DNA of 64,000 nt from Pomphorhynchus laevis. Taxonomy: Eukaryota > Acanthocephala > Palaeacanthocephala > Echinorhynchida > Pomphorhynchidae. Below the pieces are notes generated by a model. It did not search any database and had not been told where the DNA came from. It was given only the letters and a program-made list of their open reading frames with translations. Where the stretch lies: the NCBI GenBank assembly GCA_012934845.2, contig WNNJ02001797.1:62001-126000 (forward strand). Reading direction: 5' to 3'. Shown here in pieces: positions 1 through 64,000 of this stretch (its first letter is position 1; every line of letters starts with the position of its first letter). A program made the position numbers and the translations under genes.

Positions 1-1995
1 CACCGCTTGCCGTCTGGTTGCTTTAGAGAAAAAGTCAGGAGGAATCCGCCCCATAGGTATTTGCAATACTGTCAGACGCATTATAAGCCGGGCCATTCTA
101 GATATTGTTCGCAATGACATTCAGGACGTTGCTGGGTCCGTTCAATTGGGGCTTCTCAAAAAGGCGGTATCGAAGTCGCCATCAGCACACTTAGAGATGA
201 GTTTAACCGTCACGACGACCACTGTATTTTGTCAATCGATGCTTCAAATGCTTTCAACCGAACAAACAGAGCGGTGGCATTACACAACATAGATTTCGTA
301 TGCCCGTCGCTTTCTCGGGCTCTTTGTAATGTCTACGCAAACCCTGCACAACTCATTGTGGGAAGTCAAAGCTTATACTCCACCGAAGGTTTCACCCAGG
401 GCGATCCTTTTGCGATGGCTGGCTTCGCCCTGACCTCTCTCCCTTTGATAAAAGCAATTCAACACAAAGTTCCGTCGGTCTTCCAAAAATGGTATGCAGA
501 TGACGCCAACTTTATTGGGACCACTGACGTTTTGAAACAGGTATGGGAAGTGCTTCATACCGATGGACCAAAGTATGGCTATTTCGTAAACACACGTAAG
601 TCTCACCTCCTATCACACCTTCATATTGATCAATCGAACCTCCCCGACCCCGAAATAAAAACTTCCACCGATGGAATCATCATTCTCGGCAGTCCAGTCG
701 GGTCCAACGATTTTGTAAATGCAGCAACCGCAAAACTTCTGTCTACATGGACCACAATGCTGCAACGTCTCGATTATGTTGCCAAGGTAGATCCGCATGT
801 CGCTTTTGCAGGATTAATCAACTCCGTCCAATTTAAGTGGACACATATAATGCGCACCTGCGACTGTTCAGCCACTATCTGGTCGGATCTGTCACACACC
901 TTAACCACACAGCTTCTCCCAAACTTCGTGTCCTGGGACCTCGATGAAGACTGGAAGTCAATATTGTGCTCTCCTTTAAAATTCGGAGGTATTGGAATCG
1001 CGAACCCTGCAACCATAGCCACACTTGAACGCAAATCCTCAAACATGCTAATTTCAACCTATAATTCTGGTTCAGGTGGCGATAGCCTAAGAGAGAGGCA
1101 GAAAACTATGCTTAGCGAAATCAAGACACTACGATCACTATCGCACCAAGAACGCCTCTCTAAAATTCCGATCTTAGCGATACCCGCAACCAGTAATCTG
1201 ATCGCGCATGCTGCTCGCAGTGGAGCTTCTTCGTGGTTAAGTGCGCTTTCGCTCAAGCATGAAAATTTTTATCTTTCTTCTCACGAATTCAGGGATGCTT
1301 TGAACGCAAGGTATGGACATACTGATTCTAAGATTGAAGTTAACAACTGCATTTGCGGCACTCGAGTCAGTGTGGCTCATTCCTTATCATGTAGACGAGG
1401 TGCTTTGCCTTCGATCCGGCATAATGCAGTCCGCGACATCATCTCACACTATCTTAGCCGCATATCTCACGGCGTAGCTTGCGAACCTCAGCTAACCGAG
1501 GTTCCTGAAAATATTACTTTCGAACGAACAACAACCCGTGATCCAAGCGCGCGTCTTGACATAGTTTGTTCCGGGCTACACGGTAGTCGATTTGAGCGAA
1601 CATTTTTTGATGTTAATGTATTTGCTGCACCTGCTCAATCGAACATATCAAGGAAGCCTGAGTCTGTTTTCGAATACAACGAGAGTCGCAAGAAAGCCAA
1701 ATACAGTGAACGGATTGCGCTAGTTGAACGAGGGTCTTTCATACCTCTTATTTTCTCCACTTCGGGAGGAATGGGCATAGAAGCGGAAAGATTAATCAAA
1801 ACCACGGCTTCAAAACTGACGCATCGGTCAACGCGTTCTTATCCTGATCTAGCCATAAAGATGAAACGAGACATCAGTTTTGAAATCGCACGATCAGTTT
1901 CCGCATGCTTACGCTCGCCACGTTCCAGCTGTTCCAAACCTATTAATCTTATGACAACCCACCACAGCGAGTTTTGCGCTGTGCTCGAAGTCTAA
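1..1995 (+). pseudogene. RLE-type non-LTR retrotransposon ORF (RT + restriction-like endonuclease), left-truncated by window edge
   Basis: The reading frame enters from the window edge and shifts once near 150-170; from 229 it is open for 588 aa. Seen in order: a fingers motif around GGIRPIG (before the frameshift), SIDASNAFN (RT motif A), FTQGDPFAMAG (motif B), WYADDANF (catalytic YADD), then a CxC...HSLSC zinc-binding cluster, RHNAVRD, and an RLD(x)nFFDV segment. The CCHC-RHN-(P/L)D...D order is that of the restriction-like endonuclease of R2-type LINEs, so this is a target-primed reverse transcriptase carrying its own nickase. The C-terminal block ending in STSGGMG is typical of a related family common in cnidarian and other invertebrate genomes (recalled, not searched). 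One frameshift is visible; otherwise well preserved. Confidence 0.85.
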
Positions 1996-2150
1996 TTATG
2001 TCTTCTTCACTATGTCTGCGAATGCCGCGATCAAGTAGAAGACATCCAATCTTTCCTGACAATAAATCTCATTTATAGGCCCGTTTACGGGAACCTAATT
2101 TCTGTAAAATTTACTTTTCTTTTTCAATAAAGTTATTATTCTTAAAAAAA
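1996..2150 (+). other. 3' UTR and A-rich 3' end of the RLE LINE
   Basis: After the stop codon about 130 bp of moderate-GC sequence contains CAATAAAG near 2125, followed by an A run near 2144, after which composition drops to pure AT. This is the likely 3' end of the element, with polyadenylation signal and tail. Confidence 0.55.
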
Positions 2151-2187
2151 TATTATTAAAATAATATAATTATAATAATATATTATA

Positions 2188-2753
2188 TTATTAATAATAT
2201 TATTAATAATATTAAAATAAGATAATATAATAATATTTTTAAAAAATTAAAAATAATATATAGTTTTATGCGTATATAGATACACATAAAACTTTAGTGT
2301 TCCGATCTAACATTTGACATTATATTCGTCTAATGTTTGACTTTTTGGATACATTGAATTAAATTATTAAATTATTCAAGTGTTATAATAATAAAAATTT
2401 GTGAGTAATAATCTTTAATTTATTTTCTTTCGATATTTAAACGCCCTGTGCAATATAAGAGCACATTGAACGTATCATTGAATATTAATTTAAATAAAAC
2501 TTAATTTTATATATTATTGGGATAAGTAGTTAATTGAGTTGCCATTTCAGCGAATCCAATGGGTTCGACGAACTGTTCGTATTTCAATGAACCCCAAATA
2601 GAGTACATGTCATGTATTAACCAATAGCATGTGTGCTTACTGCTTGACACTGCATGCGTGCTCAATCGCTTGGTTTAATCCCAAAGATGTATCTTCATCT
2701 ACTTTGCTTGAGAAGTCGAGTATAACGAAATCATCGATCAAATAACAGTAGTT
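2188..2753. repeat. Left arm of a ~0.57-kb inverted repeat (partner 15635-16205)
   Basis: The sequence is an almost perfect reverse complement of 15635-16205, tracked from the AT-rich outer end through the AACTGTTCG/CGAACAGTT block to the ACTACTGT inner end. Minus-strand reading contains the small open frame LIDDFVILDFSSKVDED...SVKQ-stop, shared with the right arm. The arms flank about 12.9 kb containing most exons of the host gene. Edges are approximate at the AT-rich outer end. Confidence 0.85.
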
Positions 2754-3390
2754 TAATCTATTTATATAACTAAATAGATTAATTAAATAGAGTTTGCGTT
2801 TGAGGCACAAGGAAAGAGCGGAAGCCAAAGTATAGTATTATCTATAATACTATCCAAAACATAGTATTATGTTTTGGACTAGAATTATAATACATAATAT
2901 CATAAATATCATAAAATATTACATCACGGAAATCATTTTTAAAATTATTTTAACAAACTTTTGATATAATTTTTGCATTTTAAATTGTTGATAATGATCT
3001 ATTATTAATAACCAAAATTATTGGATCTAGATCAAAGGAAGGAATAAAATTTTATTTTATTTTTCGCTAACCTCTGTTAGCATGTTTAAAAAATTACAAT
3101 TGTAATCATCTGAACAATCTGATTTTTTTTAAATAGTTGATTATGATTCGTTATTGATAAAGAATATTTGAAGCTGGATCAACGAAAAGAGGAATATTTT
3201 ATTAATTTGCTTTTATTTAGCATACAAATTTATAATTTTTGTATTGTTTGATCTTTATTATCAAATATTCTTCAGTATATTATTGCTATACCCTTATATA
3301 TCCCTTATCAATATGCGATTTGCTTTTTTATATATTTTTATACTTATTTTTTATAGTTATTTGTAGATTTATGTTAACTCATTTTTTTAG
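2754..3390. other. AT-rich intron or upstream sequence with degenerate MITE-like repeats
   Basis: No gene seen. About 3003-3110 and 3165-3235 hold the short interspersed repeat containing GGATCAAAGG, TTTCGCTAACCTCTGTTAGC and an ATTACAATTGTAAT palindrome, also found near 16.5, 17.4-17.6 and 32.0 kb. Confidence 0.5.
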
Positions 3391-3482
3391 GAGAAATTCG
3401 TGATCACTACATGCGGGCATTGTGCTTCAGACATGGAGAACGGGTTCGCTCTGTAGTTCGATCTCAAGTTCAACGAGAACAG
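3391..3482 (+). CDS. Host gene exon 1 (of those visible)
   Basis: Acceptor is TTTTTTTAG just before 3391 and donor is GTATAT at 3483. The open frame (EIRDHYMRALCFRHGERVR...) starts with a 2-nt partial codon and ends on a full codon. Basic and helical in appearance; the other two frames are less plausible (one has a stop). Confidence 0.65.
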
Positions 3483-6400
3483 GTATATTTATAAGTGACT
3501 TATTATTTAAAACATTAAATTATCTGGATTCCTTGTTGATTTCTATTCCTTAATGTGTTCGTATATATTTTCAAGTATCTGACAGTTAATCTGCTTGGTA
3601 ACAATTTTTCGTTCATGTGGTACTATTTACTGAAGAAATTATTTTAATTTATTACATTTATATTTTTAACATTTATATTTTTCGATGGCAACCGTGTCGA
3701 TCGAATTGGCATTTCATTACGTTTACAGTTAATTTTTGAAATATTGAATAAATGAATATTTTTAATTTCTATTCATGGAGTCTTGAACTTAATCATTAAA
3801 TCAAATATTTTAGTTTGGATATCTAAAAAGTTAAAGTATCGATTTTTTAATGTTGGAAAATATAGCATTAATATTGTTGTAACAGACTCCTCGGGGTAGG
3901 TATTTGCTTCGGTGTATAACTGTTAATGGTATATTTTACGAAACATTTAAATAGTAACTCTTATGTTTTAAGAAATCACAAAAATGATTTGAATTTTTAT
4001 TTCAAGTTCACAGCTCTAGATTAGATATGTTTCGTAGATTAAAGGAAATGATCTGGAAGAATATTATCACTTATATGCATATTATGCACTTATCAATGCA
4101 TTTTTATTTTGGCAAATTAACTGTTTAAATTACAGATGACATTATCAACAACGGATTACTTTTGCTTTATTTTACTTGCTTGTATTTATAAACTTCAAGT
4201 TTTAATAAATATATTATAATATTGAACCATTACATCTTTATTGTCTAACTATTTTTAATTGATTTAGAGATTATCAAGCTGACACTCTATCTCTTTTATA
4301 TTTTTTGTCACCTGCTTTTCAGTAGCTGAAATTTTAATATTTTTTACTAGAACAACTTTCGATATTCGATAATCGAAAACAGTTCACTCGTAGATTTTTT
4401 CATTTTTTAAATAACTTTTTTTTATTTTTTCTTTAATATTAATCTAAAGAAATTTCAACGAATAATTGAGATGTCATTTGATGATTTAATCAAAGAAATT
4501 CAACATATCTACGAGATCTTTACTTGTGTATTCAAAGCTCGCTTTGGTGATGTAAGTTTACTGCCTCGTTTAATTTTAAAGCGTAATTTGTGTTTTAAAG
4601 CATAAGTTGACTATTTTAATTTTGTTAAATGTAGCAATTGGAATTTTCAACAATTTTAGCTCGATTTTTATTTGAATATATAATAAAAGTTCAAATAAGT
4701 TTTTCGATCTAATTTATTCTAATCAAAGTTGAATGCGTTATTTCAAAAGCCTACACCGAATATTTTGTTAAAATAATGATATCTGAAATATCATGTGAGT
4801 AGATTTTAAAATTCTGTGAATTCAATCAGTGAAATTATTAGAATAATTGAAAATATTTTTAATATTTTTTATTGCTAAAATACATGATAATTATTTTTAT
4901 ACAATTATTTGATATATTTAATTAGCATTATTAATATTGGACCCATTTGCGGGTAATAATGTTGTATTAAATAATAATATTCTTATTAAAAAATATTTTT
5001 GAAATTAAATTCTTTTGGAAAAAATATTAATAATTATAATAAATAAATAATATTTAATAAATTATGAAATACGTATTTATCTGTTTGAGTTTTTTGAATT
5101 TTTATATTAATGATGTTAATTAAAATTCACATAATTCAATTATAGATGATTAATGCAATATATTAATGTAATACAGTTTTAATCTTAATGAAATATTTGT
5201 TCTATTCATACAATTAAGTTATAATATTATTATAATATTATTACAATTAAGTTATAATTATTAATATTAACTTTTTAATTATACAATTATTAAGTTCTTA
5301 ATGAAATATTTTTTTCTATTTATACAATTAGCTATAATTTTTTGCCAAGTTCTGAAGTAGAATTTGCGTTTTTATATTATTTAATATTATTTATATTTAT
5401 ATAAATAATATAAATTTTTTATAGATTTTAAAATTTAATATTTTAAATTAAAATATTAAATTTTTTAATGTTTAAAAAATATTTTCGTTTATTTTGATGG
5501 CAATGTATTTTTATTTAGAGTATTTTTATATTTTTATTATTTTATCAATTTATAATAAAAAAATTTAATTGTAATATATTAATATTAATAATATTATTAC
5601 TTTTAACATTTTAAAGAAATATTATTATTATTTATCGATCTTTAGTTTCGAATTTGAATTATTTGACAATTTATTCGTTATTAAATGATGTGCTAATTTT
5701 TGCCAAATTTGTTATGCATAAAAAATTTTATAATTAAATTTTTATCGTTTTCATAAAAACTTAAAATACGAGAACAACATTTTTTTTATAATTCAGAACT
5801 GTAAAAACGTATTTAATGACATAATTTTTCGACATAATTTTTTCTTGTCTCCTCTTCTTGATGCTGGCAAAGTTTCTAGAAGGTGATATAACTTCATCGT
5901 GCACAAGTTGTTTACCTACCTATACATAGTTGAATGGATAATCGAATTGTCCAAAACAAAAATGAAAAACTCTATGTGAACGACTTAGCAGGTAAATTAC
6001 AAAATCATTTGCCAGGCAGCAGTATACCTCGATACAAAACAATTTCATCGTTTGTTTAGTCAAGCAGTTTCTTCGTTGATATCATTGATAAAAAGTCATA
6101 TTAACACGCCATTAGAGAAATCCTTGCCTTCACAAATTAGAAGAAAACTTTGTTTCAGGAATTTGAATCATAATATGATTAAATACGCAGTTGATCTTTT
6201 AAATGCATATGAAATAGAAGCAAGTTTCTCCTAAATCAGTGAATGCCTTCTCACCGCATGTCATCCGCTCTCTAACCGCAATTCTCAACATTATGGAAAC
6301 AAGATACATCGTAAGCCAATACACCTTGTATAGCTACGGAGAAAGCTCATATTTATGGGCAGAAGCCGGCGGTTTGATCATGATATTAATATGAATTTTA

Positions 6401-9400
6401 TTTTCTTACGGCGTGTGTATTGTACGATGTTATCAAAATTTCGCGAATGAATATTATTAGAGGAAGAATACAAACGCTTGCGACAAGCAGAACGATGCCC
6501 ATGGAAACTGCAAAGAAAAAACAATGTTAGTAGCTCCGCATCCCGATGAACCGTTGGTTTAAGCACTTTAACGATATTCCCGTTAATTCACAAGACCTCC
6601 CAATGTGTCGTAATAATAATGCGCTGATAACATTGTCATGCTGGGGCAGTGACAATGACCAACTAAATGCTCTATTTTCATTGCCCGAATTGGAACTTGC
6701 TCTCTTTTCTATGTCTAATAATAAGGCGGCCGGCCCTGACCAACTTTGTGTTGAACAAATTAAAGATTCCTTTTATTTATTATCGAGTTATTGGCTACAT
6801 TTTTTTCAATTGTATCTTATACGGTTATCAAATGCCGGTGTCATGGAAGCAAGCTGTAATAAAAATCCTGTATAAGGGTAAAGGGGATATAAGTGATACC
6901 AACTCGTACCGTGGAATTGCCCTGCTAAATCATACCTATAAATTTTTGTCCACTCTTATAACCAATCGATTATCGAAACACCGTGATTATCTGTTGCTGT
7001 CAGAGCAATTTGGTTTGCGACCTCACCGATCAACGGTAGACGCAATTAAGGTAGTTCGTGAACAAGTGTTATTACAATTCGAACGCAAGAGTCATTTATA
7101 TGCTATCTTTGTTAACTTTAAAAAAGCCTTTGATTCGGTTAATCGAGAAATACTCCCCCGTAAATTGTCGATGGATTTCCGGATATCTGGTCGTATGCTG
7201 AAACTCTTGTGCAATATCCTCTATGCCAATTCATTAAATGTCTTCGACGGACTTACTTCATCAGACACAATAATTGCTAGCCGCGGTGTGATGCAGGGAG
7301 ATCCGCTCAGCCCTATTTTTTTCTCTGTATATATCCATGATTTGCCGTCTCATCTGAGAAACGAATGTCAAACTTCAAGTTCTGTTCTGTACGCTGACGA
7401 CTTAGCTATTCTAACGAAAGATCTAAAATTGGCTCAAAACATAACCACTGCTCTAGCTTACTACTGTTCAAATAATCTAATTGAAGTCAATATCGATAAA
7501 ACAAAGGTAGTAAAGTTTCGTAAAGGTGGCAGATTGTGCTCACATGACGAGATTAGTTTAAACAGCGGGAAGGTAGAGTTCTGTAATCAATACACGTACT
7601 TGGGGATGCTATTGACAAGTAGGTGGTCTTTTAAGCTTCATATCGAAAAGAAATGTGCGAAAATCGTCATAGCCAATTCGCGAGTTAAATGTTTAGGTAA
7701 GCTTTCCTTTGGTAGTGCTCTTCAGTATTTTCATGTCATGCTTCTACCGATTTTGTCGTACGCGCTTTCCGCAATCTGGACAGACCTCACGACGGCTAAT
7801 TTTGTGCAGATCGACAAATGTAAAGGCAGATTCATTAAGCGTGTTGTAGGCGTCTCTCCAAAGTGCTCGACGACTGCGGTTTATGTTTTATCTAAAGTCG
7901 AGTTATGTACGGAGTATTTACGAAATATGATCGGAGCACAAGATACGGTACATTATATTCAAAACAAAAAAGACTTTACAGATAAGGTTAGCAAGCTAGA
8001 TCATCAAATATACACTTCATCAGTTAATACGCAAACGAGTTGGCAGTCTCCGTGTGCTTCTAAACGTCCCTTCGTTTGGAGGGTTTCTTTGCACGGATAT
8101 CACGACAAGTTTTGTCGCACTCGCATACCCGTCCATAAACATGGAGTTTCGTGTGCTTTTTCTGTGGTGATAGATGTGAGTCTTTATCCCACGTATTTAA
8201 GTGCCCCGGTGTTAGCGCAAAAATCTTTGAAGGAGATCGATGGGTTAAGTTTACGCCTAACGTGATAAACCTGCTAAATTTCTTTTTGCCTGTTGGGGAC
8301 TAGCGGTGGACTATCAAAGATTGATATTATTTCAAATGACGTCGTTGCACAATGTTTTATTAAATTTCTTTCATTTGGCCTGGTCGAAAGACGCAGTGCC
8401 CTAATAAATTTCCTCTATATCATTGTTACAGAAGTGGCAACACAAGTATAGCAAAATTGCCGAAATTCTTTTCATCGTAATTTTGCCTTGTAATATTGAC
8501 TTTTTACATTAAACCATTGCTGTAAACTAAATGAATCATTATAACCCAGACAATTTACACTGATTTAAATTGATTTTTGTCAATGCGACCATTTGTAATC
8601 ACTAGTTCTGTTTTAAATACCAGCTGGTGTAATAGATAACTTAATCCTTCGTTTTATAAATTATCTGTGCGATCAAATGTAAATATTCAAATATTATTTA
8701 TGTCGTCAAGTAAAACACAAATATTATCGTATACTAGAAATTTAATCTCGATTTCGAGACTTATAGTTTCGTCGATGATGATGTCTCCTACTTCCATCAC
8801 GCCACAAGTTTCCTTCCGTTAAAAGTAATTTAAATTAATTTAAATTTTTTTCCTTGGAATTAAAAGTTTTGTATTTTTATGACTTTAAGACCATTCAATT
8901 TTTTCGTCGATCTATAATAAATTACTGATGTTATAGAGCCTTTAACTCGAGTTACTTATAAAAAATATTTTTAAATCTTGTTTAATCAGTAAAATTACCT
9001 TTTAATTACACGTGTTCCTTTTTTACTGCATGCATTAAGCTACATGCATAAATAAAACTTTATTATTTGCAGCTTTTATCAAGTGGCTTAAACCCCAAAT
9101 GTTGCTTTGATATGTTGGGAAATGGTATTGACATATCTGTAAACTTTTCAGCGTTAATACAGTCAATTCAAACGTTGAGAACCACAATTGTTGAGTACCT
9201 AACTGCTTCAGTGAGTTTTTGTAATTGCTAGGTAACAAGTATATGTTTTTTGTTTAGTTTGAAGAATACTCAAAAGGTATTGTTAAAGAAGTCGACCGAC
9301 TTGATTTATTGAGATCATATCGATCAACTAGCAATAGACCTAAGCCCGTAAGTGTTTTTGAAATTTGTGCAGTTTTGGAAAGTATGCTAATTCTTATTAA

Positions 9401-12400
9401 ATTTTAAATAAAACGCAGCAGCTTGTTATGTAAACAATGGACTATTCATGCAACTTACATGAACCCGCAAGTTTGATTACGACTATAAAATTGTTAAAAT
9501 TTATACATTTGTGGGAGACTATCATTTATTACATTGTATAAGTAAATTTAATTAAAGATTACAGCTGAGAAATTAAGTTTGTTTCGAAGTTAAGAAACAT
9601 TTTTGAGTTTCAACTGTAAAAGCTCACAAAAGACGTTTAAGCTTTAATTTCTTCAATTGTTGTTCTAGAGAGAACAACACCAAATAACATGTGTTTGTTC
9701 TAGAGAGCTGATCATTTTTTTCCTACAAAATATAAAATTTAATTTTATCATAAACAACATGTACTTATCGGATACTGTTGTCTTCATTTGTATAAATTTG
9801 TTTTTATTTTGCTTTAAAATAGAAAATTATCGTAAAAAAATATTATTCAAAAATCATATTGAAAGAATAAATAAGAGGTGCATTATTATAGAATATTATT
9901 ATAGATAGATTCTGATATGTTTGTAAAGGACTAATTGTACACTTGTATAGTTAATTATGACTTTTAATTGATTCATAATTTATCAATTATGATTAATTTG
10001 TTTTTAATTTTTAAAATCTTAATTTTTAAAATAATTTTTAAATGAGTCATGTTTTATATTTTGCTAAATTGTTTAATTTAATGTTCTTTTTAACGATTTT
10101 ATTCATCGTAAGCTAACCTTAAGAGCAGAAATATGAAATATAGCTATTTAATAAACAACAGTTGCTTACCAAGACTGCATTCATATCCGTTGCCTTTTGA
10201 AATGTGCAGTCATTGAATTATTCTTAAACAGAACATTGTGTTTTATAAAGAATAAATTGAATCCGACTAGACTGGATTGATGATCACAATGGTCGATAAA
10301 TTATTTAATGAACATTAAATAGATCCTTACTCTACAAAAACGATTTTAATTTTAGATTAACAAAATATAGCAAAAATATGGACATAAAAATTATAAAAAA
10401 TAAAAACTATATTAAAAATATAGACAAATTGATGATGTTGATCAGCAAAAATAGTAAAATAATAATTTTTGATCGTTTTAAAAATAAAGTGTTTATACAA
10501 TATTGAAATATGAAATGTATTAATATAAAATAGAAATGTGAAATATAATATTTAAATTTAATATGTAAATTATATTTTAGAAATTTCAAAATTCGTAATT
10601 TTTAATTTCGAGAACGTTTTGTAAATGTTCTCGGTGTTGCTCAACACGTAGCTGACCGTAGATTTTTTAATTTTGATAATTATAAAGTTTATAATTTTTT
10701 ATAATTTTAATATTATATATGTCATAATAATATCTACGATAATTATCTGCAGATTAATTATTTTAATTTATTAAGACGGTTTAATTTTATATTTATAAAC
10801 TCAAAAATATCGAAAATCGAAGATTAATTTTTGCTATTTTTATCTAATAAAATTTCTATTTATAGAATAAAACCAAGAAAACGACAATTTATCTGATAGG
10901 TTCAGTTCAATATATCAATAGATGCTGCCATTATCATCATAAACTATTGATAGCAGTATGATGATATATTATCACCCTGAGGCTATCATCAGGATGATAA
11001 TAGTTCGTATAATATTACTAATATTAATATTATAATATATATTATAATATAATGAAGATAAAATCAAAAAACAATTGTCAAATATAAAAATTATAAATTT
11101 TTATACGATTTTGAAATAATTTAAATTAAATGATTGATTTTCATCACTTGTAATATGCTCAACATTTAGCTGACCTTAGACAAATTTTAGCAAGCATCTA
11201 CGTTCAACGATTGCAATGAAATTTTAGTAGTTGACTCTGATGAAGAATTTGAAGCAAATGCTAAAACTTCAATTAAAGTAGAGGACCTACCAGGGCCGAT
11301 AGAGTCGTTAAATAACATTCCAGAAAACGTTGAAGCTAATTTGTCGAAATATATTCAGCGATTTTTGTCTTGTACCCATGTCAAAAATTCGAATATTTCT
11401 GAAAACGACGTATATGCATTAACATTCACAGAGTATTTTCAGTTGATGCGACTGTTTAATGATTCAACAGAATTTGACCAACACTTTGCTAAGCTTCTTG
11501 ACTACGACAAGCAATTGCTTGCTGTAGTGTTACAGGCCGAGTCAATATCACAGCTTTTTGGCAAAGATATCAGCCAATATCGAGCCATTTTTGACGACAA
11601 TATTTATAAGAATGAAAACCAAAACTTAGATCCCCAGAATGAAACCAGGATAAAAAATGAACCGATAGATCCTGAATTTGAGGCATTTGATAAATCTACG
11701 AATAAAAAAAAGTATAAATTTTATATTATTTACTTTCCATCATTCTTGTTTGAAAAAATTATTTAGAGAACATTCGCCGCGCAGAAACGCTATGAAAGGT
11801 TAGTTTCGTATCAATTTCACAGAAATATTAAAATTAATATAATTATTAAAATTAATATTCAAATTAATATAATAAAACTAAGATAATAAATATAATATTA
11901 TTAATATAATAATATATAATAATTAATATAATAAAAAATTACCTTGACGTTAAATCATGCAAAATATTATTGCAAACTTTCTGATTCTGAACGATAAAGA
12001 AATTAGTGATAATATTTCGATTAATGATGAAAGAATATCAATTAAATATGTCGAACTAACATGTTGATGCGGTTTCTGTTTACAAATTTTCTGATACAAA
12101 TTTGCTGTTTGTATCTAAAAAATATTGATATTAATATAAATATTATTAATATATAATATTAATAATATTAATATTAATAATATATTAAATATTATAATAT
12201 TTTTTATTAATTATAATTATTCACTACAAAGTTTATGCATAATATCACGTGATCACACAGCACGATGTGATCACGTGATCACACAGCTATCACATGATCG
12301 CTGTTTAGTGGTCATATCACCCGCTTTCGATAATACAATTATTTGGACCTGTAACATTACAATTACAGTCATTCATAGATATCTTCGAATAAGTTTAAAT

Positions 12401-15400
12401 GTCAGGATTATTTTCAAATCGATACAAAAAATCCTAAAATCAACAAAACTCTGAAGTAGACTTTGAACAACGCTATAAAACAAGAAATTTCCGTGTAGCG
12501 TTGATAACATGATAAGTTTGCGTATATATACTACAAAGTTTATATCACGTGATCGCACATCACGATTTTAACATTAGAGAAGGTAACGTGTGTATATCTT
12601 GACTAGGATTAACAAGCATGCACATCATGCATTGTTCTAAAACATTCTCCCATTCTCAGTTTATGCAGTACTGCCTGGGATTCATTCTAATCATCATGGA
12701 TCGTCGCAATCCAAACGTCGTTTGAAATTCCTTATTTTGGTTATTTTTAACTTCACAGTCACTACTGGAAACTACACGCTCGATAATATATTCTACATAT
12801 CTATTTCTGCTGCTGTTTGGAAGTCCATTATTTTGACTATTCGTTGTTGGTGTTGACCGGCGGAGTTCTGCATTCAAAACGAGTCATCATTACTTTCGAG
12901 TAACTTTAAATTACAAGATTATTTTCAAATTGATCCAACTCCACAGAAAAATAAACTTTAAATAAAACTTTAATTGAACTAACAGAAGCCTTAAATATTT
13001 TGATAAATCAAAATTATTTAAAAGTATGGGCATTTATATTTAGACAAATAAAAAATGTTTCAATGGGAGGTAATAGTAGACTAATTATAACTGACTACAT
13101 AGTTAAATATTAATAAGAACCAAAATATTTTAAAAATATGTTTAAAAATTATCTAATATATTTTTTATTTTACACATCAGTGCATATTCAGTTCTTAATT
13201 CGTTATCTTAATTTGCTGCTTATCGGTGCTATTATTTACTGCTTATTGACATAAACACTTATTAAAGCCTAATTAAATTAAAATCGACCTGTCGGTTCTA
13301 ATGTTATTTTAGTTGATTTTACGTCCTTAATGTTACATAAATAGATTCTATTTTGTTATTACATCATTGGATGTGTTTAAACAGGATACACGTAGCTAGT
13401 AGAGATCAGCTAACTGAGTGTATGTATATTCAATTATTATGATAAATTAAATTACTACAGAAAACTTTATTCTTAACAAAACCAATATTGATGACAAAGA
13501 AGGTGCATATCTAGATATGAACATTAAATTAACATCAATTAAAACTAATTTTAATTTATATTGTAAAGATAACATATTTAAATTTACAAGAAACATATTT
13601 TTGCATGAGCATTCATGCATACCATATAATATAAAATATAATACATTAAATAATGAAATTTTAAGAATTGCAACAATATGTAATGATATTGGCTTTCTTC
13701 AAAATCATTTAAATAATTTAATAGATACATATTTTAAACTAGGTTACTATAAAAATAACATCAAGCAGAAAATAGTAAAATATATAAATCAACACAATAA
13801 TATAAAGAATAAATTTAAACTCTTAAGTGGCAAATTTTTATGGATGGATAATAAATAATATACTTTGCATTAGAATAAGATACTAGATAGTTTTATCAGA
13901 GGAAATACATCATTAGCATGTATTTGGCCCCGCTGCTATGTTGGGTAGAGGAGTTAGGGGCCGAAACCTGATAGCATAGCAGTTCCTCCTGATGACCTCT
14001 AATTCTTATTCTGATACAACGTCTATTATTTATTAGTCAATGCATAAAATTTGATTTTTATTTTAAATTTCAGGTTATAATTCAACTTGATATAAATTAT
14101 ATAAAATCTTATAACAATTATTTATTATTAATTAATTTTTTATTATTTAACTATTTAACTTTTATCTTGCATTATTTTTAATTTGCAATATAAAATACGT
14201 AGACTCAGTTAGCTTATTTAATTGATTAATAATTAACAGACTTTGTATCACAATAAGGATTAGAGGTCATCTGGAAGAACTGTTGTTTGTTCTCCTCAAA
14301 ATATTATATTACCAAATGTTTTATGAACTTTTAATCAACTTGTCTAATTATAAATTGATTTGCTTTAATAAATATTTGTATTTATCAGAACGTAAGTTAA
14401 AACGTAATTGTCTTTAGGATTCAAAATCTATTATGATAAATTTGTTAACTGGTGTCATACTCGCGTTACCGATACGCAGAATTTAAGAGAAAATGAAGCC
14501 CGAAGATTAGATTATAGCCTTGCTCGCTCATTCAATCTAAATACACAAACAAAGGTTATTAATGCTAATTTCAACTGTGATTCGGATACTGAAAATGTAG
14601 ATAACTTTGGAATTGAGCCACTAAATTGTATGACCGATTGTAAAAATTGCTCAAATAACTTGAATTCCGAAAGCGATCTAGTTGCATCACAGCCATTAAA
14701 ATCACAACCTTCACAAGTATCGATAACTGACCAAAAATCGATATTGGCACAGAATGTCACTATAACATCTGAAATTAATATTTGCAAGGCAACCGAGCAA
14801 AATAGCAGTGTTCCTGTATCAACTACTAATTATGAAACGATTGATTGCCACCATGATATTAATGCACATCATCTTTCGGTGCCATCAATAGTATCACCAC
14901 AGCAATATTTTAGTAATCAAACGCTACCCACGAGCTATCCGTTTAAAATCAATTCAGATAATATAAATGATTTACAGTCATCTAAATGGCATCAAATTCC
15001 CCCGCTAACTACGACTTTACAGCCATGCTTTAGAAACTGCAACATTCCGTGCGCCTGTAATGACCTAATAAAGGATGCTTTATGCCACGATATCAGAGAC
15101 GATATTAATATGCCAATTGGAAATGTTACGGATGTCATCAATTTATCACATATAGCCGATCGAATGTTTCCAAAGAGAAACACGTCTGATTTCGGTGGTG
15201 ATAAATTCAAACCAAGTCGTGTCAACAAAAGGAAGAAGCGAAAACCGGTTAGAAGACCAATTTTGCTATCAAGGAAGAATTCTAATCAAACTCCGACTAG
15301 GCCTTGTCCACAACAATGTGTAAGACCCGAATTTAGCGAGCTAATACAGCGGATAGCACCGTTAACAAATCGTTTATGGCGACAACCTCCGCTGCAACAG

Positions 15401-18400
15401 CTTAACACCGGAGATATCAATGAGCGATCTGATCATAAATATTGCAGGGGTAAGGTGTAACTTAATTATTAATACATGGTTTGTTTGTAAAACACGCTAT
15501 AGATCAACAATCATCGTTCCGAAATGATCTAACAAATACATTTTGCTGCAAAACACAATGTGACGAAGGTAATGTTATAGTAAAAAGGTATAATTACATT
15601 ATAATCTTAAAATATTGCAATATGTTAGTTTTAAAAACTACTGTCATTTGATCGATGATTTCGTTATACTCGACTTCTCAAGCAAAGTAGATGAAGATAC
15701 ATCTTTGGGATTAAACCAAGCGATTGAGCACGCATGCAGTGTCAAGCAGTAAGCACACATGCTATTGGTTAATACATGACATGTACTCTATTTGGGGTTC
15801 ATTGAAATACGAACAGTTCGTCGAACCCATTGGATTCGCTGAAATGGCAACTCAATTAACTACTTATCCCAATAATATATAAAATTAAGTTTTATTTAAA
15901 TTAATATTCAATGATACGTTCAATGTGCTCTTATATTGCACAGGGCGTTTAAATATCGAAAGAAAATAAATTAAAGATTATTACTCACAAATTTTTATTA
16001 TTATAACACTTGAATAATTTAATAATTTAATTCAATGTATCCAAAAAGTCAAACATTAGACGAATATAATGTCAAATGTTAGATCGGAACACTAAAGTTT
16101 TATGTGTATCTATATACGCATAAAACTATATATTATTTTTAATTTTTTAAAAATATTATTATATTATCTTATTTTAATATTATTAATAATATTATTAATA
16201 ATATTATTAATAATAATTTAATAATAATTTAATAATATTATTATAATAATATTATAATAATATTATTATATTATGATATTAATTATATGATTTTATAATA
16301 TTATTATATTCACTAATATCTAGAATATTTTTATCATATTTTTATCAAGCAAATATATTGGTTAGGTAGTAGCTGTTTTATATTTAATTTATAGTTTCCT
16401 GATAACTTTCCACAAATCTCTGGAAAATTTAATATCTTTTAAAAAATTTAATATTATTTAAAATTTAAATTTAATATCTTCAAAAAATTACAATTGTAAT
16501 TTTTTAAACATGCTAACAGAGTTTAGCGAAATATCAAATAAAATTTTATTCCTTCCTTTGATCCAGATCCGAAAATTTTGTTTATCAATAATAGATCATT
16601 ATCAACAATTTAAAATGCAAGTTTTGAATTAAAAGTTTTTAACAAGTAGTTTGAAAATAATTAATTATAAAAAATAATTAATTAAAATTAAAATAATTAA
16701 TTATAGAAATTTATTATATGATATTTATTCATAATAAATATTTATTAAATAGTATTGAATATTTATAAATAAATTTATAAATAATATTTAAAAACATATT
16801 TTACCTTTTAATGTTACTTATTTATTATTATAACGATATGAAAACGCTAATTAACGTTAATTTTTGAAATAATTTTAAAAATTATTTCAGTGAAATAATA
16901 TTTTATGATATATGTATTATAATTCTCGTCCCGTTTGTTGTTCCTTGCTTTTCCGTAATTCTCTTCTTTTACATGTCTCAAACTACTCTACCTTCTTTAG
17001 CTTCAGGCTCTTTTCTTGCCCTTCAAACGCCAAATCCGGGATCCCATTTTAACAATTTAACTAATTTGACTAATATAAATCAAAGAATATTGATTTTAAT
17101 ATGATTAATGATTTTGTAATGAAATTATTGAATGCGAAAATAAAAAATGATTTGTTTTTTTAAGCTTATCAAAAATTTAGTGAAACATTTTTGAAAATGA
17201 TTTCGATATTATATGTTTAACAATATTATGTATTATAATAATTATTGTAACACAATAGTATTTTTTAAACAGCCTTCTTGGTTCTTCTTAACTTAAATAT
17301 TGTAAAATTATGTAATATTTTAAAAGTTGTTTGTGTTATTGTTAAAAGTAAATATATTTTTTTTGTAAGAATGTATGTGTATGCTCATTTATATTTAATA
17401 TCAAATATTTCAAGGAGTATTTGAGTTGGATCAAAGGAAAGAAGAAATTATTTTTGATATTTCGTTAACGTTTTTAAGCATGTTCAGAAAATTACAATTT
17501 GAATTGTAATTGAATAAATTATTTAAAGATTAAGAATTATTGGAGCTGGATCAAATAAAAGAGGAAAATTTTATTTGATATTTCGCTAACCTCTGTTAGC
17601 AAAATCCTCCTTTTTTTGATCCAGCTCCGATAATTCTTTATAATTGATGATTTTTAATTGTTAAAATAATTTATAATTCTTTAGCATAAGATACTTATAC
17701 AATAAAGAAAACTCAAGTTATTTAAAATATTATAAAATATGAAATGTCATAGTAGTTTTTCTAAATTATACAAAATTTAAATAAACTTTTGAAGTTTTAT
17801 GACAAATTTTCCGATAAGAAAACTCCGAAAAAATTTGAAAATTGTAATTTTGGAAAATAAATATTCTCGTTTACGAAATCAGTACTTTTGTGAACAAAAT
17901 CATATTTTATTTATTTCATAAAATAATGCAATAACCACAATTAATAACAGTTTCGTTGTGACTTTTTTCCTTTGGTCTTTTCTGTTTTTTTTATTAATTA
18001 AATTAATTAAATTTTATAATCGGCCAAATTGCTCTCGATTTTGATAGTTTTCGTGTATCACAACCTTTTTTTTCTAAAATTACAAATTATTAATTAATAA
18101 TTAATTATTATTTTATTAATTACTAATTAATATTTATATCTTTGCTAATTACTATTTCATAAATTACAAATAAATGTAATCGATGCCATGATTCTTCGTC
18201 TGAAATGGTGATCCATTAATTTTGATAGTTTCATTGCTTTCTTGCTAATCTCTTTTACTAATTATTAATCATTTTCATATGTTTTTATTAAATAAATAAA
18301 AATGGTGTACATTAAATTCACTCTATGTAATGCAATATAAATGTTATAGTACGCAATATATTGTATGATATTTTAATAATGCTGATTGAGGTTTAAGAAC

Positions 18401-21400
18401 CGAAACGTTCAAATATTAAAATATATTTGATTGCTGTTTATAAGATACTTTTACAATATATAAATAAACAGTTTTACGAGAATCACATCGGAAAGTTTAA
18501 TGTTAGAAGATAGAATATTCCATACGAAATGATAGAAGATCATTTAATGCTAGAAGATATTCCATACGAAATGGAATATTTAATTAGATTATATAATGTG
18601 ATATAATCACATTATATTATAATGTGATAATATTATAATGTGATCACACTATAATGCGTTACAATGTGATTATGGAAGGATGATATATATAAGTCAAGTT
18701 CGGGTGAGCGGAATGAAACAACGTTCAGGATTCCAAATAGAATTCGTAAAGTATTAAATGTAGTTGCCGATTGAAACTGGCTTCGATAAACAAACTGCAG
18801 TATCCATGTCACTTTTAGACGATCAATTTAACACCGAAGTGATGAATTACTCGGCAACACTCATCAGTAAAATGAAGTACTCACTGTTCGTTTCGGTTGT
18901 ATATTTGACAATAAAAGAAGGTATTTCTGACACGTTGCTTAAAAGTCTGAGGATTTCGCTCTCGAATCAGAACATCTCCTGTGCAGACCATCCTTATTTA
19001 CTCAGCAAAGGTTGATGTGGATTGATCGCTTCACTCATTGAATCCCAAACTGTATTCGGGATATATAAGTTAAGTCAGGATGTGCTGAAGGAAACAACGG
19101 CCAGAATTCCAAATGAAACTCGTAAAGTATTAAATGTAGTTGCCGATTGAAACTGACTTCGATCAACGAACTTCAGTATCCATGTCACTTCTAGATATGG
19201 AGCCTACATGTCTAGATGTAATATAAATTACATCTCCATATATATATTTATATATATATTTATATATAAATATATATTTATATATATAATTTGTTGTTAC
19301 ACCTGCCCTGGGACACACAATGGTGTACTCGTAAATAAATCACTATGTTTTCCTCATGAAGAGGCATAAACACCAGGCAGCATTCTATATATCCTCATCA
19401 GATCAAGAAATAGAACCGAATTATTCTCGCAATATTCAAAGTCGCTACGTATGCCCAGTCATCCTATGTGTGACGACAAACTTCAACAACGGTATATGCG
19501 TTTCGCTCTAACGGAGCTCATCAGTACCGTTACTTTAATAATCATCTATAGGCACCTTAACACACGCTTTAACAATGTCTAAAGCTCGAAAAACAGAACT
19601 ACCCTTAATCTGAATCATCAGAGGAAATTTAGCATAAGCTCTGTGCATGACAGTGCGTATTGCGGTTTAACCATGCATCAGGCACTAAATTCCTTTTAAT
19701 AGAAATGCTGTTTTACAGGGACACTTTAAAGTGTAAAAAAGATACAATTCAGGTCAACAAGAAATAATATAAATTATTTAGTGTGAGCTCTTCACAATCT
19801 CTTCAGTTCCGCCACGAGCGGCTTGTGTCCAAGCTCGCCACATCCTCCCCGCCGGCGTCTACCTGGCTTGTCTCCTTTGCCGTATTTGCAGCTGATTCGG
19901 TTGGCGCGTCCAATGCTTGCAACGGAACCCCACATGATTCGCTTTCGACTGATGATAGTCGAGTTAATATACCAGCGATATCATTGTATGGTTCAGTATT
20001 GAACATACGACGCTTGGGTGTTTCCATTATCGTCTGTGGGGCATCAGATAGTGGGTGGTTGCGTCCATTCAACGACGCTAAGATTGCCCGAGCATTTCCG
20101 CGCATGAGGGCCAACGATGCTCTTTGGAATAGGTGATCTACCGTTTTATGATATTCGATCCCAGTTGTGGCGGATATCTGTCTTGCTATCGATCGCATGA
20201 GACGTTCGCCTTGGTCGTTCCAGCCCCCATACGTCTCTACTACTGCCGGTATAAATTGATAACCAGCGGACTCCATACGTGCTCTATACTTCCTCTCCTT
20301 GACATTGACTGCATACATTGTCGCTGCATAGCCTGGCGTTATCGATGCGTTTGCTATGTACGCTGATTGTTGTGGATGTGTTACAGCGAAATCAGCTGCA
20401 CGAGGAGGGTCCCCATGAATCAAAACGTATGCAGGTCGTTCACGAAGGTCTGGTATAAGGTTCCTTACCTCCAAAGCGACATGCATTCCTGCAGATTGAG
20501 CGGCATGAAAGACCACATCGCGAATTCCGTTGTGTCGCAGTCCCGGGTAACCCCCATATTGGCAGGTCAGCGCATGTAGGCCGACTGAATCAGCGGGGAG
20601 AAAGCATCGCCCACACCGATCTCCAGGTGAAAATAGAGGCGCACCAAGCCAAAATCGAGTTAAGGCGCAAAACTGCGAAGGGGGAATGTCTTTAAAGTGT
20701 ACAAATATATAAAATATAAATTGTTGTTACACCTGCCCTGGGACACCAAGCGGTGTACTCGTGAATAAATCATTAGGTTTTCCTCGCAAGGAGGCATAAA
20801 TACAGGCAGCATTCTATATATCCTCATCAGATCAAGAAATAGAACTGAATTATTCTCGTAATTTTCAAAGTCTCTACGTATGCCCAGTCATCCTATGTGT
20901 GACTACAAACTTCAACAACGGTATACGTGTTTCGCTCTAACGGAGCTCATCAGTACCGTGACTTTAATAATCATCCATAGGCACCTTAACACACGCTTAA
21001 ACAATGTCTACAGCTCGAAAATCAGAACTACCCTTAATCTGAATCATCGGATAGAATTTAGCATAAGCTCTGTGAATGGCAGTGACTTAAAGTTTAACCA
21101 TGCATCAGGCACTAAATTCCTTTTAATAGAAATGCTGTTTTATAGTGACACTTTCAAGTGTACAAATATATGTAATATAATTTGTTGTTACACCTGCCCT
21201 GGGACACTCAATGGTGTACTCGTAAATAAATCACTATATTTTCCTCATAAAGAGGCATAAACTCCAGGTAGCTTCCTATATATCCTCATCAGTGTAAGAA
21301 ATAGAACAGAATTATTCTCGCAATATTCAAAGTTGCTACGTATGCCCAGTCATCCTATGTGTGACGACAAACTTCAACAACGGTATACGCGTTTCGCTCT

Positions 21401-23778
21401 AACGGAGCTCATCAGTACCGTGACTTTAATAATCATCCATAGGCACCTTAACACACGCTTTAACAATGTCTAAAGCTCGAAAAATATATATATTTTAATT
21501 TATTATATATATATTCACATGCACGTCAGAATCGACTACCGGGGTGCTTAAAAAAATAATCGTACAATAATTGACGGGGGTATATGAGCCGAAATCTCTT
21601 TACTTGTGTAAATAAATTAATAGCCTGCTTCTCGATTAATTCATTAATTTATTCGTTTTAATATTTTTAAAATAATTTTTTTGCTTACAAGTATATTACT
21701 ATTTTTTAATATTATATATAAGTATTTAGATAAAATTTGACCAAGCTTTATTTGCGATTTATTTAAAAACGTTTTCGGGTTACCCCTTCGTCAGTAGCAC
21801 AACACAATATTCTACAACCTGTACGTAGTACATATACACATATACTATGTGGTAGACATGGAAGAATCTACACTATGCAAATTTAATATTTTCTTTTTAG
21901 TGATCTAAATTTAATTTTTTCTTCGATAGTTCAGTCATTAATTGCGCAGTCTAATATAGTTGCCTTTTTCTGCAATGTAAATTTGTTAGTTTACCGCTGG
22001 TTATCTTTATTTCAAAAAAAGGTGGTAAAACTTACTCTGAATATGGCTAGCCGCCTTATCCCAGATATCCTTCTTCCTTTTGATCTGATACATACTTAGG
22101 TTGCTTCATATTTTCATTGAGTCACCAGTTTCTCCTACAAACTGTACATAACAGACGGTTTTATTCTCTTATAACTATATAATTCCTTTTAGTTTTGCAT
22201 ATATTTCAATTCTGAATTTTGTATTTTAGCCGAGTTGATACACTATTAAAATTGGCTAATGGTGACATGTCTGCACATGTTTTGCAACGTTCGTCACCAC
22301 AGTGTTCTGAACTGTTTTCTTTCTATTTCATTTGAACCTTTTTCATGGAAACTAGAGCTCGTTATAATTTATTTATCTTTCTTGGTGGTCGGTGACAAAT
22401 TTTAACATTCCTGTTTTCGATAACTGTTGTTTGTGTTGACTTTTTGATCGCAGATTGAATGACTTTATCATCTGTTTAATGAATGAAGGATTACATTCTA
22501 TAGATATTCTAATTGGCTGATCTACTGTTTGCTCAGTAATTAATAGCGCTTTTCTGTTTTTCTATTTAAATTTATTAATGACCACTTGAATTTGCCGTCG
22601 TTTATATCCTCGTCTTATTAAATCCTCATACAAACCGATCGTAGGTGATCGGTTTGTATGAGGAGGAAGTCATCATCTCGCGAGCATATTTTTAATCCGT
22701 CGTACCTCATTACATATTAAATTTCGTTTAATTTGCGGGGGTGGTAACTAGAAGCGTGAAGGTATACGGGCTTCTACGTTGGTTATCTAAAAACGCGTGT
22801 GTAGAGTGTAATTTTCCCGGAATACCTCAATTCCTATAAATGAAACCGTTTCTTGCAAAATATGTTCTAACTTAAACTTTAATAAGCTCTTGCAATTCAG
22901 ATTTTCCAAGCAAGCTCATTATATTTATTGTATGGTATACAATATATAAATATGTTATATAGTATGCAATATATTGTGTATTTTGTGTTTATTTGTAGGT
23001 TATGGAGAAATTATTAAAAAATTAATTATTGAAATTAGTTTAAATAATAAATAATACTTATCAAAACAGTAACTTAATTAATAAATAATCTAGATATGAA
23101 TATTAATTCAATTCACACAATAATTAATCCGACAAGATTCGCCAAATTAAATTCATTTTGCAATATTTTTTGTTTAAAGCTGAAGCAGCTACATCTGACA
23201 GTAGGTGGCATCCGATAAGTGGAGACATCAATGAAACAGCATATCAGGACGTTGATATGGAATTAGCTGGAAATCACTCTGATTGTCAGCTATCTTCGTT
23301 AGAAGAAAAGTGCGGAATGTCAAGAGGAAACTCAAGAGCATGCCGAAACGTTCGTGTGATATCTTCGTCATCAGATGGAAGCGACATTACTCTAACGAAT
23401 GAATACTTTATTCCAAATAATAATTATTTATTCAAATGTGAATCTAATATAGTACCTGAAATTAACAACGACAATTTTTATGTCAGTTCATCCGGTAAAA
23501 CTGAGAATAATGACTCTGATGAATCTTGGAGATTATCGTCACCGAGTAGTGAATTCGACGAATGTTGTAAATTAGTAAACAGTGCAAATTGCCAATTTCC
23601 AAACAATGTTGGTCAAGAATCAAATCCAGATGAACGGATGTCTAGCAAACCTGTTATTACTGAAAGTCATAAGGATTCCGATGTCTACTACTGCTCCGAA
23701 GCGTTTGATACTGATTCTGATGACGTAAAGTCGGATGATAGCAAAGATCCAGATTATGTATTACCAAGATCGTTTTAA
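3391..23778 (+). CDS. Multi-exon host gene, family not recognised (overall span; exons listed separately)
   Basis: Nine exons can be chained with AG/GT borders and matching phase: 3391-3482, 4450-4551, 9073-9210, 9258-9347, 11191-11711, 11767-11798, 14418-15449, 15503-15568, 23180-23778. Phases agree at every junction (0,0,0,0,2,1,1,1), which random ORFs would not do. The first exon starts with two bases of a split codon, so the gene begins further upstream. The product is hydrophilic. The N-terminal 110 residues look helical; the rest is Ser/Asn/acidic-rich, with SUMO-interaction-like motifs (ILVVDSDEE; VRVISSSSDGSD) and psi-K-x-E sites (IKVE, IKNE). A nuclear, SUMO-linked role is inference only. 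A missed exon in the 9.3-11.2 kb intron is possible. Confidence 0.72.
4450..4551 (+). CDS. Host gene exon 2
   Basis: A T-rich tract ending in AAAG precedes the exon and a consensus donor GTAAGT follows. It encodes 34 residues (KFQRIIEMSFDDLIKEIQHI...), phase 0 on both sides, amphipathic and probably helical. Confidence 0.68.
4552..5937. other. AT-rich intron sequence
   Basis: Long runs of A and T with short AT palindromes; no coding or RNA feature seen. Confidence 0.5.
5938..6234 (+). pseudogene. Broken small ORF in host-gene intron, unknown
   Basis: An ATG at 5938 opens a frame (MDNRIVQNKNEKLYVNDL...) that ends in TAG near 6058; a second frame, open from about 6052 to 6234 (SQAVSSLISLIKSHINT...), looks like its continuation after a frameshift. 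Hydrophilic, no recognised domain. It lies shortly before a LINE RT on the same strand and may be a remnant of that element's 5' part, or of an unrelated retrogene. Confidence 0.35.
6546..8325 (+). pseudogene. LINE reverse transcriptase (Jockey/I-type group), frameshifted
   Basis: The first frame (6546-6875) has NNKAAGPDQLCVEQIK, the usual RT motif 0/1 region; the protein continues in another frame from about 6835 with YKGKGD...NSYRGIALLN, SEQFGLRPHRSTVDAI, VNFKKAFDSVNRE (motif A; usual DF is NF here), GVMQGDPLSPIFFS (motif B) and LYADDLAI (catalytic). Near 8130 another frameshift leads into a CFFCGDRC...SHVFKCP cluster, the CCHC finger seen at LINE C-termini, ending in a stop near 8307. The endonuclease is not visible. 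The element sits in the 4.5-kb intron between host exons 2 and 3, in the same orientation. Confidence 0.85.
8326..9072. other. LINE 3' remnant and AT-rich intron
   Basis: The first 150 bp keep the composition of the LINE and may be its 3' UTR; the remainder is AT-rich intron with no feature seen. Confidence 0.45.
9073..9210 (+). CDS. Host gene exon 3
   Basis: Acceptor TTATTTGCAG, donor GTGAGT. It encodes 46 residues (LLSSGLNPKCCFDMLGNG...) in phase 0 and ends with a helical stretch (LIQSIQTLRTTIVEYLTAS). Confidence 0.75.
9258..9347 (+). CDS. Host gene exon 4
   Basis: A very short intron (47 bp) separates it from exon 3. Acceptor TTTGTTTAG, donor GTAAGT. It encodes 30 residues (FEEYSKGIVKEVDRLDLLRS...) in phase 0. 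Confidence 0.75.
9348..11190. other. AT-rich intron
   Basis: No convincing exon seen. A near-palindromic ATCATC/GATGAT cluster lies around 10930-11000, and a TTGTTCTAGAGAG motif occurs twice near 9660-9705. Low-complexity AT tracts dominate. Confidence 0.45.
11191..11711 (+). CDS. Host gene exon 5
   Basis: Acceptor CAAATTTTAG; donor GTATAA inside an A run. Phase 0 start, phase 2 end. It carries NEILVVDSDEEFE, a hydrophobic core followed by Ser/acidic residues as in SUMO-interaction motifs, then two psi-K-x-E sites (IKVE and IKNE). The middle (THVKNSNISENDVYALTF...) looks folded and helical. The frame continues past the donor to a stop at 11766, so intron retention would end the protein. Confidence 0.72.
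11767..11798 (+). CDS. Host gene exon 6, 32-nt microexon
   Basis: AG at 11765-11766 and GTTAGT at 11799 bound a 32-nt exon that converts phase 2 from exon 5 into the phase 1 needed by exon 7, adding about ten residues (EHSPRRNAMK). The phase match is the main support. Confidence 0.6.
12225..12600. repeat. Local duplication with CACGTG-containing palindromes
   Basis: ACTACAAAGTTTAT followed by ATATCACGTGATC occurs at 12226-12255 and again at 12530-12555. Between them are further ATCACGTGAT and GTGATCAC palindromes. The TTATTTTCAAAT block near 12407 recurs near 12920. Confidence 0.6.
12656..12877 (-). pseudogene. Orphan ORF of unknown origin
   Basis: A 73-aa frame with a mixed, non-repetitive composition (NRYVEYIIERVVSSSDCEVK...). 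The VVSSSDCEVK stretch recalls the SUMO-interaction-like VISSSSDGSD of the last host exon, so it could be a fragment of a related gene copied in opposite orientation. No start or splice evidence. Confidence 0.3.
13517..13858 (+). pseudogene. C-terminal fragment of Penelope-like RT ORF
   Basis: An uninterrupted 113-aa stretch beginning MNIKLTSIKTNFNLYCKDN and ending SGKFLWMDNK-stop. The same C-terminus occurs at 43272-43529 (minus), and the region just upstream matches RT copies at 32272-32562 and 36345-36608. It is the domain after the RYIDD catalytic core; the catalytic part is lost from this frame. Confidence 0.75.
13926..13990 (+). ncRNA. Conserved interleaved-helix (pseudoknot) RNA in Penelope-like 3' UTR, copy 1
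   Basis: Perfect complements: GGCCCC (13926-13931) with GGGGCC (13957-13962); CTGCTATG (13933-13940) with CATAGCAG (13975-13982); AGGAG (13949-13953) with CTCCT (13986-13990). All three pairs interleave. The same sequence appears at 33398-33462 and 43140-43204, and a diverged one at 56916-56979. Confidence 0.6.
14418..15449 (+). CDS. Host gene exon 7 (large)
   Basis: Acceptor GTCTTTAG; donor GTAAGG after GCAGGG. Starts with two bases that complete the codon from the microexon and ends with one. It encodes 343 residues: a basic N-terminus (FKIYYDKFVNWCHTRVTD...), a long Ser/Asn-rich, Cys-containing middle (CMTDCKNCSNN; CFRNCNIPCACN), and a strongly basic patch (NKRKKRKPVRRP) that resembles a nuclear localisation signal. 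No named domain recognised. Confidence 0.75.
15503..15568 (+). CDS. Host gene exon 8
   Basis: A 53-bp intron precedes it; acceptor CGCTATAG, donor GTAATG. Phase 1 on both sides. It encodes 21 residues including NTFCCKTQCDE. Confidence 0.65.
15619..15750 (+). CDS. Possible alternative terminal exon, SUMO-interaction-like motif
   Basis: After a TTAG near 15627 the frame that fits exon 8 phase is open through LIDDFVILDFSSKVDEDT to SVKQ and a TAA at about 15748-15750. DDFVILDFSSKVDED resembles a SUMO-interaction motif (hydrophobic core plus Ser/acidic), as in exons 5 and 9. Most of it lies inside the right arm of the inverted repeat, and the same peptide is encoded on the minus strand of the left arm at 2637-2755. 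Could be an alternative 3' exon or a fossil; no transcript evidence. Confidence 0.35.
15635..16205. repeat. Right arm of the ~0.57-kb inverted repeat (partner 2188-2753)
   Basis: Reverse complement of 2188-2753 with scattered substitutions only, for example GTCATT versus GTTATT near the inner edge. Beyond about 16205 the two sides diverge into unrelated AT repeats. Confidence 0.85.
17535..17640. mobile_element. Short MITE-like element with terminal inverted repeats
   Basis: ATTGGAGCTGGATCAAA at the left and TTTGATCCAGCTCCGAT at the right are inverted copies flanking a core with TTTCGCTAACCTCTGTTAGC. The layout and recurrence at five or more sites fit a non-autonomous DNA element; no transposase is present here. 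Confidence 0.55.
18382..18405 (+). ncRNA. Hammerhead-like half motif (Penelope pLTR relic)
   Basis: CTGATTGA, then GGTT...AACC able to pair, then GAAACG: the catalytic-core order of a hammerhead with one extra base in the CUGAUGA box. No matching stem I/III partner seen, so probably inactive. Confidence 0.35.
18680..19200. repeat. Direct repeats of a Penelope-LTR-like unit
   Basis: TAAGTCAAG...ATTCGTAAAGTATTAAATG...ATTGAAACTG...TATCCATGTCACTT occurs at about 18690-18815 and 19065-19195. The first copy continues into an ACTCATCAGTA segment similar to the tandem repeats at 34.7-35.5 kb. The flank at 18590-18680 is a cluster of ATCACATTATAATGTGAT-type palindromes. Confidence 0.55.
19290..19790 (-). 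mobile_element. Hammerhead-bearing ~460-bp repeat, unit 1 (interrupted at its right end)
   Basis: Begins with TTGTTGTTACACCTGCCCTGG, as in the units near 20.72, 21.18 and 34.12 kb, and contains a hammerhead core at 19489-19530 on the minus strand. Its right end is cut by an RLE-LINE fragment; the CTTTAAAGTGTA block at the break recurs at 20690. Confidence 0.7.
19489..19530 (-). ncRNA. Type I hammerhead ribozyme, copy 1
   Basis: Minus strand reads ACGGTA-CTGATGA-GCTC-CGTTA-GAGC-GAAA-CGCA-TA-TACCGT. Stem I (ACGGTA/TACCGT) and stem II (GCTC/GAGC) are perfect and both core boxes are intact. The stem III tetranucleotide is CGCA instead of the self-complementary CGCG of copy 3, so stem III is weakened. 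Confidence 0.75.
19795..20695 (-). pseudogene. RLE-LINE 3' fragment: zinc cluster plus restriction-like endonuclease
   Basis: Open on the minus strand from about 20690; the upstream part has no ATG. Seen in order: CGRC...HALTC (zinc-binding), GLRHNGIRD, then a PA(Y)VLIHGD...AADFAVTHP endonuclease-like core, then an AVVETYGGWN block. Known members of this invertebrate RT family have RPAD in place of the RPAY seen here and end with a similar VETYGNW block (recalled). The first 237 aa after 20516 have no stop. It lies between two hammerhead repeats, apparently inserted into that array. The RT domain is absent. Homologous C-termini occur in the elements at 38.9-39.6, 45.9 and 60.8-61.5 kb. Confidence 0.8.
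20700..21160 (-). mobile_element. Hammerhead-bearing ~460-bp repeat, unit 2
   Basis: Full unit, head to tail with the next one: the TGTTGTTACACCTGCCC start recurs about 460 bp later near 21183. It includes conserved blocks CTCATCAGATCAAGAAATAG and GGCACCTTAACACACGC and one hammerhead core. Confidence 0.75.
20918..20959 (-). ncRNA. Type I hammerhead ribozyme, copy 2
   Basis: Same 42-nt layout as copy 1: ACGGTA/TACCGT stem I, CTGATGA box, GCTC/GAGC stem II, GAAA box. Stem III reads CACG. Confidence 0.78.
21165..21490 (-). mobile_element. Hammerhead-bearing repeat, unit 3 (partial)
   Basis: Shares the first about 310 bp of the unit, including the hammerhead, then breaks off after TAAAGCTCGAAAA into TATA repeats. 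Confidence 0.72.
21380..21421 (-). ncRNA. Type I hammerhead ribozyme, copy 3 (best match)
   Basis: Minus strand: ACGGTA, CTGATGA, GCTC-CGTTA-GAGC, GAAA, CGCG, TA, TACCGT. All invariant core bases are present. Stem III is the self-complementary CGCG, too short to close alone but able to pair between two molecules, as in known dimeric hammerheads of animal retroelements. Predicted cleavage is after GUA. Confidence 0.85.
21491..23179. other. Intron sequence with Penelope-type terminal relic
   Basis: 21773-21794 (minus) reads CTGACGA, GGG...CCC, GAAA, the hammerhead-like motif common in Penelope pLTRs. A perfect 17-bp inverted repeat with 6-nt loop lies at 22624-22663. No coding sequence seen. 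Confidence 0.5.
23180..23778 (+). CDS. Host gene last exon
   Basis: Acceptor TTGTTTAAAG; starts with two bases completing the codon from exon 8 and ends with TAA. About 199 residues, hydrophilic: VRVISSSSDGSD (SUMO-interaction-like), repeated acidic/Ser stretches (DSDESWRLSSPSSEFDE; DTDSDDVKSDDSKDPDYV), no folded domain recognised. A likely disordered C-terminal tail. Confidence 0.78.
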
Positions 23779-23913
23779 TTAACACATTTTAGCGTTCCAT
23801 CAAAGGGTTATAAAAGGTTTTTGCACTGACAAGGGGTGTATTTTATTTAAATAGTTATTCAGAATTTTCTGTCAGTATCTTTCTGTACACACCAATTCTC
23901 GTTGTACATTGAA

Positions 23914-23919
23914 AATAAA
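23914..23919 (+). promoter_or_regulatory. Polyadenylation signal of the host gene
   Basis: AATAAA lies about 135 bp after the stop codon of the last exon, followed by T/G-rich sequence (TTGTTGTAAAT). Confidence 0.55.
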
Positions 23920-23959
23920 TTGTTGTAAATATATTATACAAATATATTATGTTGTACAT

Positions 23960-24285
23960 TTACCAAATAATTACAAGGAATTTACTTTTGATTTTCATTT
24001 TGAAATCGGTAGCTTCCTTATCATCACAGATTTTATATCAATTGAATGAAATTTTGTAGATATCAAAACTCCATTCAATCAATTAATTCTATCAATTGAA
24101 TGGAGCGGGGTCAACAAACAAATTTATTTTTATATTTTTAAACGATTTAAAAACGTACAATTTGTTTAATTTTTACAAGGGATTTACTTTTGATTTTCAT
24201 TTTGAAATCGGTAGCTTCCTTATCATCACAGATTTTATATCAATTGAATGAAGTTTTGAAGATATCAAAAATCCATTCAATCAAT
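23960..24285. repeat. ~200-bp direct duplication downstream of the host gene
   Basis: GATTTTCATTTTGAAATCGG...CATCACAGATTTTATATCAATTG...CCATTCAATCAATTAATT occurs at about 23985-24090 and again at about 24190-24290. Confidence 0.7.
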
Positions 24286-24295
24286 TAATTTATCT

Positions 24296-25045
24296 GTTAT
24301 TTACAATTTATTGCTTATCTACTGTTTATTTCATTCAATTACAATTTATAATAATAAGGATTTTGTTATGAAATTATATTGAAGGAAATAAACAGTAAAA
24401 AACAATAAATAGTAGATAAAAGATAAATTGTATTAAATGAAAAAACAGCAGATAAACAATAAACAGTAGATAAAAGATAAATTGTATTAAATGAAATAAA
24501 CAGTAGAAAAACAATAAATAGTAGATAAAAGATAAATTGTATTAAATGAAATAAACAGTAGATAAGCAGTAAACAGTATAAAACAGATAAATTGCATTGA
24601 ATGAAAATTACATTAGATAAGCTATAAATAGTAGATAAAATATAAGTTATATTAAAGGAAATAAACAGTAGAAAAACAATAAATAGTAGATAAAAGATAA
24701 ATTATATTAAAGTAAATAAACAGTAGAAAAACAATAAATAGTAGATAAAAGATAAATGGTATTAAATGAAATAAACAGTAGAAAAACAATAAATAGAAAA
24801 TAAAAGATACATTGTATTGAATAAATAAACAGTAAAATGCAATAAATAGTAGATACAAGGTAAATTGTATTACATGAAATAAACAGTAGAAAAACAATAA
24901 ATAGTAGATAAAAGATAAATTGTATTAAATGAAAAAAAACAGCAGATAAGCAATAAACAATAGATAATAGATAAATATTGTATAACATATAAATTGTATT
25001 AAATGAAATAAACTGTAGATAAGCAATAAACAGTTGATATCTTAT
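24296..25045. repeat. AT-rich minisatellite (~55-62 bp units)
   Basis: A dozen or so imperfect head-to-tail copies of AAATAAACAGTAGA-AAAACAATAAATAGTAG-ATAAAAGATAAATTGTATTAAATG. The apparent minus-strand ORFs here are an artefact of the repeat. Confidence 0.85.
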
Positions 25046-25094
25046 TATTAAATCGTATTAATAATAAGGATAAAACTGTCTGTAAATAATATTA

Positions 25095-27655
25095 AGGATT
25101 TTGTTAAGAACTATATAATCACTAAAAAGTTTTAAAACGAAAAACATGAAGAAAAAGAAAACAGAAAACAAAGTCAGTTCAGTCGTTATTGGAGTCTTCA
25201 TTGTGTCACGGCCTCAGTTCCACTGGGATCTAAGCCCGTCAGCCAATCCAACACGTCGCTCTCCGACTGAACCATCCGGGGTCTCTCACTCCCCCGAAGA
25301 ATCCAATCGAGGCTGACTATTCTCGGTAATCGCGGATGAGGAGCTTAAGGAACCTTAGTATTTGCTATGGAGGACGTCCTCTTGAAAAGAAGACTAATCC
25401 CGAGATAACCCAAGCACCCCAGAGGCGCACTTGGGTTTTCCTATTCAATGACAGATGCTGAGCCCGTCATAGGGCCCACCTAGCTTTCTTCACAATACGT
25501 TTGAGTCTATCTAGGTCAGCTTTCGCTGACTAGTTCACCGTAATAGTGAACCCCAGGTATTTTACTTGACTTTGTGAAGGTAGGGAGTGATTGAGGCTGC
25601 AAAATGGAGGAAAGTGCAGAGATTGCTAATCTCTTAAGTTTCTTTTTGGCGGTAGGGGGCCATGAAAGACGACCATCTGCGATTTAAAGAAAACAAGATT
25701 GGATATGGGTAGCTGGTCTTTTAATCTTAAAAAGAAACGGATGATGTCAGAGACTACATTCTTGCACCTGCGTCCAAAGGACAGGGCTGTGGTATCATCA
25801 GCGTATACCACAAGATGTTGATCGCGTTTATATTTTTTGTAGAGTATAATGGAGGCAGCAAGATATAAGATTGGAGGAAGTGGGGATCCTTGAGGTACAC
25901 CCTTAATAGATAGAACTGATGTGCATCATGGTCGTCTTCATAGAAGAATCGCTTGGTATACAACAATATTTCCACCCTGTTAACAATTCTTGCAGGCAGC
26001 CCAAGGGACCTGAGAGAAGAGATAACAAAAGGAATGGAAATGCGGTCAAATGCAGCAGAAAAATCAAGAAAGACAGCCACAGCAAGCTGATGACTGTTAT
26101 CGTGACAAAACTGATACACTTCACATATTGCTGAATGGACCGAGCGATCTTTTACGTACCCATGAAAACCTTATGGAATTAAATTTTGCCTACTAAGATA
26201 GTCGTGGATTTTACGCCCAAGCGCTTTTTCGTAAATGGAGATGAGGAAGTTTTGAATCGAAATGGGACGCAAATCTTGAGAACAAAATCGATTTTTTTTG
26301 GGTAAAAACACACGTCGGCTAATATTTATGCCAGCAATATCGACGGGGAGGCTAGTAGCATTGTGATGGCGACCTACTTTCTCTGACTGTCTGTTAAAAG
26401 CTGACAGACCCGAGTGGAGAGTGGCGCGTGGGTTCTGAAGGTGCCCGGAAGTGGCCCCAGGAGTTAAGAATATCTGTGACAGATAGATCCCTACTTCTGA
26501 AGTCACACCAAGGCGGGATTGGTTGAGGAGATTGAGTGGATTCATAATTATGTAAGGATAGTGACTCTTCTAAAACTTTGTCAAGGCCTATGCTACTAAT
26601 CTAAACCAAGGCTTTATCCTTCCAGCAGACATAGTTCTCTTTCTTGAATATCTTCCAGAAGGAATTCTGAAAAGGGTAATGGTGAGCAATGCTTGCCCTA
26701 TCACTGCTCAGCAGGAACCTATATCTAGAGCTCCAGTATTCATTCGAGAGGGCCTGTCTGGCGGAAACAGAGATTGGGAAGATGTAGCATTTTAGTGAGG
26801 ACCTTGAGTTTTGTTGGATTGAGATTGTATATGCAACCTTTATAGGTAGTCTAAAACAACGCGGTGGCTTGCGATGAGCGGTAGGAATTAAATTCGGTCA
26901 AACTCTCATTACTAATTCTAAGGAAGGGTTGGATAGCTGCCTGAAAGAAGGCCACTCTGATGGGATCAAAGTAAAACCTCCTTCTAAGCAACGTATCTTC
27001 CTCTATCCGCAAGTGAATAAGGTCATTAGAGATGGTCTAATGTTAGTGTGACTTCTCAGTACAAATAAGTTTTAACAACCACTTCTTATGAACAAGTAAT
27101 ATGTCGAGGAGAGAATTACTTGTTAAGCAATGAAAGGTGAGGAAGGTGGTTTGTGAATAAGATAGTCGTTTCTATTTCTGCGGTTTGCTGCATTAATCCA
27201 ACGACCAGTTCTGTCGTTGAAGTCATCAAGTAACATATCATAGCCGCTACCCAATATACGATCTTGTATGTCACGGTTTTTATGAATTTCTCCTGGCCGG
27301 ATATGGATATTGGGGTGTAGATGTGCTTAAGGATAAATCGAGTAATGTCTGGGGACACGAATAAACTGCGTCCTTAAGGACTTTAACATCTGAATATCTA
27401 CCAGATAGAAGGCTAATGGCAGAAGCAACTCCCGAATTCTACTGAAGGATATTCAGTGAAAAAGGTTCTTGATTACTTTGCACTGTGTTAAGTTAGCTGG
27501 AGTGGGATGCCACCTCCTAGTCCGAACCGGAGGTGAGAAGGTTACCCTTCCCACACCCAGCCGGACAAGTTAGAGACACTTGTCCACGGGCGTTATCTTC
27601 ATTTCCCGTCGTGACCCCATCTGCCAATCTCTATAGGTTTCCATTCTGCTTGGTA
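25095..27655 (-). pseudogene. Decayed Jockey/I-type LINE, second copy of the 50.9-54.8 kb family
   Basis: Read on the minus strand: remnants of the ORF1 3' end (27.53-27.65 kb), endonuclease (27116-27358 and fragments), ISRRVF...QDLRPISIQNFLIS near 26.2-26.3 kb, SAAFDRISIPFV (motif A) at 26.0 kb, and YADDTTAL at 25.8 kb. Each block aligns with the better copy at 50914-54769, but stops and frameshifts are frequent. A homologous 3' end is recognisable (ACGGCCTCAG near 25.21 kb). Confidence 0.85.
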
Positions 27656-27813
27656 ATTGTTATAGGAGGCACTGTCTTAAGAGAAGGCAGGTTTGATTTC
27701 TTGGTAATTATAAGTTTTTTCGTGGGAGCATAGAAAAATCTTTAATCATTATATATTGATAATATATATGAAAAATACTTGAAAATGAAATTTTAAGTTT
27801 CTAACATTGAAAT

Positions 27814-28847
27814 TTGAAATTTAAATTCAATTTTAATCTCGCTCGCTTAATATCCATGCAACAAGTGTCTAATAATACCATGATTGCATTAACTGCAAGC
27901 AGATTAATTGCTCTCATTAAAATTCATGGGATCAGACCAACAGGAATCGGTGATGTATACAGACGAATAATGTCCAAGGTAATCCTTAATATAGCTCGAC
28001 CACAGCTCCAGCATGTTTGTGGAACATTGCAACTATGCGCGGGTCAGCGTGCAGGTACTGAATGCGTCGTTCACGCTCTACGTGATTCCCTGTCTAATGA
28101 CCCTCAATCAAAACTGCTAACAATAGATGCCGACAATGCCTTTAACCGCGTGAACCAAAAGACTCCGTGGACTAATATACAGAAAGTATGTCCGGATCTG
28201 TCAACAGTTCTGCACAATATGTATGAACAACCTTCAAAACTAGTCTTCAACAACGAACGTATTCTGTCCAGAGAGAGTTTCACACAGGGTGATGTCTTTT
28301 CCATGGCAGCATTTGCAGCTGCCATCCTCCAGCTAATTTTGCGCACAAGGAAAAATGCTCCTTCAGTACGGCACTTGTGGTACGCTGACGACGGAAACCT
28401 GGCTGGCAGTCCCGAGGAGGTATTTGATGCATTTAGGTTCCTGCAAACACATGGTCCCCATTATGGCTTCTATATAAACTCTCGTGTGAAGTATACACGA
28501 ATGACCACACCTTATCTAATATTGAGTCTATCTTCTCAAGTACTTCTATCCCCATCACAAATGAAGGTTTATCAGTGTTGGGATCACCCATTGGCAGCCA
28601 AGAATATATCGAGAGATCCATTCACGAAGCTGTCGATAATTTAGTGAATTTTATCGCTCGCCTATCTGAAATTGGTCAGTCAGATCTTCAGATTGCATAC
28701 ACATCATTGACGAGGTCAATCCAACATAAATGGATATACATGCAGAGGTCATGTAGATGTTCTCCTGACTGGTTCTACCCGCTTGTAGGTCTTTTAGCAA
28801 GGTTGAGGTTGCAGCACATGTGGGGCGAGACAGAGCATCTGCGGTGA
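27814..28847 (+). pseudogene. RLE-type LINE RT fragment
   Basis: RT of the same general family as 1-1995: GIRPTGIGDVYRRIMSK, TIDADNAFNRVN (motif A), SFTQGDVFSMAAFAA (motif B), LWYADDGNLAG (catalytic), YGFYINSR. A frameshift near 28560 moves the frame to 28575-28847 (GSPIGSQEYIERSI...). Truncated after the thumb; zinc cluster and endonuclease are missing. It abuts a Gypsy pol fragment at about 28850. Confidence 0.85.
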
Positions 28848-28849
28848 AG

Positions 28850-31085
28850 TTTTTCCGTACGGGACGATATTGTATATCATATCTATAGTTTGAGAGCTCT
28901 AGTTTCCAGCGTGTAAGCTTGTCGTTTTTAATGCGGTTAATGATGATCCGAACAGAAAAGAGAAAGCTTGTTGATAATTAATTATAGTACATTTTCTACC
29001 TATTAGAAAGTCTCTCCATTTCCTAATCGATGTGACTATGGCTGCGACCTCAATTCTATGGCTGACTGTGATTGCTCGGCTTTGTTTAATGTTCGCGAGA
29101 AGAATGCAACAGGTCTACCTTCTTACGATAGGATGGCAGCAAGTGCTATTCCTGAGACGTCTGTTTCTATGGTGAACGGTTGATTGTCATCTATGGCTGA
29201 TAGGGACGCATGAGCTATTTCGGCCTTTAGTTGGTCCAGGCAGGTGTTCTGTGCTTCGGTCAAAGGAAGACTTTCAGCGTTTATGAGTGGGCGGATTGCT
29301 TCTGGGTAGCGCGTTATCCACTGGCTATAGTACGAGAGTATCACAATGAGGCGTTTTAGTGCCTTAAGTGACGTCGGAGAAGGGAAGTCAAGAAGTGGCT
29401 ACAGTCTTCCAGGATCTGGTTGGATTTCCCCATCATGTATGAGATGACCTAGATATGTCAACTTTGATATCGAGTAGGAACACTTCTTGTGATTTTGCTT
29501 CATATCGATTTATCAAGTACATTTCGGAAGGCCTCTAAGATAGCATCGTGTTCCGCTATATCTCCACCAGCCACTACAATATCGTCGACGTAAACAAAGG
29601 TCGCATTAAGATGGTTATCCTGAATGACGCTGTTCATGACTTGCTGAAAAGCGGCCACTGAGTTTGCAAGGCCAAACGGGATTCTCTTATACTCGTATAG
29701 CTGACCATTGGCCTCGAAGGCAGTATATACTTTTTATTCTTTATATAGTGGGCACTGATAATATGCAGATCGTAAGTCTAGCTTGGAAAAGTATTTATAC
29801 TTTGCTAGTTGCTTTATGAGATCATTGATTTTTGGCATTGGAAATGCGTCAGGTTCGGTAAATCTGTTGATGGTCCTCGAGTAGTTTACTACCATACGAA
29901 TTTTATTTCTTGATTTTACGACAAAAACTTGTGCGCGCCAGGGTGAATTTGACTTTTCGATTATGTCTGATGATAGCAATTTGCGTATTTCTTCTTTGAT
30001 ATACTCTTGGTCTAATTTCGATTGATAGTTTGATTTTGTAGAGATGGGATGGATGTCACTAGATAGGTTGCTGAAGAGTTAGGGTGGGTCGACATTCGAC
30101 TTTTCAATTATGTCTGATGATAGCAATTTGCGTATATCTTCTTTGATATACTCTTAGTCTAATTTCGACTGATAGTTTTTGTAGAGATGAGATGTATGTC
30201 ACTAGATAGTTGCTGAAGAGTTGTGGTGTGTCGACATTGATATTACCAATTTTCACGTAACGAACTGTATCCGTGCATTGTTAGAAAGTATGAGGTTGAT
30301 AATGTTTTCACACTTAGAGCTGAGCATTGTGTTTGCGATAGTCTACACACGTGTGCAAAGTGACCACGCTTTCCACATTTGTAGCAACTGTTGTCTTTGG
30401 CCGGGCATTTGGATCGATGGTGATAGGACCTTCCACAAAATTGGCATTTATCGGTGCTCTTTGGGTCTGAACGAGTTTTTCGGAATCTGGTGGCAGCCGC
30501 ACAGTCAGGAATCTCTTCGGAGGCGCTGTGGGTTGAGTTGTTGATTCGAGCAGAGAATTCGTTTGTAGAGGGAGCCTGAACATACTTTCGTGCCTCGATT
30601 TGAGCCATTTCCATTGTTCGAGCAATGTTGGTGGCCATTTCAAGGGTTAATAATTTCTGCTCCAGAAGCTTTTGTCTGCTCTGAGGATCCTTAGGACCAG
30701 CTATGAAGGCTTCTCTGATTGCTTCATCTGCGTGTACTTTAGCCGATACTTCTTGAAAGTCACAGTCCTTAGATAGGATGGTGAGCTGGCGAATATAGTC
30801 ACTAATGATTTCGTCACTCCCTTGTTTTCTAGTGGATAGGCGATGTAGGGCATGGATGATTTTCGGTGGCTCTAGGAATGTAGTTGTCAGAATAACTCTA
30901 GCTTCCTCATACGTATTGCACTCCGCAATGAGTTCATAGACATCCGTTGAGATGTAGTTGATCAGGAGGTGCAGCTTGTTAGGAGGGCGAGCGGCATTGG
31001 AGACCGACATCTCGTCAATGCAGTTCTCGAATAACCGTAGCCAGTGCTTCCACTCGGCAGATGTCGTTTAAGGTTTGCTTTTAAA
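28850..31085 (-). pseudogene. Decayed Gypsy-type LTR retrotransposon, internal part
   Basis: On the minus strand: gag (30243-31010) with two CCHC knuckles (CQFCGRSYHHRSKC, CYKCGKRGHFAHVC), then RT (29734-29979: SNSPWRAQVFVV, FSKLDLRSAYYQ), then the RNase H start (29123-29344: FTIETDVSG). The catalytic segment around 29.6 kb is in a broken frame. Protease and integrase are not seen. A tandem duplication of about 140 bp (29950-30095, 30096-30240) lies between gag and RT. Confidence 0.8.
30243..31010 (-). pseudogene. Gypsy gag fragment with two zinc knuckles
   Basis: 255 aa uninterrupted. The N-terminal half has the capsid-like pattern with YEEARVILTTTFLEPP; the C-terminal third holds CQFCGRSYHHRSKC and CYKCGKRGHFAHVC. 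Gag packages element RNA. The frame is open a little upstream (AEWKHWLRLFEN) until a TAA near 31070. Confidence 0.8.
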
Positions 31086-31440
31086 CTTACTTAAGCGAAG
31101 CATCGAGTCCATTGAGAACAATTCAACGAATAAAGTGTTGTAAAATAGAGACAACGAACAACAAAATGTTTTATTCGTTAAAATCTACAATAGTTAAAAA
31201 AGTCATTTATAAGTCATTACACTTAGAGCTAGACATTCTAAGTATTGATTGCTTGTATTCTCATCTCTCATGAAATAGCATTCACGAAGATGGCAGATAT
31301 ATTAAAGCCTGTTCTAATATCAAATATATATTAGCCTGTTCTATTTGCTGATGATCCTTTTTGTTGATGCATGTCAAGCTAATTAGGCTAGCAATAATTA
31401 AATTTCTAGACATTGCTCTAGCTCTATGTTTTGACTTACC
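31086..31440. other. Possible LTR remnant and unassigned sequence
   Basis: Directly upstream of the decayed Gypsy gag, so a 5' LTR is expected; no second copy exists in the window to define it. No coding feature seen. Confidence 0.3.
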
Positions 31441-31444
31441 TCGC

Positions 31445-31521
31445 GCCGTCTGTCGGTCCTCCGCTTCATCCAGCGATGGAAGTTGCCCGGCAATGATAAG
31501 ACAAAAGGATGACGAAACGGT
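31445..31521 (+). ncRNA. Degenerate hammerhead-like fold, type III arrangement
   Basis: GCCG-TC (31445-31450) can pair with CGGT after GAAA (31514-31521); TGTCGG (31451-31456) pairs with CCGGCA (31487-31492) as stem I; the CUGAUGA box is degraded to ATGATAA. Similar in order to the better copies at 56.6 and 57.1 kb. Followed by a perfect 12-bp hairpin (31512-31538). Confidence 0.4.
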
Positions 31522-31736
31522 ACTATGTACCGTTTCGTTAATTCTTTTATGGCTGCCACATATTTATAAACTACTTTCCATGGATCCTCTTATCTCTCAT
31601 AAAACACTATAATTATTCTTACTATATGCTATCAAATATGTGTACTCAGTTAGCTCATCTTCTATTACACTGAATTTGTAACAATTGTTTTTTAAAAGTT
31701 ACTTTAAACCTACGCCTACTCTTACATTTAAGAAAA

Positions 31737-31809
31737 TGACCCCGACGAGACTTGAACTCGCAACCTTCTGATCTGGAGTCAGACGCGCTACCAATTGCGC
31801 CACGAAGTC
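31737..31809 (-). tRNA. tRNA-Trp (CCA anticodon)
   Basis: The minus strand folds as a full cloverleaf: acceptor GACTTCG/CGGGGTC (two G-U wobbles), D stem GCGC/GCGC, anticodon stem TCTGA/TCAGA with loop CTCCAGA (anticodon CCA), T stem GCGAG/CTCGT with loop TTCAAGT, discriminator A. No intron; CCA is not encoded. Two wobbles in the acceptor stem may mean a diverging copy, but no pair is broken. Delivers Trp in cytosolic translation if expressed. Confidence 0.9.
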
Positions 31810-31860
31810 GATAATAAAAATTTTATGTAGAAATCAAATGTGTCTGTGTACCACAATAAT

Positions 31861-32130
31861 CTTTTTTAAACAGCCTTCTTGGTTCTTCTTAACTTAAATA
31901 TTGTAAAAAATTTGTTTGTGTTTTTGTTAAAAGTCAATATATTTTTTTGTAAGAATGTTTGCATATGCTCATTTATATTTAATATTAATATTTCAAGGAG
32001 TATTTAATTTGGATCAAATAAAGGAAATTTATTTTTGATATTTCGCTAACATCTGTTTGCATCTTCAAAAAATTACAATGATTGTATCAAATAAAATATG
32101 CGTCCATTCTTTGATCCAGCTCCAATAATT
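31861..32130. repeat. Copy of the 17265-17600 repeat, includes MITE-like unit
   Basis: CAGCCTTCTTGGTTCTTCTT...TTTGTAAGAATGT...TTTCAAGGAGTATTT matches 17265-17420, and is followed by GGATCAAA...TTTCGCTAAC...TTTGATCCAGCTCC. Confidence 0.7.
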
Positions 32131-32149
32131 CCTAAAGCTAATATCATAA

Positions 32150-32720
32150 CATATTGTTGCAATTCTTAAAATTTCATTATTTCATGGATTATATTTTATA
32201 TTATATGGTATGCATGAATGCTCATGCAAAAATGTGTTTCTTGAATATCTAAATTTGTCTTCTTTACGATATCAATTAAAAGTAGTTTTAATTGATGTTA
32301 ATTTAATGTTCATATCTAGATATATACCTTCTCTATCATTGGTTTTATTAAGAATAAGGCTTTCTGGATAAATGTGCTCACTAATTGAATAAAAATTATT
32401 AGAATTAAATACACATATATCATCAATGTATCGAAACATATATTTCATATCTTTATATAATTTAGATTTATTTTTTACACAGTTATGAACAAATTCATAT
32501 TCTATAAAGCTTAAAAACAAGTCAGCTATAATTGGGCTACTATTACCACTCCATTGGAACACCTTTTACTTGTCCTAAATATAGATGTCCCTACTTTTAA
32601 ATAATTTTGATTTATCAAAATATTTAAGGATTCTATTAATTCAATTTTATCCATATATTTATATTTACTTGATGGTTTAATTTTTGTTAGATAGGCGTTA
32701 TAATTATTTTAACATATATA
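32150..32720 (-). pseudogene. Penelope-like RT fragment containing the catalytic core
   Basis: The minus strand carries, across a frameshift near 32560, the VKGVPM(G)GNSSPIIADLFL segment, FRYIDDICVFNS (catalytic YIDD), ISEHIYPESLILNK and DMNIKLTSIK. The order PMG..SP..ADL...YIDD is that of Penelope-like reverse transcriptases. The 3' part (32160-32280) is decayed and the 5' end lies beyond 32720. Confidence 0.75.
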
Positions 32721-32929
32721 CGTGTATCTTTTTACGAATTTAAGATTAAAAATTTGCTACTTAAGAGTTTAAATTTATTCTTTATATTATTGTAAATTTA
32801 TTAAAATATTTAAGGATTCTATTAATTCAATTATGTCCATATATTTATATTTACTTGGGTGTTTAATTTTTGCTAGATAAAAAAAGATTTATTTTAACGT
32901 GGCAAATGCGTGCCAGCGCACGTTTACAC

Positions 32930-33245
32930 AACCACAACAAAACAAAAACGTAAATCATGTGTCGCGATAGTGTAAACGGAGGAGGTGTTTGAATGTGATA
33001 AAGGAGTGAGCGCGGCGGACGTCGAGTGGGAGCTGATTCCAGGCGAGTGGGGCGGCGACGAGAAAGGATCGGAGACCGTAGTTGTTAGATTAATTAGGAA
33101 CGTGGAGTAAGAGGGTATGACGGCAACGCAGCGATAGCGAGGTGGGGCGAGTGTCGTCTAAGAAAAAAAAGGCTGATGAACGATAAGGAGCCGAAAGCGA
33201 TGAGACGAAAAGTTACGAGAAGAAGGCGGAATTTCTTCTCCGCCT
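32930..33245 (-). pseudogene. LINE RT C-terminal fragment (left piece, split by insertion)
   Basis: GC-richer than its surroundings. Minus-strand reading resembles the end of LINE proteins (RNNYGLRSFLVAAPLAWNQL-like in one frame). It continues at 33612-33950 after a 0.37-kb Penelope-like insertion. Frame is broken. Confidence 0.5.
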
Positions 33246-33249
33246 TCTT
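33220..33249. repeat. 11-bp foldback at an insertion junction
   Basis: AAGAAGGCGGA (33220-33230) and TCCGCCTTCTT (33239-33249) form a hairpin with an 8-nt loop exactly where the LINE sequence meets the Penelope-like insert. Confidence 0.75.
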
Positions 33250-33625
33250 AAAATATATAATCAACACAATAATATAAAGAATAAATTTAAACTCTTAAGT
33301 GGCAAATTTTTATGGATAGACAATAAATTATATACTTTGTATTGGAATAAGATACTAGATAGTTTTATCAGAGGAAATACATCATTAGCATGTATTTGGC
33401 CCCGCTGCTATGTTGGGTAGAGGAGTTAGGGGCCGAAACCTGATAGCATAGCAGTTCCTCCTGAGGACCACTAATTCTTATTATGATACAACGTCTGTTA
33501 TTTATTAGTCAATTCATAAAAATAACGTTTATTTTAAATTTCATTTTTTTATTTAAACTTGGTTTAAATTATAGTTTATAATTAGTTTATAATTATATTA
33601 AATACGTAGACTCAGTAAGCTGATT
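33250..33625 (+). mobile_element. 5'-truncated Penelope-like insertion (3' UTR only)
   Basis: Begins inside the last codons of the Penelope-like ORF (TATAATCAACACAATAATATA...), keeps the interleaved-helix RNA at 33398-33462, and stops at CGTAGACTCAGTAAGCTGATTT, where the interrupted LINE resumes. The clean 3' end defines the terminus of this family. Confidence 0.7.
33398..33462 (+). ncRNA. Interleaved-helix RNA, copy 2
   Basis: Same three helices as at 13926-13990, identical in all pairing segments. Confidence 0.6.
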
Positions 33626-33950
33626 TGATGCGGATATGGATGGTGGGCCAGGAGAGTTGGGCAAGATATGTGGATATGTGGTCGAAGCGACGGAGACGAA
33701 AGAGCACTCGAACGGCGGAGTTGATTATGCGTTGTAGGGGTAGGTTGGTGGATTTTGGAGAATTGGCGAAAAGGCTAAGGCAGTAATCGATTTTAGGGAA
33801 AAAAGCGATGAAAGAAGAGACATACAAGAACGGAAGTCGATAAGGGGGCGGATACGGCGGATGTCACGGAGAATTAAGTTAGACGAGCGAACCTTGTCAC
33901 GGACGAAGGGTTAAGGGGAAATGTGATCATCGAAATGGAAGCCTAAGAAA
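33612..33950 (-). pseudogene. LINE RT C-terminal fragment (right piece)
   Basis: 71 aa open on the minus strand (IDYCLSLFANSP...LPLQRIINSAVRVLFRLRRFDHISTYL...WPTIHIRI), a signature of LINE thumb/C-terminal regions. Interrupted on its left by the insertion at 33250-33625. Confidence 0.7.
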
Positions 33951-34104
33951 GTGAGAGTGTGTACTATTGGGGATGATCGATTAGGCAAAATATACAGTGG
34001 GAGGAGATATGTTTGGTTATCATGGGAGGATCCACATTATTTTAGACTTGTCGGGGGTTTAGAACAAGATGGAGATTGGAGAGACTCCAATTATAAACTT
34101 CATG

Positions 34105-34560
34105 TGTACAAATATATCAAATATAAATTGTTGTTAAACCTGCCCTGGGACACCAAACGGTGTACTCGTGAATAAATCATTAGGTTTTCCTCACAAGGAG
34201 GTATAACACACCAGTCAGCATTCTATATATCCTTATCAGATCAAGAAATAGAACCAAATTATTCTCGCAATATTCAAAGTCGCTACTTATGCTCAGTCAT
34301 CCTGTGTGTGACGACAAACTTCAACAACGGTAGACGCGTTTTGCTCTAACGGAGCTCATCAGCACCGTGACTTTAATAATTATCCATAGGCACCTTAACA
34401 CACGCTTAAACAGTGTTTAAAGCTCGAAAAAACGAACTACCCTTTATCTGAATCATCGAAGGGAATTTAGCATAAGCTCTGTGCATGGCAGCGCGTATTG
34501 CAGTTTAACCATGCATCAGGCACTAAATTACTTTTAATAGAAATGCTCTATAACAGGGTA
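34105..34560 (-). mobile_element. Hammerhead-bearing ~460-bp repeat, solitary unit 4
   Basis: Full-length relative of the 19.3-21.5 kb units, from TTGTTGTTAAACCTGCCC to AGAAATGCTCTATAACAGGG, with 5-10 percent visible differences. Confidence 0.72.
34327..34368 (-). ncRNA. Type I hammerhead, copy 4 (core mutated)
   Basis: Minus strand: ACGGTG, CTGATGA, GCTC-CGTTA-GAGC, AAAA in place of GAAA, CGCG, TC, TACCGT. Stem I retains a G-U pair; the cleavage triplet is GUC. The lost G of the GAAA box should inactivate it. Confidence 0.7.
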
Positions 34561-34734
34561 TATATATTTCAAATTCATTATTTAACCATCCCTTGAGATT
34601 CCTTGTATGTAATGCCGCCATATAATTTGAATTTAAGAATTGCTAAATCAAAGTAATAAACGATAATGCAGATTTTATTTGACTTTTCGGTATTTGCTCC
34701 TTTCTTCAATTAACTTGATCACTTATAACTTTTC

Positions 34735-35466
34735 GGTCCAGGATTCCATTGGAATTTGGTAATATGTTGAAAGCTACTGTCGGAAATTGACTGGACTTTA
34801 TTCAACGATCAACATATCATTCGTCACTACTAGACGTCATAGATGACTGGCAGCGCTCATCAGTATTATGAGCCATTTCGATGATGTTTCAGCTGCCTGC
34901 GTGACTTTGAAAAGAGAACATTTCCGATAAATTACATCAGTTTCGGTGTCAAAAAGCTGGTAAAATGGATACTTGATTATCAGTCTATCTCTATCCATAT
35001 CAGGCGATCATTTGTTGCTGCATCACCTCGTTTGTTTGGTTCTTTCAGAGGATTCGGCATATGTATAATTAAGATTCCTTCAAAGATGCTTGGTAGCGAT
35101 GGTCCAGAATTACATTTAAATACAGCAATATGTTAAAAGCTGTTTTCGGTCATTGACTGGACTACACTGAACGATCTTCATACTATTCGTCACTACTAGA
35201 CGTCAGAGATGACCGGCAGCGCTCGTCAGTAGTACGAGATATCTATAAGACGTTTCGGCTGCCTGTGTGACTTTTGAAAACGGGCATTTCCGATAAATCG
35301 CTTAAGTTCCAGCGGCAAAAAGCTCGTAAACTGGAAACTTGCTTTTCAGACCATCTCTATCCATATCATGCAAATCATTTGTTGCTGCATCGCGTCATTC
35401 GTTGTACCTTTCATACATCGAACCTTCTGTGGGATTACTCGATCAACTAAATTTTTCTAAAAATGA
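34735..35466. repeat. Two tandem ~366-bp units before a Penelope RT (pLTR-like)
   Basis: GGTCCAG(G/A)ATT...ATATGTTGAAAGCT / ATATGTTAAAAGCT...TTCGTCACTACTAGACGTC...GGCAGCGCTC(A/G)TCAGTA...CATTTCCGATAAAT recur at a spacing of 366 bp. On the minus strand each has CTGA(T/C)GAG and GAAAC next to a conserved GGCAGC/GCTGCC complement. Tandem terminal repeats before the RT are usual in Penelope-like elements. Confidence 0.65.
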
Positions 35467-35855
35467 AATTGATAATGATTCAATAATGGTTACTATATAT
35501 GTGGAAGCGTTATACACATCCATTGACCATGAATGCGGAATAAACGATGTATTTCAATGTATAAGAAATCACAATTGACCGAACAACAAAATGAATTTTG
35601 TAAAAGATGCAATTGAGATAGTTCTGAAGAATAATATATTTCAATTTGATGGCCAGATATACCTTACAGTTAAGAGGATCAGCGATGGGTACTCCCATGG
35701 CGCCATCATACGCAATTCTATTTATCCATGCGTTTGAACAACTCGCGCTTACGACATTAACGAATCAACCCATACAATATATCCGGTATATTGACGACAT
35801 ATTTTGCTTATGTAAAAATACTAATGATGCTCAAGAGCTCATTGACACTTTTTAA
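35339..35855 (+). pseudogene. Penelope-like RT fragment (Penelope/Neptune type)
   Basis: 35339-35578 carries the palm start (VTIYVEALYTSIDHECGIND; motif A has E where D is usual); after a frameshift 35646-35855 carries LRGSAMGTPMAPSYAILF and IQYIRYIDDIFCL (catalytic YIDD). The downstream linker and GIY-YIG domain are missing on this strand; the sequence ends near 35860. A separate GIY-YIG fragment of opposite orientation lies at 37.0-37.3 kb. Confidence 0.8.
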
Positions 35856-35994
35856 CACTGATGTGACATGAAGACCATTATTCGTTGCATTAACCATATC
35901 ATATTAACCTATTTATTATATTCTGTTTGTTTGTAGATTGTTCAAATAAAGCTGCATAAATCGCTTTCATTACAATTTATTTGGACAATTGTGA

Positions 35995-36335
35995 TCTATG
36001 GACCGAATTCTCAAACCCGAAACACTCGTCGCAGATCTTAATGATCCACAATCGCCTATGATATAAATGCATTGGAAACAACGGTTCAGTCAATTTCTAC
36101 ATTCCATAGTTGATATCACAGATGACAATAAGATCCATATACGCGTGAATCACATTTCACCATCTCTTTATCAGCACATTTCAAATGTCGACGATTACAA
36201 CACAGCAATTCAAACCCTTGACAGCTTGTTCGTCAAACCGAAGAACGAAGTTTTTGCTCGATTCAAATTGAGTTCATGCAAACAATCAGATTCGCAGTCT
36301 ATCGACCAATTCATCCAAGCGTTAATTCTTAAAAT
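35995..36335 (+). pseudogene. LTR-retrotransposon gag fragment
   Basis: Open frame with RILKPETLVADLNDPQSP and, from 36067, WKQRFSQFLHSI...YNTAIQTLDSLFVKPKNEVFARFKLSS...SIDQFIQAL, the pattern of Gypsy-group capsid regions. Cut at 36335 by a Penelope-like fragment. Confidence 0.65.
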
Positions 36336-36980
36336 TTCATTATTTTATGTATTATATTTTATATTATATGGTATGCATGAATGCTCATGCAAAAATATGT
36401 TTCTTGTAAATTTAAATATGTAATCTTTACGATATAAATTAATAGTAGTTTTAGTTAATGTTAATTTAATGTTAATATCTAGATATACACCTTCTTTATC
36501 ATTAATATTGGTTTTATTAAGAATGAGGCTACCTGGATAAATTTGTTCACTAATTGAATAAAAATCATTAGAATTAAATACACATATATCATCAATGTAT
36601 CGAAACATATATTTATATTGTTTAGATTTAGTTTTTATATCATAAATATAACATATTTAAATTTCAAGAAACATTTTTGCATTAGCATTCATGCATGCAT
36701 TACAATGCAAAATATAATACATTAAATAATGAAATTTTAAGAATTACCAAAATAATGTCATCTTTACGATATAAATTATTAGTAGTTTTAGTTAATGTTA
36801 ATTTAATGTTCATATCTAGATATACACCTTATTTATCATCAATATTGGTTTTATTAAGAATAACACTTTCTGGATAAATGTGCTCACTAATTGAATAAAA
36901 ATTATTAGAATTAAATACACATATATCATCAATGTATCGAAACATATATTACATATATTTATATAGTTCTTTCACCACTG
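36335..36980 (-). pseudogene. Rearranged Penelope-like RT pieces
   Basis: 36345-36608 (minus) has FRYIDDICVFNSNDFYSI...IYPGSLILNK; 36650-36745 is a short inverted (+) copy of 36330-36420; 36750-36980 is again minus with the same RT segment. The result is a local minus/plus/minus mosaic, all from the family at 32.2 kb. Confidence 0.7.
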
Positions 36981-37015
36981 CCGTTGATGTGTATAGACTC
37001 AAAAAATAACCGTCT

Positions 37016-37564
37016 TTAATAATTTGATTGTTTTGCAAATATTTTGTTATCATCGAATTCAATATTATGTCTTTTCATGATGGAATGGTTTAAAACAGCA
37101 GATGAATTGTCCCCTTTCCTTAGAGCATTACGATGTTCTTTAATTCTAAGTTGTAATGGTCGTGTTGTCTGACCCACGTATGTAGCATCACAATCTTTAC
37201 ATTTAATCTCATATACGAGACCTAAATTTTGCTGAGATAAGGGTCTCCGTTTGAACATGGATGCTAGACACCTAATAGGTGGACAGGACACTGTAGGACG
37301 TGATGACGTATGTCGTCTAATACCATCTTAGAGTTAGTTCAGGCTACGGTTGTCAACGAATGACGATCGCAAATATATTTTAGTTTTTGCTTGGTCTTTT
37401 TTGTCATGTATCGATGTAAAAAATATACTCTTCGACTTTCGATCTGCCTGGGTGATGGCCCATTTGGGAAAGTCCCGATTTTTAAGTTTCGACTTAATAA
37501 TCAAACTTTCAGTCAACCGGGCACATTTCTCTGAGCAAATTTGCAAAGACACATATATCATCAA
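37016..37564 (-). pseudogene. Penelope-like GIY-YIG endonuclease fragment
   Basis: 37334-37564 encodes the post-RT linker (KNRDFPKWAITQA); after a frameshift 37016-37291 encodes the endonuclease: LVYEIKCKDCDATYVGQT (GIY-YIG variant with the CxxC of Penelope-like elements), RLQ-like RPLQLRIKEHRNAL and SAVLNHSI..H. It would nick target DNA for priming. The RT half of this copy is not adjacent. Confidence 0.82.
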
Positions 37565-37858
37565 TGTATCGAAATTGTATCATCAATGATTCTAGTATAT
37601 ACTAGAAATACTTAAAAATCGTTATTTATTTTAATATATTTCATTTGCAATGCATGAATTTTTAATCAAAAATATATTTCGTACAATGAAATTTAATTTT
37701 GATATACAAGTAGGTTATTGCAAATTACCTGCATTGCTTGAGCACCCAAGCTTACTTATTGAAAGTGATAATTTTTTATTTTTATAAAAATCCATATAAA
37801 TTCACAATAACTTCACATTCGTTTTACTTAACGAATAAGTAATAAACACAAACAAAAG

Positions 37859-38015
37859 TCATTAGTTGGCTCTTTCTTTGAAAAAATAAGAAAAATAGTC
37901 ACATCAATACACATCAGAAAGAGTGTATTCTGAAGAGGCCAATCGCATTTGCGAAAATTCAAATTTGGTACTATTTTTCTTATTTTTCTCGAAGAAAGAG
38001 CAAACCAATGATTAT
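37859..38015. mobile_element. MITE-like unit with ~40-bp terminal inverted repeats
   Basis: CATTAGTTGGCTCTTTCTTTG...AATAAGAAAAATAGT at the left and ACTATTTTTCTTATTTTT...AAGAGCAAACCAATGAT at the right are inverted. The core has TTCAGAATACACT. Partners at 62394-62550 (arm copy) and, diverged, 55633-55820. Confidence 0.55.
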
Positions 38016-38547
38016 ATTCTCTTAGAACGAAAATTTAAAAGACAAAACAAAAGTGTGTGGGCGTGAAATTTTACAAGTTTTATCGATTTGTATAGAACTA
38101 AAATAATATATCTAACATTGGGTGCTCGAGCAATGCATCAGGTTACTTTGCACTATAATCTGGTATCGAGTTCATCGTACTAGTCACCCGAAACGATATC
38201 TCGAGCATCTTTTTTGCACTTTAGATATGTAAATGTTATGAAAACTGCTCGTTTTGTTTGAACCGATACTTTAAACGTCTAATATTTATGACAATATACC
38301 CATATCTTAAAAATTTCATTTTAAAATTTCCGATTTTTATTTTTGATAATTATCAGCTCTTTAACTTAGTCTACGTATTTTATGCTCTATATAAATTAAA
38401 CGATAATGCTATATCAAATAGATGATAGAAAAATATAATTAAACTATAATAAACAACAATTAATAAATAATTATTTATACGAAAAATACAAAAAGAATAG
38501 AATTATCCATTATGTCAGCTTAAATACTAATGCAGTCCGTCGTCTAT

Positions 38548-41500
38548 TCAGGCAGCGCAAGAGATGCCCTCGGTTTCTGATAATTCTGCGTTTTTACTCG
38601 ACTCCGTATTCAGAGGAGTGACCGCCTCACCGTACAAATCGCGGCTATATTCTTGCTGTAGACAACGCTCGGCAGCTACATGAACGCTACAACCATCTAC
38701 AGACTGGAAATTATCTTCCCTGTTATATTCGCTTTGGTCTCTGTATGCTGTCACGTTGTTGAACGTTTTCCGCTTTGGGAGCGAAACCACAAGTATTCCT
38801 CGGTTTTATCCAAGTACTTACTAGACAGTCGCTTGTCACTCGCTCGTACAACACACGGAATTCCAAAATTTTCGAAATTATCGGTACTGGCGTGTACTTT
38901 TATTCCTATTAGATTTGAAATTTCTAGTTCCTCACTACTGCAATTCTGTTCATTTCCCTGTTGCAGTAATATTTGTTGTTTGATCCGTCAACAATGGATG
39001 TTGACGGGTGCAGTGCAAAAAGGCGATATTGAGGATCCTCATTGGAATTAATAGACACTCCATTCCAGCTGTTGTCGTCATCGGGGTGGGTATTCGGGAG
39101 AGCCTTGGCAATCCCTCTCATTAGCACGATCGATATTCGCTGAAATGATTCATCAGCTACCAGTGAATAAGGGATGTTTTGACGAGCTGCAAGGTAGCGC
39201 GCTATTCTACGGATTAGACATAGTCCGCCAACTTTTCAGTCCCCATAGGTCTCAATAACTGCAGGGGTAAAAATGTAACCATTTTCCTCCATGGTATGTG
39301 GCTATTTTCGTGTTTTAACGGTGATTGTGTACTCTTCCGCGGCGTAAGTAGCCTCCGTGCTTGATTTATTTAAGTATGATGACTGCTGAGGGTTTGTAAC
39401 AGCGAAATCAATTGCTTCGGGTGGGTCGCCGTGAAGTACGATATCAGCTGACCGTTCTCTTAAACCCCTGAAAAGATTCAAAACTTCACTCTTAACATGT
39501 AAACTGCTGACTCGGCTGCATGGAATACTGTGTCTCTTACTCCGTTATGACGGATGGTATTCTCTGAATTGACTAGTAAGATCGTGAAATCCGTAATCGT
39601 CAGCATCTAATCGTCAGATTGTCAGCATTTATATGGTTTTTTTTAATATTGGAATTCCCAGCCTATCTTTATCAAGATAAGAAATTCCTCAGGAGGCATG
39701 TTCAACGCGTTAATTTTTGAGAGTGTAGGCTTCAATCATGGGTTCGTGTGAGGACAAGCTACGGCTATTAGTCGTGAATTGACAAAAGAAAATAACGTTT
39801 CAATTAGACGAGAGTGCAACACCTCGTCAATTCTTGTCTCTAATCCAAATTGAGACAAGATTGCTGAGCGAGCACTGTTATCCATAACGAGTTCTTCCAG
39901 ATAGTTGCGGGTTAACGACTCAAAAGTTTGTGAATATGCCGGGAAAGAAGACGAATACATAACCAAGTTGTTTGCAACATTGGCGATGCTGGCTATATAC
40001 GCAACATGAGCATAGACTGGAGAACTTTGCATTCCAAGTACGCTCGTTCCCAATGAAAGCTTTGCTTGAACATGTGAGCGTGAATCTAGTCTAATCCCTA
40101 TCAATTCGTAAAGGACGTTGGTTACGGCTTTATTAAATTGTTTTAAAGCAGAGTGTATAGTCGCAAAGGTAGGTAAACAATCTGCAGATCAGGAATTTCT
40201 GAAATCAAGTCAAGATACCTCATTAATCTCGGCAGAATAATATATTCAAGATGAGAAGCAGTGAATTCTGGACTTCCGATTGGTGATACAAGTATAACAA
40301 AATTCATGGTTTCGTTCAAGGCCATAAATTCAGAGAAATGCGATTGTACAAATAGAATAGCTTCCCGTTGTCCTGTTATCTCAGTATTCCGCCAATTGAG
40401 TTGCAAATTAACACTACCAAATGCACTAGATAAGTGGGACAAGACTTTGATAATGGACTGTGCCGACCCAGCGATTAATCCATCGTCCAAGTACCATTTA
40501 TTAAACTCAATAACAGCAATTCAATTTATACTATCTATGGTCGGTTGAATTAAAAGCGAGAACAAGGGGGGGGGTACAAGAGGGTCACCTTGTTGGACTC
40601 CACATGCTGAATTTAAGGATTCCTGACCTAAAATTCGAAAATGCGAAGGTCTTTCATAACATTAACACACCCACGCTGAGCACTCTGGAAATTGACAATC
40701 GACGGCTTGAATAACTACACCACGACTTAGTGAATTAAAGGCATTGCGTACGTCAACCTTACACCACACACAATCTGAATTATTAATTTGCTCGTTGTTT
40801 TTGAGTTTGGCCCCATGAATGATGAGTTCCATGCCGTTCGAAGTCGACACTTTGACCTGATGAGGGTTAAGAGTGGTGGATAATTCTTTTCGCAAACTCT
40901 GACATATACATTTTGAACACAGACGACCGAGCGTTTCACCACCTGCAATTGGTCGGATCCCTACACATTGCTCGTTTAGCGCAATCAGGTCAGCATCAGC
41001 AAGGTAATCGGATAACTCTCGAGGCGCTAGCATACCTATCAACTGATTCACAAGGTTCGTGAGACGCCATAGAAGGTTTCCATGATCAGCCGATATCATG
41101 TTCTGTAGATGTTCAGGGCCTAAACCCAAACATCCAGGAGATGAATATTCGGGAAAAGAGACTATGAAGCAATGACTGCCTCATAATCTACTGATATTGA
41201 TTGGGATCTTGGTGGCATAAGTTTAATCTTAGTACAAGTTACCGGATGCAGAATCTCCAGCTTATTTCTGACCAGCGGTGTAGAGGCGCAAATTCCATCA
41301 GATGTGAGTCTCCGTATTGCCTTACTGAAGTCGCCGATTAGTGCGAGATCAATAACCCCTTTTTGCGAGTTAGATTTGCTTAAAATCTTTCCAGATGATT
41401 TTGACTTGGGGATTCCGGACCTAGCATATGAACAGGCCAACGGAAGCAAACTACGTAAAGCACGCGATTCTATTAATGAAAACATGTCCGCTATGCGTTT

Positions 41501-41561
41501 TTTTGATGTTTCTTTCTCGTCTTGTTTCGTATTCGATCACATAAATAAAACAGAGTTTTAG
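38548..41561 (-). pseudogene. RLE-type LINE (YLDD RT, endonuclease tail), dead copy in left arm
   Basis: On the minus strand in order: N-terminal region (41485-41162, MFSLIESRALRSLLPLACS...), fingers and motif A (41129-40662: VGIRPIAGGETLGRL, KVDVRNAFNSLSRG), motif B with QQGDPL near 40.6 kb in a broken frame, the WYLDDGLIAG catalytic segment (about 40.5 kb) then 40490-40143, thumb (40104-39736), RHNGVR near 39.55 kb, a (D)IVLHGDPPEAIDFAVTNPQQS-type endonuclease core near 39.45 kb, and an AVIETYGDW block near 39.25 kb. A C run near 40570 and several stops break it. Confidence 0.82.
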
Positions 41562-42800
41562 AACGCATAGTAGGGCAGTCCAGCTTTACCCTGATTGTTG
41601 ACACAATGCATCATTGATAAGCGAGGACATTAGATGAGCAGCGCGCACGCAGTGACCATGGTATTCGTTTTATTGTTGATGCATTATAGGACTACACTTT
41701 GTTCAAAATATCAATGCTTTGATCAGAATACGTGGAAGCGTCGATATTTGGAGTAGTTATAAGGGATAATTGATTACTCATGGTATCATTCAACTGTCGA
41801 ACTAAACGTGGTTCGCATCAAAAGCCCTAACATCGACTACCATTGACTTTGTGCACTCGTAATCTTCCTTTCTTTGTCAAAGCGTACGGTCTTGATCAGA
41901 TCGCGTACGTTCCAGAAACCATTGACATATTCGTTGATTGTGTGTCGATTGATTATTCGTTGATTGATTATTTGTGTAATAATTTGATGTAATTAGCTTA
42001 AACACTTATAAATTTTCTTGTCGGCACAATATAAGGACCTAAACACAAAAATAATTCGTATGTTATTTATCTCAAACTTTCTTTTTTAAGATATACAAAA
42101 GCTGCTGTAGTAAGCGAAGGTAATATACAATTCGAGATCTGGTATATTCAGAACTTTGACAACAGTGAGAATATTGTTTGACAAATTGTGTGTTTAAGCT
42201 GTTAAAATTTTTGTTCATAAAAATATTTTGTACATAATAAATTTTATTTAATTTGTATCTAAAAGTATAAATTGAATATTTAAAATTGAAAACTGAAATT
42301 TAACAATCAATATTTATGAATTGACTAATGAATAACATATGATGTATCTAAATAAGTATTGAATGCTATCATTTTTTGTTCCCATTCCTCATCCAAAATA
42401 GCAGCGGTGCCAAATAGATGTTAATGTCGTATTTCCTCTGAAGAAATTGGTTTACCTAGTATCTAATTCTAATACAAAGTATACGATATAAAATATGAAA
42501 TTAGGATAAATCAATTAATGAATACTCGGATATTTAAATATTCTAATTTTAAGATAGATAGATATTCGGAAATAACAGTGTGTCTTAAATATCTAAATAA
42601 AAAACGAGATTATTTCATAAAAATCAAAGATGCAAAAAAGATGCTCGAGATATCGTTTCGAGTGATTAGAAGGTTGAAAACCTGTTACTAATATTGAGCG
42701 ACAAGTAACCCGATGCATTGCTCGAGCACCCACACTAAGTTTTAATTTCATATTTTTATACAAATCGATATAAAATATGAAAATTTACGCCCACAGCTTT

Positions 42801-42910
42801 GGCTCTAGAATAGCTGGTTTATTAATCGCTGTATAGAGCTAGTGTATTAACAGCTGTACAGAGCTGCTGAACCAATCACTGTATAGAGCTGGTGTATTAA
42901 TAACTGTATA
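42801..42910. repeat. Tandem ~27-bp repeats at the inner edge of the left arm
   Basis: Four imperfect units of the form (G/A)GTGTATTAA-TAACTGTATAGAGCT. They start exactly where arm identity ends. Confidence 0.7.
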
Positions 42911-43635
42911 GATCAAATCAGCTAACTGAGTCTACCTATTTAATATAATAATAAAATAAAAAACATAATAATGCTAAATCAAAATTTAATAATTAAATAA
43001 TAAAATTAATAATTGTTTTTAGATTTTCTAAAATTTAAATCAAGTTAAAATAAAAAATTGAAATTTAAAATAAAATTCATTTTTATGAATTGACTAATAA
43101 ATAACAGACGTTGTATCAGAATAAGAATTAGAGGTCATCAGGAGGAACTGCTATGCTATCAGGTTTCGGCCCCTAACTCCTCTACCCAACATAGCAGCGG
43201 GGCCAAATACATGCTAATGATGTATTTCCTCTGAAATAACTATCTAGTATCTTATTCTAATGCAAAGTATATTATTTATTATCCATCCATAAAAATTTGC
43301 CGCTTAAGAGTTTAAATTTATTCTTTATATTATTGTGTTGATTTATATATTTTACTATTTTCTGCTTGATGTTATTTTTATAGTAACCTAGTTTGAAATA
43401 TGTATCTATTAAATTATTTAAATAATTTTGAAGAAAGTTAATACTATTATATATTGTTGCAATTCTTAAAATTTCATTATTTAATGTATTATATTTTATA
43501 TTATATGATATGCATGAATGGTCATGCAAAAATATGTTTCTTGTAAATTCAAATATGTCATCTTTACGATATAAATTAATAGTAGTTTTAGTTTATGTAA
43601 ATTTAATTTTCATATCTAGATATTCACCTTCTTAA
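42905..43635 (-). mobile_element. Penelope-like copy, 5'-truncated, minus strand
   Basis: Minus strand: ORF C-terminus (43529-43272, ending WMDNK-stop), 3' UTR with the interleaved-helix RNA (43140-43204), ending at GACTCAGTTAGCTGATTT (42908-42925). The upstream side dissolves into TA repeats at 43640-43770. Confidence 0.75.
43140..43204 (-). ncRNA. Interleaved-helix RNA, copy 3
   Basis: Identical in all three helices to the copies at 13.9 and 33.4 kb. Confidence 0.6.
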
Positions 43636-43639
43636 TAAT

Positions 43640-44100
43640 ATTATTATATATAACATTATATATAATATAATTTATATTATATATTATAATATATAATATA
43701 TTATATTATATAATATATAATATTATATAATATATATATTATAATATATAATATTATATTATATTTTAATTAAATTCTAATTATTTCCTTTTTAAGTAAA
43801 TTATTACAAATAAAAGAAATGCAAGTTACAAACACAATGTTTTAAAATTAATCGACCTTTTCAACCGTCGGCTGTCTCGGTTTTATAGTCATATGCACAA
43901 TCATCAGTTGTTGTATCCTCATTGCTCTCGTAGTCTTCTACTGAAGTTTCATCTTGGATTATGCTTTGTTTGCTTTCTCCTTTTCATCCGCGACAACATT
44001 CTCGTCTGTGTCATGAATTGCCACAATTGATAATTTCACTAGTGAAATGCTATCACTAGTTAATGATAGCATTCTCGTCTTCGTATCGTTCCTCTGCCCA
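43640..44100. other. TA-repeat tract and unassigned sequence
   Basis: 43640-43770 is almost pure TA palindromes; 43860-44100 is mixed sequence with no recognised feature. Confidence 0.5.
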
Positions 44101-44111
44101 TCCAGCTGTCG

Positions 44112-45990
44112 TTGCTATTCCCAGTCGATTTCATCAAGAAAAAATCTTCCGCTCCATCCATGACGTCTGGATATCATCCAAACATGTTTTCACTAATGGA
44201 ATCGCGTGCTTTTCGTAGTTTGCTTTCGTTGACCTGTTCATATGCTAGTTCCGGAATCCTCAAGTCAAAATCATCTGGAAAGATTTTAAGCAAATCTAAC
44301 TCGCAAAAAGAGGTTATTGATCTTGCACTAATCGGTGCCACCAAGATCCCAATCAATATCAGTAGATTATGAGGCAGTCATTGCTTCATATTCTCTTTTC
44401 CCGAATCTACATCTGGATGATTGGGTTCGGGCCCTGAACATCTACAGGACATGATATCGGCTGATCATGGAAACCTTCTATCGCGTCTCACGAACCTTGT
44501 GAATCAGTTGATAGGTATACTAGCGCCTTGAGAGTTATCCGATTTCCTTGCTGGTGCTGACCTGATTGCGCTAAACAAGCAATGTGTAGGGATACGACCA
44601 ATTGCAGTTGGTGAAACGCTCCGTCGTCTCTGTTCAAAATGTATATGCCAGAGGTTGCGAAAAGAATTTTCCACCACTCTTAACCCTAATATAGTTGATG
44701 TTATGAACGACCTTCGCATTTTTGTATTTTAGGTCAGGAATCCTTAAATTCAGCATGCGGAGTCCACCAAGGTGACCCTCTTGAACCTGCCTTGTTCTCG
44801 CTTTTAATTCAACCGACCATTGGTAGTATAAATTCAATTGCTGGTATTGAGTTTAATAAATGGTATTTGGACGTTGGATTAATCGCTGGGTCGGCACGGT
44901 CCATTTTCAAAGTCTTGTCCCACTTATCTAGTGCATTTGGTAGTGTTAACTTGCAACTAAATTAGCGGAATACTGAGATAACAGGACAACGGGAAGCTAT
45001 TCCATTTGTACAATCGCATTTCTCTGAATTTATGGCCTTGAACGAAACCATGAATTTTGCTATACTTGTATCACCAATCGGAAGTCCAGAATTCACTGCT
45101 GCTCATTTTGAATATATTATTCTGCCGAGATTAATGAGGTATCTTGACTTGCTTTCAGAAATTCCCGATACGCATATTGTTTACGTACTTTTGCGACACT
45201 GCGCCTCAGCCCACCGTATTAACAATTTAATGGGAACAATCGATCTGTGTTCTATACAATCTGCTGTAAAACAGTTTGATAAAGCCATAACCAACGTCCT
45301 TAATGAAGTGATAGGGATTAGACTAGAGTCACGCTCACATGTTCAAGCAAACCTTCCATTGCGAATGGACGGAATTGGAATGCAAAGTTGTTTCGTCCAT
45401 GCTCCTGTACGTATGTAGCCAGTATCGTCAATGTTTCGAGCACCTTGGGTATGTATTCGTCTTCTTTCCTGGGATATTCACAAACTTATGAGACATTAAC
45501 CCGCAACTATCCGGAAGAACTCGTTATGGATAACAATGCTCGCTCAGCAATATTGCCTCAATTTGGATTAAGGACAAGAATTAACGAGGTGTTGCGCTCT
45601 CGTCTAATTGAAACGTCATCCTCCTTTTACAAATCACGTCTAATAGCTCTAGGTTGTCCTCACGCGAACGCATGATTGAAGGCTACACCCTAAAAAATTA
45701 AATGGCTAAACATGCCTCCTGCGGAATTTCGTATCTTGAAAAAGATGTGGCTTGGAATTCCAATATAAAAAAACCATATAAATGCAGACGATCCTTTAAA
45801 GATGCTGATGATTACGGATTTCACGGCCTTACTTGTCAATTCGGAGGATACTATACGTCATAATGGATTAACATACAGAGTATTCCATGCAGCCGAGTTA
45901 GCAGGTTTACATGCTGAGCGTGAAGTTTTGAATCTTGTCGGGGTTTAAGAGAACGGTCAGCTGATATCGTCCTACACGGCGGCCCACCTT
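44112..45990 (+). pseudogene. RLE-type LINE, third copy (between the arms)
   Basis: Same family as the arm copies, more diverged and with different lesions: MFSLMESRAFRSLLSLTCS... start, VGIRPIAVGETLRRL-type fingers, deletion of the motif A region near 44690, QGDPLEPALFSLLIQPT in another frame, WYLDV in place of the catalytic WYLDD (44855-44875), then 45032-45418 and 45388-45675 thumb, RHNGL near 45860 and a short endonuclease remnant to 45990. It lacks the long C run that breaks the arm copies. Confidence 0.8.
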
Positions 45991-46184
45991 TTATTATAAA
46001 AGCAACATGTTAATAATGAACATTTTATTTAAAAAACATAGGTTGTTTCTCATACTGTATTAAAATAAAAATACTTTTGAATAAATTTTGATTGTCTCTT
46101 AATCATAAATAAATTTTGAACACGTAAGCTAAAAACTTTTATGGATGAATAACTAACAATATACTTTGTATTAGAATAAGATAC
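45991..46184 (+). mobile_element. Penelope-like 3' remnant, left half (split by Gypsy)
   Basis: From about 46120 the end of the ORF (CTTTTATGGATGAATAA) and ATACTTTGTATTAGAATAAGATAC match the other 3' UTRs; the right half resumes at 54813 with GATACTAGATA. Confidence 0.65.
46180..46184. repeat. Target-site duplication of the Gypsy element (left)
   Basis: GATAC, matching 54813-54817; five bases, the usual length for Gypsy-group integrases. Confidence 0.85.
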
Positions 46185-46437
46185 TGTAACGTTTTCATTG
46201 ATCATTTTAAATGAAATACAAATGGAAGCTTTTTAGTCAACAGCACAAAACACGAAAAACAGTTTTGAAAGCAACAAGTAGTGTTTTATAAGCAATTCTG
46301 TAATGATTAAGTAATACTACAATCACCGCCGATCAGCATACGACAGTGGTCGTGTAACAAAGAAGCGGAGCATCAATAAGTTGCATCTGCATGGCGAAAC
46401 GTTGCTTTGTGCCATTTGTATTCGTTCATACATTACA
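46185..46437 (-). repeat. 3' LTR of the Gypsy element
   Basis: 253 bp, TGTAAC...ATTACA. Differs from the other LTR by isolated substitutions such as GAGCATC/GAACATC and CATCTGC/CATATGC. Confidence 0.92.
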
Positions 46438-46447
46438 TCTCCTCTTC
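46438..46447 (-). promoter_or_regulatory. Polypurine tract
   Basis: Minus strand GAAGAGGAGA immediately before the 3' LTR; primes plus-strand DNA synthesis in LTR elements. Confidence 0.6.
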
Positions 46448-46541
46448 ACCACGGCCAACTTGCTCCAAATCTTTCTGGTCGTGTGCGTTTTCTTTCGCTT
46501 TGTCTCAATACGGTCATAGCTTGATTCGAATCATTATGTGG

Positions 46542-47762
46542 TCAATTCTCTTGCTGCAGATTCGCATCGGTATTGCTGCCTAGTATTTCTGTAACTATTT
46601 TCTCAGTGCTGGCCAAATTCTCCGCGGGTTGTTCTAGATAGTTCCTCGTTGCATCGTCAGAGTTTCTTTCTTTATCATTCTTTTCATATATGATATCTGA
46701 TGTCTCTATAGCTGGCCAATCAAACCCACTAACCACTTGTCTCTCGGTTTCCCTATATCTTCGTCGCAATTGATCGATGTGCCCGCGAATATATCTACCA
46801 TGGCATTCTACACTGTACGTGGTCTCCGAAGTTCGTTCGACTATTATCCCTGATTTCCATTTTATTTTATTATTCGGTCTGTACCAAACTTCATCTCCCA
46901 CCTGGAAAGCACGTGCTTTACAACGTCGGTCGTAATATTTCTTTTGTCGATTCTGACTTTCCATTGCAGTTACTCTCGCTGGTTGAATATGATCCCACAG
47001 CGTAGACAAATTCCTTCCTATCATTAATCTTGCAGGCGTTTCCTTTGTTGAACAATGAATGGAATTTCTATAGCTCATGAGAAATTGCTGCAATCTTTTA
47101 TTAACAGCGCCTCTTTCGCATCGTAGTAAAACACGCTGTTTGACTGTCTGCACCAACCTTTCTATCAATCCATTTGATTTTGGGTGATATGGCGTGGTCA
47201 GCCGGTGGCGAATGTTGTTATTTTTCAAGAATGTTGTAAACAACGCTGATGTAAACGGAGGACCGTTGTCGGAGACGAGTTCATCGGGAACTCCTAATCG
47301 TGCAAATACTTCTCTCATTTTTGAAATTACCGTGTGCGCATGCAGTGACGCTATAGGTAATACTTCGGGCCATTTACTTGCCGCACACTGCATCAACAGA
47401 TAATATTGTTCCTTGACCGGACCAGCAAAATCGACATGCACTCTTTCCCACGGACTACTAGTAATTGGCCAATTCTGTAGTGGGTAGTCCGGTGGAGTAT
47501 TTGTAGATTTCTGGCATTCAGAGCAATATAGCACGTATTTTTCGACCTTTTCTGACAATTTAGGCCACCATACATATGTTCTCGCTAAACTTTTCATTGC
47601 CACAATTCCAGGGTGTCCTAGATGAATATGATCTAATGTCTTCTTCCGAAGTTCTGAAGGAATTACAATCCTTCCCAAACACATTAACGCCCCTGATTCT
47701 ATGGATAGATCTTGCGCATGACTCTGATACGCCTTCAAATGTGTAGGCATTGTTGTTGTTGG
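46542..47762 (-). pseudogene. Gypsy integrase region of pol
   Basis: In the same frame as the upstream pol ORF, separated only by one TGA (47765-47763). Open from just after that stop; the first ATG is at 47750 (402 aa). Domains: HHCC zinc motif (HIHLGHPG...YCSEC, residues 42-77), the DDE catalytic core (VHVDFAGP near 108; SDNGPPFTS near 170; the E in NGLIERLVQTVK near 207), and a C-terminal GDEVWYRPNNKIKWKSG segment. It inserts the cDNA into host DNA. Confidence 0.88.
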
Positions 47763-50426
47763 TCATCCCCTCGTAATATAGCTTTTAACTAATCTTAACT
47801 CTGCATCCAGATTTGTTGCTGACAAAATACTATCCAACGATAATCCGCTTTGCTCAGCTGCTTCATCTTGGATTAGATGTACTATTGCCGGATCATCATC
47901 GCCTTTAGTTTGTGTACTTTCTTGTTGTGGTAAACGTGATAACATATCCGCTAACGTGTTCTCACTTCCTTTTATAAATTGCAGTGTATAGTTGTACTGG
48001 TTTAGAATTGTCGCCCAGCGTACCAAACGATGATTAACTGTCTTTTGTAGGTTTCGCTTTTCACCAAATATGTGTTGCAACGGCTTGTGATCAGTTTCAA
48101 TGATAAATTTGCGGCCCGCTATGTATTGATGAAATTTGCGTATTCCGAATATCAATGCGAGCGCTTCCTTGTCGATTTGTGAATATTGCTTTTCCGCTTT
48201 TTGGAGTATACGCGATGCATATGCTACTGGTTTATACCCCATTTTCTCTTCCTGCAATAATACCGACCCAACACCATATTCAGAGGCATCACATGCTAAT
48301 TTTAAATTCGACTTCCCATTATAGGGTACTAGTATTTTTGCGTCCGATAATGTTTTCTTTATTAAATCCCAGCTTTCTTCATGACTAGTATCCAACCGCC
48401 ATCGTGTGTTCTTGCCCGTAAGATTATATAAGTCTATGCAACTCCATCTCAGTCGTGGTAAAAATCTGTCCAGAAAGGAAACTGCGCCTAAGAAGGATCT
48501 TAATTGTGTTTTATTCTGCGGGCGTTCCATATTTTGAATTGCCGTTATCTTTGACGGTGATGGTAATATCTGATTTTGCCCGAACTGGTGGCCAAGGAAG
48601 TCAATCTTCTCCTTACAAAAAACGCACTTGTCAGACCTAATGTGAATATTCGCTTTAGACAGTCTCTTCATCACCCTATGTAATTGCATCATATGTTCCT
48701 CCTTTGTATGCGTTCCGATCAAAATATCGTCTAAGTACGTGGCCACTCCATTAATTCCCATCATCAAATTGGACATATATCTTTGAAAAATAGCTGGACT
48801 AATCGACAATCCGAATGGCAACCGCCGATACCGATAGAAACCTAATGGTGTTGATACCGTGAGTAAATGCCTACATTCTTCCGACACCTCCATTTGCAAA
48901 TATGCATCTCTGAGGTCGATTTTCGAGTACCAGTGAGATCCTGCAATGGTCAGCATTATTGAGTCAAAGGTTGGCATTTCATACGACTCAATCGACAGGA
49001 ATGGGTTAATAGTCACTCGAAAATCCGCACAAATTCGTATGTTGCCATCTTTCTTACGAACTATAACAAGCGGTGTAGACCATTCAATGTTGTCACGATC
49101 GGCATGCACTGGTTCCAAAATTTCCTCTTTGCACAACCGTTCAATTTCGGCGATCGTCTTATCTTTAAGCGATATGGGAATTCTTCTGTTGGGCACTATG
49201 CGTGGCGATGCCTGTCTGCTGATTACAATCTTTGCCTTGAAACCTTTGATAACTCCAACGCGGGTTTCAAACAGATGCGCGAATGGTTGTAAAATTTCTC
49301 GGATTGCTTGCTGGCTTAGATCTTCTTGAATCTGTTTAATATGAACTACACTTGGCCATTCCAAATTAAATGCTTTGCTCCAGGGTCGACCGAACAACGC
49401 ATGATTGTCGGTGTTAATGACTTCTACCTCCAAATTTGCTATCTTATTATTTAACTCTACCGATACCTGGCATCTTCCTAATGTGCGTATTTTGTCGTCA
49501 GTGTAGCTTCTTAGCCACCTTGCTGAAATCAGACTAGGACATTTCAACTGGTTCCAAACTGAGCTTGGCACCGTTGATACTGCTGCTCCCGTGTCATATT
49601 CCATGGCTACTTCTAGGCCATTCAACTTTACTATAATTTGAGGGTAGCCTTCTTCTCTATTTATTTCATTAATTTCCTGATGATGTATCCTCAATTGAGC
49701 AATTCCCAGTTTGTCGTCCTCTTCAAAATCGTCTTCTATAAGGTCGTGTACGACTCGAGTACTATTACGAGATCGGCAACATCGTGCGTAATGCCCTTTT
49801 CGGTTACATTTGTAACATTTACCATCTCTTGCCACACATTTCGCATTCGGTAGATGCACCAACCCACAACGATTGCATTTGGTTCTTTGTGGAATCTTTG
49901 TCATTTGATACACGTCATTCTCGAATGATTTGTGGTGCGCACTATCGTTTCGTTGCAACAACATTGTAGTGGCTCGAGTCATCTCAAATGTAGTGGCTAT
50001 ATTAATGACCTCGTCCAACGTCGGATTTGGGAGACGCAGTGCTGTCCTTCTGACTACTTCGTGAGGTGTGCGTGCGATAATCAAGTCTCTTAACCGCTCG
50101 TCTACCGCTTGGGCCTTGTTTTCTATAGTAGGAGAGAAGAAGCGGCATTTGTTAGCTAGACCTCTGGCTTCTGCGATCCACTGTGCATAATTCTGCCCCG
50201 GCTTCATATCGATCGTTGCAAATTCGTATCGCGCTGCTACAATATGAACTGTCTTCCGGTAATGACGGTCTAGCGTTTCAACAATGCGAGTGTAAGTTGT
50301 GTTTTCTTCAGCAATCGTAGGTATTAATTTCTTGAGCAGCCCATATGCTTGTGGTCCAATAGATGCTAGTAGAATCTCTTTCCGATCTTTATCGTCCATA
50401 TATTTCATAGCGTTCACGTGATGCAT
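47763..50426 (-). pseudogene. Gypsy gag-pol: gag C-terminus, protease, RT, RNase H
   Basis: 887 aa uninterrupted. Gag capsid-like helices (1-180), two knuckles (CNRCGLVHLPNAKC near 184; CYKCNRKGHYARCC near 204), protease DTG (near 279), RT with FSTPL-like WSTPLVIVRKKDG, KIDLRDAYLQ (motif A), RLPFGLSISPAIFQ, ATYLDDILIGTH (near 565), RNase H with ACDASEYGVGSVLLQ and TDHKPLQHIF. The 5' end of gag is displaced by a short insertion near 50.5 kb; the last codon before integrase is a stop. Protease, RT and RNase H signature residues all look intact. Confidence 0.9.
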
Positions 50427-50472
50427 AAATTGGCCATAATATCCGGACCATGGTTCTTCATCTTCAAGAAAT

Positions 50473-50545
50473 TAAATCAGCTAACTGAGCCTACGTATTG
50501 TTATATAATTATAAAATAAACAAAACATTAATAATACCGGTTGGT
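50473..50545 (-). mobile_element. Minimal 5'-truncated Penelope-like insertion in gag
   Basis: Minus strand ...TTATATAACAATACGTAGGCTCAGTTAGCTGATTT is the last about 70 bp of the Penelope-like 3' end. It interrupts gag and shifts its frame. ACCGGTTGGTATTAATAAT is repeated twice at its right side (50537-50575), perhaps target duplication or slippage. Confidence 0.6.
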
Positions 50546-50715
50546 ATTAATAATACCGGTTGGCTTTTTGAGTTTCCTTGTCTATCTTCTAACAACGTCT
50601 TCATAGTCTGCATGAGTGTTTTGTTTTCTTCTGCTTGCTTCCACAACAATGATAAGAGCTCACCATTACTGGGTATCTCACCCTCGTCGCCATTTGTAAC
50701 GTTTTCATTGATCAT
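50509..50715 (-). pseudogene. Gypsy gag N-terminus
   Basis: The ATG at 50715 lies inside the LTR, about 20 nt before its end. The peptide (NENVTNGDEGEIPSNGELL...) runs across the primer-binding-site region into gag and is cut by the insertion at 50.5 kb. Confidence 0.55.
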
Positions 50716-50913
50716 TTTAAATGAAATACAAATGGAAGCTTTTTAGTCAACAGCACAAAACACGAAAAACAGTTTTGAAAGCAACAAGTAGTGTTTTATA
50801 AGCAATTCTGTAATGATTAAGTAATACTACAATCACCGCCGATCAGCATACGACAGTGGTCGTGTAACAAAGAAGCGGAACATCAATAAGTTGCATATGC
50901 ATGGCGAAACGTT
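50695..50913 (-). repeat. 5' LTR of the Gypsy element, first part
   Basis: Matches 46185-46403; interrupted after CGAAACGTT by the LINE. Confidence 0.92.
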
Positions 50914-51067
50914 AAGTAAGTAAGTAAGGGTTTTATTAATAACTATATAACTGATAAAAACTTTAGAAACAAAAACATGCAAAAGACAACTTAAAATAGA
51001 AACTGTTCACGACGTGTATTTTGGAATCTTCAACTTATATTCACGGCCTCAGGTCCAGAGGGATCTG

Positions 51068-52145
51068 AGCCCCTCGGTCTTACCAGCGCGCCGCCCACTG
51101 ACTGAACCATTCGGGGTCTCTCACACACCTAAGAGTCCAGTCAAGGCGGACTATGGTTGGTAATCTCGAGATGAGGAGCTTGAGAAACCTTAGTCTTTGT
51201 TCTGGGGGACGTCCTCGTGAGAAGAAGACTAATCCCGAGATAGCCCAAGTACCCCAGAGGCGCACTTGGGTTATCCCATTCAATGACAGATGCTGGGCCC
51301 GTTTCAGAGCCCACCTAGCTTTCTTCAGGATACGTTTAAGTCTATCCAGGTCAGCTTTCGCCGACCAATTCACCGTAACGGTGAACCCCAGATATTTTAC
51401 TCGACTCGTGAAGATGGGGAGTGGTTGATGCTGCAAAATGGAGGAGAGTGTAGAGAGTGCTAGTCTCTTAAGTTTCTTTTTGGTGGCAGGAACGCCATTA
51501 AAGACAACCACCTGTGATTTAGAGGAGTTTAAAATAAGATTGGATGGGGGCAACTGATCTTTTAATCTTAAAAAGAAACGGCTGATGTCAGAGATTACAT
51601 CTTTGCACCTGCGTCCAGAGAACAAGGCTGTGGTATCATCAGCATATACCACTAGATGTTGATCACGTTTAAAATTCTTGAATAATACAATGGATGCAGC
51701 AAGATATAAGATAGGAGAAAGTGGGGATCCTTGAGGTACACCTGTAATAGGGTAGAACTGACGCGCATCAGGGTCGTCTTCATAGTAGAACCGCTTGGTG
51801 TACAACAATATCTCCACCCTGTTAACAATTCTCGCAGGCAACCCGAGGGACCTGAGAGAGGAGATAACGAAGGGAATGGAGATCCGGTCAAATGCAGCTG
51901 AAAAATCAAGAAAAACAGCCACAGCAAGCTGATGACTATTATCCTGACAAAACTGATGCACTTCACCAATTGCTGAATGGACCGAGCGCCCTTTGACAAA
52001 CCCATGAAAACTCGGTGGGATCAAATTACGCCTACATAAATGAACGCGGATTCTACGCGCAAGCGCTTTCTCGTAGATGGATATGAGGGCGTTTTGAATC
52101 GAGATGGGCCGCAGATCTTTAGGACAAGTGATTAATCTCTTTTTA
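51068..52145 (-). pseudogene. LINE ORF2, reverse transcriptase part
   Basis: 314 aa from 52024, open upstream to the T run near 52140. Seen: PPSFHGFVKGRSVHSAI, VAVFLDFSAAFDRIS (motif A), TGVPQGSPLSPILYLAAS (motif B), LVVYADDTTALFSG (catalytic), KYLGFTV, and a C-terminus with LRCVRDPEWFSQW. All RT signature residues present. A one-base frame change at the T run separates it from the endonuclease part. Confidence 0.9.
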
Positions 52146-53501
52146 GGTAAAAAAAACTCGACGGCTGATGTTGATTTCCGCTATGTCAGACGGGGAGGCT
52201 AATAGCATTGTGATGGCGACCTCCTTTCTCTGACTGTATGTCAAAAGCTGACAGACACGAGTGGTGAGTGGCGCGTGGGATTTGGAGGTGCCCGGGAGTG
52301 GTCCCCAGGAGTTAAGGATATCTGTAACAGACAAGTCCCTACTCTTGAAGTCACACCAAGGCGGGATTGGTTGGGGAGAATGAGTGGCTCCATAATTGTG
52401 TAAGGAAAGTGACTCCTCTAAAACTTTGTCAAGGCCTATGCTACCAATCCAAACCAAGGCTCTATCCTTCCAGCAAACAAATTTCTCCTTCTTGAATATC
52501 TTCCAGAAGGAAGTTTGAGAAGGGTTTTGGTGAGCAATGCTTGCCCTATCCCTGCTCAGCTGGAGCCTATATCTAGAGCTCCAATATTCATTCGAGAGGA
52601 TATGTCTGGCGGAAACAGAGAGATTAGGAAGGTGCAACATTTTAGCTAGGACCTTGAGCTTTGTTGGAGTAGGATTGTATATTCGACCTTTATAGGTAGT
52701 CGAAAGGATCGCGGTAGCTTGCGATGAGAGGTAGGAATTAAATTCGGTCAAACTCTCAATTCCAATTCTGGGGAAGAGTTGGATAGCTGCCTGAAAGAAG
52801 GCCACTCTAATAGGATCAAAGTGAAACCTTCTTCTAAGCAACGTATCGTCCTCTAGCCGCCAGCGAATTAGGTCATGAGAGGTGGTCTGTTGTTGACGCG
52901 ACTGCTCGGTGCAAATGGGTTTCAACAACCACATCTTATGTAGCAGTAATATGTCGAGGAGAGAATTTGTTGTAGAGCAATGAAAGGTTGGGAAAGGTGG
53001 TTTATGAATAAGATAGTCGATCCTTGCTCTGCGGAGTGCTGCATTAATCCAACGACCAGTTCTGTCGTTGAAGTCACCAAGTAACATGTCATAACCGCTC
53101 CCCAATATTTGATCCAGGAGGTCACGGTTTTTGTGAATTTCTCCTGGCCGAATATAGACATTGGCTATGCTTATACGCTTACCGTTCTTACAAAGTGATA
53201 TAGCTAAACAAGATAGGGCTGGACAAGAGTAGTTTAATAGGAGGGATGATCTTAAGGAGCTTTTTACTAGGGTTAAAAGACCTTGTGATGAAGAGGAGTG
53301 AGGAGGGGTTATGTAAGGAGTAAAGTGGGTGTATATGTGCTTAGGGATAAATCGAGTAATATCCTGGGGGAGACGGATAGACCGCGTCTCCTGAAGGACT
53401 ATAACATCTGCATCTCTACCAGATAGAAGGCTAAGGGCGGAAGCACCTCCCGAATTCCACTGAAGGATATTCAGTGAAAAAGGTCCTTGATTACTTCCCA
53501 T
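52143..53501 (-). pseudogene. LINE ORF2, APE-type endonuclease part
   Basis: 452 aa beginning MGSNQGPFSLNILQWNSGG; VIVLQETRS (catalytic E), LLGDFNDRTGRW (D/N), TTNSLLDILLL near the end of the endonuclease, then the linker to RT. Ends artificially at TAA just after a run of eight T (minus strand). The endonuclease would nick target DNA to prime reverse transcription. Confidence 0.9.
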
Positions 53502-53535
53502 TGCGTAAGTGTTACCGAAGTGGGACGCCCTCCAC

Positions 53536-54804
53536 CTAGTCGCAACTAGAGGCGGAAAAGTCGCCTTTACCGCTTCCCGTCACGACAAATGGAGTCGCTT
53601 GCCCACGGGCGATATCTTCATTTCCCTCGTTAGCCATAGCCCAAATCGAATCCTTCCGAGCGAGCTTCAGAGCGGCTATGCTTAGCGCTGACCCGTTTCG
53701 TTTCTTAGATTTTGGTGGCTTCTTAATATTGTTGGTCTTCCCAGAAGGAGGAGAACGGAAGGATTCCGCTAATTGACCCACCAATTTTTGGACCAATTTT
53801 TCAAGTTGAATCATTGATGCCTGATGCTGCATTTCAATAAGTTTAAGAATTTCTGTGTCCGGCATCCTGTCGTCATTCTTGTTAGACGATACAGCTTCCA
53901 CGAAGCCAGTCGGTTTTGCTGTTACACCCCTGTGTCTCTTTTGGTACGCCTTAAAGATTTTACATTTTTTTGACCATGCGGGGTGCTCACCACCGCAGTT
54001 TGCGCAAAATGGCTTACTTTCGCACTTCTCAAAATGTATAGCAGTTGTACCACACACGCCGCACTTATGTGGTAAAGAACATCCAGTGGACCAATGCCCC
54101 CACTGATGACAATTGTTGCAGTGAGGGTACGTTAGTGAGTCGGTTTCGATTATTGAAAATCTCAAATTATACCCCATAAAAGGATTGCATGTTGAAATCG
54201 ATAGTTTTAGAGCTTCATCAACCGGGGCATTGCAGAACGCAACGGGAATGGGGAAGCCTTTAATCCCTTTTATAAAGCGCACGTTAGAGATTTTGTAATC
54301 AGTTTCTAGGGCTGATATATCTTCTTCTGAAATGTATGTGGGAATATTATTTATCTTTATTGTTGCCAGGATTGGTTTGGAAGCAATTATGCCTTGTTCC
54401 GAATGCTCTTTTTTAAAGTAGTCTACGTACGACATTGCGAGATTAGGAGTGCAGAATGAGATTTTAATCTCAGATTCATAATATTTAATCGCATTGAACA
54501 ATATCCTTTTTTTAAATCGATGAGCAAAGCCTCTTATAAAAACATTGAACATGTTCTGCCTTTCCAGAGGCACCAAAAGTCTGATAATCACCAGGTTGGA
54601 TAATTTTGGTACCGGGGGAAGTTCACCCTCCGGAATATATTCAAGAGAACCTAAATCTCCACTTACCTCGTTTATTGCATTGGCAGGAAAATTAGTTTTC
54701 ATTGAGTTCTTTGAACGCTCCGACATGCTAAATTTACTCATTTGACGTTTTGCAAAAGATACAAGCACACGAAACGTTGCTTTGTGCCATTTGTATTCGT
54801 TCAT
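53536..54804 (-). CDS. LINE ORF1 (gag-like, three zinc knuckles)
   Basis: 422 aa; ATG codons upstream lie in the flanking LTR, so the element's own start is probably the internal Met near MSKFSMSERSKNSM. An RRM-like central domain (ILATIKINNIPTYISEEDI...) is followed by CNNCHQWGHWSTGC, CGVCGTTAIHFEKC and CANCGGEHPAWSKKC. Binds element RNA. No internal lesion. It overlaps or nearly abuts ORF2, as in Jockey/I elements. Confidence 0.82.
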   Translation of the reverse strand: MNEYKWHKATFRVLVSFAKRQMSKFSMSERSKNSMKTNFPANAINEVSGDLGSLEYIPEGELPPVPKLSNLVIIRLLVPLERQNMFNVFIRGFAHRFKKRILFNAIKYYESEIKISFCTPNLAMSYVDYFKKEHSEQGIIASKPILATIKINNIPTYISEEDISALETDYKISNVRFIKGIKGFPIPVAFCNAPVDEALKLSISTCNPFMGYNLRFSIIETDSLTYPHCNNCHQWGHWSTGCSLPHKCGVCGTTAIHFEKCESKPFCANCGGEHPAWSKKCKIFKAYQKRHRGVTAKPTGFVEAVSSNKNDDRMPDTEILKLIEMQHQASMIQLEKLVQKLVGQLAESFRSPPSGKTNNIKKPPKSKKRNGSALSIAALKLARKDSIWAMANEGNEDIARGQATPFVVTGSGKGDFSASSCD

Positions 54805-54812
54805 ACATTACA
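54779..54812 (-). repeat. 5' LTR of the Gypsy element, remainder
   Basis: GCTTTGTGCCATTTGTATTC...ATTACA, identical to 46404-46437; followed by the GATAC target duplication. Confidence 0.9.
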
Positions 54813-55130
54813 GATACTAGATAAAAAATTTCACCAGATGAAATAAGTCGTTAGCATGTATTTATATCTGCTGCTATGTTAAATCAGTGAATAGGAACAA
54901 AAAATGATAACATTCAATCCTTATTTAGATACATCATCTGTTATTCATTAGTCAATTCATAAATATTGATTGTTATGTAAATTTCAATTTTCAATTTTAA
55001 ACATTCAATTTATACTTTTTCGATACAAATTGAATAAAATTTATTATTAATTATAAATAATTATTTATTAATTGTTATTTATAATAATATAATTATTTAT
55101 TTTTTAATTTTCTATTGTATGTAGCATTAT
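54813..55130 (+). mobile_element. Penelope-like 3' UTR, right half
   Basis: Continues the unit broken at 46184: GATACTAGATAAA..., a diverged interleaved-helix region near 54860-54920 (TGCTATG kept, partner decayed), ATTAGTCAATTCATAAA. Confidence 0.6.
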
Positions 55131-56070
55131 CGTTTAATTTATATAGAGCATAAAAATCGTAGACTAAATATCGCAGTCAAAAATAAAAATCGGCAATTTT
55201 TAAATGTAATTTTAAAAATATAACTAGACAGTCATAAATATCAGACTGTCTAACATATCGGTTCAAAAAAACGAGCAGTTTTCATAACATTAACATATCT
55301 CAAATGCGAAAAATGCTCAAGATATCGTTTCTGGTGATTTGTACGATGAACTCGATACCATATTATTGTGCCAAGTAACCATTGCTCGAGCACCCAAAGT
55401 TAGAGTTAACTTTTAAGTTATAAACAAATTGATAAATCAAATCAGCTAACTAAGTCTATGTATTTATTATAATTAATAAATAGAAAGAACATAATAATGC
55501 TAAATCGAAATTTTATCATTAAATAATAAAATAAAAAGTTTTTACAAGGCATTTATAATTAGTTATCAAGTTAAAATAAAAAAATTGAAATTCACACTTT
55601 TGTTTTGTTTTATAAAATTGCGTTCGGTGAGAATGTAATCATTAGTTGGTTCTTTCTCCGAAAACAATTAGCAAAATAAAATTAATTTAGAATTTTCGCC
55701 AATGCGATTGGCTACTTCAGAATACACTCTCTCTTTAGAGGAAAGTCGCATTGGCGGAAATTCAAAAATAATAATATGTTTCTTATTTTTTCAAAGAAAG
55801 AGCCAATTAATGACTTTTGTTTTGTTTATTACTGATTCGTTAAGTAAAACGAATGTGAAGTTATATGGATTTTTATAAAAATAAATGATTATCACTTTCA
55901 TTAAGTAAGCTTGGGTGCTCAAGCAATGCAGGTTATTTGCTATAACCTACTTGTATATTAAAATTACATTAAATTGTACGAAATATATTTTTGGTTAAAA
56001 ATTCATGCATTGCAAATAAAATATATTAAACTAAATAACGATTTTTAAGTATTTCTAGTATACGTCATTG
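55130..56070. repeat. Third, diverged copy of the outer arm segment
   Basis: GCATTATCGTTTAATTTATATAGAGC, GAGCAGTTTTCATAACATTA, TTGCTCGAGCACCCA, the MITE-like unit (55633-55820) and GTAAGCTTGGGTGCTC match 61990-62660 in the same orientation, and 37600-37770 beyond the arm edge, with many substitutions and small insertions. Confidence 0.7.
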
Positions 56071-56530
56071 CCATAAAGTTGAACGGAATCACAACAATTT
56101 AAAAAGGTAAAAGTTCCTTTTTTCCATCATAAAACCAAACAAGAAATCAGTTATATAGTCACATTACAACAGGCTGTCATTCAATAACATAATGGTCACT
56201 ATAGTGAACAATGCTTCCACGTATACACTACCACTTAAAAGGACCGCTATTGTGGTATGTTGTTATTGGCTATTATTCAAGCAATGACCGCTTTGTTGCA
56301 TCTGCTACAGTCATGATTTTGGCTATTTTAAAGTCAATTTGATAATTTAATTTAGTCAAATTTTAAATTTTTGAAAACAATTTTCTCAAATGTTGCCATT
56401 CCGTTTTCACAAATGATACCATTCATTTTAGAAGTAAGACGATATAAAGATACCTGTGCTGTTATTTGTCATTGCTTTTGCTAATGATCCAATTTGGTAA
56501 AGCTGTAGTGCTGGTTCAGCACCCTATGAT
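56070..56530. other. Unassigned sequence
   Basis: Mixed composition, no ORF or repeat recognised. Confidence 0.4.
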
Positions 56531-56577
56531 GATATTACTAAAGGTTTTCTAGTACATCATACATATGATTCGTTGAT

Positions 56578-56656
56578 TGCCGTCTGCTAGTCCTCCTCTG
56601 CATTCAGCAGTGGGATAGATCCGTCACTAATGAGTCATTGTGATGACGAAACGGCA
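56578..56656 (+). ncRNA. Hammerhead-like fold, type III arrangement, copy 1
   Basis: TGCCG-TC (56578-56584) pairs with CGGCA (56652-56656) after GAAA (56648-56651); stem II is GTCAT/ATGAC (56634-56638/56643-56647); the core box reads CTAATGA for CTGATGA; stem I contains a CTGC/GCAG hairpin. One core G is mutated, so activity is unlikely in this copy. Confidence 0.55.
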
Positions 56657-56915
56657 TCTAGGAGTGCTCTTTGTCTGTTGCGTCGGGTTTATATGATTAT
56701 GAAAACTTTACTTTCACTAAGTGATCTTGGGTGTCAGTAGGTTATTTGCTATAACCTTCTTGTATGTTTAAATCAAAATTTAAGACTTTTAATATAAGAC
56801 TTTTTATAATTTATATCAAATTAAGATTTTAAATTGCAATTAAAAATAAAAGTCATTTTTATGAATTGACTAATAAATAACAGACGTTATATCAGAATAA
56901 GGATTAGAGGTCATC

Positions 56916-56979
56916 AGGAGGAACTGCTGTGCTATCATGTTTTGGCCCCTATTCATCGATCGAACATTACAGCGGAGCC
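56916..56979 (-). ncRNA. Interleaved-helix RNA, copy 4 (diverged)
   Basis: Helix 1 is GGCTCC with GGGGCC, keeping pairing through a G-U; helix 2 is partly lost. Confidence 0.4.
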
Positions 56980-57063
56980 AAATATTTGCTAAGGAATACA
57001 AAGTAATATCTATGATGATATTACTAAAGGTTTTCTAGTACATCATACATATGATTCGTTGAT

Positions 57064-57142
57064 TGCCGTCTTCTAGTCCTCCTCTGCATTCAGCAGTGGG
57101 CGAGATCCGTCACTAATGAGTCATTGTGATGACGAAACGGCA
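57064..57142 (+). ncRNA. Hammerhead-like fold, type III arrangement, copy 2
   Basis: Same elements as 56578-56656, including the CTAATGA box (57113-57119) and TGCCG/CGGCA stem III. Confidence 0.55.
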
Positions 57143-57207
57143 TCTAGCAGTGTTCTTCGTCTTTATTTCGTGTCGGGTTTATATGATTATAAAAACTTAA
57201 TTGTTAA

Positions 57208-57815
57208 CTAATATTAAATCTATTTAAATTAATATTTAATTCATCACATTTCGATAAGCACAAAAGCTGTGGGTGTAAGTTTTCATATTATGTATCGATT
57301 TGTCTAAAAAATATGAAATTATAACTTACTGCAGATGCCAGAGCAATCGAGTTTACTTTTCGCTTAAATTTAGTAAGAGGTTCACATCCTTCTAATCACT
57401 CAAAACGATATATCGATGAATCTTTTTTTGCATTTTTAATTTTTTGATTTTTATGAAATAAGCTAGTTTTTTATTCAGATATTTAAGACAAGCTAATATT
57501 TTCATAGTATACAATAAATCGGTTTAAACTATTGAAAATAATAATAATTAACTAATATTAAATCTTTTTAAATTAATATTATATTCATCTCATTTTGATA
57601 AGCACAAAAGCTGTGGGCGTAAATTTTCATATTTTATATCGATTTGTATAAAAATATGAAATTAATACTTAGTGTGGGTGCTCGAGCAATGCATCGGGTT
57701 ACTTGTCGCTCAATATTAGTAACAGGTTTTCAACCTTCTAATCACTCGAAACGATATCTCGAGCATCTTTTTTGCATCTTTGATTTTTATGAAAAATTCT
57801 CGTTTTTTTTTATTT
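57208..57815. repeat. Direct ~270-bp repeats at the inner edge of the right arm
   Basis: ACTAATATTAAATCT...AAGCACAAAAGCTGTGGG...TCGATTTGT...GATATATCG / GATATCTCG at about 57208-57480 and 57547-57815; the second copy runs into the right arm. Confidence 0.75.
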
Positions 57816-60800
57816 AGATATTTAAGACACACTGTTATTTCCGAATATCTATCTATTTTAAAATTAGAATATTTAAATATCCGAGTATTCATTAATTGAT
57901 TTATCCTAATTTCATATTTTATATCGTATACTTTGTATTAGAATTAGATACTAGGTAAACCAATTTATTCAGATGAAATACGACATTAACATCTATTTGG
58001 CACCGCTGCTATGTTGGATGAGGAATGGGAACAAAAAATGATAGCATTCAATACTTATTTAGATACATCATATGTTATTCATTAGTCAATTCATAAATAT
58101 TGATTGTTAAATTTCAGTTTTCAATTATAAATATTCAATTTATACTTTTTAGATACAAATTAAATAAAATTTATTATGTACAAAATATTTTTATGAACAA
58201 AAATTTTAACAGCTTAAACACACAATTTGTCAAACAATATTCTCACTATTGTCAAAGTTCAGAATATACCAGATTTCGAATTGTATGTTACCTTCGCTTA
58301 CTACAGCAGCTTTTGTATATCTTAAAAAAGAAAGTTTGAGATAAATAACATACGAATTATTTTTGTGTTTAGGTCCTTATATTGTGCCGACAAGAAAATT
58401 TATAAGTGTTTAAGCTAATTACATCAAATTATTACACAAATAATCAATCAACGAATAATCAATCGACACACAATCAACGAATATGTCAATGGTTTCTGGA
58501 ACGTACGCGATCTGATCAAGACCGTACGCTTTGACAAAGAAAGGAAGATTACGAGTGCACAAAGTCAATGGTAGTCGATGTTAGGGCTTTTGATGCGAAC
58601 CACGTTTAGTTCGACAGTTGAATGATACCATGAGTAATCAATTATCTCTTATAACTACTCCAAATATCGACGCTTCAACGTATTCTGATCAAAGCATTGA
58701 TATTTTGAACAAAGTGTAGTCCTATAATGCATCAACAATAAAACGAATACCATGGTCACTGCGTGCGCGCTGCTCATCTAATGTCCTCTCTTATCAATCA
58801 TGCATTGTGTCAACAATCAGGGGAAAGCTGGACTGCCCTACTATGCGTTCTAAAACTCTGTTTTATTTATGTGATCGAATACGAAACAAGACGAGAAAGA
58901 AACATCAAAAAAACGCATAGCGGACATGTTTTCATTAATAGCATCGCGTGCTTTACGTAGTTTGCTTCCGTTGGCCTGTTCATATGCTAGGTCCGGAATC
59001 CCCAAGTCAAAATCATCTGGAAAGATTTTAAGCAAATCTAACTCGCAAAAAGAGGTTATTGATCTCGCACTAATCGGCGACTTCAGTAAGGAAACACGGA
59101 GACTCACATCTGATGGAATTTGCGCCTCTACACCGCTGGTCAGAAATAAGCTGGAGATTCTGCATCCGGTAACTTATACTATGATTAATAAGATGCCACC
59201 AAGGTCCCAATCAATATCAGTAGATTATAAGGCAGTCATTGCTTCATATTCTCTTTTCCCGAATCTACATCTGGATGATTGGGTTTGGGCCCTGAACATC
59301 TACAGGACATGATATCGGCTGATCATGGAAACCTTCTATCGGCGTCTCACGAACCTTGTGAATCAGTTGATAGGTAGACTAGCGCCTCGAGAGTTATCCG
59401 ATTTCCTTGCTGATGCTGAACTGATTGCGCTAAACGAGCAATGTGTAGGGATCCGACCAATTGCAGGTGGTGAAACGCTCGGTCGTCTGTGTTCAAAATG
59501 TATATGTCAGAGTTTGCGAAAAGAATTATCCACCACTCTTAACCCTCATCAGGTCAAAGTGTCGACTTCGAACGGCATGGAACTCATCATTCATGGGGCC
59601 AAACTCAAAAACAACGAGCAAATTAATAATTCAGATTGTGTGTGGTGTAAGGTTGACGTACGCAATGCCTTTAATTCACTAAGTCGTGGTGTAGTTATTC
59701 AAGCCGTCGATTGTCAATTTCCAGAGTGCTCAGCGTGGGTGTGTTAATGTTATGAAAGACCTTCGCATTTTCGAATTTTAGGTCAGGAATCCTTAAATTC
59801 AGCATGTGGAGTCCAACAAGGTGACCCTCTTGTACCCCCCCCTTGTTCTCGCTTTTAATTCAACCGACCATAGATAGTATAAATTGAATTGTTGTTATTG
59901 AGTTTAATAAATGGTACTTGGACGATGGATTAATCGCAGGGTCGGCACAGTCCATTATCAAAGTCTTGTCCCACTTATCTAGTGCATTTGGTAGTGTTAA
60001 TTTGCAACTCAATTGGCGGAATACTGAGATAACAGGACAACGGGAAGCTATTCTATTTGTACAATCGCATTTCTCTGAATTTATGGCCTTGAACGAAACC
60101 ATGAATTTTGTTATACTTGTATCACCAATCGGAAGTCCAGAATTCACTGCTTCTCATCTTGAATATATTATTCTGCCGAGATTAATGAGGTATCTTGACT
60201 TGATTTCAGAAATTCCTGATCTGCAGATTGTTTACCTACCTTTGCGACTATACACTCTGCTTTAAAACAATTTAATAAAGCCGTAACCAACGTCCTTTAC
60301 GAATTGATAGGGATTAAGACTAGATTCACGCTCACATGTTCAAGCAAAGCTTTCATTGGGAACGAGCGTACTTGGAATGCAAAGTTCTCCAGTCTATGCT
60401 CATGTTGCGTATATAGCCAGCATCGCCAATGTTGCAAACAACTTGGTTATGTATTCGTCTTCTTTCCCGGCATATTCACAAACTTTTGAGTCGTTAACCC
60501 GCAACTATCTGGAAGAACTCGTTATGGATAACAGTGCTCGCTCAGCAATCTTGTCTCAATTTGGATTAGAGACAAGAATTGACGAGGTGTTGCACTCTCG
60601 TCTAATTGAAACGTTATTTTCTTTTGTCAATTCACGACTAATAGCCGTAGCTTGTCCTCACACGAACCCATGATTGAAGCCTACACTCTCAAAAATTAAC
60701 GCGTTGAACATGCCTCCTGAGGAATTTCTTATCTTGATAAAGATAGGCTGGGAATTCCTATATTAAAAAAAACATATAAATGCTGACAATCTGACGATTA

Positions 60801-62659
60801 GATGCTGACGATTACGGATTTCACGATCTTACTAGTCAATTCAGAGGATACCATCCGTCATAACGGAGTAAGAGGCACAGTATTCCATGCAGCCGAGTCA
60901 GCAGTTTACATGTTAATAGTGAAGTTTTGAATCTTTTCAGGGGTTTAAGAGAACGATCAGCTGATATCGTACTTCACGGCGACCCACCCGAAGCAATTGA
61001 TTTCGCTGTTACAAACCCTCAGCAGTCATCATACTTAAATAAATCAAGCACGGAGGCTACTTACGCCGCGGAAGAGTACACAATCACCGTTAAAACACGA
61101 AAATAGCCACATACCATGGAGGAAAATGGTTACATTTTTACCCCTGCAGTTATTGAGACCTATGGGGACTGAAAAGTTGGCGGACTATGTCTAATCCGTA
61201 GAATAGCGCGCTACCTTGCAGCTCGTCGAAACATCCCTTATTCACGGGTAGCTGATGAATCATTTCAGCGAATATCGATCGTGCTAATGAGAGGGATTGC
61301 CAAGGCTCTCCCGAATACCCACCCCGATGACGACAACAGCTGGAATGGAGTGTCTATTAATTCCAATGAGGATCCTCAATATCGCCTTTTTGCACTGCAC
61401 CCGTCAACATCCATTGTTGACGGATCAAACAACAAATATTACTGCAACAGGGAAATGAACAGAATTGCAGTAGTGAGGAACTAGAAATTTCAAATCTAAT
61501 AGGAATAAAAGTACACGCCAGTACCGATAATTTCGAAAATTTTGGAATTCCGTGTGTTGTACGAGCGAGTGACAAGCGACTGTCTAGTAAGTACTTGGAT
61601 AAAACCGAGGAATACTTGTGGTTTCGCTCCCAAAGCGGAAAACGTTCAACAACGTGACAGCATACAGAGACCAAAGCGAATATAACAGGGAAGATAATTT
61701 CCAGTCTGTAGATGGTTGTAGCGTTCATGTAGCTGCCGAGCGTTGTCTACAGCAAGGATATAGCCGCGATTGGCACTGTGAGGCGGGCATTCCTCTGAAT
61801 ACGGAGTCGAGTAAAAACGCAGAATTATCAGAAACCGAGGGCATCTCTTGCGCTGCCTGAATAGACGACGGACTGCATTAGTATTTAAGCTGACATAATG
61901 GATAATTCTATTCTTTTTGTATTTTTCGTATAAATAATTATTTATTAATTGCTGTTTATTATAGTTTAATTATATTTTTCTATCATCTATTTGATATAGC
62001 ATTATCGTTTAATTTATATAGAGCATAAAATACGTAGACTAAGTTAAAGAGCTGATAATTATCAAAAATAAAAATCGGAAATTTTAAAATGAAATTTTTA
62101 AGATATGGGTATATTGTCATAAATATTAGACGTTTAAAGTATCGGTTCAAACAAAACGAGCAGTTTTCATAACATTTACATATCTAAAGTGCAAAAAAGA
62201 TGCTCGAGATATCGTTTCGGGTGACTAGTACGATGAACTCGATACCAGATTATAGTGCAAAGTAACCTGATGCATTGCTCGAGCACCCAATGTTAGATAT
62301 ATTATTTTAGTTCTATACAAATCGATAAAACTTGTAAAATTTTACGCCCACACACTTTTGTTTTGTCTTTTAAATTTTCGTTCTAAGAGAATATAATCAT
62401 TGGTTTGCTCTTTCTTCGAGAAAAATAAGAAAAATAGTACCAAATTTGAATTTTCGCAAATGCGATTGGCCTCTTCAGAATACACTCTTTCTGATGTGTA
62501 TTGATGTGACTATTTTTCTTATTTTTTCAAAGAAAGAGCCAACTAATGACTTTTGTTTGTGTTTATTACTTATTCGTTAAGTAAAACGAATGTGAAGTTA
62601 TTGTGAATTTATATGGATTTTTATAAAAATAAAAAATTATCACTTTCAATAAGTAAGCT
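57607..62659. repeat. Right arm of the ~5.05-kb inverted repeat (partner 37749-42800)
   Basis: See the left arm. The arm starts at AAAGCTGTGGG and ends at ATAAGTAAGCT. Confidence 0.92.
58850..61860 (+). pseudogene. RLE-type LINE, dead copy in right arm
   Basis: Same order and lesions as the left-arm copy: 58926-59312 N-terminal region, 59325-59747 fingers and motif A (VGIRPIAGGETLGRL, KVDVRNAFNSLSRG), QQGDPL with C-run frameshift near 59840, 59918-60265 after the WYLDDGLIAG segment, 60356-60673 thumb, RHNGV near 60860, endonuclease core near 60970-61020, AVIETYGD near 61150. A tail frame 61618-61860 ends the block (SIM-free, function unknown). Because the lesions are shared, the copies arose by duplication of a dead element. 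Confidence 0.82.
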
Positions 62660-63345
62660 AACAACAGTTTCTCATGTTTCGACCTAATACTGTAGTTTTT
62701 GTTAACAAATAATTCAATTACTGTAGCTTTTGTTAACAAATAATTCAATTAAAATATTTTTTAAAGGCAATGCTAATATTTAAATACTTTTCGTATTTAC
62801 GACATTTTACAGAAAAAAAACGTTTTATATTAATTCGGTTCTTATAACGGTTCTAATAACGGTTCTAATAACGGTTCTTATATTCCAACTACTACAATGA
62901 ATAAAACAGTAATTAATGCACAAATTGTGTATTAGGTCAGTGATTTCCATAATAATTACTTAATATATAAATCCTTACTAATTTTATGATACACATTTTA
63001 AACTTAACTATTCTATTTTAAATGTAAAATCCTCAAATTAAAATGATAATATGTTTAGATGATAATCGATAACAAGGATGAAGTAAATTACAATGTAAAT
63101 AGAGCGGATATTTGACCTTTGATCAAAGTTAACAAGCCGACTGATCGACGATCAAGTAATTTAAACAAAGGAAATCAGTTGTGCTTTCAGCATTTAGTTC
63201 TTTTCAATTTTCCACTTTAAAGTAATGCTCGATTGAACTTATGTATTGTTTAATTTACAAACCAATGAAAATGCATTATAAAATGTTATTTTTGTAGCAA
63301 CTTTTAATGGATTAAAAAGCTGTAGTAATTTTTAGTCAACGATAG
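62660..63345. other. Unassigned sequence between the arm and the BCL-2-like exon
   Basis: Contains a short direct repeat of TTTGTTAACAAATAATTCAATTA (two copies near 62690-62750) and a GGTTCTTATA/GGTTCTAATAAC microrepeat near 62840-62880. Upstream exons of the next gene may hide here; none was convincing. Confidence 0.4.
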
Positions 63346-63477
63346 TCTACTGAAATGCTTAACCGTTTGATGGAAACCATTATAATGAAGATAAGAAGCT
63401 ATTTAATTTCAAAAAGGTTACCGTATCCTGTAATTGGAAAGCAGCTAAGTCAAATAGCAGATGATTTGGATGACATT
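63346..63477 (+). CDS. BCL-2 family exon with BH3 motif (BAK-like), partial gene
   Basis: Open frame of 44 residues from GATAG to donor GTAAGC. It contains YPVIGKQLSQIADDLDDI. This fits the BH3 pattern (L-x-x-x-G/A-D-D/E), and the GKQLxxIxDD order resembles the GRQLxxIGDD of BAK. BH3 is the helix that mediates pairing among apoptosis regulators at the mitochondrial outer membrane. The 5' border is less certain than the donor; an ATG at 63355 could be internal. BH1 and BH2 exons would lie beyond the window. Confidence 0.55.
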
Positions 63478-64000
63478 GTAAGCGGATAATTTTGGAATGA
63501 TAAATAAATAACAGAAAACTTCGAGTTGAATTTAAATGTTATTTACGCTGTTTTTATTTTTTTATATTAAATATATTTGTCTTCAATATGAAATTTGTAT
63601 AATTTAGCAAACTTATATAAGAAAAACTAACTGTAAATATTTATAATTAGTTATTCATCCTTAAACTTATAAATTAACTGATTAAATTGAAATTAAAAAG
63701 TTAACATAAATTAATTTTAATGTAAGCATCTATTTTTAGTGAATAACAAAAATTAAGTTTATTTATAAATGATTTTAATTCTTCATAAGCAGAAATGTTA
63801 GTATTTTCACATCAAATTTCATATTTATGAATCAAGCTGAAGTTACTTTAAATCTAGTGATTAAATACGAATCTCATTGCAAGCTTAGCTGCAGGGCCTG
63901 GTTACTCAGTAGTGAGGTTAATTTAGTTATTAAATAACAGCTAACGTCAAATTAAAAATCAAAAATTACCGAATTGAAATAATTTATATTAATTGAAAAT
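63478..64000. other. Intron of the BCL-2-like gene, no feature seen
   Basis: AT-rich sequence with one weakly open stretch near 63860-63920 that lacks clear splice borders. Confidence 0.4.

Follow-up and report, generated by a model that had tools for sequence, protein, structure and literature searches.

A retrozyme family with two-site, TA-associated insertion ends in Pomphorhynchus laevis, probably copied by a canonical Penelope-like element

The closest described counterparts of the repeats reported here are the non-LTR retrozymes of animals. According to the available part of Cervera and de la Pena (2020; PMC7229834), they share with ours a type I hammerhead ribozyme (HHR), short AT-rich tandem units, many copies, a highly self-paired RNA and a genome rich in Penelope-like elements (PLEs). 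The repeats described in that part span 150-450 bp and their RNAs about 170-400 nt, a range that summarises published examples without defining the class; our units measure 462-465 bp. Target duplications, if present, are given there as longer than 4 bp. The satellite retrozymes of newt and axolotl are a further counterpart, likened to ours by description: in the same part of the source they have a very short palindromic helix III and are expected to act as dimers, although their units are of 330-350 bp. PLEs are treated there as no more than a strong candidate for copying animal retrozymes, by a route that was proposed and is undemonstrated.

On the side of the enzyme, the accessible part of PMC11167929 describes a purified PLE that starts copying inside its own RNA at two adjacent sites, cuts AT-rich DNA, and cuts and extends both DNA strands. 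The retrozyme studied here resembles PAc of the green anole, as described in that part, in having an HHR, an AT-rich target and, as predicted for the retrozyme, two neighbouring RNA start sites, and the extension of both DNA strands by PAc is paralleled here by head-to-head pairs. PLEs encode a reverse transcriptase (RT) and a GIY-YIG endonuclease, whereas the retrozyme has no recognised open reading frame. The repeats of Pomphorhynchus laevis are a new retrozyme family of a known kind, with units slightly above the published size, and the family has unusually readable insertion ends: the 3' ends fall mostly at two sites, half of these ends beside (TA)n, a feature for which we found no mention concerning metazoan retrozymes in the available part of PMC7229834.

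The window, by which we mean the whole stretch of 64,000 nt analysed (contig WNNJ02001797.1, C766 below), contains on its minus strand a head-to-tail array of about 2.7 units of 462-465 bp (19274..21484). The first-pass annotation had reported three minus-strand type I HHRs of 42 nt, and this observation is confirmed: the three were found where it had placed them, at 19489..19530 (copy 1), 20918..20959 (copy 2) and 21380..21421 (copy 3), with stem I (ACGGTA/TACCGT), stem II (GCTC/GAGC) and the CTGATGA and GAAA boxes perfect in all of them. The HHR is assigned to type I because the motif opens at stem I. A pattern scan placed the CTGATGA...GAAA cores at 19501-19524, 20930-20953 and 21392-21415. 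Copies 2 and 3 lie head to tail at a spacing of 462 bp, again as annotated. The CGCG following GAAA proved to be a property of copy 3, copy 1 having CGCA and copy 2 CACG at this place. Helix III is thus the palindrome ACGCGU in copy 3, the only one of the three with the full ACGCGT, and the palindrome is broken in copy 1 (ACGCAU) and copy 2 (ACACGU). Cleavage is predicted between 21386 and 21385 in copy 3 (GUA|UACCGU), between 20924 and 20923 in copy 2 and between 19495 and 19494 in copy 1, all on the minus strand.

The Rfam models recognised these ribozymes poorly. The expected model match at 21380-21421 is present at a relaxed threshold but weak and below the cut-off, and no Rfam hammerhead family reached its gathering score anywhere in the window. 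The best-scoring family, Hammerhead_HH9 (RF02275), gave the three copies 19.1, 17.9 and 16.1 bits (E 0.25, 0.58 and 2.2) at the relaxed threshold, the best of them far from the cut-off of 52 bits. On the whole genome the same model gave at least one match, of 30.8 bits and also below the cut-off (58 scored of 17752 candidates). A loose core pattern matched the window four times for 1.17 expected, a number reached by 2 of 100 shuffles. Isolated folds of the 56-nt HHR stretches did not clearly surpass those of shuffled sequences (z -0.83, -1.34 and -1.70 for copies 1-3). The Rfam thresholds miss a hammerhead family that is present here.

The HHR spacings within the array are 1429 and 462 bp. The larger one is explained by a 954-bp fragment that later entered the array on the minus strand (19736..20689) together with a 12-bp target duplication, CTTTAAAGTGTA, which flanks it at 19724-19735 and 20690-20701; without them the spacing is 463 bp. 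This insertion contains most of a minus-strand open frame of 307 aa (19803-20726), for which no Pfam family was found at E 0.001, and we infer that it is a 5'-truncated non-LTR retrotransposon. A fourth, isolated unit with 89-90% identity to the others lies at 34099..34547, also on the minus strand. In its HHR (34327-34368) the GAAA box has become AAAA and GUC replaces GUA at the cut; the G of this box is G12, the general base of the hammerhead, according to the available part of PMC6155905. The window also holds a 55-bp tandem repeat in 11 copies (24371-24976) and an inverted repeat of 5.05 kb with 98.7% identity (37749-42800 / 57607-62659), which includes retroelement pieces and points either to duplication in the recent past or to an artefact of assembly.

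Further copies were sought in the genome of the host (249 Mb in 3242 contigs). The HHR 17-mer CGAAACGCGTATACCGT had 391+428 = 819 exact matches, for 0+0 in the reversed control, and a 471-base query around copy 2 had at least 164 matches (39 scored of 1402 candidates). Viral contigs scanned with a 26-base HHR stretch gave 0 matches. Metazoan retrozymes form multicopy arrays of anything between two and a great many units, and the family shows the type I HHR core, short multicopy tandem units, a GC content below 50% (0.377 in the one unit measured) and nearby PLEs with HHR-like motifs. When one unit was read three times round, the longest ATG frame had 49 aa in the ribozyme sense and 116 aa in the opposite one, with no recognised ORF; in particular, the RT and GIY-YIG endonuclease ORF is absent from the unit. 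The retrozyme therefore does not itself count as a PLE, although its ends resemble the products of one. Metazoan non-LTR retrozymes are described as lacking LTRs, a primer-binding site and a polypurine tract. In form our arrays show no LTRs, and this together with the type I HHR excluded the plant LTR retrozyme, which has a type III HHR inside LTRs. In a non-systematic inspection, which included a brief look at L031, no clear case of a target duplication was recognised beside the TA tracts. The retrozyme reading of the first-pass annotation was strengthened by the copy number, the head-to-tail arrays and their ends, the strand-specific fold of the unit and a cleavage triplet that ends only in A or C.

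The last two points come from signs of ribozyme function. We sampled 127 unit pieces, 90 of them with a whole HHR, from loci picked by similarity to window copies 2 and 3 and not via the HHR 17-mer. The residue 5' of the cut was A in 74 HHRs and C in the other 16, G and U being absent, whereas the other A sites of the unit changed to G (161), T (149) or C (50); this agrees with the GUH rule, the naive P of 8e-5 being too small since the copies are related. Conservation of the HHR core was only a little above that of the unit (0.979 vs 0.954), with a borderline P of 0.057. None of 100 shuffles folded as well as the copy 2 unit in the ribozyme orientation (z -3.62), while 18 of 100 did equally well on the opposite strand (z -0.93), each value being for this one unit.

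Do these ribozymes still cut? The HHRs might be fossils in an array, transcribed or not, that has lost cleavage. Neither copy 1 nor copy 2 has the helix III palindrome, and the core of copy 4 is broken; in the sample the core was kept in 70 of 90 HHRs, the core and all stem pairs in 49, and core, stems and palindrome jointly in only 45. Copy 3 is intact, however, and locus L010 contains identical adjacent units, so that the family has been active or was duplicated recently. We thus hold the loss of cutting to be unlikely, though it keeps appreciable weight. Cleavage as a dimer, which the annotation had raised, is likely given that most HHRs carry a palindrome of 6 bases in helix III (ACGCGT in 79 of 90), and a double hammerhead of copy 3 with a 6-bp helix III can be folded at -27.5 kcal/mol with 0 broken pairs. 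Against this part of the claim, an alternative pairing of the cofolded copy 3 pair is lower, at -29.7 kcal/mol, and pairings other than the hammerhead were lower in energy than the double hammerhead in 5 of the 5 pairs tried. Copies 1 and 2, without the full palindrome, fare less well: one pair is broken in the double hammerhead of copy 3 with copy 2, and two in pairs among copies 1 and 2.

The ends of the arrays were mapped in 55 loci and in the window, the unit being numbered (u) from the predicted cut. After exclusion of ends at locus edges or abutting another retrozyme piece, 58 3' ends (48 loci) and 51 5' ends were usable. The 3' ends were concentrated at u158-159 (n=14) and u196-228 (n=18): together these two bins, which cover 50 of the 462 nt, received 32 of the 58 ends and all other positions 26. 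The 5' ends were scattered, 7 of 51 falling in the same bins. The bins were defined after the first set of loci had been seen (18 of 32 3' ends) and were reproduced by a second set (14 of 25) of 20 loci from the HHR 17-mer list, chosen since the site stood alone; the 58th end comes from extra loci outside both sets. The near-duplicates L068 and L069 were counted separately, one in the bins and one out. Within 8 nt of the cut lay a single 3' end and, of the 5' ends, three, which is about chance level. TA-rich DNA adjoined half of the favoured ends: TATATATA was found within 30 nt outside 16 of the 32 binned 3' ends, compared to 9 of the 51 5' ends and 0.5% of 30-mers drawn at random from the window.

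The two end sites are about 48-55 nt apart. Both lie in copy 1 in the stretch 19281..19345 of the minus strand (u158 = 19337; about u206-213 = 19289-19282), and the window array itself terminates at the second of them, inside an AT repeat (19238-19288). In copy 3 they lie at 21173..21228, also on the minus strand, positions at which arrays end at other loci, and a predicted stem-loop UACACC...GGUGUA sits between them. This stem-loop was no more stable than shuffled sequences (z -0.62, -1.06 and -0.26), and an alignment of 51 of the 57 copies found has too little variation for covariation.

These ends bear on an alternative, that the repeats are a conventional satellite multiplied through unequal exchange, with the HHR as a passenger and no role for RNA. 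Long arrays exist, such as that of about 15 units at C664:78572-85624, and neighbouring units are somewhat alike, sharing 86% of subfamily letters (51 pairs) vs 66% for units of different loci. Unequal exchange fits poorly with the numerous short arrays that are scattered through the genome, prefer TA, and have irregular 5' ends but preferred positions for their 3' ends, and it fits poorly with a fold that beats shuffles on the ribozyme strand alone. The same holds for the head-to-head pairs L017, L054 and L061, in which both 3' ends are at favoured sites. The other inverted pairs are less regular: L022 is cut by the locus end, its partner's end being placed near the first favoured site, L059, L065, L068 and L069 have one or no end at favoured sites, and L005 and L027 face tail to tail. 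Overall, we give the satellite reading very little credence.

Many neighbour pairs look copied from one template, and neighbouring units were mutually closest in 22 of 59 cases vs 2.0 by chance (maximum of 8 in 500 shuffles). Other arrays mix subfamilies (e.g., L003, L005, L022, L024, L025 and L062), and one monomeric circle is no explanation for neighbours that differ at many subfamily letters. The use of mutually closest neighbours as proof of circles was dropped, because old copies blur the signal and mixed arrays exist.

We then considered the PLEs of the genome. Remains of canonical PLEs lie in the window at 35330..37327. They comprise an RT-like piece on the plus strand (35628-35852), identified by characteristic motifs and by matches to long PLE frames and not by Pfam, and a GIY-YIG piece on the minus strand (37019-37327; Pfam 4.2e-06). 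The RT piece had at least 150 scored matches in the genome, about a dozen or more of them in open frames longer than 800 aa, and GIY-YIG at least 75 matches, including one or more of bacterial origin (150 of 795 candidates were scored). The Pfam score of GIY-YIG was above the cut-off for the window piece and below it for L094 and L095. The bacterial GIY-YIG gene lies at C1660:7878-8102 (L039) of the assembly and belongs to a contaminant or a symbiont; it is presumably UvrC-like. The contig of the window also contains two near-identical pairs of PLE pieces (97628/134017 and 99088/135477 on C766), 36389 bp apart.

The canonical PLEs have HHR-like motifs of their own. In L094, L095 and L097 these are located where one frame has ended and the next, a PLE frame, has yet to begin. 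In the window, the minus-strand motif CTGACGA-AGGGGTAACCC-GAAAACG, with a 3-bp stem, is followed about 52 nt on by the TA tract TATATATA and marks a probable PLE-type 3' end (21712..21794); the retrozyme array begins 289 nt after it in the same orientation. In the collected loci with retrozyme letters masked, there were 21 such motifs vs 3 in the reversed sequence. This masked scan was preferred to a stricter stem rule, which gave 18 motifs of which 7 were diverged retrozymes. The tract followed 8 of the 21 motifs at 35-85 nt, 5 at 120-170 nt and 2 at 200-250 nt, compared to 2.9% of random positions. Genome-wide, GAAACGTT-N45-65-(TA)6 had 132 forward matches (reversed control 0) and 859 reverse matches, a figure that counts one site many times (control 1). 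The PLEs that co-occur with the retrozyme thus have a similar TA preference.

The young element PLE-A, like the PLE in the accessible part of PMC11167929, shows two ends: a short one, which 14 partner copies arranged head to head have at query position 116, and a long one about 56 nt beyond it. These counts come from 40 scored of 131 candidates, among which copies with a TA stretch are favoured. A frame in C56 with homology to the beginning of the L095 frame (31% identity, 8e-24) runs past the long end of PLE-A. Short palindromic head-to-head insertions of PLE type also occur beside (TA)n in L003 (2590-2850) and L099 (1247-1478 and 1510-1780).

The HHR-like motifs that precede PLE frames in L094, L095 and L097 would also be expected if the repeats were pseudo-LTR pieces of an autonomous PLE, with no separate non-autonomous element. 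The four PLE starts examined had no convincing similarity to the unit, the best match (E 0.005) being of 32 nt at the edge of L095, outside the motif and the ORF start. Moreover, arrays of up to about 15 units leave no room for an ORF, and among the loci inspected, in a non-systematic way, we noticed no case of a unit that runs into the ORF of a canonical PLE. The pseudo-LTR explanation is thus highly improbable.

Among 16 PLE motifs of the retrozyme loci and the window, 4 had a retrozyme less than 100 nt downstream, all of them tail-to-tail (L003, L017, L032 and L057). In the first three, the 3' end of the retrozyme is at a favoured site, in TA-rich DNA, 47-82 nt past the PLE motif; in L057 the PLE end meets the retrozyme at u446 with no TA tract. 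In L070 a tail-to-tail retrozyme lies 145 nt from the PLE motif, and three other motifs have a same-orientation retrozyme 129-289 nt on. Counted from GAAAC, the retrozyme sites are at about 163 and 211 nt, the PLE ends mostly at about 47-69 nt. A comparison of the PLE 3' ends with the retrozyme end gave no convincing similarity (best uncorrected p 0.027 in 28 comparisons). A 3' tail common to the retrozyme and PLE-A was thus rejected: with the TA tract included the score was 6/2000, and without it the p was 0.027 over the 28 tests. The TA-inclusive test gave nothing for three other PLEs. The link to PLEs suggested in the first-pass annotation gains independent, indirect support, from the TA-tract ends, the PLE motifs, the tail-to-tail meetings and the two ends of PLE-A. 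The end pattern suggests target-primed copying driven by a PLE, and the canonical-PLE enzyme class is likely behind the spread of the retrozyme.

An alternative is that another retroelement is the partner: either a LINE or a very abundant PLE with an N-terminal GIY-YIG, termed Naiad-like here for its permuted domain order. This element has at least 150 scored matches, mostly of equal score, with open frames of up to 908 aa. In L023 and L029 the 3' side of the retrozyme is joined to its coding sequence in the same orientation, as after a template switch, and non-PLE RT frames are common in the window. Naiad-like pieces occur in 14 of the 55 retrozyme loci, however, and two such junctions are possible by chance; the element and the unit have no sequence similarity (best E 0.15, low complexity). 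Its copies end in ...TTAGCTGATT and, in 11 ends inspected by eye, the TA tract was absent from the next 30 nt. The one LINE-like insertion inspected is at the 12-bp target described above and not at (TA)n. We thus set the Naiad-like PLE aside as partner for its different 3' end and the lack of a visible TA tract, and regard movement of the units by it or by a LINE as distinctly unlikely. Other features of this element, which is young and also represented by L085, were seen in passing: a set of three copies in C2634 at distances of about 3.5 kb, an 838-aa piece with no Pfam family at E 1, and, at about 1148-1164 of L053, a 3' end that abuts the interior of a retrozyme array, as if inserted.

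We thus consider it quite probable that the repeats form a non-autonomous retrozyme array propagated through HHR cleavage, circles and two-site, TA-primed copying, most likely by the enzyme of a canonical PLE. At each GUA|UACCGU the type I hammerheads would cleave minus-strand transcripts, mainly as pairs of units with a common 6-bp helix III, to give 462-nt RNAs. By analogy with published animal retrozymes, a host ligase could close these RNAs into circles. Reverse transcription would begin on the retrozyme RNA 158 or about 206-213 nt past the cleavage site, with a cut TA-rich chromosomal site as the primer. Copying round the circle or along a multimer would then produce head-to-tail units whose 3' end is constant while the 5' end varies, and the most likely copying enzyme would be that of a canonical PLE.

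In the literature searched, we found no genomic record of PLE-driven retrozyme insertion. We lean slightly towards the view that the genome of P. laevis is such a record, of a coding-free ribozyme circle copied by a canonical PLE enzyme at PLE target sites. If this is true, the two-site initiation, the (TA)n priming, the head-to-head insertions on both strands and the TA-rich sites held in common, tail-to-tail, with PLEs would together be the record of PLE-driven insertion. With hundreds of copies, readable ends and PLEs of like target preference in the same genome, the question of who copies retrozymes is directly testable here.
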